Of a stretch of 64,000 nucleotides of DNA, positions 1-64,000 are shown piece after piece. The notes beneath the pieces are model-generated. The model did not search any database. It was not told the DNA's origin and was given only the letters and a program-made list of their open reading frames with translations. A program made the translations under genes and the position numbers. Location of the stretch: assembly GCF_963675165.1 (NCBI RefSeq), contig NC_087388.1, positions 2,148,800 through 2,212,799 on the forward strand, given 5' to 3'. Numbering within the stretch: the first letter of the stretch is position 1; each line of letters opens with the position of its first letter. Source of the DNA: Halichondria panicea. Lineage: Eukaryota; Porifera; Demospongiae; Suberitida; Halichondriidae.

Positions 1-517
1 GTCAGATGCTGAAACTGAAATGTGTCGACTCACGTTATTGGCTAGAGTTTCGGAAGTTCAACAAAAAGCTTTAAGCAAGCGAATCCAATTTGCAATGAGA
101 GAAGAAACTGCTGTCACAATCTATACTCGTATGCTTCATAGCAGTGGCTGGAAAAATGAGAAAGTATCAAAGAAGAAAGAAGATGAGGTTGTAACTTTTC
201 TGAAAACTCTGGCCCAAAAATATGGTTTAGATGGACTAACGGAAACAGAGAGAAAAGATATTGTGAAAGCGATTGGTCTATCAAAGGGCCATTGGTTTAA
301 ATGTCCCAATGGACATTTCTACTGCATTGGAGAGTGTGGGGGAGCCATGGAAACAGTCAAGTGTCCCGAGTGTACTGCAGAGATTGGTGGTGGCCATCAT
401 CAGCTACTTGCTAACAACCAAGTGGCAACAGAAATGGACGGTGCCAGACATGCTGCATGGTCGGAAATGGCCAATTTGGAAAACTTTGATCCTGCACAAT
501 TACAGTTTGCTAATTAG
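1..517 (+). CDS. ZNFX1-like: ZNFX1-like protein, C-terminal end (partial, 5' off window)
   Basis: The reading frame is already open at the window edge (codons from base 2) and stops at 515-517, leaving about 171 residues. It aligns colinearly with the last part of the complete copy at 26247-31688. The final third carries the RZ-type zinc finger seen at the C-terminus of ZNFX1 and RNF213: KCPNGHFYCIGECGG followed by KCPEC, with Cys/His spacing suited to one zinc. In mammals ZNFX1 is an SF1 helicase that senses double-stranded RNA on mitochondria; in nematodes its orthologue works in small-RNA inheritance. Nothing in this fragment shows catalysis because the helicase core is outside the window. 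The segment upstream of the finger is more diverged from the other copy than the finger itself. The next gene downstream on the same strand is the LRR gene. Function in this organism is inferred from family only. Confidence 0.9.
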   Translation, partial: SDAETEMCRLTLLARVSEVQQKALSKRIQFAMREETAVTIYTRMLHSSGWKNEKVSKKKEDEVVTFLKTLAQKYGLDGLTETERKDIVKAIGLSKGHWFKCPNGHFYCIGECGGAMETVKCPECTAEIGGGHHQLLANNQVATEMDGARHAAWSEMANLENFDPAQLQFAN

Positions 518-547
518 CAAAAAATACAAAGATGATTATATAGACTA

Positions 548-1007
548 GACATTTTGATTAGTTTTTCTTTCTTTCTAGAGTATATTATAGCTTCAAACGA
601 AAAGTATAGCAGTGCCGTATCGAAAATCATCGCTGCATTATTGGTAGATCTATTATAGATAATTCACTAGTATAGTGGTTTATAACTATTATTCTGCATT
701 TCAGTTAGACTATATATATTTTGTTGCTGCTTTTTACTCTCAATGGAGTAGGAAATGGGGGGGGGGGGTGGCCACCCCTTTACTTCAGAGCAAGAGGGTA
801 CTAGAATTACACCATTCATTGCGGATAAGCAAAAACTATACTAGTATAGTCTAGTTAAAAAGGCAAAAGTTGTAATTCCACAAATTATCATCGGTAAAGC
901 CAGGATCTAGGAGTGCATTCATTCATATTTATGCACTCCTGGTAAAGCGTATAAGTCAGCATAATGGGGGGTCAGTGATCGAGTGCCAAAAGTGGGTGGG
1001 GCTCAGT
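548..1007. other. Intergenic gap between ZNFX1 tail and LRR gene
   Basis: AT-rich spacer with a run of 10 G near 757-766. A small inverted repeat at about 909-943 has arms resembling the ends of the CAGGAGTG element family described at 7864-8159. No gene recognised. Confidence 0.5.
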
Positions 1008-4000
1008 ATGAAGTTGCCATCCCAACACAACAAAATGGCAGGCAACTGTGAAGCATGTGTTCTGAAAGCTCTGAAATCACGCACAAAGAAACTATCTCTT
1101 GATAACAATGCGCTCAAGACACTCTCAGTGTCTGTAGGAAGACTGGGCTTTCTAGAGACATTGTCAGCTAAGAACAATGACCTCTTGTCCCTACCCGAAG
1201 AAATAGCTAATCTCAGACAGGTACGTATGCATGTGATGTGTCCTCCTCATTTTAGTACTGCTGTATATATCTACATCACTTTCTTGCAGCTGGGCTATTT
1301 GAATCTTGGTGGCAATAAGCTGCAGTCAATACCAACATGTGTCTGTGGTCTACCAAAGTTGCGGACCTTACATTTGTTCCGTAATTGTTTAACATCTTTC
1401 CCAAACCAATTACCAAGTAAGTTTACCATTAATTAGTACCACATGTCAAACAGGTTTAAGTTCAGATGATAAATGCTAGATAGCTTAGGTTGATCACTTA
1501 TGTTTTGGACATTACAATTACTCTTCATGAAAATAGTGACCAAAAATGTACAGAATGTCTCTTTTATTCGCAGGTACGTTAATCCTTCTAAATTTGAATC
1601 ACAATAATCTCACAACGATATCTCCAAGCATTACTCAACTAACTTCCCTCAAGCAACTCAGCCTAGCCAACAATGCACTCACTCAATTACCGCCAGAGAT
1701 TGGCACATTGCACTCCCTTGAAGAGCTCCACTTGAATGGAAATAACCTCTTCACTTTGCCGTACGAATTAGGAAAACTGAGAAATCTGAAGAAGCTAATG
1801 CTACAAAAGAACAGTATCAAAGCATTGCCTATTAGCATAGGAGAATGCAGAAAACTGTCCACTCTGGATGTGTCTGGAAACCAATTGGAAATATTCCCAG
1901 CAGAGCTGCAGCTGTTATCGTTCAGAGAATTTCACTTTGAGAACAATCCCCTACTACCCTACATCCCCGTCCCCGCTGATCAGTACCAGGAGGTCATACC
2001 ACTGAAGGTGAATGCAGTGAATATGTATACTGTACAGTCAGATTGAGATACCTCTTCCTAATGACCTATAAATGTACATGTATGTTGATAGCATCCCACT
2101 TTGTACAGACCCTGCTTAAACCATGGTATAGAACCATAAAAATAAACACTAGAGATAAATAATGGAGTAGCAATCTTGATGTATAGAGCCTGAAACACAT
2201 GTGAGCTACGTGTAATATGGATGCGTATGCATGTGCATAATGTTTTTATGCACTTGGTTCTTGTGTAACTACTTTCACTGCTTCTACAGGAGGTGGCGTC
2301 ACGTGCAATAGTGACTGAGATACGTAAAGACAGTGCACTGTTGTCAGCCATGGTGAGCTACTACCCTGGTGTCCAGGACCAGTTAGATAAGGCTGGGGAC
2401 TGTGCTGTGTGTGGGCAGCCATTTGTGAGCCTCTGGCTGGACTGTGTGCACTTTGAGCTCTCTAAAAAGGTGCAGTGCTTATTGTTATGCCTCAGCTATG
2501 CACATTTCAGGTTTACTTATTAATTTTTTAAGTGCCCTGAGAGTGTGATTTTTTTAACGGGGCTTGATAATGATTCTAAAACATTGTAACAATCTTCTAG
2601 TACCTGCTATTACCGTATAGCGGGGTTGTTTTCGATTTTTGCATGTACAATAGGTCTTACTAAAAGTCCATGATAAGAGAGAGAGTATCAAGAAGCCTCG
2701 CTTTATATCAGATGTATTCGTAAAGTACGTGACTTTCTGTTTGAAACATGTGCAATAACAAGCTTCCTTGAGGCAAGTAGCGACTCCAGGTGCTCGGATT
2801 GGTCAGTTACCTAGCAGGAAGTCACGTTACTTTCCGATGTAAGGTCATGTTTCGTTCGATATACTCTCTCTTTTTTATGGACCCTTGGTCTTACGTCACT
2901 ATTTTTAGTGTACGAAAGTTTAGAATATGAAACATTTAATTGGGTAGCGTCACCGACGAAAATTACCCGCTATAGTGTCCTTGATGCATATAATTATAGT
3001 ATTTGTCACACTTGTGGTTTTTGTGTAATGATTTGTTATCGTTAGATAAAGTTTGTATATGGGAATATGCTAGTGTTAGTTGAGCCATGTATGGTTTGTT
3101 GTCCTTCATTTCCATAGTGTTAGTGGAGCATAATTGGCCCAGTTTAGTTATATTTAAGCCCTCTGGATTGGGTCAGTGGATTCTAGGGATTCTAGTGCTT
3201 ACGATTATCCGCCAAAATGATTTACATGTGAAAGTAGCTTGTATAAGGGTGCTGGCCCACCTATGCCCACACACTGTTGCTAAGGAAAACTAACTATGAA
3301 ACTGCTGCCAGTAGAGACATGGGTCCTTCACTATACTTAAAAGCACTATCCTACTAGTGCCTACCTCAAGAATCAAGAAGAAATATCACCCAGAAGAGGT
3401 ACAGCAAGCCATTTTTAGTGAATAGCTAAAAATGGTTCCGCTTAGAAAACCACTAGTGCATGCTAGGGACTTGGTTTTTATATCATTTTATGCTGTTTGA
3501 AATGCTTTTCAATATTACAGAACGTTTTTTTAGAAACATCCTGTGTTGTTCAATTTATAGACTTTTTTGCTGTGACACACCCAGTTTAGAAAAATCTAGA
3601 CCATATATGGATCAAAACTCTCTGTAATGTTATTAACATGACATCATGGGTTAACTATGTAAATATAGGCCCTATCCTGCACGTGGAACTCCAGATTGAA
3701 CGTTTTAACGCTTACCCTCTATGGTAATGACTAAATAGCTCGCAAATGAAAGCCACGCCCCCAAATGATATTGCGGTAGTACGGTAGTACAAGGTACGTG
3801 CGAGCGCAGCCACAACTAATGAGATATAATGCGCACGCAGTGATTGTAAACATTGCGTGGGCAATTATTGCAGCCATACTATCTACATTCTTGTGGTTAA
3901 ATGTTATCAATTTGTTACTATGGGCCAGCACCCCTTTGTTACGGTACTAAAATTGCTCTATATATAGCAACAATTTGAAATTTCTATAGGTGTTCCAAAA

Positions 4001-4115
4001 GCTCCACACAAGCTCTCAAGGGTATTTGCCGATGAAAGCACAGCTCTGCTCTTACAAGTGTTTTAATTCAGAAGGTCACAAACTGTTTGGCATTGCAGAA
4101 CCACCAATATTTTAG
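1008..4115 (+). CDS. Leucine-rich repeat protein, LRRC58/LRRC28-like, 5 exons
   Basis: Exons read as 1008-1220, 1290-1416, 1574-2007, 2290-2469 and 3990-4115, all with GT-AG introns and matching phases, giving about 359 residues with stop TAG at 4113-4115. The start could also be the in-frame ATG at 1035. Exons 1-3 encode about ten 23-residue LRRs of the LxxLxLxxNxLxxLP type. Exons 4-5 encode a Cys-containing tail: CAVCGQPF, then after the last splice GYLPMKAQLCSYKCFN. This resembles the C-terminal zinc-like segment of LRRC28 and LRRC58 (about 370 aa), which is what places it in that family. LRRC58 is reported as a ubiquitin-ligase substrate adaptor, but no partner can be read here. A nested transposon occupies the last intron. 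A decayed duplicate lies at about 32500-33270. Confidence 0.8.
2613..2980. mobile_element. CCGTATAGCGGG-type MITE interrupted by an inner element
   Basis: Outer ends read TACCGTATAGCGGGG at the left and CCCGCTATAG at the right, in inverted orientation. Inside, 2661-2886 is a second inverted-repeat element (left end TAAAAGTCCATGATAAGAGA; right end the complement of AAGGGTCCATAAAAAAGAGA). It is flanked by an 8-bp direct repeat GGTCTTAC at 2653-2660 and 2887-2894, as expected for a hAT-like target duplication. The nest sits in the last intron of the LRR gene. Confidence 0.7.
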
Positions 4116-4269
4116 CGTTTTATAACTATTTGTAACCACCATTACAGTTTTTCAGAGAACGATGTAAGATTATTTTCAGTTTATACGGTTAATTATAATT
4201 GTGTGATTGGGCAAGAGAACGTTCATGTAATAAAATGTGAGTATAATTATGTCAATGTAACTGTATAAG

Positions 4270-4788
4270 TTAAGCATGTTCAATGCCTAAAGTTGATCTC
4301 AAACTGATATGAATATTCCTTCCTCGCTTGTCAACGTGAAACTTATAATGCTCAGTGTCCACTTCTAGCAGATTTAAAATTGTTTGATAAGTGAGTGATA
4401 AATTCTTGTCTAATAGCTCAAAATCATCCCAGCATGTGTCCGTCATTACGCACAATCTTCTGCAGTTATTATCTGTAGAATCTTTAGTTCGATGCTGCAA
4501 ATATTCTTGCAAATCATTCTTGTAACTTGGGTATAAGCAGCTCACAATGTGATAGTCATTCAGCCAACTTTTTCTAGTTGTGTCCACTAGTATAATAGTA
4601 TTGTTGGTATCATGCTTTGTTGAATTCATCGGTAGCATTGCATCTGTAGAAAATGAGTTCCATTGCTCCATTGAAGACGTCTTCCTCACCGAGAACAAGT
4701 GCTTATCGAACTGAAGTTGAAATTTTCTGGTCTCATTCACATTCTGTCTGTCAGTTTTCAGATTATAAGCAATATCAGATTTGGCCAT
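4270..4788 (-). CDS. Unrecognised 172-aa protein, minus member of divergent pair
   Basis: A 172-residue open frame starts at ATG (complement of 4786-4788) with no signal peptide or transmembrane segment. The composition is polar, with one clear feature: a stretch containing WLNDYHIVSCLYPSYKNDLQ and then a Cys-containing segment ending CWDDFELLDKN. I do not recognise the family. Support for it being real: a duplicate at 33475-33990 keeps most residues and the same divergent arrangement with the next gene, although that copy has a premature stop. The start codon is 465 bp from the divergent gene's start at 5254, so they probably share a promoter region. WLNDYHI loosely recalls motifs near the catalytic site of Ulp1-type proteases (WLND at the start of the C48 domain), but no catalytic Cys context follows, so this is not claimed. 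Confidence 0.55.
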   Translation of the reverse strand: MAKSDIAYNLKTDRQNVNETRKFQLQFDKHLFSVRKTSSMEQWNSFSTDAMLPMNSTKHDTNNTIILVDTTRKSWLNDYHIVSCLYPSYKNDLQEYLQHRTKDSTDNNCRRLCVMTDTCWDDFELLDKNLSLTYQTILNLLEVDTEHYKFHVDKRGRNIHISLRSTLGIEHA

Positions 4789-5253
4789 AATGTTATAATT
4801 ATAGCTACCGTCTGTGGAGAGTAGATCTCTTTTATAGTTATGTATTGTGTGGGCGTTAGTTTATTCATTATACTTCCTGTTTATTTAATGAAATCATTAC
4901 CTATTTTGGAAAACTTAGTCTCTTATTACCATTTAGGGTAATGGACTACTCACATGATCGTGTGTGAGTGCATTGTGTGGGAGTTCAGCTATTTCATGCA
5001 GTGCATTCATTATGCATGCCTCTGTTTATTTATTTGGGAAAATAACTTGGTCTCTTATATTGCCATTTAGGGTACTGTTTATAACTCGTGACTCGTAACA
5101 ATAATAATCATTATGTGTTTACAGGCACTCACATGATTAGCTACACATGATCGTGTGCATGTGAGTTGTACTAATAAGATACATCTTTATCGTAAGGAAT
5201 TTATTCATTAAACTTCACTCATGAGGATATTATTATAGCCACTCAAGTTGAAG

Positions 5254-6172
5254 ATGTCAAAGGAAATACGGCCTGATAAAGGTGTTATTAGTTACATGTA
5301 TTGTTAACCTGTACATGTATGTATAGTTGTATATGTGAATCTTTTGTAGTGATTTGATCAATATAATTATGTTCTCTATATACACAGGCTGTACATGTTC
5401 TATGTTTGACATGAAGCTCTGTACACATATTACAGTGTCAGCATTAGTAAAAGAGTGTGATAATGTTGAAGAATTGTCAGAGAATACAGCATCGATAATT
5501 TTTAATCCAGAAATTCGAATATTAATTCAAAAATTCTTACAACAACTGTCTTGCCGCATGACAGAAAAAGATTTCATAGCTTTCATGAACCAGCCAAGTG
5601 TGACTCTTTTATCAGGATCAGAACAGGTGTCTGCATTATGCTCAGCTGTGCAAGCTATTGAGATTCACTCGGAACAGTTTCAGTGGTTTAAGCTAGTCCA
5701 GCTTCAAAACTGTGTAGAAATTCTCAACAATTGTTTTGAGTTACAAATAATACTGGACAAAATTCGGGGATATTTTAATTCTTACATTGAGCATAGAAGG
5801 ACCAAAATTCTGAGCCAGAAGGACTGTTTTATCGCTTTCAAAATAGACCCAATGTACAAATACTTCCAAATGATTGATCTACGTATGATGGAAGCGTGTA
5901 TAAGTGCGTACTACCATGATAAATACGAATTAACGCCACCGGTTGATATACGTTATTGGGTGTGTTATAAAGGATACAAATCTTCATTCAGTGGTACCCA
6001 CCCCATTCAAGACAGCCTTTATGACAGTGGTCGTAGCTCGTTCGTGGAAAAAACGTGTAAGCTTAGAGTTGGTAGTGCGTCTGTCACAGGTGTTAATGCG
6101 CAAATGTTGGATGTTTCCTCTCATTGCAAGAAATTTAAAGATCAAGAATCTATAAAGCCTTTCATCTCTTAA
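5254..6172 (+). CDS. Unrecognised 270-aa protein, plus member of divergent pair, 2 exons
   Basis: A short first exon 5254-5281 encodes MSKEIRPDK plus one base. It splices with GT-AG to 5388-6172, which begins CTCSMFDMK; total about 270 aa. The split is supported by the duplicate, which has the same structure (34469-34487 joined to 35211 onward) with a matching phase and the same CTCSM start of exon 2. The protein is mostly helical-looking and rich in Gln, Leu and Ile, with a conserved central segment around EIHSEQFQWFKLVQLQNCVE. No signal peptide, membrane segment or known motif is apparent. The region containing EQVSALCSAVQAIEIHSEQF is almost identical in the duplicate, suggesting recent duplication or constraint. 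I do not recognise the family and give no function. Confidence 0.6.
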
Positions 6173-6618
6173 TCCTAACTTCACAGCTTGGATTTTTGAC
6201 CCATCGATTTGTCTGTCTATAATGGTCTAATCTCTAATCGAGATCTAATGGTCCAGAATCTAAATTTCGAATTGTCTTTCAACTATCTAGACTTGCTATT
6301 AATTAAGACTTTATTAGCTAGTCTATCACAATCACATTGATCACTATATAGTCTTGTATAATTATACAGTTTTAAATTAATGTAGTGTACATAATTATAA
6401 TAAGCATTATTGATATGATTATTGAATTATTACTTAATTGGTATAGTATACTCATGTAAATCCAACTCGGATGATATTGATAAAACTCAGGATGTGCATG
6501 CATGGTCAAGATAATATTGATATGAAATCGAGGCTATTCAAGCTATAAGCAGTACAACGAGCACACTAAGTGTGTTAATAAATTACACATAATTATGTCT
6601 ACAATTGATCTTGATTAT

Positions 6619-7165
6619 CGTATATAGCGTGTAATTTTCGTGGGGTAAATCGGTATTTTCATGCATGGGCAGGCTGACTTCTAGTCGGGCATCGCCGCCC
6701 TCCCTGAAGGAGGTCGGGAATCAAGCCTATATCCACAGTTTTGTTCTGGCCTGTTACGCAATAGTATCATGAAATCATTCATTCTATGCATGCCAATAGC
6801 GATAAATATTGTTTATTAAAGTGGGTGTTGGCCACGCCTCTCAATTAATCCAATGTGTGCAAAATTCACACGTGCATGGTAAAGTTGAGTGGGTGTGTTG
6901 AGATGCAATCTGGTGGAATTCCGAACAAATTAAACTGTGGATAGGCTTGATTCCCGACCTCCTTCCGGGCAATGGTATACAGGGCGGCGGTGCCCGACTA
7001 GCTGACTTCCACAAACATTTTCCCTACGAAAACCTATATATAGGCGTGGTTTACCAGAACAACATACAATGTGTGCAGGCAATGAATTAAGTCAAACGGA
7101 ATTTTTATTCACAAAATCACCGCTTCAAAGATAAACGATTTTTTACCCCACAAAAGTTATACCCC
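6619..7165. mobile_element. CGTATAGCG-type MITE (outer) split by a 319-bp element
   Basis: Left end reads CGTATATAGCGTGTAATTTT followed by CGTGGGGTAAA. The right end has the inverted counterpart, TTTTTTACCCCACAAAAG then CCCCTATATA. The same internal sequence (GGCGTGG..TTACC..AAC..GCAGGCAA) is found in the copy at 24719-24935. The inner 319-bp element is listed separately. Confidence 0.7.
6682..7000. mobile_element. 319-bp TAGTCGGG inverted-repeat element, 9-bp TSD
   Basis: Terminal inverted repeats of about 60 bp start TAGTCGGGCATCGCCGCCC and include GGTCGGGAATCAAGCCTAT. The flanking direct repeat GCTGACTTC (6673-6681 and 7001-7009) is a perfect 9-bp target duplication inside the outer MITE. 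It is the same length and has the same end pattern as the element at 51370-51688. A 9-bp TSD is typical of Mutator-like elements, but no transposase is present to confirm that. Confidence 0.85.
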
Positions 7166-7571
7166 TATATATAATAATTAATTATACAGTATAGCCTTGT
7201 GGAACGGCTATAATAATTATATTACTATTTATCGCTATACCAATGAATTATTATAACTACAGATCTTGTTCTATTTGTGCGCCACTGCATGGAAAATCAA
7301 TCTTTTGTGGGCGCTATAATTATAGAAGAAAGACAATAATTATAGCCAATTCTATAATCTTAGTTTTGATAGTAAATTTTTTGCTACACTATAATTATAT
7401 AAATCGTGAGGTTCTGAGGGGATACACATTAACTGTATATAATTATAATTATAGACCGTTGTTTGCAAGCCTGTTTTTGTGCTCCATGCAGCTATCTGTA
7501 TACTGTCTAAAAAAATTGATAGTATATAGGCTGCATGCAATGGTGACTCCTGTATAATATATAATAAATTA

Positions 7572-7674
7572 GGGAGGTGGCTCGCTCTAACTCCGGACTG
7601 CTGGTCTCCCCCACTTACAAGGCACTGATGACTCCCTTTGGGTCACCTCCAGAACTGTCGCTATGGATTGTGGA
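7572..7674. repeat. Conserved about 103-bp dispersed repeat, copy 1
   Basis: GGGAGGTGGCTCGCTCT through CACCTCCAG and CTATGGATTGTG is nearly identical to 52462-52564. GGAGGTG near the start can pair with CACCTCC near the end, so a hairpin-forming RNA or a SINE-like head is possible. No inverted termini or target duplication are seen. Confidence 0.5.
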
Positions 7675-7863
7675 AGTAAAAACATTGTCTTAACATACAA
7701 TAATGTATCTGTAATCGCCATGCACATGAGGGTATAATTGAGCATTTTATATTGTGGTGTACAGCTGTGCAGCGAAAAATTCTTATAGCGCCTTATGCTG
7801 GGAGGAAGCAAAGAAAAGCCGGATACTAGAAATTTTCAGTGCATGCTATATATATAGTTATAA

Positions 7864-8159
7864 CAGGAGTGTATGAAGAGAAGTTGTAGCAGTTGTAGTG
7901 TAAACCACGTTACGGTACAAGTATGTCATACGACGTCACTATCAGACCGCATCTTAAGTGGGTGCGTAGGTGTAGTGGTTAATTAGTTAAAAATGATATC
8001 AGCATACACGCATGTGGTTTGTACTTCCAGCCCACATTTAATTTTATTCATCCATGGCACAGTTTACACAACAACTACAAGTGTTAGTGATGGATTCAGT
8101 CCGAGATGTATAGAATGGAATGTGTGTGGGAGTCGCATACTCCTCTTCGTACACTCCTG
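7864..8159. mobile_element. 296-bp CAGGAGTG MITE, 7-bp TSD
   Basis: Ends are CAGGAGTGTATGAAGAG and its complement CTCTTCGTACACTCCTG, flanked by GTTATAA on both sides. The full interior recurs at 23295-24283, where it is split by another element. Confidence 0.85.
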
Positions 8160-8407
8160 GTTATAATTATATAATTATTAAAGAAGAATACAATCAATTT
8201 GTTTGTGGATGGATCAAAGAAGTGCGTGCGATAGAAGCAGGAAAATACGTCAATCGTAACTGGTCGAATAAGTTCTCTATATAATTCAGTCTGTGCTTAT
8301 TATACATGCACACTAGTGAACTGCTCAAGTTCAGCATTGCTCCTGTGGATGAGACCAAGAGCATTTTCATTAAGGCACTCATATAATGAAAGCACCGCTG
8401 GTGCCGG

Positions 8408-9408
8408 TGTCATAAAATTTTAGGCCCCCCATGAGATTGGGCCCCCCCCGGGCCTAGAATTTTAACATTTTAGGCCCCCTCTTAAAATTTTAGGCCCCCC
8501 ATTAACAGCATAACAGCGGTAACATTATGGACAGTGCATTCTCAAAATACACCAATACAGTCTTCTATGGTCTTCACAGTCTATGCAGTGCCAGTTACTG
8601 AATGCAGCTCTCCTCACACACACACACTTAATGCATGTACAGTACTGTCAGTAGTATACCACTGGTCTCACAGCCATCACACTGCACCATGTCATTCTAT
8701 GAATCAGGCCTCATGCAGCACGAAGCACATAGGTGCCAACTGTCCCGAATTGGTCAGGACTGTCCAAGATTACCCTTGTTCGGAAAGGAAACTGCTATTG
8801 TGATTCCACCATGTTAAAACAGTTTCTCTCTTGACTTCTATCTGTGATTCCACATTACTTGAGAGCTGAGCCAGTGATGCTATTGGAGCATCCCCACAAC
8901 AATTTACATCTTCTATGTATAGGAAAACATGGAGGAAGATATGAATTGTTGTCTTTGCACTGAAAAATTGTGTGTTTTATACTTTTTTGTCCTGAAATTT
9001 GGCTGAGAAAGTAAGCACGAAGTTGCAAATATGGTGATAGCTATGCAACAACATCGATTGTCTTACAGGCAGATCCAACATTGCAGAGCTGCATCAAAGC
9101 CATTAACTCTTATAATGAAAGGTAAATCTTCCTTCACTTTGAATTCCATAATAGAATAATAATGCAAACATTTTTGCTACTTTGATATACAGAGTCTTTG
9201 CATGCATGCAGTCTCTTTGATGCTTTGTCAACTAATAGAGCTAACCTTACCATATTATTATATCTCTTTGACTTCGTTCTATCGTGCAAGGATAGCAGAA
9301 GAGGGGGGGCCTAGAATGTTAACAGTTTGGACCCCCTGGGGGGCCTAAACTGTAACATTCTAGGCCCGGGGGGTGCCTAAACATGGGGGGGCCCAAAATT
9401 TTATGACA
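8408..9408. mobile_element. Non-autonomous TGTCATAAAATTTTAGG element, copy 1, CCGG TSD
   Basis: About 1 kb, ending TGTCATAAAATTTTAGG and CCAAAATTTTATGACA in inverted orientation. It is bounded by CCGG at 8404-8407 and 9409-9412. The subterminal parts are repeated GGCCCCCC/AAAATTTTA blocks. The interior contains only short frames with no recognisable protein and is shared with the copy at 15471-16624. TG..CA termini and a 4-bp TSD match the Ginger-like element next to it, which shares the CCGG at 9409-9412. Confidence 0.8.
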
Positions 9409-11181
9409 CCGGTGTAGAAGCGATATGGGGCTCCCCCCGTTTTCGGGGCCCCCCGGCCCTAAAACGCTAGCGATTTGGGCCCCCCCTACGGCCCTATTTC
9501 ACTAGCGCTTTGAGGCCCCTCCAGCGATATGGGTCCCCTATAGATGATCTGCATGGGCAACCACAAAGTGCTGACCATTCGCTCAAGTAAAATTCCCTGC
9601 TGATCTATCCCACAGTGCTGACTCCATAAATCTCTCACAATGTGCTGACTCTAGGTGCTGGCTGACCCATGGGACCAAGCTCTCTTGCTGACACTGATAG
9701 TCCAGATTTACTACACACTAGCACCCTCAGGCTCGCCCAATCATGCTAAGTAGAGTCTGAGGTCTCCCACATAGTGCTTACCATTCACAAAGTCATGGTG
9801 ACCAAGCTCTCTTGCTGACTAGTGTAGTAGAGCTTGGTAACTATGACTTGCAAACACAGTTAGTTGTCAATGAATCAGGTGTATATAAAGACAATGCAGT
9901 ACAGTTTGGCTAGTATTTTAGTTACTGTATAGTCTACATTGCTCCCACAATTCCGAAGTCAGTGAAAATGGACTCCAAAGTGCAAATTGGCTCCTCTAAG
10001 TTGCAAATGGAAGAACAAGAAACTGAGACGTAGCCATATGCTGCCATCACTACTTACCTACAATCAGGCATGTATCCACCAGACGCTGACAAAAAGGAGA
10101 AGCGTGGCCTCCGCAAAAGAGCGAAGTATTTCGTGCTGTTCAGGGGCAAGCTGCAGTATGTAGGAGGAAATAAGAAGAACACTCCTAGATTGGTAGTGGA
10201 AGGTGAAGAAGACAGAAGAAAGATCATTGAGAGCATCCATGGGCAAGCTCATCTAGGAAGAGACAAAACACTTTCTCAGCTAACTCAACGATACTACTGG
10301 CCAAACATGTACAAGACAGCATGTGCCTACGTAAGTTTCAAATTTATATGCCTTGTTATAGTGCAGGTGTTTGGTGCATTGAACGGTATTTCTCTTGCAG
10401 ATTGCTTCATGTGACCAGCGCCAAAACCATAAGTTGCATAAAACTAATGCAACACTTCATCCCATTCCTGTTAAAGAAGAAGCCTGCATGGTATCAGGTT
10501 GGAATGGATTTAGTGGGACCTCTGCCTGTAACTCCAGCAGGAAACAAGTTCTTGATGACAATTACAGATTACTACACAAAGTGGGCTGTAGCTGCTGCTC
10601 TAAAAGACAAAACTGCATTGTCAGTAGCCAACGTCTTATACTCGGTATAATTATATAAATTATGTACTGTGCATGCAATGGCCCTTAGTTATAATTATTT
10701 ACTGTAACGCAGGTATTTTGCACATACGGCTGCCCTATACTGTTATCCTCAGTGACTAAGGAAGAGAATTTGTCAATAAAGTTACTGAGGCACTCTTTAA
10801 AAGAACAAACACACAGCATAGAATCACTTCCGCCTATCATCCTCAAGTAAGAAGCATGCATGCACATAATTAAATACTGTATAATAAATTATGGCATATA
10901 TAGATATACTTTCACACCACCCCAGAAAGGAAGTTCGAAAAAGGAGTGAACGTTTTTACTTTTACCTAGTGCAAAAAGGAGTGAATACATGCAACTATTA
11001 TAATTATGGTATAATTATTATGGCTAATTACTGAATTTTCAGACTAATGGCCTCACAGAGCGATTCAATCAGACAATCTGTCGTTCTCTCAGCAAGTTAG
11101 TGAATGAAGCACACAATGATTGGGATACAAAGCTAGAAACTATTCTGTTTGCATACCGAGTGTCGAAACACCGATCAACCG

Positions 11182-12012
11182 CAGTGGCGGATCCAGAGGT
11201 AGTTCGTTGGGTTCGTACGAACTACCCTTCCACTAAGTTGATACTTTATATTTAATACACCTGGCTAGCTAGCTAGCTAGCTAGCTTACTATACTGTCAT
11301 GACAATAGGGTACAAAGTTCTCTCTGCATAATGTGAGGGTGGGGCTGGTACTCTCTGCATAATATGAGGGTGGGGCTGGCTATATTGACTCATCCAGCCA
11401 CATGGTCCCAGTGATAATTGAGCCTGGCCATGAATCCTAACAAAAGGCTAGATTGCAACCCTCCATTGACTCCTGGAGTAAAGTTTCAGGTAAGGGAGAG
11501 TTCATGGCACTGCATACTGAATGATAGACACTGTATAGATTAATTATAATTGCTATAATAATTATATTGACTAATATAATAATCTAGATGATGCGTCAAG
11601 TCTACAGCCAGTCTCCTCTTCAAGAGAACCACCAGCCACCATCGTCACTCCTCCAGTCATCAACGTCTCTCCAGTCACAACCATCTTTCCTCCAGTCACA
11701 ACTATCTCTCCACTGGAACCACCAGCCACCTCCATCACCCCTCCGTGTTCATCGAAGCAAGCAACGAGATCTTCCGCTGAGGATCAGCCAATGGACATTG
11801 GTGCTCTCCTGAAAGAGAAGAAAGTGCAATCACTATCCCAGAGCATGAGAATGGCTTTGCCTTGTGTTCTTTCAGATATTATAGTTGAAGGGGAATTTGG
11901 TTAATTAATGGGCGTGGCATGTAAAAGGGGGCGTGGTCAACCCAAAAATTTCGGCGCTTCGCGCGGCCAAGAAGTAAGAACCCCCCTTCCTTAAATCCTG
12001 GATCTGCCCCTG
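11182..12012. mobile_element. CAGTGGCGGATCCAG element, copy a, 5-bp TSD, inside Ginger integrase
   Basis: Begins CAGTGGCGGATCCAG and ends CTGGATCTGCCCCTG; the direct repeat AACCG flanks it (11177-11181, 12013-12017). It splits the integrase reading frame between an exon ending HRST and the segment beginning GYSPFFMMFH. Unlike the 390-400 bp family members it is 831 bp and contains an exon-like pair: ATG at 11431 to 11490 ending CAG|GTAAGG, and 11588 onward in a frame rich in Pro, Ser and Thr. That may be captured host sequence. Confidence 0.85.
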
Positions 12013-12809
12013 AACCGGCTATTCGCCATTCTTCATGATGTTTCATCGTGAAGCTCGGCTGCCTATAGAAGCAGATGTAGAGCAAAACGAAACAGTGACC
12101 AGTGAAGATATAGATACAGAGACAACTGCAGATGCTTTTATTGAGAAAATGCTCAAGAGGCAAGAAGATATAAAGAGCATAGCTGGTGAAAACATAAAAA
12201 AATCTCAAAAAAAGCAAAAGGAGTGCTATGATAAACGGCATTCACCAGAGGTATATAATTATACAGCCCTATATATATTATACAGGCTGCATGCAAGTAT
12301 ATATATACACTTGCACATTCATGTGTGCGAATGCTATATTTATGTACGAAGCATATATGATTTCAAACTGTGCAGTTTGTTCTAAGCAAATTAAATACAT
12401 TTTATATTTAGGAACTGCAACCTGGAATCAAGGTTTTGGTTGAGAACACCCAACAAAAGGAGAGGAAAGGTGGAAAGCTCGAAAACAAGTATAGTGGACC
12501 ATACATTATTAAGACCTCAGATGGAAAGGGTGTCTATACCCTTAAGGACTTGGATGGGAAGGTGTTAAAAAAGAAATGTAATATCAAACGTCTCAAGGTA
12601 AATATGAATGTATATAGCTAATCCTATAACTATATATACCATAATTGTGATAAATAACACATGCATATATGGATCCTTCTTCATTGGTTGAACAAAAAGG
12701 TATTTATTTAGCTACCAGCACAGGTGGCAATTTTATACTGCACATATATACATGCATGTAGCCTGCATGCGCATGAGATTCGATCCCTATAATGTAGCTC
12801 TCAGTGGCC

Positions 12810-13065
12810 AAACTCCACCGGATAAATCCAATGGCTCTACCCCACCAGAGAAATCCAATGGCCCTACCCCACCAGAGAAATCCAATGGCCCCACCTCACC
12901 AGAAGATCCAAATGGCCCCACCCCACCGAAGAAATCCAATGGCCCCACCCCACCAGAAGATCCAAATGGCCCCACCCCACCGGAGAAATCCAATGGCCCC
13001 ACCCCACCAGAAGATTCAAATGGCCCCACCCCACCGGAGAAATCCGATGGTCCCACCCCACCAGA
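12810..13065 (+). repeat. 27-bp minisatellite encoding NGPTPPE(K/D)(S/P)
   Basis: About nine tandem copies of a 27-bp unit such as AATGGCCCCACCCCACCAG plus 8 bp. In frame it gives NGPTPPEKS or NGPTPPEDP repeats that link the integrase tail to the protease in the Ginger-like gene. The opposite-strand frames through it are artefacts of the 27-bp period. Confidence 0.85.
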
Positions 13066-14599
13066 ATATATGGACATGGACCTGTGGTGACTCATTTGCA
13101 ACCAATTGATGATGTCCCCTTAGATCGTCCACCACCACCTAAGAGACGAAAGTCTAATCAGTCTGTACCTAAGAGTCAAAAGGTAACTTCTGTCAGCCAC
13201 GTGCACGTGCATGGCATAATTGTCCTGACATTAATTTTGTGATCAGGCACGGTCAATTAATATGTAGAACCTAAGATATACTATTAACTACATAATAATT
13301 ATTGTACATTCTCAGAACCAGGTATGCTGGGAGTCTCTGGATACCTGACTTAGATCTACGTTACAGGGATAGGGCAGTTGTAAAGAGAGGAAAACTATGT
13401 GACAAGCATATGTATGCTGCCCATGAAGTGCTGAGGTATCAGTTCCCTCATCTGCATGGTCTTCAATCGACATTACTTACTCAAAAAGAGTTTAAAGCAA
13501 TGCAATGTCATGACTCTGTTGTAAGAGGTAAGGGTTAGGCTTATATAATGTTATCTCGATGGATCACTAATTATATTACTGTAATGTACATAGTGTATAA
13601 TAATAATTATCGCCTATAATTATATGCAGCCGTTCAGATACTATTTGTTGAGGAAAGAGAGCACTGGGTTGTTTCCAGCCTCACCAATGGAAAACTGAGA
13701 CTATACGACAGCTGTTCAACTGGAGAATTAACCTCAAGTCTTCAAGTACAGCTAGCTCAAATATACGGCAATCAATTTGCGGTAAACAACAAACTCAAAG
13801 TTTACATTGAGCCTGTACAGAAGCAAGAAGGAGAAATGGACTGTGGTGTTTTCAGCATTGCAAATGCATACAATGCTGCACAGGCGAAGAGTACGAAAGA
13901 TGTAACGTATGACTCACAACAAATGCGTTCACACATTCAGCACTGTTTTGAAGCTAAAACGTTCAGCACTTTTCCTCAATCTAAAAATTCGGCAGCAATC
14001 AACAGATGTGATCCCAAACAGATAATCATCGAGCTGTACTGCACTTGTGGTCTTCCAGAGACATATGATAGCCGAATGATCGAGTGTACAAAATGCCAAA
14101 AGTGGTTTCACTTTAAATGCATGAACATCAAGGTCAGGCCAAGAGGATGGCTGTGTATAACATGTAGATCTAATTCATGTTAACTGTATCACCAAATGTT
14201 AAATTGTTATTAAATAGCTAGCTAGCAAGCTATATTATAGACATTGAATATTATTGTTTTGCCATTATTATACGTAGACCATTACTTGTTTTTGCCATTG
14301 ATTCTCGACTCAACCTCCATTACTTCTAATACGTACGACGCTGGCCTCATCTCATACCGATATAATTTATGTGTAGAACCAGGAGTAGTTAACAAGAAGA
14401 AGCATGTATACGTGTACATATAATTATAATGGTTTATTGAAAGCAGTTTATAGTGACAGTTAATTAAATTTGAGGGATCAGGCCCTCTTGTAGCAAGAGT
14501 GATGTAGCATCACGTAGGGGTCCATGATTTGATGATCTTGTTCCGTAGGGGTCCATGATTATTTTGATGATCTTGTTCCGTATATAGGGGTCCATGATT

Positions 14600-15364
14600 T
14601 GATGATCTTGTTCCACGGATGCACATAATTGAAGATCGGACGGCAGCGAAGGATAGCTTGCACCTTAGCCAACTGATTACTACTGAGTATAGTTTTTCCC
14701 TTATTTCCAGGCGAGCATGTCTGCTAGTCTTTTGTAGAAGGTGGCGGCCTCTTGCCCCAGTCCACCTGTGGTTTATAGAAGACGTCGACGAGGGGATGAA
14801 AACTCCTTGCTCAATGTCTCTGACGCGTTGGCCGTAAGCCCGTTTATTTTTGTCCTCATGTTTCTTGTACCTCATGTTTCTTGTAGGCAGCTTTGATGGT
14901 TCTGGAGCTGTTGCTGGGTGCATTCGGGTACATCAAAATATGCGTTTTGAACAGCAAACCAGAACCTCTTGCACGGATGTCTAAGCGGGCATTGTCAGTG
15001 GTTAAATGGCTGAGCGGTGGGATAAAGATTCTCGCTTAGTGGTTGTAGTCGGGGTTCTCATGTTCTGTGGCAACATTGTGGCAGACTTTGGTGAGAAGTG
15101 AAGCAGTCAGGTCACGTAGCTCGTTATGCCTTCTAGTTGGGAAGTCGCCCTTTGGTAAAAACCATTGCGCATGGTTTGCTGAGAAGGCTGAGCCACAGTT
15201 GCACTTAGTTGGGGTTGATGGCAGTGGCCAGCCATAACAAATACAGGGTGCATCTCTGAAACCGTGGTCATCAATAGGTAGAACTGAAAGCCACCTTCAG
15301 AGGTTGCACCTGGCAGCTTGCTCATCGATGAGGCACCTTTCTCTCCTGGTACATGGTAGAACAT
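14600..15364 (-). pseudogene. Retroelement polyprotein C-terminal fragment, decayed
   Basis: On the minus strand, scattered frames give (from 15190 down) a KGxLPN..xxAT..DCFT segment, then RFWFAVQNAYFDVPE and finally YKKHEDKNKRAYGQRVRDIE with WLRCKLSFAAVRSSIMCIRG. These match a conserved C-terminal region I know from reverse-transcriptase-bearing elements common in sponge, cnidarian and fish assemblies. Several stops and frameshifts break it. It lies inside the right half of the Ginger-like element, so it was inserted or captured there. The exact retroelement clade is not determinable from this piece. Confidence 0.55.
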
Positions 15365-15470
15365 TGCGTTGCTATCTCGAGGGGGGCCCTAAATCACTAT
15401 GGGGGGCCTATATCACTAGTGCAATAGGCCCCCCCCCTAACACCCCAAATCGCTAGCGTTTTAGGGCCGG

Positions 15471-16624
15471 TGTCATAAAATTTTAGGCCCCCCATGAGAT
15501 TGGGCCCTCCCCAGGCCTAGAATTTTAACATTTTAGGCCCCCTCTTAAAATTTTAGGCCCCCCATTAACAGCGCAACAGCGGTAACATTATGTGACAGTG
15601 CATTCTCAAAATACACCAATACAGTCTTCTATGGTCTTCACAGTCTATGCAGTGCCAGTTACTGAATGCAGCTCTCCTCACACACACACATTTCATGCAT
15701 GTACAGTAGTATACCACAGGGCACTGGTCTCACAGCCATCACACTGGACCATGTCATTCTATGAATCAGGCCTCATGCAGCACAAAGCACATAGATCTAT
15801 AGGTGCCAACTGTCCCGAATTGGTCAGGAGTCTGGACTGTCCAAGATTACCCTTGTCTTGAAAGGAAACTGCTTGTGATTCCACCATAGATACAACAGTT
15901 TCTCTCTTGACTTCTATCTATGATTCCACATTACTTGAGATCTGAGCCAGTGATGCTATTGGAGCATCGGATCCCCACAACAATTTACATCTTCTATGTA
16001 GGCAAACATGGAGGAAGATATGAATTGTTGTTTTTGCACTGAAAATTGTGTGCTTTATACTTTATAATAATTATGAATTCACAAAATTTTGCCTCCTTTG
16101 GCGGCCAGCCGCTTGGGGATAACGCCGCCATGTTTTGTCCTGAAATTTGACAGAGAAAGTAAGCACGAAGTTGCCAATAATGGCGATAGCTATGCACAAC
16201 ATCGATTATCTTACAGGCAGATCCAAAATTGCAGAGCTGCATCAAAGCATTTAACTCTTATAGCTATAAGCATGAGTAACTCGAGGCTAGAGTATAACTT
16301 GAAAGGTAAATCTTCCTTCACTTTGAATTCCATGATAGAATAATAATGCAAACATTTTTGCTACTTTGATACAGAGTCTTTGCATGCATGCAGTCTCTTT
16401 GATGCTTTGTCAACTAATAGAGCTAACCTTACCATATTATTATATCTCTTTGACTTCGTTCTATCGTGCAGAAAAGGATAGCAGAAGAGGGGGGCCTAGA
16501 ATTTTAACAGATTGGACCCCCTGGGGGGCCTAAACTGTTAACATTCTAGGCCCGGGGGGTCCAAAATTTTAAAATTCTAGGCCCTGGGGGGGCCTGAACA
16601 TGGGGGGCCCAAAATTTTATGACA
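15471..16624. mobile_element. Non-autonomous TGTCATAAAATTTTAGG element, copy 2, CCGG TSD
   Basis: Same termini and interior as 8408-9408, bounded by CCGG at 15467-15470 and 16625-16628. It is inserted within the right terminal region of the Ginger-like element, separating its CGCTAGCGTTTTAGGG block from its outermost TIR. It carries about 150 bp more than copy 1, including a block near 16064-16130. Confidence 0.8.
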
Positions 16625-16671
16625 CCGGGGGCCCCAAAATAAGGGGGGGGCCCATATCGCTTCTACACCGG

Positions 16672-17787
16672 TGCTGGAGGTGCCAAAGCTACATAACATA
16701 CGAATAGTGGGTAATGATCAACCATGATTGTTGTTAAAAACGATCGATGCCAAAAGTTCAAGTCTAAAAATTGATGGCTGCAAGTATGTCAGCAGAGCCT
16801 TGCAGCTCTCTGCTCACTCTTGCAGCTACCAATAGTTAGCGTTCTAGTGCAGAGCTAACTACTAAGTAGAGTAGTAACACTCGGTGAACAAGTTTTGCTA
16901 CGGACTCTTCTGAAAAGGCTGCAATGGCATTCCAAGTAAGCAAAACTAGGCATATTAAACTCGAGAACGAAGCATTATTTTGCAAATCCACGAATTAAAA
17001 TCCAAGAGCACTCATGGAAGGCTTAATTGATGCAGAATTAACACTTGTTCAATAGAGCTCCTATTTTCAGTTGTTTTGTTTATTGGGTCCAATCAGTACA
17101 GTGTACACAGTCTGTGAGAAAGTTATCTTACACGTGTTTGCTGAAATAAAGGAAATGTACGTGTGAAGCCTTTTGTTTTCTTCAAAACTATATAGCTAAT
17201 TTTCTTTAGTACTAATAGGAGGTCTGTGTGTGTATATGAAGCTAGGCAACCGATTAGAAACCACTCCATCAAGTACTTTAAGTTCAAGACAAGTAGATCT
17301 ACCTATTGCTGAAGGAAGTCAGAAAGAAACAAGTTTTCATGGACCAAATGTACAATTAAGCTAAAGCTCTCATTTCTGAGTTAAATGATGCTGACCAACC
17401 TTATAGGAATGTTGACGCACATTGTCCCCCAAAGGTAGTGACAGTACCCATAATCGACGCTCGAGAGCTTCAAAGATGTAATGAGAGCATGATCAGGTCA
17501 AGGGGCTATTGACCACATCTGCATGTCATCATGGGTGTTATATAAGGACAGTGTTTCAGTATACGTACACACAGGCTGTATAGGAAAGTTGTATTATAGT
17601 ATAGCCTTATAGAGTCTAATGTTGAAATAGAAGAACTGTATAGGTGTGAATGTGTACATTATTCATTTCCTCTCAAAAGATTGAAACACCTGTTTTACAA
17701 AGTTAATATAAATACATATAATATAGCATGTAACTATACTAGAGTTTCAGTTTGTCAGATTGTGAGTACTAGTAGCAATTAATAGTG
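16672..17787. other. Spacer between Ginger-like element and membrane-protein pseudogene
   Basis: No coding segment, inverted repeat or tandem array that I can support. The first bases, after the CCGG at 16668-16671, continue the sequence interrupted at 8404, so they mark the far side of the transposon cluster. Confidence 0.4.
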
Positions 17788-19347
17788 ATGAGTCTCTTTG
17801 TCATCATCTTTGTACTGAACGCAGCCCTTAGGTTAGTGTCAAGTCAGCCTTGTCCTACTTGGTTTATTCTCGAGTCAAACCAGTGCGTGTGTGGTACAAC
17901 ATTTCCCGGTAACATTTTGGATTGCTCGCAGCTGCTCAACACGACTACAATACGAAGTGGCTATTGCCTTACGCTAGATAACGCAACACAGGAAGAGCTG
18001 TTTGGAGCATGTCCGTACAATTCAAACAGTTCATTTCTCACCTTCTTCGATGTGCCGTCTGATGTGTTACAACTAGATGAAGTAATGTGTTCACCTCTGA
18101 ATCGTACGGGAGTCATGTGCAGTGAGTGTCAGTCTGGGTTAGGGCCCACACTGTTCTCCAAATTCAGGGAATGTAAGAAGTGTATGAGTAGCTGGTTGGG
18201 CTGGACTGTGTTGTTAGTACGATTTGTTCTTCCCTCCACCTTTTTCTGTGTGCTTATTATTATTCAAATTAATATAGGTTCTCCAGCTTTAAATCTTTTT
18301 GTGTTAACTGCTCAGCAAGTAAGCAAACTAATCCATTTCTTATCAATAACCATGTGCTGTCTAAAGGGTATACACAACAGAACAAGTTTGTAGCTGATAT
18401 TTACGGCCTATTTTCTTTGGATTTCTTTAGTTTTGGAATCCCATCATTTTGTATTCAAGACTTAGAGAAAATAAGCATGTTAACTCTAGTAGCTTTTAAC
18501 TACGTTGAAGCTCTCTATCCAATTATCTTCACTGTCCTCATATATATATGTATCACACTTCATGATAATGGATACCGAATTGTTGTTATTTGCTGGAGGC
18601 CGTTTCGCAAGTCCCTTATGAAATGTCGGCGACATTGGAACTTGAAAGGTTCTGTGATCAATGCATTTGCAACTTTCTTGATACTGTCTTACAATAAAAC
18701 ATGTTCAACATCATTGTCCCTAATGCAGCCAGTTAAACTTTGGGATAAGCACGGAAATTGGTCTTGGCGAGTGTATTTCGATATGATATTCGGTTGATTC
18801 ACCTGAGTACATTGTGTCTGCGTCTTTGGCCTCTACCATCACTATGGTTGTCGTCATTTTTCCAGCTCTGTTCATTCTTGTGTATCAGAATAAAAGATTT
18901 GGAAAGTGTCTTTCTGTTTGCAGAATAAAATTTGCTCTAATTCGTGAGATGGCAAAACTCCTCTAAAGTGGGTTTAAAGATGGGTCTTCACAAGGCACAC
19001 GAGACTACAGATGGTTTGCTGGATTCTATCTATTGCTGCGAGTTATTTTAGTCTTCATACTTGGTCAGGACAATCATTTGGCTATGTATGTGACCATATT
19101 CAGTGTCCTAACTCTACTGACTGCTACCCTGCGTCCATACAAGGTAAATCGATACAATTTAGTTGATTTGGTGATCTGGTTGTTTTCGGTAATTGTCGTT
19201 ACATGGTACAGTTATTTAAAAGAGAAAGGTGCTCATTGGAGTGGATCGATTTACGTGGTAGGAAGCTTTCCATTTTTATACATTTTGTGTGATATTTGTT
19301 TAGCCGGTGTATCTTTTATTATCAAGGAAACGATCACAAAATGCTGA
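17788..19347 (+). pseudogene. Cys-rich multipass membrane protein of a sponge-expanded family, frameshifted
   Basis: ATG at 17788 opens a signal peptide (MSLFVIIFVLNAALRLVSSQ) followed by a Cys-rich extracellular domain with N-glycosylation sites and the segment MCSECQSGLGPTLFSK. After that comes a first membrane helix (LLVRFVLPSTFFCVLIII). The homology then jumps frame near 18355-18365 to a segment with FSFGIPSFCIQDLEK, IFTVLIYICITLHDNGYR and KGSVINAFATFLILSY. It jumps frame again near 18795 (DSPEYIVSASLAS), meets TAA at 18964-18966, and continues to several more helices ending at 19347. I recognise the overall pattern from a large, functionally uncharacterised multipass family in Amphimedon and some cnidarians. 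Two frameshifts and one stop indicate a pseudogene, unless short introns or assembly errors explain them. No function is assigned. Confidence 0.7.
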
Positions 19348-20160
19348 GCGAGCTCTTTTGATTTCATCAATCAACACGGAAGCTGACACTCTTCCCGATC
19401 GACTGCTCAATCCGAAAAGATACAAGTTTTGAGTCACCAGTTTGTCAACCACAGCATACTGGATATTTTGATTTCACTCAGTTTGACGTATATAGCTATT
19501 TATATATATATAATAGAGATCCATATAGACGGACGGCTGTGATATGTAATTATGTTCATACAAATTGTTTTTGACTTTTATATTGAGGGCTACGATAACA
19601 ATATTCATGGTAACCTTTTATGTAGTCTAGCTACGTATATACAGTACTAGTTTGGCCCAACAACCAACTAAAGTGTTGTACTTGCATATGTTTAGAATGT
19701 CTCGAAAGTCTCAATTATGTCTGCTTTATGTGGTACTTAACTGCATGATATGCTTATAAACTTCTACATAAACTTTTAGCTGGTTGGAGTTTATCACCGT
19801 GCATGATAGAAGCGCATAACAACCAAGGAATCCAATGGTACATGACATTTTGCACTATGACAAAGTTATGGCAACATTAAGAGGGCCATTCAATACGTTT
19901 AGGTTGTCAGGCATCCTAAATTCGGCAATCTAAGTATTGTGGATTAATTAAACGGGAAGTACATATAGATAGTCCACTATATGCAGTTAATTAGGAAATG
20001 CCGCATGCATGGCAATGGACGCTATAGAATAGAGTCTGAGGGATAGCTTTAAATTAATTTTAGTGAACATTTTGTTTGTAGAAAAAGGGTGGATGCAGGC
20101 AATGCTCATGACACTAGAAAAAGGACTGTGATAATATGTTGTTTAATTAACGTCAATTAA
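19348..20160. other. Spacer before segmental duplication block 2
   Basis: AT-rich; no gene, array or inverted repeat supported. Similarity with block 3 begins at about 20165 (matching 56045), so the duplication boundary lies at its right edge. Confidence 0.4.
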
Positions 20161-20239
20161 ACGATTTACCACGAACAGGTATAGTATGACGACACACATG
20201 TGCTGTGTTTGGAAATTGGTTCTACTGCTTTCAAAAATG

Positions 20240-20480
20240 CACTCAAGAGCTGCTATTATGAATGGCAGCACTAACATGTCCCCTCTATACACACTGCAGG
20301 CCGGTGCTGACAAATAGGGTGGTCTGACATGCAGCCAACGAATGAGTGAAAGCTGTATATCCCCCGTGATTGGTGGAAAGGGTGGTGGCAGTAACGTGTT
20401 TGCTCAAGCCTCTGGTCAACACAGTACAAGAAGCCATTCAAGCTGCCAGAGAGTTTGCCTTTCATAATGTAAGTCCTTTT
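20240..20480 (+). pseudogene. Alanyl-tRNA-synthetase C-terminal-like exon, broken copy
   Basis: Same sequence as the exon at 56184-56348 but with a small duplication or insertion after the acceptor (GGCCGGTGCTGACAAATAGG) and frame loss. The GGKGGGSNV-encoding stretch and a following donor-like GTAAGT (20469) remain. Read as a relic of the duplicated unit. Confidence 0.5.
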
Positions 20481-21390
20481 TCAATAAGCATAAATATTTT
20501 TGCTCTGTATTGCATAATATGCTGTGCATTTTTTTGATAAAGTGTTCAAGACATGCAGTGAATGGTTCATGGTTCTCGGTAATAATTAGCCGTAAGACTT
20601 TGATTTAAATCTAGATCTTATATACTGCCATAATTAATTACAGTAGATCTACATCCTATATAATTTATGTATAGATCTAGATCTGTATAGTGTTTTCCCT
20701 ATAGCTCCTATACGGTATAATAATGGTTGCTGAGAAATTAGTGCACATGCAATTAACCTACCTATATACCTATATATATACATATCATGAACAATACATT
20801 ATACAATAGCAGTGCTGCTATATTGTGTGGTCCAACTGTGAATACAGTTTCTGAGAATAACTTTTCTGTGCTAGATCTATAGTTTATACCTGCATTACAT
20901 AATGTTTGGGTTTGTGGGTAGTCTCCCTTAAAATCACCAGCCAAATAAACACTACATATTTGGTCAACAATAATTATAATACTAAAGATTTACAGCTTCT
21001 ACCTTAAAACCTGCTATCTGTTGTGTGTCAAACTGGTCCTGTCTGAGACACCACTCTATATGCTTGCAAGAGCTAAATTGTTACCTTGAAGCCTAGTCTA
21101 TCTATAGTGGTAAGTAATATATAGATGTACTAGATCTTTAACCCAGGAATTTTTATGCCGTACAGAAATAATAAAGATATACGACTTGTTATAGTCTTCC
21201 GTTTGTCTGCGTGTATGTCTGTGATTCTGTCTGCTCACCTGGGAAGTTAGGGGGCCCATGCATGAAATGAATTTGTTTAACTGAATTTGACTGTGCTGTG
21301 GTACATTCTAGTATAGTGTTTGACGATTGATTGAATTATATCCATTCTCCCCGAAAAATATTCTGTACAGTATAAAAACACTTGGGAGAA

Positions 21391-21642
21391 TACCGTATAG
21401 CGTGAAATTTTCGAGGTACATATATTTCGTGGATTGGCCACTAAAAGCATTTCGTTGCACATGTTCGCGGAATGACTGCTTACCGGAAGCCACGCCTTTA
21501 AATCTTTGTACGTTATAGCAGATAATTCTAATTAAAGAAAAATTTTCGTGGACTTAATTTTTGTGTAGGATTGCTAATTACCCACGAAATCCGCGAAAAT
21601 TAAGCCCCTCGAAAAATTCGCACTGTACGGTAGTTTTCGTAA
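21391..21642. mobile_element. ACCGTATAGCG-type MITE
   Basis: Ends TACCGTATAGCG and CACTGTACGGTA with interior (TTTCGTGGA, TTACCGGAAGCCACGCC, GGATTGCTAATTACCCACGAAA) that recurs in reverse orientation at 25013-25215. Confidence 0.65.
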
Positions 21643-21825
21643 CTTTTACCTTTGAGACATATCTTTCCTTGACGGTACATCTATCCAACTCAATGCTAGG
21701 CGGGGAGGCCCTTTCCTTCCACTGGCACTGGGATAGCCTCAGCACAACAATATTTTTGATACTAAACTTCGTTCGAATAAAAGTAACCAAAAGCTATAGA
21801 TATATAGCTATTTTGCATGCCTTTA

Positions 21826-22214
21826 CAGTGGCGGATCCAGGAAAAATGAAAGGGGGGGGTCCAAAGTAACGAGTGCGAGTAGTGAAAGTCACGCGCAGCG
21901 CGAATTTTTTGGGGTTACGCCCACTTCCGGTTACACGTGACTAGGGAAAATCCCATACTCAGCTAGGGGAAGTCCCATAATAGACTTGCGTAGAGCTAGC
22001 TCGAGCTAGCCAGTAGCTAGCTGCCACGAACAGTCAACTAGCTAGCCTAGGCTAACCTGAACACTCCTTTGGCAGTTGATACATTAAAACAACAATCATT
22101 GAATCAAATTACAATAGCTACAAAAACTGATAAATAGCTAGCTGGAGTCATTAAAGTTAACTTCAAAAGGGGGGGTCAAGGGACCCCATGGGCCCTCCTC
22201 TGGATCCGCCACTG
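21826..22214. mobile_element. CAGTGGCGGATCCAG element, copy b, 5-bp TSD CTTTA
   Basis: 389 bp with perfect 15-bp inverted ends CAGTGGCGGATCCAG/CTGGATCCGCCACTG and direct repeat CTTTA at 21821-21825 and 22215-22219. Block 3 has the unoccupied site (GCATGCCTTTAGCCC at about 58062), so the insertion postdates the duplication. Confidence 0.9.
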
Positions 22215-23294
22215 CTTTAGCCTAGAAAATAAATGTCACTACTTGGTTAGGAAATTTCGATGAGAGTATGCTACCGAAGATTACTATGAGTTTGGGCCTG
22301 TATAACTGCACAAGTGACAGTACTAGGCACATGCAGACGAGTGATAATCATCCAAAGATAATGCATTTATTGCTTGGAAACCAAAATGCAAGTTGAGTAT
22401 GTGCATCAATCAATCAATCAATAAAGAAAGGGGTCACCACAATAGGCTTTACAGCCTCTCGAGGTGCTCCCTGCTGCACAAAAAGGACACTAAAACGAAA
22501 TGTTTACTTTATATGAGGTGTAACGTCTAAGTGCTGACTGACATGGTCAAGCTAGGTAGTGCAGCTTACAATGTAGCGGGTGAAGTGTTTCACTGGAAGA
22601 GCTATTAATTTTTGTATGAATATCTGTAGCATGAATACTTGCAAGAGTAGTGACAGGTGATGTGACCTTGTTGACTGATTTTAATACGTTATAATGGTTA
22701 TTGAAGCAAAAACAGTCGATCTTGTGGAATATCTGACATGCATGGGTGTTAGTTAAGTGGTTGCTTTGTCAACTAGAAAGTTGCATGTAGCAACAAAATT
22801 AAAATTCTCCCAGTTGAAGATGAGTTAAAGGGAAAGAAGATGACTAAAAGACAGACTCTATAACACCAGGAGAGCTCGCAGAAGGTTACTTAAAGATGTT
22901 GTAGAGAACCGGCAGACTTGACAACCAGCAACCCGTTTTGAAACTGGATAGTTCTGTAGGCAAAACAGTGTGTGCTTGCTTTGTATCATGCATGCTATAT
23001 ATATAGGTGTATCAAAAGAGAAGAGAAGTGTGACAACCGTTTTGAAACCAAAATAACACAAGTACAAGAGCCTGAATAGGCTTAAATGGTGATGCATTCA
23101 CATCTATACGTGTGCAATATTCCGCTCAAAGCACTCACTCCAACACTGATGCTTGTTCATTGAATGATGACTGCTAAAATATTATAGTTATTACCCATCA
23201 GAAGAGTTTGACGTCGATCATAATATTGGGCAACAAGTTAGTTATTGCAGGCGCCCCTGTGCAACATGCCCTCGTGCTAGGCAACGACTAATAC

Positions 23295-24283
23295 CAGGAG
23301 TGTATGAAGAGGAGTATCCAACAGGCTGTAGCAGTTGTAGTGTAAACCAGGTTAGGGTATGAGTATGTCATACCACGTCACTATCAGACTGCATCTTAAG
23401 TGGGTGCGTAGGTGTAGTGGTTAATTAGTTAAAAATGATATCAGCATACACACTTGTGGTTGTACCTCCAGCCCACATTTAATTTTATTCATGGCTACTC
23501 ACTGGTGTTAAGGATGGCTCAGCCACATGGTGCACAGGGCATCATATCTTTGTGATTGTGATATATTAATGGATAAAATTTAGTAGGAATGTAGTTTTGT
23601 ACGAAATGTACACGCTTAAAATGTTTGGAGGTCATGTGACCTTCAGCGATGTCGTTACAGTATGATTAAGAAGATAAAAAAGGAGGATTAGAAACAAGTG
23701 TAGCCACACCCCCAAATTTTTTTATAAAGTACAACTCAGTTTTATCATTTTTGTGGTGCACGCCCGGATATGATGCGTATCATTTACAGGTGCACAGAAA
23801 TCAGGAAAACTGTCGCATTTTCTATTTAATACCCTCTACTTAAATATGCGTATTTCAATTTTCCGCTTCACCGAAAATGATAGACATCATATCCAGGCGC
23901 CATAAAAATGGTAAAACTGAGTTGCACTTCACAAAAAAATTTGGGGGTGTGGCTGCACTTGTTTGTATTCCGGAAATTGTAAAGTTGTATATTTCACTGT
24001 AGCTCCACCCCTGAAAGTCACATGACTTTAAAAACACATTCAACATGTTCCTTCATTATAAGACTACATTATTGCAAAGTTTCATCAGTTTATATGTAAC
24101 CATCCAAAAGATATAATCACATATACAAGAAATCCACAATAAATCCCAATAATTAATTGAGCCATCCTTAACAACACTGAGTAACAGTTTACACAACTAC
24201 AAGTGTTAGTGACGGATTCAGTCCGAGATGTACGTAGAATGGAATGTGCGTGGGAGTCGCATACTCCTCTTCATACACTCCTG
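23295..24283. mobile_element. CAGGAGTG MITE copy 2, split by a foldback element
   Basis: Outer ends CAGGAGTGTATGAAGAGGAG and CTCCTCTTCATACACTCCTG match the 296-bp copy at 7864-8159. The flanks share TAATAC. The difference in length is an insert at 23498-24181 between the left and right halves. Confidence 0.85.
23498..24181. mobile_element. 684-bp foldback element with TA target, nested
   Basis: Ends GTTAAGGATGGCTCA and TGAGCCATCCTTAAC, with the interior itself near-palindromic: AGCCACACCCCCAAATTTTT near 23700 mirrors AAATTTGGGGGTGTGGCT near 23940. Flanked by TA at 23496-23497 and 24182-24183, suggestive of a Tc1/mariner-type target. It interrupts the surrounding 296-bp MITE. Confidence 0.75.
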
Positions 24284-24718
24284 ATAATACTTACATACAT
24301 AATAAGTGGTGGCATCAGCATTTTACATTCAATTGTACAGGAAAGCAAGTCGATCAACTAAGTGTGTGGATATTTTTCATTATATCGCACACCCAGAAGT
24401 ATTATTGCACACTTGTTATTGCACACTCTAAGAAGTGCTTCTTATTTGGAATAAACACAGTTTCATGCATGTGACTTTATTATTTTATTTGTGTGTATCT
24501 GTTCAAACTTATATCATAAACAGTGAAACGTTTTCAACAGTGAGAGAACAAGAAAAACAATAGTTTACACACTTACACAATACAATGCATATCAGTCTCT
24601 TTCATGATGTTCTCTGATGCTTTCGATGCTCTATTCGATCACTTCTTCGCTCTTTTGCAGTGAGGCTGAGGGTGAATTCCATTAAAAATTCACTTCCCAC
24701 AACTAGTGCAAAGGGAAA

Positions 24719-24935
24719 TACTGTATATAGCGGGTAATTTTTCGTGGGGTAAAATATTTGTTATTTTCGTGGGCAAGCTGACCTCCACGAAATGTTAACG
24801 TAGGCGTGGCTTACCGGAACGTAGGAATGCAGTGCAGGCAACGAGACTAAACGAAATTTTTACTCACGAAAACCACCGTTTCTCGAGTTGAACGAATTTT
24901 TTGCCCCACGAAACTTACCCGGTATACGGTAGTCT
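24719..24935. mobile_element. TATAGCGGGTAATTTT MITE
   Basis: Compact palindromic element: left TATAGCGGGTAATTTTTCG, right CGAAACTTACCCGGTATACGG, about 215 bp, uninterrupted relative of 6619-7165. Confidence 0.7.
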
Positions 24936-25012
24936 ATACAATTGATTGGTTGGGAAGGTGGGATATAAGTAAAAAAGCAGATTTCATCCACTGCATTTTT
25001 ACACAGCCATCA

Positions 25013-25215
25013 TATACCGCATAGCGACTGATTTCGTGGGTTAGCAATCCTACACGAAAATTAAGTCCAAGAAAAATTAGAATTATCTGCTATAACGTGC
25101 AAAAATTAAAGACGTGGCTTCCGGTAAGCATTCATTCCATGCACGAACATTGTGCAACAAAATACTTTTAGAGGCCATTCGACAAAATATAAGTGCCTCA
25201 AAAATTATACGGTAT
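25013..25215. mobile_element. TACCGCATAGCG-type MITE, reverse of 21391-21642
   Basis: Starts TATACCGCATAGCGACTGAT, ends AAAATTATACGGTATT; interior is the reverse complement of that in 21391-21642 with a few changes. Confidence 0.65.
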
Positions 25216-26246
25216 TGCATTATACTGATGCATGCCTATATATGCTCTATTGCACTGCAATCATTATTATGGTTGCTATGGTAGTGATGCAACATGCCAT
25301 TAATACAGAGCACTGAGTTGCTTTAATCTGCCCACTCACTGGGCAACAGTTGCAATCATAACCTAAGCTATAATTTGCAGCAAACAAGCGGCTCCTATTC
25401 TACTCTTGAACAAAGCGAAAGGAACTTTAGGAAGAAGCCAAAGCTAGAATCCCAGCACTTCCATACATCCAGCTCCTCCCCCATGCAGCCTTGCATCAAA
25501 AAAGCACAGCACACTGCCCAAAAAACAAGGGTCTCCTACTACTCTCGAACAAAGCCAAAAAATAAACTAGAGCTTCTCTCTTTCATTCTAGTTCTGTTAT
25601 TATATTACTAGACAAAGCATCTAGCTACAATGTTATTACATGTGTATCTTCTTGTAAATCACAATACAATGTACAATGTTGTAGTTTGTAGCCCAGAGCA
25701 ATCTATAGTACCGGTACTGTAGCTCATAGTTCCCTGCTAAATACACTCAAATGGGATCTAAATACCTTATAGTTATAGCCAATAGAAACGGTCAGTCTTT
25801 TCCATTGCAAACGACATTTATACCCAGTATTGTACCAATAGAAACAAAATGTGTTTATTTACTTTCTATAGACTAAAAGCACTAGCTGTACAGTCGTATA
25901 GGAGACTATTATAGAGCTATAGCTATAATAGCAGAAATTATATATATACACTCAAGGCATTTTATTTACATGCAGCCACCTGGAACCCTATTGTCTTTGC
26001 ATAATTATACTCCATACTGTCAGCGTGAGCCAGCTTGAGTTTCAGTGCTTGTCAGGTGCTCTAGATCTATGTAACACTCTGGGTCCCAATGTATGTCAAA
26101 GTCTCACTATATATTACTGGCTTTCAAAGCTTCTCCTAGGATGTACCAGCATTTAAATTCGTTGATGCTATAATTATTATTTCCATGCATTCGCATAGGT
26201 TGTGAGACGCTAAAAATTAGACTGCAATTTAATACATGTAGGTCTA

Positions 26247-29200
26247 ATGGATCGTAAACGAGGTAGAGGCGGACCCAGAGGAAGAGGAGGTGGGAGAGGA
26301 GGGTCCCGATCGAAACAAAATGGTGCCCAGGGGGAGGGAGCAACATACGGCAGCACCCACTATTTTGGGGCTCGTGGTAGAGGTAACGGCAGAGATCGCG
26401 GTAGAGGTAGTCGAGGGAGGCCCAGAGACTCAACAACGAGAATGGAAAGACCTCCTTTAAACTATTTCACATGCGGTGACATTGAAGATTTATCTCAAGC
26501 TGACAATCAAACAGTAATTAGGCGAATTACTCAGAATGAGAATGGGTTTTTGAATGCCTTCAAGCACGACAAGTTCTTGAAATCACCGACAGTTTTGAAA
26601 CAGTTAGTGAACATTGTGTACAAGTTATCTCAGTCTAGTGACACTCAGACTGCTTTGCGTGTTCTAGCTCAACTATTCAGCTCCAGTGGTGAATATTCAC
26701 TCTTCATGTTCCAGCTGCAACTGCTTATTAGTGAAATAAAACTGTCTATGAGAGAAGGAAACCTTCAATCTTTGTTTTATCTCACTGAAGTGGGAAAGTT
26801 TTGCTTTGAGAAAATTCCAAAAACCGTACAGAACACATTTCCGATTAAGGAAATCAAAGTAACAGTTGAAAGCCTCACAAAGTACAACAAAGGTAGTGAA
26901 AACAAGCAGGTCACTCTGGAAGGCATTGAACAGAACTTACTTGAACTCCAAATCCAGCACCTGGCCTTTGAGGAAGAGCAAGTTAAGCTAAAACCCAAAC
27001 CAATTCGGCAAATTGGAGATGATAATCTTGAGCCACCGGAAGATTTTTCCGCACTTCCTATTTTACCTGTCCCTAATGAAATCAACCAGTTTGCCACGAG
27101 GCCATATCTCAGGCCAAATATCATCAAAGGAGAGTATCGCAGCTGGGAACACTACCTGGACGTTCAGTTCAGACTTCTTCGTGAAGATTTCGTCGGTCCT
27201 CTTCGAGAAGGAATTGCTGATTATCTTCATAATCCAACACAAAAAGGAGGTGATGTCCGTGTGTATCGCAACGTGACAATTCAGCAGCCAGTGTGTCTTA
27301 CCATGGGCATCGGTTTTGAAATTTCCTTCAACATGCAAGCATTTCGTAGAATTACTTGGGAGTATACCAAACGACTTATCAATGGATCTCTCTTGTGCCT
27401 TTCAACAGACAACTTTCAAACAATTGCCTTTGCATCAGTAGCACAAAGAGAAACAAAACAACTTGAGAAAGGTATTGTTACTGTGAAATTTGAAGGCTCT
27501 GTCAATGGATTTCAGCTCCACTCCCAAACCAAATACACAATGGTTGAGTCTGTAGCTTACTTTGAAGCTTATCGTCACGTTTTGGAGAAGCTTCAAGGAG
27601 TTCGTAAAGAGCATGAGATCGATATGATGCCTTTTCAAAATTACATAGTCAACTGCTCGTTTGACAACATCCCCCTTCCACGGTATCTCAATCATTTCGG
27701 CCGTACCATTTTTGATTTGAAAGGAATAATTGAAATCAAAAGCAAGCTCGCAAGCTCAAAAGTTGATCTCACTGAAGCATCTTCTTGGCCTGATGCAAGT
27801 GTCACAGATCTTGACCCCTCACAGATGAGAGCACTACAAGCAGCTCTCACTCAAGATATTTCCGTCATTCAAGGTCCCCCGGGCACTGGCAAAACGTACG
27901 TGGGAATGAAAATCGTCAAAGCTTTCTTAGCAAACAAGAAAGTGTGGGATCCACAGAAGACCACACCAATTTTAGTTGTGTGCTATACAAATCATGCACT
28001 CGATCAGTTCCTTGAAGGAATCAGAAGCAATGAAATCGATGGCAAAGCTCCAAACGTGACAAGAATTGGAGGACGCTGCAAAAGTGACATTCTTCAGGAA
28101 TGCATCCTTTTCGAAAAAGTAAATAAAGCAAAAGCAGACCAAGCAATACCAAATAGAGAATTCAGAGAATATAAAGAAGCCACACATTGCATGTTGGAAA
28201 AAAAGGATCTTATAATACAACACCTGGAAACAATTCATCTGTCAAATCACAAAATTTTACGAATGGAACGCTTGCGTCTTTTTATTTCATCAAGTCACCG
28301 TAACCAGCTTATTAGTTATGTGTACACTAAAAATCCGATTGAGCTGTGGTTGGGATTGGGGTATGAAGACCCAAGTGATGAAATGCAAACAACGGAAGAA
28401 CTTCAGGTTGCTAAAGCTTTTCAACCAGAGTTATTAGAAGATGATGAATTAGAAGATGATGAATACACTGAAGTCCAGATGATACAAGACGATCGACTAG
28501 TTGAAGGGAACGAAGTCGTGTACAAGGCTCCAGAAGAGGAAGAGTGGAAGAACGTAAAATGGACAAGAAAAAAGAAAAACGATGGTGACTGGCAAACAGT
28601 TCAAATAGCCGAAAATAAAAAAAGGAAGCTGATATACAAGCAACTTAATCATGGTTTGCAACCAATGGCTACTGATGAAGCTGCTAGTATCATCGACTTA
28701 TGGAGCTTAGACGGGATGCAGCGATGGAGACTGTACCTTTATTGGAGAGACATGCATGTCACCGACCTTAGACAGCAGCTGGAGCGTCAATCAGGGAAGT
28801 ACAAAACCGCCTGTGAAAGGTTTCAACTAAGAAAACAAGACGTGAATATGACAATTGTCCGAGATTCAGATGTAGTTGGCATGACTACAACAGGAGCAGC
28901 TAAACACAAATACATCATTAAGTCAATTCGACCAAAGATAGTAGTTATCGAAGAAGCTGCTGAGATTTTTGAGCCTCACATTTTCACTTCTCTGTCCCCA
29001 ACAGTTCAACAATTGGTTTTAATTGGCGACCATCAGCAGTTAAGGCCGAAGCCAACTTACTACGTGCTTGAAAAGAATTATGATTTCAATGTCTCGCTGT
29101 TTGAGCGCTTGGCAATGAACGGTTGTCCTGTACAAACACTAAGTATTCAGCATCGAATGAGACCTGAAATTGCCAGCTTGATTACTCCAGCCATATATAA

Positions 29201-31688
29201 AGAACTGCACAATCACGAATCAGTGTACAACTATGATCACATCCAAGGAATCGGTAAAAACCTCTTTTTCATCACCCATACTCAACCAGAACTAGCCGGA
29301 ACAGACGATAGACAAAGTCACTCAAATCCTCACGAGGCGAAATACCTAGGAGCTCTCTGTGACTATCTGCTGAAACAAGGCTACAAACAAGATGAAATTA
29401 CCATCTTGACTCTCTACCGAGGACAACTGCTCGAGATTAAGAACGTTCTTCAACTAAGAAAGGTCGATGGTGTGCGAACAGCTGTTGTTGACGACTTCCA
29501 GGGAGAGGAGAACCGGATCATATTACTGTCCCTTGTGCGAAGTAACAATGAACAAAGAATTGGATTTGTCGGAATTGAAAATCGTATTTGCGTTGCTTTA
29601 TCAAGAGCTAAAATGAGCTTGTTCATAATTGGAAATGTACAAATGCTTCGTGATAAAGTTCAAACTGTATGGCCTAAAATAATAGACAAGCTCAAAGAAA
29701 TGGACTGTATTGGTGAATCTCTCCCATTACATTGCCACATCCACCAAGACCAGAAGGTGAAGGCCCGAGTGTATAAAGATTTTATCAAATGTCCGGAGGG
29801 TGGATGCCAAAAAAAATGTAACGCTCGTTTGCCCTGTGGTCATGTCTGTCCTCGATTTTGCCACCCCTATGACATAGAGCATCGTGAGTACGAATGCTTA
29901 TTAAATTGCCGAAAGCAACTACCTTGTGGCCACATATGTAAACAAAAGTGTTATGAGTGCTCAGTCAGCTGCCAACCGTGCAAGGAAGAAGTAACAAAAG
30001 TTCTACCAGTGTGTGGACACTCAGAGAAGTGCACATGCTCTGATAATCTGCTGCTCTTAAAATGTTCAAAGATTTGTGGAAAAACGTTAACCTGCGGTCA
30101 TCTGTGCCAAGAAAAATGCTCTCAACCTTGCACTCCTCAATGTACTGTGAAATTGGACAAGGAGCTACCTTGTGGTCACACTGTCCACGATTCCTGCTAT
30201 TTCAAAGAAGAGCTAGTAGAGTGCTCCGTGCCTTGCGGTGCTTTGTTAGATTGTGAACATCCATGTACTGGAACCTGCTACACGTGCAAAATGGGACGTC
30301 TTCACATTGGCTGTAAGTCCAAATGCAATCGTACCCTGATATGTGGCCACCTCTGTGACTTTCCTTGCACATCAAGCTGCCCTCCTTGCTCCAAGCCATG
30401 TGCCAACTTTTGCACCCACAGGCGTTGCCCCAGGAAGTGCTTTGAACCCTGTGCTCCCTGCATGGAGCGTTGTGACTGGTCCTGCCCTCATTTCATCTGC
30501 ACCCAGCCATGCGGAATGCCTTGTAATCGACCTCCTTGTAATCAGCCATGTCGAAAGTATATGCGGTGCGGTCACAGGTGCATTGGTATTTGTGGAGAGG
30601 TGTGCCCAAAACTATGCCGCATCTGCGATGAAGAAGTAGTCACTGAGATCTTTTTTGGTACTGAAAGTGAAAAAGATGCCAGATTCGTTCTTTTGCCTGA
30701 TTGCAATCACATCATTGTTGTAGAAATGCTTGATCAATGGATGTCAACTGACAACAGTGTTCACACAGGAGAGTCCCAACAAATCGTGCTCAAAGTATGC
30801 CCAAGGTGCAAAACTCCAGTGAGAAAATGCTTCCGATATGGCAATGACATAAGGAGCAAACTGGCTGATGTGGAAGCTATAAAGAAAAAGCAGATGAGTA
30901 TAATTGACTTCATACGCCTACCGCTTGAATTAGCCAAGCTGAAACATGCTTTTAAAAATATTCACAGGCTAAATCGTCATGTTATTGCTGAAGAGCTTAG
31001 CTCAATCGAAGTGATGGTTGCAAGAAGAAGAAGGCTTAGCTCTATTTCAACCCTTTTCCCTCATATTGTGAAAGCCAAAATATTGTTTCTACATCAAATT
31101 GTTAAGACACACAATGTTTTAAATCAAATAGGAGGATCGGATTATTTTGCTACATTATCCTATCAACCCAGGATAGACAAAATTAAGAGAGATCTCAATG
31201 AACTCAAACAGTTTTTCATGCAAGAATTTCTATCACAGCAACAACTGTCTGACGCTGAAGCTGAAATGAGACGTATTTTTCTCTTAGCAAAAGCAACTGA
31301 GCTCCAAGCTATAATTGCGAAAGAGGATGATGATGAGTGCATCACTCAAACTGTTATTGAACTCGAAGAAAGTGGCTGGAAGTGTGAAAAAGTCACTGAA
31401 GAGAAGGAAGCAAGTTTTATCGAAAGAATAAAATCTTTGCGTGTCAAATATAGACTTATTAGCGTTTATGGCGTCTCAGATACTGCACAATTTATACTAG
31501 TCAAGGTTATTGGTTTATCTAAAGGCCGTTGGTACAAGTGCCCAAATAGTCACTATTATGCGATTGGCGAGTGTGGAGTCATGGAAACAGGAAAGTGTCC
31601 TGAGTGTAATGCAGGAGCGAGTCACACCTTTATAGCAGCCGGCAACGTACATGCCCTGGAAATGGACGGCTCAAAACATGCTGCGTGA
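26247..31688 (+). CDS. ZNFX1-like: ZNFX1-like SF1 RNA helicase, complete single exon
   Basis: One uninterrupted frame of 1813 residues (human ZNFX1 is about 1918). Order of parts: an Arg/Gly-rich N-terminus (RGRG repeats, residues about 3-65) likely to bind RNA; a helical region; then the SF1/UPF1-type helicase. Its motifs are Walker A GPPGTGKTY at 543-551, CYTNHALDQ in motif Ia, an acidic Lys-rich insert (about 725-800), Walker B VVIEEAAE at 899-906, GDHQQLRP at 927-934, QHRMRPE at 968-974, VVDDFQGEEN from 1080, and CVALSRAK at 1115-1122. A Cys/His-rich array of NFX1-type zinc fingers spans about 1182-1460, with repeated LPCGHxC units. A C-terminal RZ finger starts at Cys1765 (CPNSHYYAIGECG, CPEC). 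All helicase residues needed for ATP use appear present. Family knowledge points to double-stranded RNA sensing or small-RNA pathways in cytoplasmic granules; the role here is inferred. The start is supported by the same ATG in copy 3. Confidence 0.95.
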   Translation: MDRKRGRGGPRGRGGGRGGSRSKQNGAQGEGATYGSTHYFGARGRGNGRDRGRGSRGRPRDSTTRMERPPLNYFTCGDIEDLSQADNQTVIRRITQNENGFLNAFKHDKFLKSPTVLKQLVNIVYKLSQSSDTQTALRVLAQLFSSSGEYSLFMFQLQLLISEIKLSMREGNLQSLFYLTEVGKFCFEKIPKTVQNTFPIKEIKVTVESLTKYNKGSENKQVTLEGIEQNLLELQIQHLAFEEEQVKLKPKPIRQIGDDNLEPPEDFSALPILPVPNEINQFATRPYLRPNIIKGEYRSWEHYLDVQFRLLREDFVGPLREGIADYLHNPTQKGGDVRVYRNVTIQQPVCLTMGIGFEISFNMQAFRRITWEYTKRLINGSLLCLSTDNFQTIAFASVAQRETKQLEKGIVTVKFEGSVNGFQLHSQTKYTMVESVAYFEAYRHVLEKLQGVRKEHEIDMMPFQNYIVNCSFDNIPLPRYLNHFGRTIFDLKGIIEIKSKLASSKVDLTEASSWPDASVTDLDPSQMRALQAALTQDISVIQGPPGTGKTYVGMKIVKAFLANKKVWDPQKTTPILVVCYTNHALDQFLEGIRSNEIDGKAPNVTRIGGRCKSDILQECILFEKVNKAKADQAIPNREFREYKEATHCMLEKKDLIIQHLETIHLSNHKILRMERLRLFISSSHRNQLISYVYTKNPIELWLGLGYEDPSDEMQTTEELQVAKAFQPELLEDDELEDDEYTEVQMIQDDRLVEGNEVVYKAPEEEEWKNVKWTRKKKNDGDWQTVQIAENKKRKLIYKQLNHGLQPMATDEAASIIDLWSLDGMQRWRLYLYWRDMHVTDLRQQLERQSGKYKTACERFQLRKQDVNMTIVRDSDVVGMTTTGAAKHKYIIKSIRPKIVVIEEAAEIFEPHIFTSLSPTVQQLVLIGDHQQLRPKPTYYVLEKNYDFNVSLFERLAMNGCPVQTLSIQHRMRPEIASLITPAIYKELHNHESVYNYDHIQGIGKNLFFITHTQPELAGTDDRQSHSNPHEAKYLGALCDYLLKQGYKQDEITILTLYRGQLLEIKNVLQLRKVDGVRTAVVDDFQGEENRIILLSLVRSNNEQRIGFVGIENRICVALSRAKMSLFIIGNVQMLRDKVQTVWPKIIDKLKEMDCIGESLPLHCHIHQDQKVKARVYKDFIKCPEGGCQKKCNARLPCGHVCPRFCHPYDIEHREYECLLNCRKQLPCGHICKQKCYECSVSCQPCKEEVTKVLPVCGHSEKCTCSDNLLLLKCSKICGKTLTCGHLCQEKCSQPCTPQCTVKLDKELPCGHTVHDSCYFKEELVECSVPCGALLDCEHPCTGTCYTCKMGRLHIGCKSKCNRTLICGHLCDFPCTSSCPPCSKPCANFCTHRRCPRKCFEPCAPCMERCDWSCPHFICTQPCGMPCNRPPCNQPCRKYMRCGHRCIGICGEVCPKLCRICDEEVVTEIFFGTESEKDARFVLLPDCNHIIVVEMLDQWMSTDNSVHTGESQQIVLKVCPRCKTPVRKCFRYGNDIRSKLADVEAIKKKQMSIIDFIRLPLELAKLKHAFKNIHRLNRHVIAEELSSIEVMVARRRRLSSISTLFPHIVKAKILFLHQIVKTHNVLNQIGGSDYFATLSYQPRIDKIKRDLNELKQFFMQEFLSQQQLSDAEAEMRRIFLLAKATELQAIIAKEDDDECITQTVIELEESGWKCEKVTEEKEASFIERIKSLRVKYRLISVYGVSDTAQFILVKVIGLSKGRWYKCPNSHYYAIGECGVMETGKCPECNAGASHTFIAAGNVHALEMDGSKHAA

Positions 31689-32499
31689 AACAGCTAACTT
31701 TGTAAACATTGATTCACTATAGTTTGATAGACTTTATATAGTTTATGTAGAGTTTAGATCTTTGTGCATTATTAGACCTATATTATGCGTGTGTAGTTCA
31801 ACTGCATGCATGCATGCCATTGGATGTAGATCTATATATATATATATATTGTAGAAATCAATTTTTGTGCTATGGCTCAGTTTATCTAGATCTATTTGTT
31901 GCCCAGTGAGTGGGCAGATCAAAGCAATCCATTGCTCAGTATATGGCATGTTGTATCACTGCCATGGCTACCATATATTGCACTGTGTGTGCATGCAGTA
32001 GACTTCTTTAAGAGATATCCATTTGGGACTTATGCCCCACCATGCCACCCAATAACTCATTTGGTTCCTTTTATAGGCTACTACTTTTATAACTACTAGT
32101 GGGAAGAAAACCTAAACATTTACTATGGAATTCAGCAAAACTAATGAATAAACTAAATTCCTTCAAAACACATGTCTTTTATATGATTTATATGACCAGT
32201 CAGATGAGTTTAACGTCATTGGGCAACAAGTTAGTTATTGCAGGCGCCCTCGTGCAACATGCCATATATTGCACTGGATGACATTATATTGCTCCAGTGC
32301 CAGTCTGCATGGCTGGGCAATAACTATTACATAGAGATCATTATTATCAGGGTAAACTAAAAGTCAGGCATCAATTTTTGAAGCTGAGATAATTTGGTAT
32401 AGGAACAATTAGATATATGTGTGTCTACATGTGTCTTCCGAAGTATACGTAAATGTTGTGGACACCAAGTATTATAATTATAATAATCATTCTGAACAG
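31689..32499. other. Spacer downstream of ZNFX1 copy 2
   Basis: Includes an (AT)n tract at 31835-31849 and a dispersed repeat beginning TTGCCCAGTGAGTGGGCAGA (about 31899-31985) that is found in inverted orientation at about 25245-25352. Also a TTGGGCAACAAGTTAGTTAT motif at about 32218, shared with about 23226. No gene supported. Confidence 0.5.
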
Positions 32500-33270
32500 G
32501 TAAGTTCAGATAATTAATGGTGTAGTGCCATAAATTAATGCTGGGTATAGCTTATAGGTTGACCACCTATATGTTTTGGTTATTGCAACAATTACCATTA
32601 TATGAGCATATGCAGGAATGCTGCTATTTCTAAATGTGAAGGACTGACTATAAAAGCAGTGTTAAAAGTTGCTAAGATTGGCCAGGGGAAACACCAAAAA
32701 GCGTGGAAACAATTCCTCACAAGAGGAAAACATGGAAGAAGATGAATTGTTGTCTTCAGACTGAAAATCAGAGTCGTGTGCTTAAATTCTTGCCTCCTCC
32801 AGCGGCCATGCAGCCGTTTAGGAGCTAACACCCCCATGTTTTGTCCCTAAAATTTGGCTGGGGATTCGAAAGTTAGTACCGGCCTATGCCAGTTGTATAC
32901 TTACAGCTGTTATTGAGAAAAACCCCCTACTACCCTATGAGGTCAATCTACCACTGAAGGTGAGTGCAGTGAATGTACTGTAAAGTCAGATTGAGATACT
33001 GATAACAGGCCCCACTGTGTGTACATGCAGTCCCTATAATTATACTTAACGTTAAGTACTAACTACTTATTTTCGTACAATTTATTGCCAAAATGATGTC
33101 ATGTAAATGTAGCTTGTAAGCTATAGCTTTGCTACGGTACTAAAACTACTCTATATATAGCAGCAATTGTTCCATATAGGTGTTCCAAATTAAAGGACAT
33201 GCACAAGCTATAATTATAGAAGATAGCTCTTTTACTGATGAAAGCACAACTTTACTCGTACAAGTATAGG
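32500..33270 (+). pseudogene. LRR gene relic (duplicate of 1008-4115)
   Basis: Only pieces survive: the pre-exon sequence near 32560 (GGTTGACCACCTATATGTTTTGG), the end of exon 3 near 32905-32958 (GAGAAAAACCCCCTACTACC, then CCACTGAAGGTGAGTGCAG) and the last-exon region near 33165-33265 with an internal insertion and early TAG. The LRR-coding body of exons 1-3 is missing. Colinear order with block 1 identifies it. Confidence 0.7.
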
Positions 33271-33474
33271 TCTGGTATTGCAGTCCCACAATTTTTTTAG
33301 CATTATATATAGTCTTCGTGGTAACCATTCAAAGTTTTCGTTGATTATGTGATTGGGCAAGAGAACATACACGTGCTAAATAATTATTGTGAGTATCACT
33401 ATAATTATGTCAATATCACTGTACGTGAATGCCTAAAGTTGCTATACTGTATAATTATTATGATTACGAAAAAA

Positions 33475-33990
33475 TTAACAATTTATTGCACTCAAACTGA
33501 TGTAAATATTCCTTCCTTGCCTGTCAATGTGAAACCTATAATGCTCAGTGTCCACTTCTAGCAGATTTAAAATTGTTTGATAAGTGAGTGATAAATTCTT
33601 GTCCAATAGCTCAAAATCTTCCCAGCATTTGTCTGTCATTACGCACAATCTTCTGCAGTTGTTATCTGTGGAATCTTTGGTTCATCGCTGCAGATATTCT
33701 TGCAAGTCATTCTTGTAACTCGGATATAAGCAGCTCACAATGTGATAGTCATTCAGCCAACTTTTTCTAGTTGTGTCCACTAGTAACGTATTGTTGGTAT
33801 CATGCTCTTTTGAATTCATCTGCTGTTGCATTGCATCTATAGAACATGAGTGTTGTCGTTCAACTGCAGTTGTTTTCCTCACCGAGAACAAGTGCTTATC
33901 AAACTGAATTTGATATTTTCTGGTCTCAATCACATCCTGTCTAAAGTCGATAATAGAACCAGTACCATTTTTCATTTGATTGGCCATCAT
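33475..33990 (-). pseudogene. Damaged copy of the unrecognised 172-aa gene
   Basis: Reads from ATG at 33988-33990 as the duplicate of 4270-4788 (shared WLNDYHIVSCLYPSYKNDLQ) but stops at TGA 33682-33684 after about 102 residues. Beyond that the same frame continues with homologous sequence (CRRLCVMTDKCWEDFELLDK) to TAA at about 33475. One premature stop means a truncated protein or pseudogene. Confidence 0.65.
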
Positions 33991-34134
33991 AATTCTGTTC
34001 TGTCCACTCTGTGAATTTTTCTTTTTATACCTTACTGTGCATGGGCTTTCAGTTATTCCTCAAAGACTTATAGACTAATTCCTTTTATGGAAGTTTAGAC
34101 ACATTCCCACGTAACAGAGATCTATGGCTATACA

Positions 34135-34290
34135 GAGGTTTTCAGGTAGGTTGAGGGAATGCTTCAGAGTGTAAAGTTACTCATGCATAAGTTTACTATT
34201 GGATGTACATACATCACAGTGCAGCAGTAATTTACATGAGTAACTTGACACTCTGAAGCATTCCCTCAACCTACCTGAAAACCTCTGTAC
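34135..34290. mobile_element. Near-perfect 156-bp palindromic MITE
   Basis: Arms ACAGAGGTTTTCAGGTAGGT.. (34135-34174) and ..ACCTACCTGAAAACCTCTGT (34251-34290) are almost perfectly complementary over about 40 bp. CTA flanks both sides. It lies between the two divergent genes of block 2 and is absent from the corresponding 4789-5253 interval of block 1. Confidence 0.8.
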
Positions 34291-34468
34291 TATGCCGGAT
34301 GTCTGTACAACATTCATAGATTGCAATCATTATAATGTGCTAATAAGGTAAAATCTGAAATGATGAGCAAGCATAATTATAGAGACCACATTCACGGTAT
34401 GGGTGATTTGAAAGAATGATCTTTAAATTAATGAATAGTCACTTATTATAGCCGCTCAAGTGTTGAAG

Positions 34469-35996
34469 ATGTCAGAGAGTGATAAAGGTATACATCTACC
34501 TATAATTATGAGCTTACTATAATAATTTCTTTATTATAATTATAGGTTGGTTTATAGTGGCTCAATGATTTATAGCAGCCCTTTAATAAATAACTGATAA
34601 TATACCACCTGTTTTCCACCTCACAAAGCTGTTAATTATACACCAAGGTCAAAGGTCATTAAGCTAGTACCCAGTTCAATCCATGACTACTGTAAGACCT
34701 CCAAATATGCGACACCCAGGAGCTTCAGCAATTTTCTGACCTCTAAAAATAGCGACAGCTGCATTGACAATTATTTTTTAATGTCGCGTTCTAAATAGAG
34801 GTACATGTAGCCACTCCCTATAGCCTCGATCGTAGCCCACTGGAAAATCAGTGTTTTTAAGCGGCCTGAAATCGAGGCAAGTAGACTCTGTAAAGTTACC
34901 TCTAATTAGATGCGACCCTCTAAATATGCGACACCAGGACTTCAATATAATTTTTTAACCTCCAAAAGAAGCGACCTCTGGCTTTGTAATTATTAAAAAA
35001 TGTCGCTTAAATCGAGGTCTTATGGTAATTGTTAGAGCTGCACCGCACCTGTCGTACCTACGTACGTCTTCTGTACCCAGTTTAGGCATGCAATGATCCC
35101 CTCCCCCACTTTCAGAAGCAATTAATAACTGGAGGCGAGTACCGTTATAGTGATCCTATAATTATTAATTTTGTTATCACAATTAAAACAATCACTATTC
35201 TCTAACACAGGTTGTACATGTTCTATGATGAGCTGTAAACATGCATATGATGAAATGCCATGCAGTGAGAATGTAAGTTTCGAAGAGTTAGAAGAATTAT
35301 CAGAGAAGACAAGATCATTAATCCATAATACAGAGGTTCGGAAATTAGTACAAAAGTTCTTACAACGATTATCAAGAACTATGAAAAATACTGAATTTGT
35401 AGCATTCATGAACCAGCTAAGTGTGACTCTTCTATCAGGATCAGAACAGGTGTCTGCATCGTGCTCAGCTATGCAAGCTGTTAAGATTCACTCGGAACAG
35501 TTTCAGTGGTTTAAGCTAGTCCAGCTTCAAAACTGTGTAGAAATTCTCAACAATTGTTCTGAGTTACAAATAGCAACACTAGGAGAAATCCGACATTACG
35601 TTTACTCATACATTGAACATGAAAGAACAGAGTTATTGAGCTGTAAGAACTGTAAAGTTGCCTTCAAAATAGATCCGATGTATACAAATACTTTCGAATG
35701 ATCGATCGACATTACTGGAAGAGTGTATTACTACTTACTACCATGATCTGTTTGGACTAACTTCAATATCCTTTCAGTATTTGCCATTAAAAAAATATCA
35801 GTCGTCCTTCATTGGTACTCATCCTGTTTCGGAGAGTCTCTACGACAGTGATCGTAGTTCATTTGTGATGGAACAAAAGCAAAGAGTTTGTAATACTGAG
35901 TCTGTCACAGGTGTCGATACACAAATGTTGGAGGTTTCTACAAGTTATTGTCTGGAATCGAACATGAAGCTTTTTGTTAACATAGCTAAACCCTAA
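34469..35996 (+). pseudogene. Frameshifted copy of the unrecognised 270-aa gene
   Basis: Exon 1 34469-34487 (MSESDK plus one base) and exon 2 from 35211 (CTCSMMSCKH) mirror 5254-6172. The frame stops at TGA 35699-35701 because of a 2-base insertion after KIDPMY relative to block 1. Homology resumes in another frame (YQSSFIGTHPVSESLYDSDR) to a stop at 35994-35996. The first 163 residues are intact and very similar to block 1, so a shorter protein could still be made. Confidence 0.65.
34680..35030. mobile_element. MITE-like repeat with two related halves
   Basis: Starts TGTAAGACCTCCAAATATGC and ends AAATCGAGGTCTTATGG. Each half has the order AAATATGCGACACC, AATTTT, AGCGAC, AATGTCGC, so it looks like a tandemly doubled element. 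It lies in the intron of the gene at 34469-35996. Confidence 0.5.
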
Positions 35997-36529
35997 CACA
36001 GTGGCAGATCCTAACACTGACTTTACTGGTTGACCCTCATCTTATCGATCTAGATCTCAAATAGCCCAAATGACATTAATAGTTTGCTGTGTGTAGATCA
36101 TAATTATTATGTCAATAGATCTACATGTATGTATACATACACATTAGCAATGGTCACAGTTTTGCCAATATTGAATTTTGTTGATATTGACGCATGCGCA
36201 GTGTGTAAACAAATGTCAGGTGGAAATTGATTTAATGTCTTCTTCAAGACTCTGAGGTATTACACTTTCCAGAATGTGGCAATGGACTCTGATAAATGGA
36301 CCAACGGTAGATTACGTCATAGAGGCTTGAGAGCTTGCATGGTGGGTGGGGCTCACACAACAAGCTGATACCACACACAGCTAGCTAGAGATATATAGAC
36401 TAGTTATATCATAGATAATAGAGCATGCACAGAAATATGGTTATATAAAGTACCCCCTGCAGCATGTACTATGTCTTAAAGCAAAAGGATATGGAAGGCT
36501 GCATGCACATTTTAATTTTTAATGCATGT

Positions 36530-37690
36530 CTGGTTCTACCGGGTTGCCCTACAGTTTGCCAGTTTCTTTATCCGTTTCATTGCAAACTTCTGTTCACAGG
36601 ATCTACAGCAAACAGTGTTGCATGTTACACTTGCTTGATTGCATTTGCTCCAGGCATCATTAAAACCTGCTGGTTGGTCCATTAAGGGGCCTATTAAAAT
36701 TAGGTGCATGGACCAACTGCCTGGACGACTGGTAAAAGAATTCACCCAGCTTGCATAAAGTGTTCTAGGTGGGCAGCTCATTTCAAAGCTTGCAGGGGTT
36801 CGTTGGCATCAGGAAAACCTGCTTGTTGGTCCATAGGAGGCTGTTTCTGGAAACTAGGTGGACCAACGACCTGGACGGCAAGTAAGAAAATAGTCACGCA
36901 GCTTGAATAATGTGTTCCAGGCTGGTGTCACAGCTCATTTTTCAAAGTTTAGTGTCTCCATTGGCATCAATTAAAAGAAAACTTGCTTGTTGGTCCATAA
37001 GGTTTCCTTTTTCTGGAAATTAGGTGGACCAACGGCCTGGACGACAAGTAAGAAAATAGTTCACGCAGCTTGAATGCATTATTTAATGTGTTCCATGTTG
37101 GTATATCAGATTGGTGTCAGCTCGTTTCAAAGCTTAGTATCTCCGTTGGCATCAAAACCTGCTTGTTGGTCCATAAGGTTTCCTATTTATGGAAACTAGG
37201 TGGACCAACGACCTGAACGACAAGTGAGAAAATAGTTCACGCAGCTTGAATGCATAATTTAATGTGTTTGAGCTCATTTCAAAGCTTGGTGTCTCCTTTG
37301 GCATCATTAAACTGGAAAACCTGCTCGTTGGTCCATAAGGTTACCTGTTTATGGAAACTGGATGGACCAACGTCCTTGGACGACAAGCAAGAAATAGTTC
37401 ACGCAGCTTGATTTCATGTATACTCATTTCAATGTTTGGTGGCTCCTTTATAGCATTGAAAACCTGCTTGTTGATCTGTTAAAGTTTCCAGTTTCTAGAA
37501 ATTGGGTAGACCAACAGACAACAGGGGTAAGAAAAGAGTTTTTATGCAGCTTGCATTTATTGTGTTGGTTTCAACTTTCCAAGTTTGGTGGCTCCATTGG
37601 CATCAATTAAACGAGATAACTGCATGGGGCCCCATCGTATAAGTATATCATAAAAATTATTCCTGGAAATTCGATGGACCAATCCATGCA
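36530..37690. repeat. Left subterminal satellite of KDZ element (about 165-175 bp unit)
   Basis: Six to seven degenerate tandem units. Each has CCTGCTTGTTGGTCCATAAG, TTTCTGGAAA, GGTGGACCAACG(A/G)CCTGGA, then GAAAATAGTTCACGCAGCTT and TTTCAAAGCTT. TTGGTCCAT and ATGGACCAACG form an internal inverted pair in each unit, and the same TGGACCAACGG lies inside the terminal repeat at 36297-36307. Confidence 0.85.
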
Positions 37691-40600
37691 GGTAAGAAAA
37701 TAATTATGTTTCTCCAGTTGTTGACTGCTATTACATACAGTGCATGCTGCCTCAGTGTGGGACCTGACATCCTGTGGTTAGACATCATTCAACAGCTCCA
37801 TCTTTTGAATATGTGTGTGTGGGTGTTGTTGCATAAACTTTGCTATTTGATGTGGTTGATTTAAACCTGGCTGCGGTGCCGATTATGACATCTAATGAAC
37901 TCTGATCTTTCTGTTAATTCTATAGATCTAGACTTAGGCTGTATAATGACTGATTCTAATGAAGAGCAGGCTGCCACAGGCAATGAACAAGATGACTTTG
38001 AATTCTCGGTGAGCAACAGTGATACTGAGCCTCAGTCTAGATCTATATATAAAAAATAGTGATACCATGCACAAGTGAATTATGCACCGATCCATGTCAG
38101 TCCCCACTGCCCTCCCCCTGTAGGACATAGTGGGGTTTTGGTAACCCTGAGGTGCGGGATATAGGGTGAGAATTTGAGTTCCTTAGTATACAAACTTACA
38201 ACAGCAATATCCATGGAGAGAAGTGTATAGCACATGCACGCGTGTATAGTCAAATCCCGAGGTTATGAAGTGGGGGTATATGGGAGGGAAAGAGGCGATT
38301 TGATTTCACCCAGGCTCCCAGGATATTGATCATGCAAATCCACACTAAACCCCGACATACGTACACGGGGCGTAGTGGGGCTGAAATTGATACTTCTCCT
38401 ATCTATATAATTATATTGCTATTTTTGGGTGAACAATAAAATTAATATAATTATCCCGGACCTCTATAACATCCATCAATCATATCGTCATCATTATAGA
38501 AGGCCTATGATCCTGAATCGGTTTTCTTAATCTAGCAACATTGACCATGACGATATTTGCCGTGCATGGGTATATTATATATACCCATGTATATCTATAT
38601 ATATATATATATATTGTATCCAATGACATGTATATGAGTAATCAGTATAATTGGTTGGGTATCACTGCATGGGTGATTCCTATTCATTCATGCAACATCT
38701 GCAACACTGATGTAGTGAGTCGCTATAATAATGTATAGCTATCATTGTGCATGTGCTATGTACAAATGCACTAGCTCGTGGCAATAAAACACGTCATCAA
38801 TTATAGAAGGCCTATATGATCCAGTTATAAGCCACTCATGGAAACAGATTCGAGAGGCTAACGAAGATAAATATTCATTTTGCTCAAACAAGTTAAAGAA
38901 GAAGAGGAAACACTACCCTATAGTAAGAGAATTAAAGCATAATTAGTATAAATCTATATGGGTATGAATGCGGGGTATTCGATATTGATGTACAAGCCTG
39001 ATTGCTATTGCGAAATGCATGCGCATGCTCTTTCTTTGCGTTTATTTCGATTGCGAATTATGCATGCATTCGCAGTTTGCAATAGAAAGAACTATCTTCC
39101 AATATACGGTACCATCCATAACCTATTGCTAAGTGATCACGAAGAAGTAAATTAATCCCAAGTGTGTATTATATCGTTCAATTTGTGTCAGATCAAGAAA
39201 ATGCACTGAGTTGTTCAGGGAAAGGGAATCGTGTCAACTCAATTCAGGAGTGACCAAGAGGGCCATAATGAGCCTTTTGATGATATGACACTAAGTCAAG
39301 CCGGATACAAAGTACAGGTAATCGTACAAACTCAAACATTAGATCTCTACAATCATGCCATTGCAGGATAATGTTTCAAAGTCAGAAACAAAGCCGTCTG
39401 GAATTCCAGTGCCATTGCTGTCTGCATATCTCATCAGTGTACATGAACAGCGTGCTTTCAACTCATTGGACAACTCTCTCCGGTCGTTTGTTATACAGGG
39501 AATCAATAGAATCGATTCCTCTTTGAATGTAAGTATATTATCTTTTTCGTGCGTATAATTGCATGCATATAATATTATAAAAATTATAGAGAGATAAAGT
39601 ATAATTATATTCATGTAGGTTGGTCTGTTGATCTATTAACTTCACTGAGCATGGAGTTTCTTTTCGTCTCACGCTGTGGGTTGCACTTCAGTGATGGTAT
39701 ACAGTGGGTATACTGGTGCAGTTGTGATAGTGCACGTGGCCACTTACTAAATAGCTGCTCCACTTCGGTTGATTCCACATATGATGCATTCACAAGCATT
39801 GTTGGCTCTGAATGTATCCACATCGAACCAACTAGACTGATTATCCAAGAGACTGACAATATTCACAACATTACATCAGCTCAAGAATTATCAGGTACAT
39901 GTCTTCTAAAAGTGCATGCACAGCTAATATTTATGAATTATCCTCATACCCATTCAGATCATTCGTATACTTTGAATATCGAACCTCACAAGGAGGACAC
40001 TTCCTACAGTATAAATGTTGGCACAGAGGTAAGTTGGACACTATTGTGCATGCATGTACGTCTCCAATCACAACTATATAATTATAATGATTTACAGGTT
40101 GTATGCTCTATTGGGCAGGCGGTATGTACAAGAGCTGATATAGTGGCCATGGTGTTGTACAAGTTCGTATTGATGATAAACAATTAAGGGGTCTGTACTG
40201 TTGTACATGCAAGTACAATAAACAGCACAGTTCACATGTGGACATTGTCGAGAAAGCATTGAATAGCCCGGATGAGGATAAACATGACTGCCTCAATAAA
40301 ATTGCAAAAGATCTGTCTAGTGTGCAGCAGAATAGACAAGTGCATGTGCATCAGTATCGGTCCCTTAATTTCATCAAGCAGTATATATACCGTTCAATTT
40401 ATCAAGTGAATTGTCTCAACAACTGGCATGTACTGTAGCTGATCGCTTCAACATTGTAAACAACACTTCTATTTTGGGCTCAGTCGACACATATTGTAAA
40501 GTGTGCAGTACGCTTACACGAGATGAAGAAGACAAGCAGGAATCTGTATGGAGCAAAATTATACTGCTCAATACAGTTATCAATGCGAATGGTAGGTGGC

Positions 40601-41183
40601 TTTAGAAGTATAAATCCATAACAATTATTATATTGACCAAACAGTGCATGTTAGGTATTGCTCAGGATGTAAGAAACGTAAAGAATTTGATGGCCAACTA
40701 GTAGGATTAGTGACTATGGGCAAGTTCCTGGTATCCTATGAAGTTATGCGAGGTTTTATGCATCAATTCCTTTTGGGAAGGTAATTAATGTTGCATGTGT
40801 GTGCACTTTGACTATTAACGATACATTTCCTCTTCAGAACAACTATATATACCCAGTATTGTGTGTTGGTTAAAAACCATGAAGATGCAGGATTCGGCAA
40901 TCAGTTTAATAAGTATATGTTTACATACAATCACTATCGGTTGTCGTGGTATGCCTTTCTTGACCTGTTAGACATTGATTATCAAGTAGGATTTCAGTGC
41001 ACTGCGTGTGGAGATTGTCCACCCATTGTTGTCATGGATGCTACTTGTTTAGATTCATGCAGAAAAGACCTTATGCCCTGGAAGTCCCAACTCAACGGTT
41101 CTGGAGTTCATAAAACCTCATCCCCTATCAGCTGTACTGGAAGATAAGTGCAAATTTTCCCATGTCATCAACCCCTGTATATA

Positions 41184-41741
41184 ATCCGACTAGAAAAACA
41201 TTTGCAATGTGAAAAATTGCTAGGATTGGCCAGGGGAACCACAAAAAAGCGTGGGAACAAGAAATCAGACGAGAGCATAACTCCAATCCGTTACAACGTC
41301 AATCACATGTATACTGGTAGTTTTCCCATGTTTTCCCAGCCAATATGCCACGCAATTTTTACTGGTGGAGTGATGACCAATCCCTATATATATTTATTAT
41401 ACATCCATTTTAGAATGTGGGGCACATAATCATGATGATTTGTGATAAATTGATGTTCCTAATACATGCAGTGTTGAGCACAGGTACACACAGTCCATCC
41501 ATGCGTAGTAACATGCACGGACCGTACTGGTGACTGCATGGAATGATGTGGTGGATGGAAGCTGATAGGTGGATCTGGAACACAGTCTATTATTTAATAT
41601 ACTATGTATTGTACATGTTCATGACGTTGTAACGGATTGGAGTTATGCTCTCGTCTGATTTCTTGTTCCCACGCTTTTTTGTGGTTCCCCTGGCCAATCC
41701 TAGCAATTTTTCACATTGCAAATGTTTTTCTAGTCGGATTC
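41184..41741. mobile_element. Inverted-repeat element inside KDZ, arms about 118 bp
   Basis: AATCCGACTAGAAAAACATT.. at the left is repeated in exact complement at 41623-41741 (..AATGTTTTTCTAGTCGGATT). The arm sequence includes TTGGCCAGGGGAACCACAAA and recurs in diverged form at about 32665-32710. No clear target duplication. It lies between the first catalytic Asp exon and later exons. Confidence 0.8.
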
Positions 41742-42039
41742 CCTTTCTTTTTCAGTACAGTTTACGTATCATGACATGCATAAGTGGAACGTCAAGAGGC
41801 AGTACAAGAAGAGAAGACAGGACTAATCAGATATCTTCTCGAATATCTCTGGACTAATAATTATAGTATAATGAGTAATAATTTATTGCTTGATAATTAT
41901 GTTGAATTTGCGAATCAGTATTAAATGACAGCCATTTTAAGAGCATGATATCTAGCCAGTGCATATAGCATGCCTGTCAGAGAAAGGGAGCTAGAGCTGA
42001 ACAGTGTGAAGAAAAGGAACACCTCAGGCTCTGGAAAAG

Positions 42040-42815
42040 CAGAGATACAAAAGAAAGGGGATTGGAAACGATCGCCCACGCCCTATGTAAAAGGACTGAC
42101 ATCCGGTGAAGCACTCCGTGTAATTATTGCGCTCGCAAATAATTACATGGAGGACTGCGCTACGGTTTTGTATCCCTGGTTTCTAGCTCTCCTATCCACT
42201 AGAGATCACTCAGGGCCTGGGAGATACTTGAGAGAAGTAAGCTTATACCACTGACAAGCTCTAAGTCCGTTGTCTTTACTCTGTTTCCAATTTTTTTGAG
42301 TTTAGCTTGAATTACTCTATGTCAACTTTTCTCTGTCCCTCCTATGAAGTCAAAACAGCAAAGGACATTGCTTGACTTGGTTATTATGTATCTAAGTGCT
42401 ACATAGAATGGCTTCATGCTATAAATAAGCTGTACTGTTCATAAACGTTTGCAGTATAGTCCTTCAAACTGCTTTAGTATACTTTTAGACACACCACGGG
42501 CCTGTCCCTCCTACGACTTCATAGTAAAGGCTATTTCTTCTTGCATAGCATTTATTTGTCTAGTAATAGTGGCTGCGTGGCTTAGTCGACTTTTTAGAGC
42601 TAAATTCTCTTTACTTTTTAGAAAAATCAACATTAAAAATGATCAATTTCACTGTTTCTATGTACAGCACATTGTAGAGCAGTCAAGACAGGTAATGAGC
42701 ATGCTGACTATAAATATAATCCTTTGTAGTTTTAGCCACGCCCTATAACGCGGAATGCTTCACGCAAAAATTTCGTAAAAATTTCGTTTCCAATCCCCTT
42801 TCTTTTGTATCTCTG
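42040..42815. mobile_element. 776-bp element CAGAGATACAAAAG inside KDZ, 7-bp TSD
   Basis: Ends CAGAGATACAAAAGAAAGGG and complement CCCTTTCTTTTGTATCTCTG, flanked by GGAAAAG at 42033-42039 and 42816-42822. The interior has open stretches (for example 42090-42254 with GEALRVIIALANNYMED, and 42449-42748) with no family I recognise. Confidence 0.8.
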
Positions 42816-43077
42816 GGAAAAGCACTGCTGCACTGATTTTAGGCGCACGGTTTATTAGCCACGCCTATCTATTATTATTGGCCACAACGCAATTGCTGAG
42901 TCATTAAAGATGGCGGAATTGTCTAGGTAAGAGAAATAGAGACTGAGAGGTCATCTGCCTTGTGGAAGCAATCGCAAATCTGAAGAAGCGCTTTGTAATC
43001 CAGGTTGTAGTCGTTTGGAAACCCTGTGCAGAATGTCCTGGAGATGGCTGTACTTGGAGTAAATGCTGGGCAAGAAA

Positions 43078-43116
43078 CTTACTTACTTACTTACTTACTC
43101 ACTTACTTACTTAGTC
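43078..43116. repeat. (ACTT)n microsatellite
   Basis: About nine near-perfect copies of ACTT/CTTA, ending in AGTCAGTCAG, inside the KDZ element. Confidence 0.9.
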
Positions 43117-44307
43117 AGTCAGACAAAGAGCGGTGAAACGTCGAAATAGTGCAATTTTTAAAATGAAAATATTCATTCATTAAAATGTTTATGGATTATG
43201 AAATGAGAGATACAAAGAGAGAAAAGGCTAAATAAACTATCTGTTCAGCCAGTTTCTTGATGTGGCCTTTCCCTGCAGAGATAGAACAGTTTGAACATGA
43301 GTCAAAATAATTGAAATATTGCTAAACACAGGCAAACCCACTGCCAATCCTATGTAAAACCTACTGGTTTTACTAATGATTATATATATAATGATAGTCC
43401 TCCCTGAGCTAAGACAAAATAAATACCTTGCCAAGCATGCATGCACAGATTTATTCAAAACTTGAATCCATTTGTAGAAGGTGCCTCTCATCATAGTAAT
43501 CATATACAGTGTGGCGAAAGCTGTTTTACTTATTCAGCAATTATTGTTGTGATAAGTTTAGGATCATGCGGACAGCTGAAAAGTTACTGTATTTATTTTC
43601 TTTCAACACTAGTTTCCATGATGGGATATACATCAACAACAAGACAACACACACGCAGCTGAAGATGTTTACTACAAAGAAGTGTATAAGCCAGCATGAA
43701 TTCACTTCTCTTCTAGAATTACTACATTTGCACGCACCAAGTTTGGTCAAACTTATCACCACAATAGCTAAAGAAGTCAACGAGGCTGATACAGCTGTCT
43801 CCTGTTGCAAGCACTGGATTAATTTACTGCAAGCTCTCAGTTCAGCATCACCTGTGTGTGCTTTGGTACCACCTACAGAAGAAGTGCACAAAATGCTAAA
43901 GGAAATGGAGTCTTCTGGCTCCTTGAAGTCAAATGCAAAAAAGATGGCCTTTCTACAAAAGGAAGCTCCAGTACTGTTCACTTTAATTGAATGTCTTCCT
44001 TCTTACCCCACTGAAGCATTGCAGCCTATACTAAAAAGGCTTGTGGAATTATCATTAGCCCCATTTACGCAAGACTTCACAGAGTCTAGTACTGGTGACC
44101 ACACTGACATTAATGATGATGATATGATATCGTACTTTCCAAAGCTTCCTTCACTAAGAAAACGAAAGATTTATAAGGCTGACAGTTTTAAATCCTCTGT
44201 ATGTACAAAAAAAAGCTCAAGACATCCATCACTGCTACCGGGGATATTTACTCTGTATTGTCAGCATGGTAATGCTGCATGCATGATAATTATAATTATT
44301 ACGCCTC

Positions 44308-44512
44308 TACCGTATTACTAGAATATTTTGCAGGTGAAAAACCTTTGCGAATGAGCCAAATCAGCAGAAAATTTGACCCTTTGCGATCTAACTATTGTGT
44401 TCTGGCAAGTATTTACTAGTAATAATTTAGGTTTTGCGGATTTTATTGATCAACCCTCGCAAAATTCGCAAATGTTTGATGCTCGCAAAACATTCTAGTA
44501 ATAATTATGGTA
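44308..44512. mobile_element. TACCGTATTACTAGAAT MITE in KDZ transposase intron
   Basis: Ends TACCGTATTACTAGAAT and ATTCTAGTAATAATTATGGTA in inverted orientation, about 205 bp, within the intron between 44268 and 44539. Confidence 0.65.
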
Positions 44513-45367
44513 CATTAATTTGCATCAATATTGTATAGGAATTTGCTATGGATTCCAACTGATGGAAGTTCAGGAATTCCCAAACATTCCTTTCACTATC
44601 TTATATGAACGATTCTCATCAGGTATAAATGCTATATATATCGGGATGATTATTTTTAAACTCTTCCGGCATGCAATTGCATAATATAATTATATGCCCT
44701 TGTATCTGCAGCACCTGAAGTCATCATATACGACAATAGTTGCAACCTGCACCAATACTGCTTGAATAGAGAGCCCCCCTTTTTCAGGCACAGTCGGTTT
44801 CTAGGTCTAGTAGATCGTTTCCATTGGCCAAATCATTCAGGTATAATTATAATAATTGTATGTTAAGTATAATTATATGATTTTAATTACCATGCACTTA
44901 TATATCATACAGGATGCAGTGTTGCTTACAAAATGAGCACCTATAGACAATAATGATGCCTTGAATAGCCAGATGGTAGAGCAAAGCAATTCATGCTTGA
45001 AGAGAATCAAATCGTCACTGTCGTATATGAATAAAAGAAATTTCCTCACACATTGTGGATTTTATTTATGGTATCACAATCAGAAAAAACTATAAGTATA
45101 ATGTACTCACATGCATGATGGTCTTGTCATGCACTTTTTGTTTTTACAACCATGAATTTAAAATTGTGGCGTCACTTGTTCTGACTTATCATGCATGCGT
45201 TACAATAAGGGGTGACTGAAGAAATTACACACAAAACAATCATATTATATGCATGGGGGAATAACAGATGAGAAACTATATGAGGGAAACTAGTAACTAT
45301 ATTATTGCACATAATTATATACAATAAAAAATAAACATTCTGAGCTATACTACAAGCTATACAATTA

Positions 45368-45655
45368 ATGTTAAGTAAAAATAGCAGTTAAGGCTTCGAT
45401 TTTGCTGTCTTCTTAACAGATACACTGGCATCATCATCAGTCTATTGCATAGTAGACAATGTCGGTATAGTTTATATACCAGCATGCATTGAAGCATGCT
45501 CATATACACATTATACAAGTACATAGCAATCAACGTTTGTGAATGCATGAACACAATCATGAGTGCGTGTCAGTGTGGTGTACTCACCTGCAGATCTGTA
45601 TTAGCAACCCTTTTACTCCTTCTGACGCCGTGAGATGTCTTTTGGCTGCAGTATA
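45368..45655 (-). other. Possible 3' exons of a minus-strand KDZ accessory gene
   Basis: On the minus strand a segment reading KTSHGVRRSKRVANTDLQ (complement of about 45594-45647) ends at a donor-like GTGAG. A later segment reading DDDASVSVKKTAKSKP then stop (complement of about 45394-45442) follows an AG. The two join into a basic, nuclear-looking tail. No domain is recognised and upstream exons were not found. Weak. Confidence 0.3.
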
Positions 45656-46929
45656 TAGGTACACATGAGGGAGTAGCCAAAATCATTTTTTTTTACCTTT
45701 GTTGAGTGGAGTAGCATGATAACAGGATCAATCCACGTAATTCAGCAGTGTTTACAGACTTTTGCAGGTGCTTTGATGCAGGTAGTCCAGAAAACTGATC
45801 AATTGTGTTAGTGTAAATACTCATGAATGCTTTTACATATACCATCACGTACCTTGACCATTGTCATAATAATTATTGTGTATCACATGAATGCCACATT
45901 CAACTCCATCCTGAGCGGCCACCTAATACAATAAACATTCGTGAAATAAAATCCATCACGAAACAAGGAGTGCGTGGAGTATCCAAGAAGACAAAAAAAA
46001 TTGCATTTGGGGCAACTAAGCAAGTCAATGATTTAACTTTTATGATTACCCCATGCATGTGCACTCTATAAATTATATACCTTCACACACTGTATATCCA
46101 TCTTTGCAGGTGATCGAATGCACATGCTTAAGAATTGATTAATGTCTTGTGCATGCATGTTGCCTGCTCAGTAAAAGGTGAGAGAATTGGCGACTGGGAG
46201 TCAAGAACATAGACACTACAGAAAAGGAAAATTATACTCACATTAGTAATAACCTTTTTGACAGACCAACAAAACATGTAATCCTATCACATAATATAAT
46301 GCATCCATGAGGAGAGCTCACATGCATGTATGGGTACTGGTCGAATTAGACTCCAGAAACTCAATCACATGCATAATAACGTACGTTTTCTTTGGGAGAT
46401 TGACAGCAACAAGAATCCAGTGCCAGCCTCTATAATAATTATGATGTATACGTGGGAACAATGAAATTCTCATAAACACAATATGAAAGTGAATTCAGTG
46501 TGACAACTTATACCTTACTCTACACGGAAACAGAATCCTTAAATGTCATTGTAGATTTCAGCATACAGAGTCGCAGTGAGGCTTTCATTCAGTCTGATGT
46601 ATAATAGAGTCTGTAGATGCAGCTGTATGATGAGTTTTTACGACAGTAGTCTGACAAATTGTGTAAACAAAATTAATAATTATAGACTTGAATTAGTCGA
46701 TATCATTGTGATCATCACAGCTGTAAAAGTGTACATACCAGACTGTCGTGTGTTACTTATTACCTTACCTGTCGTATAGGCTGTTGTCTATCCAATTTCC
46801 GGCTGGATATGATATTCTGATAGACCATGCAGGGAACAGGTTTTCGAGTTTCCAACAAAGCCACCATGCATGCAGCATTTGAAATGAGCTGATACCCACC
46901 TATAAAAGAATGAATGCAAGCTAAGCTGC

Positions 46930-48230
46930 ATGAACTATTTTCTTACCTGTCAGTGTCGTCCAGGCCGTTGGTCCACCCAGTTTCCAAAATAGAAAAGGTT
47001 ATGGGCCAACGTCCAGGTTTATTAGTATAACTGCATGATGCCAACGGAGAGCCACCAAGCTCTGACAACCAACTATGCAGGAACACATTAAAATAATGCT
47101 CAAGCTGCGTGAACTATTTTCTTACTTGTCGTCCAGGCCGTTGGTCCACCTAGTTTCCTTAATTGATGCAAACAAGAGACACTAAGCTTTGAAATGAGCT
47201 GACACCAACCTGGAACACATTGCATTCAAGCTGCGTGAACTATTTCTTACTTGTCGTCCAGGCCGTTGGTCCACCTAGTTTCCAGAAGCAGGAAATCTTA
47301 TGGACCAACGAGCAGGTTTTCTAGTTTAAAGATGCCAACGGAGACACCATGCAAGCTTTGAAGCTCACACCAACCTGGAACACATTAAAAGAAAGTGCGT
47401 GAACTATTTTCTTACTTGTCGTTCAGGCCATTAATTGTTCACCCAGTTTCCAGAAACATGAAACCTTATATGGACCAACGAGCAGGTTTTCCAGTTTAAT
47501 GATGCCAACGGAGACACCATGCAAGCTTGCTCACACCAAACTGGAGAACACATTAAAAAGAATACATTCTAAGTGTGCGAACTATTCGTCCAGGCCGTTG
47601 GTCTATCCAGTTTCCAGAAACAGGAAACCTCATAGACCAACAAGCAGGATTTCCAGTTTATAATGATGCAACGGAGACACCAAGCTTTGAAATGAGCTCA
47701 TAATCACACCAAACTGGAGAACACATTAAAAGAATACATTCAAAGTGCGCGAACTATTTTTTTACTTGTCGTTCAGGCCGTTGGTCTATCCAGTTTCCAG
47801 AAACAGGAAACCTCATAGACCAACAAGCAGGATTTCCAGTTTATAATGATGCCAACGGAGACACCAAGCTTTGAAATGAGCTCATAATCACACCAAACTG
47901 GGGAACACAGAATGCATTCAAAGTGCATGCATTTTTACTTGTCGTCCAGGCCGTTAGTTTCCAGAAACGGCCTCCTGTATGGACTAACGAGCAGGTTTTC
48001 CTGATGCCAACGAAGACATCAAGCTTTTAAATGAGCTCGGATACGGCTATAAAAAAGAATGCATGCAAAGTACAATGTAAGTAAACTATTTTCTTGCTTG
48101 TTATCCAGCCCGTTGGTCCACCCACTGAAATAGGAACTTTAATGGACCAACGAATGCATTTTCAGGTTTACCTGATACCAACGGAGCCATACCGAGAATG
48201 TTTAAACACTTGTACTTTGTGTAGGGAGTG
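46930..48230. repeat. Right subterminal satellite of KDZ element (mirror of left)
   Basis: Eight or so degenerate units, about 110-175 bp apart, in opposite orientation to 36530-37690: GTGAACTATTTTCTTACTTG, GTCCAGGCCGTTGGTCCACC, TTTCCAGAAACAGGAAA, ATGGACCAACGAGCAGGTTT, CCAACGGAGACACC. Confidence 0.85.
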
Positions 48231-48256
48231 AAAGGACGACACCAAGGAGACCTGGA

Positions 48257-48662
48257 CAGGGGCGCATCCAGGAAAAACAAAAGGGGGGGGCTAGACTAGC
48301 TAGAAAGGGACGCAGCCTCGCCGGAGGCGAATTTTTTTTGCAAGATTTGACCTTTGAACTTTCATATTAATGAGTAGAATACGTTGACCTCTGCACTTAC
48401 TTTTAATACTATGGTGATACTGTACTGATCAGATGTACGTACGTACGTACAGCTAGCTAGCTAGCTAGGTACGTCCAGCTAGCTACCCTAGATCCTTTAT
48501 ACTCCTAGTAGCTGTTGTCTAGCATCTCTCAAGTGATTTCAAGTGAGTCTACAGATGCATAATTGGTGGCAAAATTGTTGTAGAGTCAGACTACAACACA
48601 TGGTAGTTTTTTCAAAAGGGGGGGGCTTCAGCCCCTCAAAATCACCCCTGGATCCGCCCCTG
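48257..48662. mobile_element. CAGGGGCGCATCCAG element, copy c, 5-bp TSD CTGGA
   Basis: 406 bp with ends CAGGGGCGCATCCAGG and CCTGGATCCGCCCCTG and direct repeat CTGGA (48252-48256, 48663-48667). Same family as 21826-22214 and 11182-12012; interior polyG next to a CCTCGCCGGAGGCG stem. Confidence 0.9.
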
Positions 48663-49381
48663 CTGGACCAGCTGTTCCATACCTTTCTTAAATTGTTGCT
48701 TCAATTATAGATATATAGTAGAGGAATCGACAGACATGTTTCGAGAGACTACTCCCTTACTTCTTCTACTATCTATGCTTCAATCAACAGTAGATCTAGT
48801 CTACATGCTGCAGTGGATACTTGAGCGTCTAGCACTGTACTGTGTACGTGTGCATACTGCATGGGGCTTGTGTGTGTGAGCCCCACCCACCCTGCAGGCT
48901 CTCAGCCTCCTCATGACATAATCTACCGTTGGTCCATTCATCAGAGTCCATTGCTACACAGCCAAAAATCCACGGGCCGTTTCATGCCTGTTACGGGCCC
49001 GTTACAGGTATAAATCCACGTGGTGTATTCAACTGTTTGGTTAGGTACTGTTTAGCAGCCTGTGGATTTCAGCATGTAATCAGCCGTGGGACGGGCTGTA
49101 AGCAGCCTGAGCACGGCCTGTAAGCAGCCCTATGTTCTCAGTTAGTTCCGGTTTGCAGTTAAAAGCTGAGTTTGGCATGAATAATTCAACGAAGTGTTAA
49201 AATTTTTAAGAAACAAACATAGCCAGACAGTTCGACAGTTTACAACACTAATAGGAATGTTTCTTCTAGTGCTTGTGCTGCTCGAGTGTGTCACTGTGTG
49301 TATAAAGAAGACACGTGAATAATGGTTGGAAAGAAAATAATGTTTCTTACATTTATAAATTTTCTGTTTGACTGTTTGTAC

Positions 49382-50140
49382 TACCAGCCATGTCCTCTGT
49401 CACACTGTGTGTATAAAGAAGACATGTGAATATCGTTGCAAAGAAAATAATGTTTCTTACCAATATAATGTGTTGTTCGACTGTTCGTACTGTCCACAGA
49501 CCAGCCATGTCCTCTGTCACTGTGTATATAGTGAATATCGTTGCAAAGAAAATAATGTTTCTTACCAATATAATGTGTTGTTCGACTGTTCGTACTGTCC
49601 ACAGACCAGCCATGTCCTCTGTCACTGTGTATATAGTGAATATCGTTGCAAAGAAAATAATGTTTCTTACCAATATAATGTGTTGTTCGACTGTTCGTAC
49701 TGTCCACAGACCAGCCATGTCCTCTGTCACTGTGTATATAGTGAATATCGTTGCAAAGAAAATAATGTTTCTTACCAATATAATGTGTTGTTCGACTGTT
49801 CGTACTGTCCACAGACCAGCCATGTCCTCTGTCACTGTGTATATAGTGAATATCGTTGCAAAGAAAATAATGTTTCTTACCAATATAATGTGTTGTTCGA
49901 CTGTTCGTACTGTCCACAGACCAGCCATGTCCTCTGTCACTGTGTATATAGTGAATATCGTTGCAAAGAAAATAATGTTTCTTACCAATATAATGTGTTG
50001 TTCGACTGTTCGTACTGTCCACAGACCAGCCATGTCCTCTGTCACTGTGTATATAGTGAAATATGGTTGCAAAGAAAATAATGTTTCTTACCATTATACA
50101 TTTTTTGTTTGACTGTTTGTACTGTCACAGACCAGCCATG
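49382..50140. repeat. 105-bp tandem satellite, about 7 copies
   Basis: ACCAGCCATGTCCTCTGTCA recurs at 49500, 49605, 49710, 49815, 49920 and 50025 with essentially identical units; the first and last units are diverged. Because 105 is divisible by 3, four long open frames (about 230 aa) arise on both strands; they are period artefacts, not genes. Confidence 0.95.
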
Positions 50141-50144
50141 TCCA

Positions 50145-51160
50145 CAGCCAGTAACTTAACTAAAGCAAAACACAAACAAAGTTTTTATAATTATTATGAA
50201 TGATTGCTTACCTGCCAAATTCTGATAGTTCCTAAAGTATAGGTGTGTCCACGATGCTGTAATTAGACCAACCAATGTAAACGACAATAATTATTATTGT
50301 AAAATACCTTCTGGTCATGATGGGTTGAAATCATTGATGGCATGAGCATTCCAATTTATATATGTACATCTGTATGTGTGCATCAGTACACGAGTTTAAA
50401 GTGAGTTAAATAATTATTAATTGGCTCACATTCTCAAGTAGTGTGACAAGGAACCTCAATCTCGAGCTCATCAGTACAGTAATGATGACATAGACACAGG
50501 TACATCTGTGTGTGCATACGTACGTAAACGAGTTCGAGTAAGTGAGTCAATAATAGAACCTGAATCTCGAGCTCGTAAAGTAATGATGACACAATATCAT
50601 AGGTATACATTTTATATACCTCGTACTCACTTATATAGTAGTCGTTGTAGAGGTCCTTTTTAGATGTGTATTCCTATACATAAGCAGCATATTGACCAAC
50701 ATTTTAAAAACCAGCTGAGCACTCACTTATATTAAACGTTGTAGAAGAAGTCAACAACCTGCGTCAGAGGCAACCAGATCTGCAATACGAAATAACTCTG
50801 TCAACATAATTATTTATACATTACCACATAAGCACACCTTGTAGCCTATAGAGCTAGACTCCTAGAGACAGTGAAAGAAGAATTGCAGAGACATCTAGCA
50901 GCTGACAAATGGACAGAAGTGAGTATTAATTAGACCTACTATACTAGCTCCTTATTTAGACTCTACTTACTTCCTCTCTCTCTCTTTTCTTGCTAGCTGG
51001 CCTTGGCAGTCAGCTCCATAAATAATATAATTACTCCATCCATCCTTTAAAGCTGCAACTGAACGAGAACATCAAACTGAAGCACCTTTTCAGTCTCTTG
51101 GTGGATTTCGTAGCTAAGCAACTTTCTCTCTGCGCATGCGCATACACTGGCTGCACAGGC
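50145..51160. other. Unannotated interior of the CACAGCC element
   Basis: AT-rich with several short splice-like motifs and a repeated pair of segments (ACGAGTT..GTGAGT..GAACCT.AATCTCGAGCTC near 50390-50470 and 50525-50575). No protein recognised. Confidence 0.35.
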
Positions 51161-51369
51161 TGTAAGCAGGACGTGGGTGGTACAGGCTGAAACAGGCCCG
51201 TTATTTACGGTCCGTATTCAGGACAGGATGTACGTGCTGTAACAGGCCTGTGGTTCCAGGATGTAAGCGGGCCGTGGGCGATTACATCCGCATACAGGCC
51301 CGTATTCCGGCCTGTATTCAACTGATTTTCCCCACGGGCCTGAAACAGGCCTGTGGATTTTTGGCTGTG

Positions 51370-51688
51370 TAGTTGGGAGGAGCCCGACCGTCCCTGACGG
51401 GAGGTCGGGTTGCAAGCCTATCTGGGATTTGTTCTAGCGCCACTATAGTGGCGCCCTATTAGATTGCAGCATTTTTCACGTGGCTTGGTTACACTTCCGC
51501 TTGCATCTAGTTGCAAAACCGCATGCAGTATATTGCTGTGCCGTCCTGTGGTTTACACGTCATCAAGTCGGTTAACACCCACTTGAGAATAATAATATTC
51601 ATAGCAGTACTACATAATGCGCAGAACAAATTCCAGATAGGCTTGCAACCCGACCTCCCGTCAGGGACGGTCGGGCTCCGCCCAACTA
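51370..51688. mobile_element. 319-bp TAGTTGGG element, 9-bp TSD GTCCATTGC
   Basis: Ends TAGTTGGGAGGAGCCCGACC and its complement GGTCGGGCTCCGCCCAACTA, extending about 60 bp (GGTCGGGTTGCAAGCCTATC). Target duplication GTCCATTGC at 51689-51697 and, beyond the later 2.4-kb insertion, at 48946-48954. Same length and end pattern as 6682-7000. Confidence 0.85.
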
Positions 51689-51996
51689 GTCCATTGCCAC
51701 AATCTGGAAAGTGTAATAACTCAGACTCTATATTTCCAAGCTACCAAATGTCTCCTCCTTGGAAGTTTATGTGGCCAACTATGAGCTGTCTACAGATGGA
51801 CCTGCTTTACAACTACTAAAATCAAAGTGCAGGTAAATTCAGCATGATATCTAGATCTAGCCTGCCATATCGATATTCACTGTTTCTGATCTGGCTAGAA
51901 ATGTAAGTAGAAATGTAATTTGTGGAGACTGCTCAGCTGCATTGTAGCCACAGTAGTTGCATTCATATAGTTATTTAAGGGTCCTAAAAGGATACA

Positions 51997-52113
51997 ATTA
52001 TGGATATGCAGCTAGCTGTATTACTACTTAACTACCATGATCTATTCCGACTAACTTCAATATCCTTTCAGTATTTGCTATTAAAAAAATATCAGTCGTC
52101 CTTCATTGGTACT
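51997..52113 (+). pseudogene. Fragment of the unrecognised 270-aa gene
   Basis: About 117 bp (CTTAACTACCATGATCTATT.. to TCGTCCTTCATTGGTACT) nearly matches 35728-35820, i.e. the 3' half of the plus-strand divergent gene. It lies in the first intron of the C18orf63-like gene, just right of the KDZ element. Confidence 0.7.
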
Positions 52114-52437
52114 ATCAATGGTACGCCCCACCCCCACCCCGCCCACCTGGAGAGCACATGGGGGAAATGTAGTGGAATGGTCAACATATTGACGCCCGAT
52201 GGGGGGATTGGAAGGGGAAGTGACCTTCAACAATAAAATTAATATTCGGTTGTAGCCACCCTCGACCATTGTTTATATTGTTCTCTTTTTTTCGGCCTAC
52301 TCAACATGGGGGAAGTACACAGCTGATTCCCCATGTATGGGGCAAAGGTCACTGATAGGTTGTCACTTCCCCCACGTTTCCCCTATATCACCCCAGGTGG
52401 GGGGAGGGGGGGTGGGGCATATCATTGATAGGTGCAT
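52114..52437. mobile_element. ATCAATGGTACGCCCCACC MITE
   Basis: Inverted ends ATCAATGGTACGCCCCACCC and GGGTGGGGCATATCATTGAT, about 324 bp, with mirrored GGGGAAGTGACCTT/GTCACTTCCCC segments. Inserted at the end of the gene fragment at 51997-52113. Confidence 0.7.
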
Positions 52438-52461
52438 AAGTAGGCTGCATGTGACCCGTGT

Positions 52462-52564
52462 AGGGAGGTGGCTCGCTCTGACTCCGGACTGCTGGCCTCC
52501 CCCACTCACGAGGCACTGAGAACTCCCTTTGGGTCACCTCCAGAGCTGTCGCTATGGATTGTGT
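52462..52564. repeat. Conserved about 103-bp dispersed repeat, copy 2
   Basis: Differs from 7572-7674 at only a handful of positions by eye, including the loss of the TGATGA found in copy 1. Confidence 0.5.
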
Positions 52565-55500
52565 CTAAGGTATAACTTACGTGTATTAAATGTGAATATG
52601 AACCCAAAGACATAACATTCTTAAACTACACCCAATAAACCATAAACCATCAGTACTCCCTGTATCCAGTCTGGTTGATCCTATATACAAGAGTGTTCAC
52701 CTCTTGATGGTTTTTCGCACAGGCTGGTTACATAAAAAATCCAAAGACGGCTAAAATTCTGAGCAATCTTCAATTGAAAGTGAGTCACTCATTAGCAGGT
52801 CCCACATTGTTAATATTTATCTTATTTTTAGTTACAAAGAAAGGTAGTGCTGAATCACACCATACTCCAAGCTTGCTATCACTTCACCCTGGTCGCCCGC
52901 CTGGCCCCTAAGTGGAACAGAGTCCTCTCATGGCTCCTACAGGGTATGTCTAAATTATCTCCGTGTGTGTGTGCGTGCGTGCGTGCGTGTGTGTGATTGC
53001 TCGTATGAGACACTGACAGTCTGTTTTGTTATCCAATCAAGGTTGTGAGTTTTTAACAGAAGGAAAAGGGCAAGGGATTGGTAGGTGATATTGTTTTTTC
53101 TAGATTTGTGCATTTTGGAAGACTTACATTGTACTCATCCACCGTTTTTTAGACTTACAAGTTGGGCTGACTAATGAGGAGATAACGGTCACTCTCTCTG
53201 TGTACAAGTTCTCGTTTAGTCTGATGAAGGTAAGCTGTAATTATTGCAATCTTTAAGCGTTTAATGCCATGCTCAGAGATTGATTATGCCTGTCTTGTTC
53301 AGGTGGAAGACCTACTGACAACGTTTTCTCTGCTCAACACCTTCAGGACGGATCCCCAGTGTGTTATCAATGAAGGCAGTATCTACAACAATAGGTGCTT
53401 TCTGCTACCTAAGTAAGTGTGGCACAGATATTGTGGTCACCCTGTAAGCAAGTGACCCTCTATATACAGGCACGCTAATAAGCCCCAAAATGTTCATAGT
53501 AAGAAGTTACATAGTTTTGTGATTGAAGAGTTAGGAAGCAAAAGTACCGGGCCTCAAGTAACATCTGCGCTACGTTGCGGTTTAGTTGAGGCCATCACAA
53601 CAATACCTATTTCTACACACAGTGCATAATAAGCTACAAGTAACTGCTCAGTCCGTGCAACTTCAAGGTCTAGTAGTAGTTATAACTTATAACCAGCACA
53701 CTTACACGTTCCACGTTCCATTGGCTCTAAAATAGCCTTGGGAAGTTTTTACTGGAATATGTCTCTTTTACTGGGTGTGGTCAGTCATTAGCAAGTACTA
53801 CACGTGGCTCACAGACTAAGGCGTGTTATAAATTGCTGAAAGCGAAGAAACACAACTGAGGGAGTTACGCTTAATAGCCTCATTCATAGGGCGTAACGTG
53901 GATCCTTGCCATAACGCAATAATTGATTGCAAAGGGTCTACTTTTCTGCTGATCTAGCTCATTCGCGAACGTTTTTCACCAGCATATAATATTGTAGTAA
54001 TACAGTATCACGCTAATGCTCTTTGTTAACCCCAGCTAATCGGTGTGCCCACTCATTCCCTTTGTTCCAGTTTCACTGTGGGCTACATCTACTCCACCTC
54101 TCACTTCCTTACCCCTGGCACAGAGTTCCAAAGCTATGACCAAGTTAGGCTACACTGGAAGAAACAGGTGATTGAGTGTACAATACATACTCTCTGCACG
54201 ATCAATGATGTGGATAGATTCATGACTAGCCTTGCCGTTACCAAAGCAAAAAGCAATATGCACTACATGCTGGTATTTTTTTCTTGTCTGTGTCACTATG
54301 TTTAGATGTTTATTCCTTATAAAGTGAGGTCCCAGGAGGCCAGGGCCTAGGGGTGTTCATTTTGACCAAAGTTACTCGAGGCTTATGATCGTCCTTGGTA
54401 TAAGCCCTTGGGTGTCTCATTACCGATTGATTACTTGTCTGCTTTAAAGTGATGTTTGTACATAATGTACATTGTCATGTATTTATTTATACACCTAATG
54501 TTACCCTGGCCATCTCTGTACATTGTAACACTTTCTTTGCAGCATGGTATTATTCTTCCTGAGAGGGAGAATCTCTTCTACCAGGTGTTCTTTAAAGGGA
54601 ACCCAAGAAAGTTTTTCAGGTAACAGAAATTGTAACTGCGTGCATATCTACATGTAACTAACTATAATTATATGAATGACATAACAATACCGATTTGAGT
54701 TAATATATTAAAGTTACTCACTCTCCTACACAGTTACCCAGGCAGCTGTGTGTATAAAAACAAGCCGATCCACTTCCCCAGCCGAGACACTGACCAGGTC
54801 GCCACTGCATTCATAGCAGACTTACACGCCCGACTACAAACTCAAGTGGTTCCGAATATTCGTATTCCACAACAGTTCACAGGACCTCGTGTTGTACCTA
54901 TATTGAAGTATAAAGTGACAGCACCTTCAGTAAACAAGACAATAGCTCCTCAGGCAAAACCTAAGGCTCCTATCGTACCAATATTCAAGCCTGTTTCGAT
55001 GGGAACAAATTCTCAGTTGCTCGGCAAGAGGCAGACAGTGAAGAACTCAGTAACTGAAGCTACAAAAAGGCCATGTTTAGAGCCTATAGTTACAACTCAA
55101 ACAACAGTACTCGATGCATGCGCACAGCAAACACAGTCTCAAACTATTCTCAAGAAATCATTGCATCAATTGAACACTAAGAAACGACGAGCCCCTCAAT
55201 CAACCACCAAGAAGCTTTAACTAACAAGTACTGCCCCCAAACATTCCAGAAGCCCTAACCACACCGCAGTCAGCAGCCAACACACACCAATCAAACAGTA
55301 CCTGATCTGAACTACTCTCTACTGGGCGAGCTTAACGATGACTTTGATTTCCTCCCGAGCAAAGCACCCACACTCAATAAAGGAGTAAAGCATACTCAAT
55401 GCAATACTGCAAGCACTGGAACCATGTTCACTGGAGTCAGCCCAGACCTTGTGAAAAAGGTATGCAGTTGTACTAGCCTAATGTTTTAACTGAAACATGA

Positions 55501-56183
55501 AGATATTGTGAGTGTGTATTGTAGCTGATTCTAGTAAAGTCCTCAAATTTGAATGCCTCACTCAGCTTCTAGACTGAGATTATTCACAATGTTAATGGGA
55601 AAATTTGGCGGGAGTGTTTTAGTGTGACAATATTTTGGCAAATTTCACCGAAGATCCTAAATTTAAACGCCAATATTACAGCTAAGCAGTGAATGCAACG
55701 TCAGACATGCCCAAGACGCCAAATTAAAAACTGCCAATTACAAGTATAATACTCCCCATGATGTTTTCATGTTATACGGTATAATAGCGTAATGTATATC
55801 TCCCCAGGTCAACAAGACCAAGGCAGCCGGTTTGAAAAAGTGGCTGTTAGACAATGGGGTCAAGTGTCGCAGCAAAGAAAAGAAGGAAGATCTTGTGAGA
55901 ATGGTTGTACAGCATATCACATCAACTGGCAAGAACTTTGAACTTACTGTCTAAACTAGTACCTAAAATCATGTTCATTATTATCAGACTGCATGTGTAC
56001 ACTATATTTACAATGCAAAGGGGATTTCGAAGTTGATACTGTTTATTTACCACAAACAGGTGGTATGACGACATACATGTGCTGTGTTTGGAAATTGGTT
56101 TCTACTGCTTTCACGATTGCACTCAAGAGTTGCTATTATGAGTGGCAGCACTAACATGTCCCCTCTATATATACACACTGCAG

Positions 56184-56413
56184 GTGCTGACAGCCAACGA
56201 ATGCGTTATTGGGTGAAGGCTGTATTCCCCATGATTGGTGGAAAGGGTGGTGGCAGTAACGTGTCCTCTCAAGCCTCTGGTCCGTTGGTCAACAAGGTAC
56301 AAGAAGCCATTCAAGCTGCCAGGGAGTTTTCCTCACATACATTTGATGCAAGTCCTTTTTCAATAATAAACATGCATAAGTATTTTTGTCCACATTATGC
56401 TGTGCATTTTTGA
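56184..56413 (+). pseudogene. Alanyl-tRNA-synthetase C-terminal-like exon fragment
   Basis: After an acceptor (TGCAG at 56179-56183) the frame reads GADSQRMRYWVKAVFPMIGG, then GKGGGSNVSSQASG and KVQEAIQAAREFSSHTF. The GGKGGG plus QA-G plus QEA--AA-EF order is that of the DHHA1/C-terminal part of alanyl-tRNA synthetase, where GG(K/R)GGG is highly conserved. Only this exon is present; no editing or catalytic domain is nearby. The donor seen in block 2 (GTAAGT) is GCAAGT here. The frame runs on to a stop at 56411-56413. A duplicated exon relic is the simplest reading. Confidence 0.5.
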
Positions 56414-59400
56414 TCAAAAGTCTTGTTCAAAGTTATATAGACATGCAGTGCATGGTTCATGGTTCTCGGTAATAATTAGCTGTAAGACCTTGATTTAAAT
56501 TGAGATCTTACCGCAATACGGTAGATCTACATCCTGTATAGATCTAGATCTGTAGACTATAGTGTTTTCCCTAGCTTATAGTTGCTGGGAAATTAGTGCA
56601 CATGCATGCAAAACCTACTTACACTATAGATCATGAACAATGCATGGCAGTGCTGCTATTGTGGTCCAACTGTGAATACGGTTTCTGAGAATAACTTTTC
56701 TGTGCTAGATCTATAGTTTATTATACCTGCATTACATAATGTTTGGATGGCTTTGTGGGTAATCTCCCTTAAAATCACCAGCCACTATTTGGTCAACAAT
56801 AAGTTACTCAAGATTTATAGGTGCTACCTCAAAGCCTGCTATCTGCTGTCAAACTGGTCCTGTCTGAGCCACCACTCTAAGCTTGCAAGAGCCAAATTGT
56901 TACCTTGAAGCCTAGTCTATCTTAATAGTGGTAAGTATTTAGATCTATCTATACTATAGATCTAATTTAAAGCTATACATGTAGATATTTAACCCAGGTA
57001 CAGAGGTAATGAATATTGAGAGATATGGCTTGTCAGTTCCTATATAGACTAGCTATAATCTTAGCTCTTATAGTTGTGAAATTCGTTTGTAGTATAACTA
57101 TATACAATTTACAACAGCTCATCGTGTGCCATTAATTAACTCGAGGCAAATAGGTGGCCACGAGTCAGAGGAGGTAGGACACGCATCACGTGCGTTTCAA
57201 TAAATTAAAATCCAGGTTTAACCGCAAAGATTTAGACAAGGATCTGTGCATGAAAAGTGATGGTCTTTAAGCAGCCAAAACAGCAGCGATTCCATAACAA
57301 TTTTCTCTAAAATTTTAGCTATCATGTAGTGAAAGGATAGTACTAACTTGTGGATCAGCAATCCCAGTGGGATCCCGGCTCAATAGCTTGAAATTCACTA
57401 TCAAACCTAGTGATTTTTACTGTACATAAGCTACTACGGAGAGCAGTCTAGGGAGGTTAACTCAAGTTGGTTGCCGTCTTCCATAACAGTTTACAATATT
57501 CGAGATTACTTGAAGGTGATGTGAGCTTGCTAGAGAGCTCAACAGTAAATCTACCACAGGCACCATAGTTACACTGAAATGTAAGGAAAGGTTAAAGGTC
57601 AAGAGCCTAATGTAAACATTTTATGCCACACATTCCATTGCCATGTGACTGATGACACACATCCCACCTCCTCTGGCCACGAGTTATAGTAGTCTGCTGG
57701 TCTGTGATTCTGAGTCTGCTCACCTGGGAAGTTTGGGGGCCATAAAATTGACGTGCTGTGGTGCATTCTAGTATAGTGTTTGACGATTGAACTATCTATT
57801 CTCTGCGAAAAATGTTCCGTACAATAACTTATAACACTTGTAAAATACTTGCAGAATAGTTTGTCGTAACTTTTGCTTTTTAGCCATGTCTTTTCCTTGA
57901 CGGTACGTCTATCCAACTCAATGCTGGGCGGGGAGGCCTCTTTCCTACTCCACTGGCACTGGAATAGCCTCAACACAACTAGTTATTAGTGTATAATTGC
58001 GACAGATTTTGATATTAAAGCTTTGTTGTCGAATAAAACCAACCAAAAGCTAGCTACTTTGCATGCCTTTAGCCCAGAAAGTAACTTTTTTGTTTTCACT
58101 TGCTTAGGAAAATTTTGATGATATTATGCTACTAAAGATTATTACGAGTCTGTGCCTGTAACTGCACGAGTGACAGTTACTAGGCACACGAGTGATAATC
58201 ATCAGTATTCATGGGATAATGCATTTATTGCTTGGAAACCAAAATGCAGGTTGAGTATGCACATCAATCAATCAATCAATAAGATTTTATCCAAATGAGA
58301 AAGGGTCACACAGTATAGGCTTTACAGCCTCTCGATCGAGGTGCTTCCCTCCCCGCTGCACACAAAAAGACTCAGATATATCAAACGAAATGTTTTTACA
58401 TTATGAGGTGATGTCGAAGTGCTGACTTACATGTAAATGAGATCAAGGTATACCGTATTATTAGCGCTTACTCGACTATAAGCGTATCTTTATTTTAAGC
58501 GCATGCTCAACTGCAGGCTTTTTATACTCGAATTGAAGCGCTTTTCCAATTATGCGAAGGTTATTAGTGACATTTTAGAGCTAATTTTAATCTATGAGCT
58601 AGTTAGCTTGTACAGTGCATGATAGCTATATAGCTGGTGATATCCATCTGTAAGGACTCTCTGGGCATGCTGTTACCTTATCTGATCATGCTGAGAGAAT
58701 GTGAGACATGGATGAGGTCCTTTTATTCCAAGTTCCTGGTCAATAATCATATGGATGTTTTTATAATGTGAATTTAAGTGATGTAAATGAACTGTAAAAT
58801 GAACTGTAACATAATAGTATAACAGTATGATATAGATCCAGTTAGGGTTGCCTGCTTGCCTTGCTTGCTCACTTTCTAGCCAGCTTGCTAGTCAGCTCTC
58901 ATCACAGAGACATCCGGTTGCTGGGTGGGGCTCGAAATGACTGCATTATAGGCGCATTCTCGAATATAAGCGCATAGAGCTCTGCTATTGACCCTAAAAG
59001 CGCATGCGCTAATAATATAGTTTCTATGGTAGTGCAGCTTACATTGTTAGAGGGTAAAGCGTTCCACTGAAAGCAGCTATTAATTTTCCATAAATGAGTA
59101 TCTGTAGCAGTTTACTCTAGTATGCATGCTTGCAGAGTAGTGACAGGTGGTGTGACCTTATTGACTGACTTGAGATACGGTATAATGGTTATTGAAGCAC
59201 AAGCAGTCCATCTATGTGGAATTTCTCGCATGCATGCGTGACATGTGGTTGTTTTGTCAACCAGAAGGATGCGTAGCAACAAAATTGATTTTCTCCCAGT
59301 TGAAGACGAGGTAAGAAAAAGAAGACGGCTAAAAGATAGAGCACTAAAGTGCAAACCCTCGGCTGGTGACATGAAACCAGTAGAGTGATATAATGCAGTG

Positions 59401-60907
59401 CATGTAGTGATGTATGACTCAGTGAGCTGTCTAGAGGGGGGTTTCCCATATCCCACAGCCAAAGTTTCTACTCGTAGAAAAAATTAATGATGTCATAACA
59501 AAGTTTGGTAAGGAATTTATAGCGAATTTGATGATTTTTTCCTTACAAAATGAATGTCCAAAATCTCTATAAAATTTCTAATGGTTTAAAACACAAATCA
59601 CACTCAGATAATCATTCTTCAAAAAATAGTATTCTGGGTCGACTTACTACAAAACACAGAATAGGCCTAACTGGCTGTGGGATATGGGAAACCCCCCTCT
59701 GTATGAAACCCTGTTTAACTATAGTCTAGAGTATAGTTATCAATGATTCGGCCATCTCTAAAAATTAGACACACTCACAAAACAATCTGCACTGCAGACT
59801 TTTCAATTTTTGTACATCAAATTGAAGGCCGGCCTGCACCTGTTCTACACAGCTACACCCAATTTGAGCGAAAAAGACCCAGCTGCAGCAAAGATATACA
59901 GCTACAAAAAGGTTAATTTGACGATAATCCGGAGTAGTACATTTACCCGTATTATATGCACAAAATGTGTTTATTTACTTTCTAGACTAAAGGCACTAGC
60001 TGTATAGTTGTAGGGGGCTATTATAGAGCTAGCTATAGCAGAAGTTATATATATACACAACTTTAACTCGAGGCATTCTATATAATTATATAATTATTTA
60101 CATGCAGCCACATGCAGCCCTAGCTATATTTGTCTTTACCTACTCTATACTGTCAGCGTGAGTTCCAGTGCTTGTCAGGTGCTCTAGATCTATATAATTA
60201 TTTGTACCTTGATGTGCTCTGACACTAAGGAATATTCATTGAAACTCTCAGGATACTCTACGGTACAAATCCCATGTACCCTCCAGGGGTGTACATTCAT
60301 ATATACATACCCTAGGGTACATGGCTGTGGTCAGCCTAAAGCACGTACCCTTTAAGGACCATCTCTTTTAAAGAAAAGTACCGCAACAAAAATTGTGGAA
60401 AGCACAAAAATGTGTGGGTGTTGAAATTGGGTTTGTCAAGTGCGAGCACACGCACACAACACGTACACAGTGCGTGCACGGCGAGATCAAAGAGTGCCGA
60501 TTACTACTCAGTTGTAAATGGTTTGGATAACAGCTTCTAATCAATAGGTGTTCATAGTACAAGCTACCTGTACCATGATTATATCTGCGTGTGTATTAGA
60601 TTTGTTTACTCTCGTGCAGTTGTATGTATTCTGGGAATACATAGAACTGCCCTCGGGTAGTACAAATCCAATACACCCTTGATATCCATGGTACAACTAT
60701 TACTTGTAACACTCTGGGCTCCAATGTATGTCAAAGTCTGACCATATACATTGGCTTAAAGCCTTGTCCTAGGATGTACCAGCGTTCAAATTCTTGTTAG
60801 TTGATGCTATATTATTATTTCCATGTTCATACTTTTACATAATTGTATAGGTTGTGAATAGGTTGTGAGACGCTAAAATTACACTGCAATTAATACATGT
60901 AGATCTA
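56414..60907. other. Upstream flank of ZNFX1 copy 3, no supported gene
   Basis: Mostly a diverged copy of 20500-26246. Contains a CAATCAAT run (58264-58281), a MITE-like palindrome 58451-59021 and an insertion at about 60200-60700 not seen in block 2. The short minus-strand frames near 59112-59462 are shared with 22858-23097 only as nucleotide similarity and are not called genes. Confidence 0.5.
58451..59021. mobile_element. TACCGTATTATTAGCGC element
   Basis: Ends TACCGTATTATTAGCGC and GCGCTAATAATATAG, with mirrored CTCGACTATAAGCG and TCTCGAATATAAGCGC segments. No target duplication verified. Absent from block 2. Confidence 0.6.
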
Positions 60908-63900
60908 ATGGACCGTAAACGAGGTAGAGGCAGATCCAGAGGAAGAGGAGGTGGGAGAGAAGGGGCACAATCAAAACAATACGGTGCCCAGGGGGAGGGA
61001 ACGACAGACGGCAACACCTACTATTTTGGGGCTCGTGGTGGAGGTGGTGGCAGAGATCGCGGTAGAGGTGGTAGAGGTGGCAGAAGTGGTGGTCGAGGGA
61101 GGCCCAGAGACTCGACAATGAGAATGGAAAGACCCCCTTCAAACTATTTTACATGCGGTGACATTGAAGAGTTATCTCAAGCTGACAATCAAACAGTAAT
61201 TAGGCGAATTACTCAGAATGAGAATGGGTTTTTGAATGCCTTCAAGCACGACAAGTTCTTGAAATCACCGACAGTTTTGAAACAATTATTGAACATTGTG
61301 TACAAGTTATCTCAGTCTAGTGACACTCAGACTGCTTTGCGTGTGCTAGCTCAACTATTCAGCTCCAGTGGTGAATATTCACTCTTTATGTTTCAGCTGC
61401 AACTGCTTATTAGTGAAATAAAACCATTTATGAGAGAAGGAAACCTTCAATCCTTGTTTTATCTCACTGAAGTGGGTAAGTTTTGCTTTGAGAAAATTCC
61501 GAAAACCGTTCAGAACACATTTCCGATTAAGGAAATCAAAGCAACAGTTAAAAGCCTCACAAAATACAACATCAGTAGTGAAAACGAGCAGGTCACTCTG
61601 GAAGGCATTGAACAGAACTTACTTGAACTCCAAATCCAGCATCTGACCTTTGAAGAAGAGCAAGTTAGGCCAAAACCCAAACCAATTCGGCAAATTGGAG
61701 ATGTTGATCTTGAGCCACCAGAAGATTTTTCCACACTTCCCATTTTGCCTGTCCCTAACGAAATCAACCAGTTTGCCACGAGGCCGTATCTCAGGCCAAA
61801 TATCATCAAAGGAGAGTATCACAGCTGGGAACACTACCTGGACATTCAGTTCAGACTTCTTCGTGAAGATTTCGTCGGTCCTCTTCGAGAAGGAATTGCG
61901 GATTATCTTCACAATCCAACACAAAAAGGAGGTGATGTCCGTGTGTACCGCAACGTGACAATTCAGCAGCCAGTGTGTCTTGCCATGGGCATCGGTTTTG
62001 AAATTTCTTTCAACATGCGAGCGCTTCGTAGAATTAATTGGGAGTATACCAAACGGCTTATCACTGGATCTCTTTTGTGCCTTTCAACAGATGAATTTCA
62101 AACAATTGCTTTTGCATCAGTAGCACAAAGAGAAACAAAACAACTTGAGAAAGGTATTGTCACTGTGAAATTTGAAGGCTCTGTTAATGGATTTCAGCTC
62201 CACTCTCAAACAGAATACACAATGGTTGAGTCTGTAGCTTACTTGGAAGCATATCGTCACGTTTTGGAGAAGCTTCAAGAAGTTTGTAAAGAGCATGAGA
62301 TCGATATGATGCCTTTCCGAAATTACATAGTCAACTGCTCGTTCGATAACATCCCCCTTCCACGATATCTCAATCATTTCGGCCACACCATTTTTGATTT
62401 GCAAGGAATAATTGAAATCAAAAGCAAGCTCGCAAGCTCAATAGTTGATCTCACTAAAGCATCTTCTTGGCCTGATGCAAGTGTCACAGATCTTGACCCC
62501 TCACAGATGAGAGCATTACAAGCAGCCCTCACTCAAGAGATCTCTGTCATTCAAGGTCCCCCGGGCACTGGCAAAACATATGTGGGGATGAAAATCGTCA
62601 AAGCTTTCTTAGCAAACAAGAAAGTGTGGGATCCACAGAAGACCACACCTATTCTAGTTGTGTGCTATACAAATCATGCACTCGATCAGTTCCTTGAAGG
62701 AATCAGAAACAATGAAATCGATGGCAAACCTCCAAACGTGACAAGAATTGGAGGACGCTGCAAAAGTGAAATTCTTCAGGAATGCACCCTTTTCGAAAAA
62801 GTAAAAAAAGCAAAAGCAGACCAAGTGATACCAGGTAGAGAATTCAGAGACTATAAAGAAGCCACACATTGCATGTTGGAGAAAAAGGATCTTATAATAC
62901 AACACCTGAAAACAATTCATCTGTCAAATCTCAAAATTTTACGAACGGAACACTTGCGTTTTTTTATTTCATCAAGTCACCGTAACCAGCTTATTAGTAA
63001 TGTGTACACTAAAAATCCAATGGAGCTGTGGTTGGGATTGGGGTATGAAGACCCAAGTGATGAAGTGCAAACAACTGAAGAACTTCAGGTTGCTGAAGCT
63101 TTTCAACCAGAGTTATTAGAAGACACTGAAGCCCAGATGATACAAGATGATCGACTAGTTGAAGGGAACGAAGTCGTGTACAAAGCTTCAGAAGAAGAAG
63201 AGTGGCAGCTCGAAAAAGTTACAAAGAAAAAGAAGAATGATGGTGACTGGCATACCGTTCAAATGGCCAAAAATAAAAAAAGGATGCTCATATACAAGCA
63301 ACTTAATCATGGGTTGCAACCAATGGCTGCTGATGAAGCTGCTAGTATCATTGACTTATGGAGCTTAGACGGGATGCAGCGATGGAGACTGTACCTTTAT
63401 TGGAGAGACATGTATGTCACCGACCTTAGACAGCAGCTGGAGCATCAATCAGGGAAGTACAAAACCGCCTGTGAAGAGTTTCAACTGAAAAAACAAGACG
63501 TGGATATGACAATTGTCCGAGATTCAGATGTAGTTGGTATGACTACAACAGGAGCAGCTAAACACAAATACATTATTAAGTCAATTCGACCAAAGATAGT
63601 AGTTATTGAAGAAGCTGCTGAGATTTTTGAGCCTCACATTTTCTCTTCTCTGTCCCCAACAGTCCAACAGCTGGTTTTAATTGGCGACCATCAACAGTTA
63701 AGGCCAAAGCCAACTTACTACGTGCTTGAAAAGAAGTATGATTTCAATGTCTCGCTGTTTGAGCGCTTGGCAATGAACGATTGTCCTGTACAAACACTAA
63801 GTATTCAGCATCGAATGAGACCTGAGATTGCCAGCTTGATTACTCCAGCCATATATAAAGAACTGGACAACCACGAATCAGTGTACAACTATGGTCACAT

Positions 63901-64000
63901 CCAAGGAATCGGTAAAAACCTCTTCTTCATCACCCATACTCAGCCAGAACTAGCCGGAGCAGACGACAGACAAAGTCACTCAAATCCTCACGAGGCAAAG
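60908..64000 (+). CDS. ZNFX1-like: ZNFX1-like SF1 RNA helicase, N-terminal part (3' off window)
   Basis: The frame is open from ATG 60908 to the last base (1031 codons) and aligns codon for codon with 26247-29340. Compared with copy 2 it has a longer Arg/Gly-rich N-terminus (net gain of 7 codons, GGRGG units near 61037-61100). It also has an in-frame loss of 8 codons in the acidic stretch (copy 2 LLEDDELEDDEYTE, here LLEDTE, near 63117-63127). Walker A GPPGTGKTY (62562 onward), VVIEEAAE (63600 onward), GDHQQLRP and QHRMRPE are all present; no frameshift or stop was found. Zinc-finger regions lie beyond the window. It appears to be an intact recent paralogue; the same family-level role as copy 2 is inferred. 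Confidence 0.93.
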   Translation, partial: MDRKRGRGRSRGRGGGREGAQSKQYGAQGEGTTDGNTYYFGARGGGGGRDRGRGGRGGRSGGRGRPRDSTMRMERPPSNYFTCGDIEELSQADNQTVIRRITQNENGFLNAFKHDKFLKSPTVLKQLLNIVYKLSQSSDTQTALRVLAQLFSSSGEYSLFMFQLQLLISEIKPFMREGNLQSLFYLTEVGKFCFEKIPKTVQNTFPIKEIKATVKSLTKYNISSENEQVTLEGIEQNLLELQIQHLTFEEEQVRPKPKPIRQIGDVDLEPPEDFSTLPILPVPNEINQFATRPYLRPNIIKGEYHSWEHYLDIQFRLLREDFVGPLREGIADYLHNPTQKGGDVRVYRNVTIQQPVCLAMGIGFEISFNMRALRRINWEYTKRLITGSLLCLSTDEFQTIAFASVAQRETKQLEKGIVTVKFEGSVNGFQLHSQTEYTMVESVAYLEAYRHVLEKLQEVCKEHEIDMMPFRNYIVNCSFDNIPLPRYLNHFGHTIFDLQGIIEIKSKLASSIVDLTKASSWPDASVTDLDPSQMRALQAALTQEISVIQGPPGTGKTYVGMKIVKAFLANKKVWDPQKTTPILVVCYTNHALDQFLEGIRNNEIDGKPPNVTRIGGRCKSEILQECTLFEKVKKAKADQVIPGREFRDYKEATHCMLEKKDLIIQHLKTIHLSNLKILRTEHLRFFISSSHRNQLISNVYTKNPMELWLGLGYEDPSDEVQTTEELQVAEAFQPELLEDTEAQMIQDDRLVEGNEVVYKASEEEEWQLEKVTKKKKNDGDWHTVQMAKNKKRMLIYKQLNHGLQPMAADEAASIIDLWSLDGMQRWRLYLYWRDMYVTDLRQQLEHQSGKYKTACEEFQLKKQDVDMTIVRDSDVVGMTTTGAAKHKYIIKSIRPKIVVIEEAAEIFEPHIFSSLSPTVQQLVLIGDHQQLRPKPTYYVLEKKYDFNVSLFERLAMNDCPVQTLSIQHRMRPEIASLITPAIYKELDNHESVYNYGHIQGIGKNLFFITHTQPELAGADDRQSHSNPHEAK

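Follow-up and report, generated by a model that had tools for sequence, protein, structure and literature searches.

A KDZ-type transposon that very probably disabled one of the tandem C18orf63-like genes of the sponge Halichondria panicea

Tandem duplicates are known to be lost through the insertion of transposons. The gene family concerned here, C18orf63/DUF4708 (PF15813), is found in animals, and a literature search by name for DUF4708 returned no paper; the name C18orf63 returned 27. For the transposon, the closest described systems are the KDZ (Kyakuja-Dileera-Zisupton) elements. In the portions of this literature that were accessible, Zisupton and a Dileera family make 8-bp duplications and two Kyakuja families make 7-bp duplications and have CA..TG ends that lack inverted repeats (PMC12730594), and nematode Zisupton-like elements have inverted repeats and no detected duplication (PMC9297572). 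A 7-bp duplication together with inverted repeats was not met in these same portions of the KDZ literature. In the locus described here, a KDZ-family cut-and-paste transposon has, with high confidence, inserted in codon 7 of one tandem C18orf63/DUF4708 paralogue, nulling this copy and leaving the paralogue intact.

A split gene and its paralogous empty site

The window, i.e. the whole stretch of 64,000 nucleotides analysed, includes the second unit of a tandem array of three helicase + C18orf63 units. The C18orf63-like gene is intact in unit 3 (624 amino acids, open, outside the window and 19 kb downstream of the split copy), split in unit 2, the other full-length copy, and reduced to an exon relic in unit 1. 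In a genome search with the protein, all 20 matches listed sit in three places, which are the three units on C12. The features of the array and of the split gene are as follows.

7570..7672, + strand: C18orf63 exon 2 relic of unit 1 (93% to unit 3)
26247..31688, + strand: ZNFX1-like helicase, upstream gene in unit 2 (sequence comparison)
36235..36253, + strand: coding exon 1, left piece, running from the ATG through the left AGACTCT (no difference from the intact paralogue)
36247..36253, unstranded: target site duplication AGACTCT, left copy (sequence, and copies of element A compared at both ends)
51723..51729, unstranded: target site duplication AGACTCT, right copy (same evidence)
51730..51832, + strand: coding exon 1, right piece, with donor CAG/GTAAAT at its end (sequence, joined reading)
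52464..55220, + strand: overall span of the remaining coding exons (splice reading, PF15813, paralogue comparison), namely 52464-52569, 52723-52779, 52832-52943, 53042-53080, 53153-53229, 53303-53412, 54071-54167, 54543-54619 and 54734-55220 (stop)
55217..55218, + strand: 17-nt gap relative to the intact paralogue (alignment of unit 2 with unit 3)
55808..55955, + strand: C-terminal HeH/LEM-like exon, out of frame in the split copy and in frame in the intact paralogue

The 15,469-bp insertion occupies positions 36254-51722 and is flanked by perfect 7-bp AGACTCT repeats, the left flank reading ATGTCTTCTTCAAGACTCT up to 36253 and the right flank AGACTCTATATTTCC from 51723. The interruption of the unit-2 C18orf63-like gene is confirmed, and the insertion, which the initial annotation had placed at codon 5-7 of the first coding exon, falls within codon 7. 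As that annotation had also proposed, removal of the element and of one AGACTCT leaves an open frame: the joined exon 1 begins MSSSRLYISKLPNV, reads on to its donor and forms, with nine more exons, an open frame of 427 amino acids in which the introns between exons are all GT..AG. The proposed family identity is borne out by the joined protein, whose residues 6-280 match positions 3-272 of the 274 of the PF15813 DUF4708 profile (E=1.6e-39, 136 bits for a curated cut-off of 27), this match crossing the insertion join. Finally, the pre-insertion sequence that the duplication was expected to reveal is present letter for letter in unit 3, which carries a single AGACTCT and no footprint (C12:2219664 onward) and is 96% identical to the joined 325-base query over bases 6-325. 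This empty site, which is paralogous and not allelic, confirms the inferred sequence.

Read from the split ATG, the gene encodes MSSSRL followed by a stop formed at the junction between the duplication and the element. An in-frame TAA TAA stands directly before the right half, in which codon 170 is the first in-frame methionine; together, these features mean that no normal protein is expected. Splicing of the insertion out of the transcript through GAG/GTATTA and CAG/ACTCT was considered and rejected, because the ATG frame meets a TGA ahead of that donor. At the other end of the gene, the 17-nt gap brings in a stop, the frame ending at the TAA 55218-55220 with loss of the last exon. This gap may be older than the insertion, which would then have landed in an already shortened gene. 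In unit 3 the C-terminal exon resembles HeH/LEM with E=0.00056, which is under the curated cut-off, and a search for solved structures with the unit-3 protein found none at E<=1. The helicases of units 2 and 3 align at 91.7% in a first part and 97.1% in a second; this change of identity coincides exactly with the window end, at which the queries had been split into sets, and therefore no conversion break is claimed.

Element A and the elements nested in it

The insertion had been described as one 15.5-kb KDZ transposon. The insertion itself stands, the KDZ assignment stands only after splicing of the transposase, and the single element has to be replaced by a nest of five, labelled A to E.

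36254..51722, + strand: element A, DNA transposon of the KDZ type, ~10.5 kb net, with B, C, D and E inside it
41186..43373, unstranded: element B, holding C, target site duplication TAAT (siblings of A are continuous across the site)
42040..42815, unstranded: element C inside B, 776 bp, target site duplication GGAAAAG, inverted ends of ~30 bp
43500..45094, + strand: part of the transposase of A, splice-consistent exons 43500-44268, 44539-44622, 44712-44840 and 44913 onward (PF18758 match)
48957..51369, unstranded: element D, 2.4 kb with inverted ends CACAGCCAAAAATCC, placed within the end of E, where TA is duplicated
51372..51688, unstranded: element E, MITE of ~319 bp whose first two bases lie at 48955-48956, inverted ends of ~66 bp

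The order of nesting is A(B(C)) and A(E(D)). Element B has 129-bp inverted arms (41183-41311/41612-41740), and C has at least 40 full or nearly full-length places, counting the window copy (40 of 489 candidates scored). Element D carries a 105-bp tandem array, and E, flanked by GTCCATTGC at 48946-48954 and 51689-51697, inserted in the right terminal repeat of A. These four elements and their duplications account for ~4.9 kb of the 15.5 kb. A single 15.5-kb transposon is rejected because sibling copies of A are ~10.3-10.8 kb long, are continuous at the B site (four in one comparison, nine in another) and include copies with an uninterrupted right end.

Element A itself ends in imperfect inverted repeats of ~35 bp with GAG..CTC termini (left end GAGGTATTACACTTTCCAGAATGTGGCAATGGACT; right end, reverse complement of GAGTTATTACACTTTCCAGATTGTGGCAATGGACT) and contains inverted arrays near 36.7-37.6 kb and 46.9-48.2 kb, whose units measure very roughly 125-185 bp. 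Among the 11 copies examined at both ends, 6 have a perfect 7-bp duplication at the exact ends, 1 matches at 6 of 7 positions and 4 show no match; as a control, none of 120 mismatched pairings of left and right ends reaches 6/7. With an 8-bp duplication, at most 3 positions match in any copy examined. The nearest sibling of A among the four compared, the C4 copy, differs at 39 of 9554 aligned bases (0.41%), against ~4-5% between the introns of the unit-2 and unit-3 gene copies; should the C4 copy be a descendant of A, then A can be older than 0.41% suggests. As a separate observation, AGACTCT by itself is a common heptamer in the window, where it occurs 13 times for 8.2 expected, a count also reached in 5 of 100 shuffles.

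The KDZ match of the window copy begins at the end of the first transposase exon and extends into the start of the fourth, whose frame is broken in this copy. The exons were spliced by eye and the match appears only after this splicing: with GT..AG-bounded exons, PF18758 is matched at 29.7 and 32.8 bits for a curated threshold of 26.6. No KDZ match was obtained with Pfam on ten single open reading frames of the window element, nor when three whole frames from part of the C9 copy, with stops masked, were compared with Pfam and NCBIfam. PF18758 searches of the genome listed 53 places with a cut-off of E<=0.001 and 79 when this was relaxed to E<=10, none of them in A or in the sibling copies compared (65 candidates scored each time). 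Hand-joined fragments of the C9 copy, the frames of which had been chosen with an eye to KDZ motifs, stayed below 26.6 with 22.5 bits. When this reading was compared by tblastn with three further KDZ places in the genome, it gave 21.9 bits, a score that 4 of 60 shuffles reach and that lends no support.

Competing explanations

The most likely reading is that a young insertion nulled one redundant copy. According to the proposed history, element A would have entered codon 7 of the unit-2 gene through a staggered cut, of which the observed AGACTCT duplication is the presumed trace, and would later have been invaded by the four smaller elements seen nested in it, or have arrived carrying them. 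The insertion cuts the remainder of the gene off from its promoter and start codon; judging from the sequence, the unit-2 copy should yield no normal protein and the intact paralogue 19 kb downstream would keep the function. The insertion could in addition be a recent polymorphism in a true tandem copy, which would complement this history and not compete with it. We consider this possible but somewhat doubtful: the perfect duplication and the 0.41% distance to the C4 copy, for about 5% in gene-copy introns, speak for it, whereas the four insertions in A and the frame-breaking gap suggest some time without selection, and unit 3 was the only empty site that the joined query turned up, with no second unit-2 haplotype seen.

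False tandem duplications arise in assemblies of heterozygous animals, and units 2 and 3 could thus be two alleles of one locus laid in tandem by the assembler, with a heterozygous insertion. The identity of the gene copies, ~95% for introns and 96% along the empty-site query, would agree with this, but the spacers preceding the two units are merely 72-79% alike where they can be aligned, which is too different for alleles and led us to reject false haplotype duplication; moreover, the 7.5 kb downstream of unit 3 have no match to either spacer, and unit 1 is a third, older copy. We therefore hold it to be very improbable. Continued use of the split copy, from a promoter and first exon within A spliced to the C18orf63 exons to give a new N-terminus, appears just as far-fetched. 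Splice sites and the DUF4708 frame are intact to the right of A, and of the 22 codons that differ between units 2 and 3, 11 do so nonsynonymously, fewer than the 3:1 expectation (p=0.01), but this constraint may stem from unit 3 or from the time before the insertion. The TAA TAA directly before the right piece, the lack of an in-frame ATG ahead of codon 170 and the out-of-frame last exon all argue against such use.

Comparison with known systems

With disablement of one redundant copy as the preferred reading, this locus is ordinary biology with unusually clean evidence. Thanks to the paralogous empty site, the insertion is now observed and no longer only inferred; together with the family of copies, this site fixes the duplication length of A at 7 bp. 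The locus also shows the loss under way of a redundant animal gene whose function is poorly known, and calls for caution in annotation, one C18orf63 copy being split and another whole. If A is young and the disabled copy is segregating, duplicate loss would be caught in progress with the ancestral sequence next door.

Like the KDZ elements defined by PF18758, A has a multi-exon transposase, terminal inverted repeats and a short duplication of fixed length. It shares terminal inverted repeats with Zisupton, but makes a 7-bp duplication instead of the 8 bp of Zisupton and Dileera; it has 7 bp in common with the Kyakuja families and differs from them by its GAG..CTC ends with inverted repeats. 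That A represents an undescribed animal KDZ lineage, with a 7-bp stagger and inverted repeats, that it is young and that the disabled C18orf63 copy is still segregating is, taken together, unlikely. The gene has the same domain as the C18orf63/DUF4708 family (positions 3-272 of 274), here tandemly duplicated beside a ZNFX1-like helicase and, in unit 3, with a HeH/LEM-like exon. As in other losses of tandem duplicates by transposon insertion, one copy is split and its neighbour is open; this case does not differ from them in kind, and its pre-insertion state can be read directly from the paralogous empty site.

Insertion site, tandem array and empty site

The left flank of the inserted DNA, ATGTCTTCTTCAAGACTCT, has its last base at 36253 and the right flank, AGACTCTATATTTCC, starts at 51723. 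The DNA between them has GAGGTATTACACTTTCC at its 5' end and GGAAAGTGTAATAACTC at its 3' end, which form an imperfect inverted repeat of ~35 bp. When the flanks are joined, the first coding exon is MSSSRLYISKLPNVSSLEVYVANYELSTDGPALQLLKSKC, with the donor CAG/GTAAAT at its end; together with 9 more exons, separated by introns that are all GT..AG, it gives an open frame of 427 aa. Residues 6-280 of this frame match positions 3-272 (of 274) of the Pfam profile DUF4708 (PF15813, E=1.6e-39). The initial annotation had described these flanks and the element between them, an open frame leading to a good splice donor after its removal, and a C18orf63 homologue cut at codon 5-7. All of this is borne out, the insertion point being located behind the first base of codon 7.

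When the window was aligned against its own sequence and the 20 kb that follow, a unit made up of helicase, C18orf63 and spacer was found three times on the same contig (C12).

Tandem units of helicase and C18orf63-like gene
Unit 1, 272-380: helicase-end match
Unit 1, 7570-7672: relic of C18orf63 exon 2
Unit 1, 20164-26070: spacer
Unit 2, 26247-31688: ZNFX1-like helicase, open frame of 1813 aa
Unit 2: split C18orf63-like gene
Unit 2, 56045-60705: spacer
Unit 3 (stretch L030 of C12, beyond the window): helicase, 1811 aa open
Unit 3: C18orf63-like gene, 624 aa open, AG and GT at all introns

In Pfam, the helicase of unit 2 hits ZNFX1 as well as AAA helicase domains, and in units 2 and 3 this ZNFX1-like helicase is duplicated jointly with the C18orf63-like gene. 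Similar open frames are also found between helicase and C18orf63 at 5354-6172 (unit 1) and 35171-35701 (unit 2). The 20 exon matches listed for the C18orf63-like protein against the genome all fall within the three units. An assembly in which alleles were laid end to end was considered and rejected: between units 1 and 2, spacer identity is only 72-79% (six aligned pieces), and no homologue of either spacer was found in the 7.5 kb read after unit 3, which leads us to take the tandem array as probably real.

A search with the joined 325 bases in the assembly that contains the window (39 contigs, 131 Mb) gave 4 matches: both halves, a weak one to flank sequence only, and a continuous one at C12:2219532-2219847 (96% over bases 6-325). 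The latter lies in unit 3, 18.8 kb further downstream than the right half, and the alignment reads ATGTCTTCTTCAAGACTCTATATTTCC, with a single AGACTCT and without footprint; the pre-insertion sequence deduced in the initial annotation exists there as such.

Closely 5' of the start codon, units 2 and 3 carry GACGCATGCGCAG (window 36189-36201), which we take to be NRF-1-site-like. In unit 2 the start codon is preceded by an additional ATG (window 36213-36215), which opens a short frame; unit 3 has ACG at this position.

Nested structure and copies of the element

The 15.5-kb insertion had been presented as one KDZ element; the KDZ type holds (PF18758 above cut-off), but the insertion is a nest, in which element A has a net length of 10,534 bp once the nested elements and their duplications are taken out.

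Components of the insertion
A, 36254-51722: KDZ-type transposon holding B and E
B, 41186-43373: TAAT duplicated
C, 42040-42815: within B, GGAAAAG at both sides
E: in the right terminal repeat of A, GTCCATTGC duplicated
D, 48957-51369: in the first TA of E

Besides the window copy, 10 places with a long match to the A left end were listed, plus several partial ones. The B site is uninterrupted in nine sibling A places, and the four siblings read whole measure ~10.3-10.8 kb. D contains a 105-bp unit in 6.8 near-identical copies (49426-50143), and the match starts of its sibling places fall at 105-base steps, suggesting that the unit number varies among copies.

A perfect 7-bp duplication was found in 6 of the 11 A copies with both ends examined; in a mismatched-pairing control, 0/120 reached 6/7. 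Among the 27 end stretches fetched, six (L012, L013, L024-L027) were unpaired, the partner end being missing or not recognised.

Target site duplication of A copies, by contig
Perfect 7 bp: window copy, C4, C8 near 4.04 Mb, C39, C13, C17
6/7 match: C1
No match (n=4): C9 (left end damaged), C8 near 6.07 Mb (two right ends tried), C10 near 2.36 Mb, C8 near 1.77 Mb

At C8:6064138-6082987 of this assembly (G000), a lone A left end has two right ends and a pair of internal regions after it; the arrangement reads as a tandem or rearranged A pair without matching duplication.

Age and consequence of the insertion

Outside the nested parts, and against four siblings only, the window A copy shows 39 differences over 9554 aligned bases with the C4 copy and 1.2-1.5% divergence from those of C9, C39 and C17. 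The introns of units 2 and 3 are identical at 2278/2399 aligned positions (95.0%, or 95.6% minus intron 1, whose repeats inflate the difference). Because sibling divergence is below intron divergence, in agreement with the empty site, the insertion postdates the duplication, and probably by much, this bound not being strict as the C4 copy could be a descendant of the window copy.

In the split copy, the ATG frame gives MSSSRL and then TGA, composed of the duplication's last T and the element's GA; ahead of the right half, TAA TAA stand in frame, and methionine is first encountered at codon 170. We infer that the unit-2 C18orf63 copy is null and that any function would be carried by unit 3; its rescue by a chimeric transcript is possible but unsupported. 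Alignment of the last exon with its unit-3 counterpart leaves three gaps in unit 2, adding up to 205 positions: an in-frame one of 180 nt, followed by gaps of 17 nt and 8 nt. The 17-nt gap creates a stop at 55218-55220 and throws the HeH/LEM-like last exon out of frame, this domain match being weak (E=4.4e-5 for a piece, 0.00056 for the whole protein, both below the curated cut-off). No comparable lesion was found in unit 3. Over the 427 codons aligned upstream of the 17-nt gap, units 2 and 3 differ at 22, 11 of them nonsynonymously (one-sided p = 0.01 for this share under a rough 3:1 neutral expectation), and NG86 gives dN 0.011 and dS 0.041, which hints at constraint after duplication, the copy concerned not being distinguishable.

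KDZ membership and lineage

The window-copy transposase, read from GT..AG-bounded exons, comprises RHPSLLPGIFTLYCQHG-ICYGFQLM...APEVIIYDNSCNLHQYCLNREPPFFRHSRFLGLVDRFHWPNHSG-CSVAYKMSTYRQ. PF18758 matches these spliced exons with 29.7 bits (E=6.4e-7, 285-aa piece) and 32.8 bits (100-aa piece), for a cut-off of 26.6 bits; KDZ-match attempts made ahead of this reading gave none or fell under the cut-off. The window A copy is probably not autonomous, because the frame breaks in its fourth transposase exon. The genome has 53 KDZ-type places listed at E<=0.001, and the A transposase showed no similarity beyond shuffled controls to those at C10:3936823, C5:3815748 and C2:5931355.

The initial finding was, overall, real and well read; the event is ordinary in kind and its proof unusually direct. 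The novelty is modest: the family is of KDZ type and combines inverted repeats with a 7-bp duplication. According to PMC12730594, the duplications of Zisupton and of a Dileera family are 8 bp long, against 7 bp in A, whereas two Kyakuja families have 7-bp duplications in common with A and are without the inverted repeats that A possesses.
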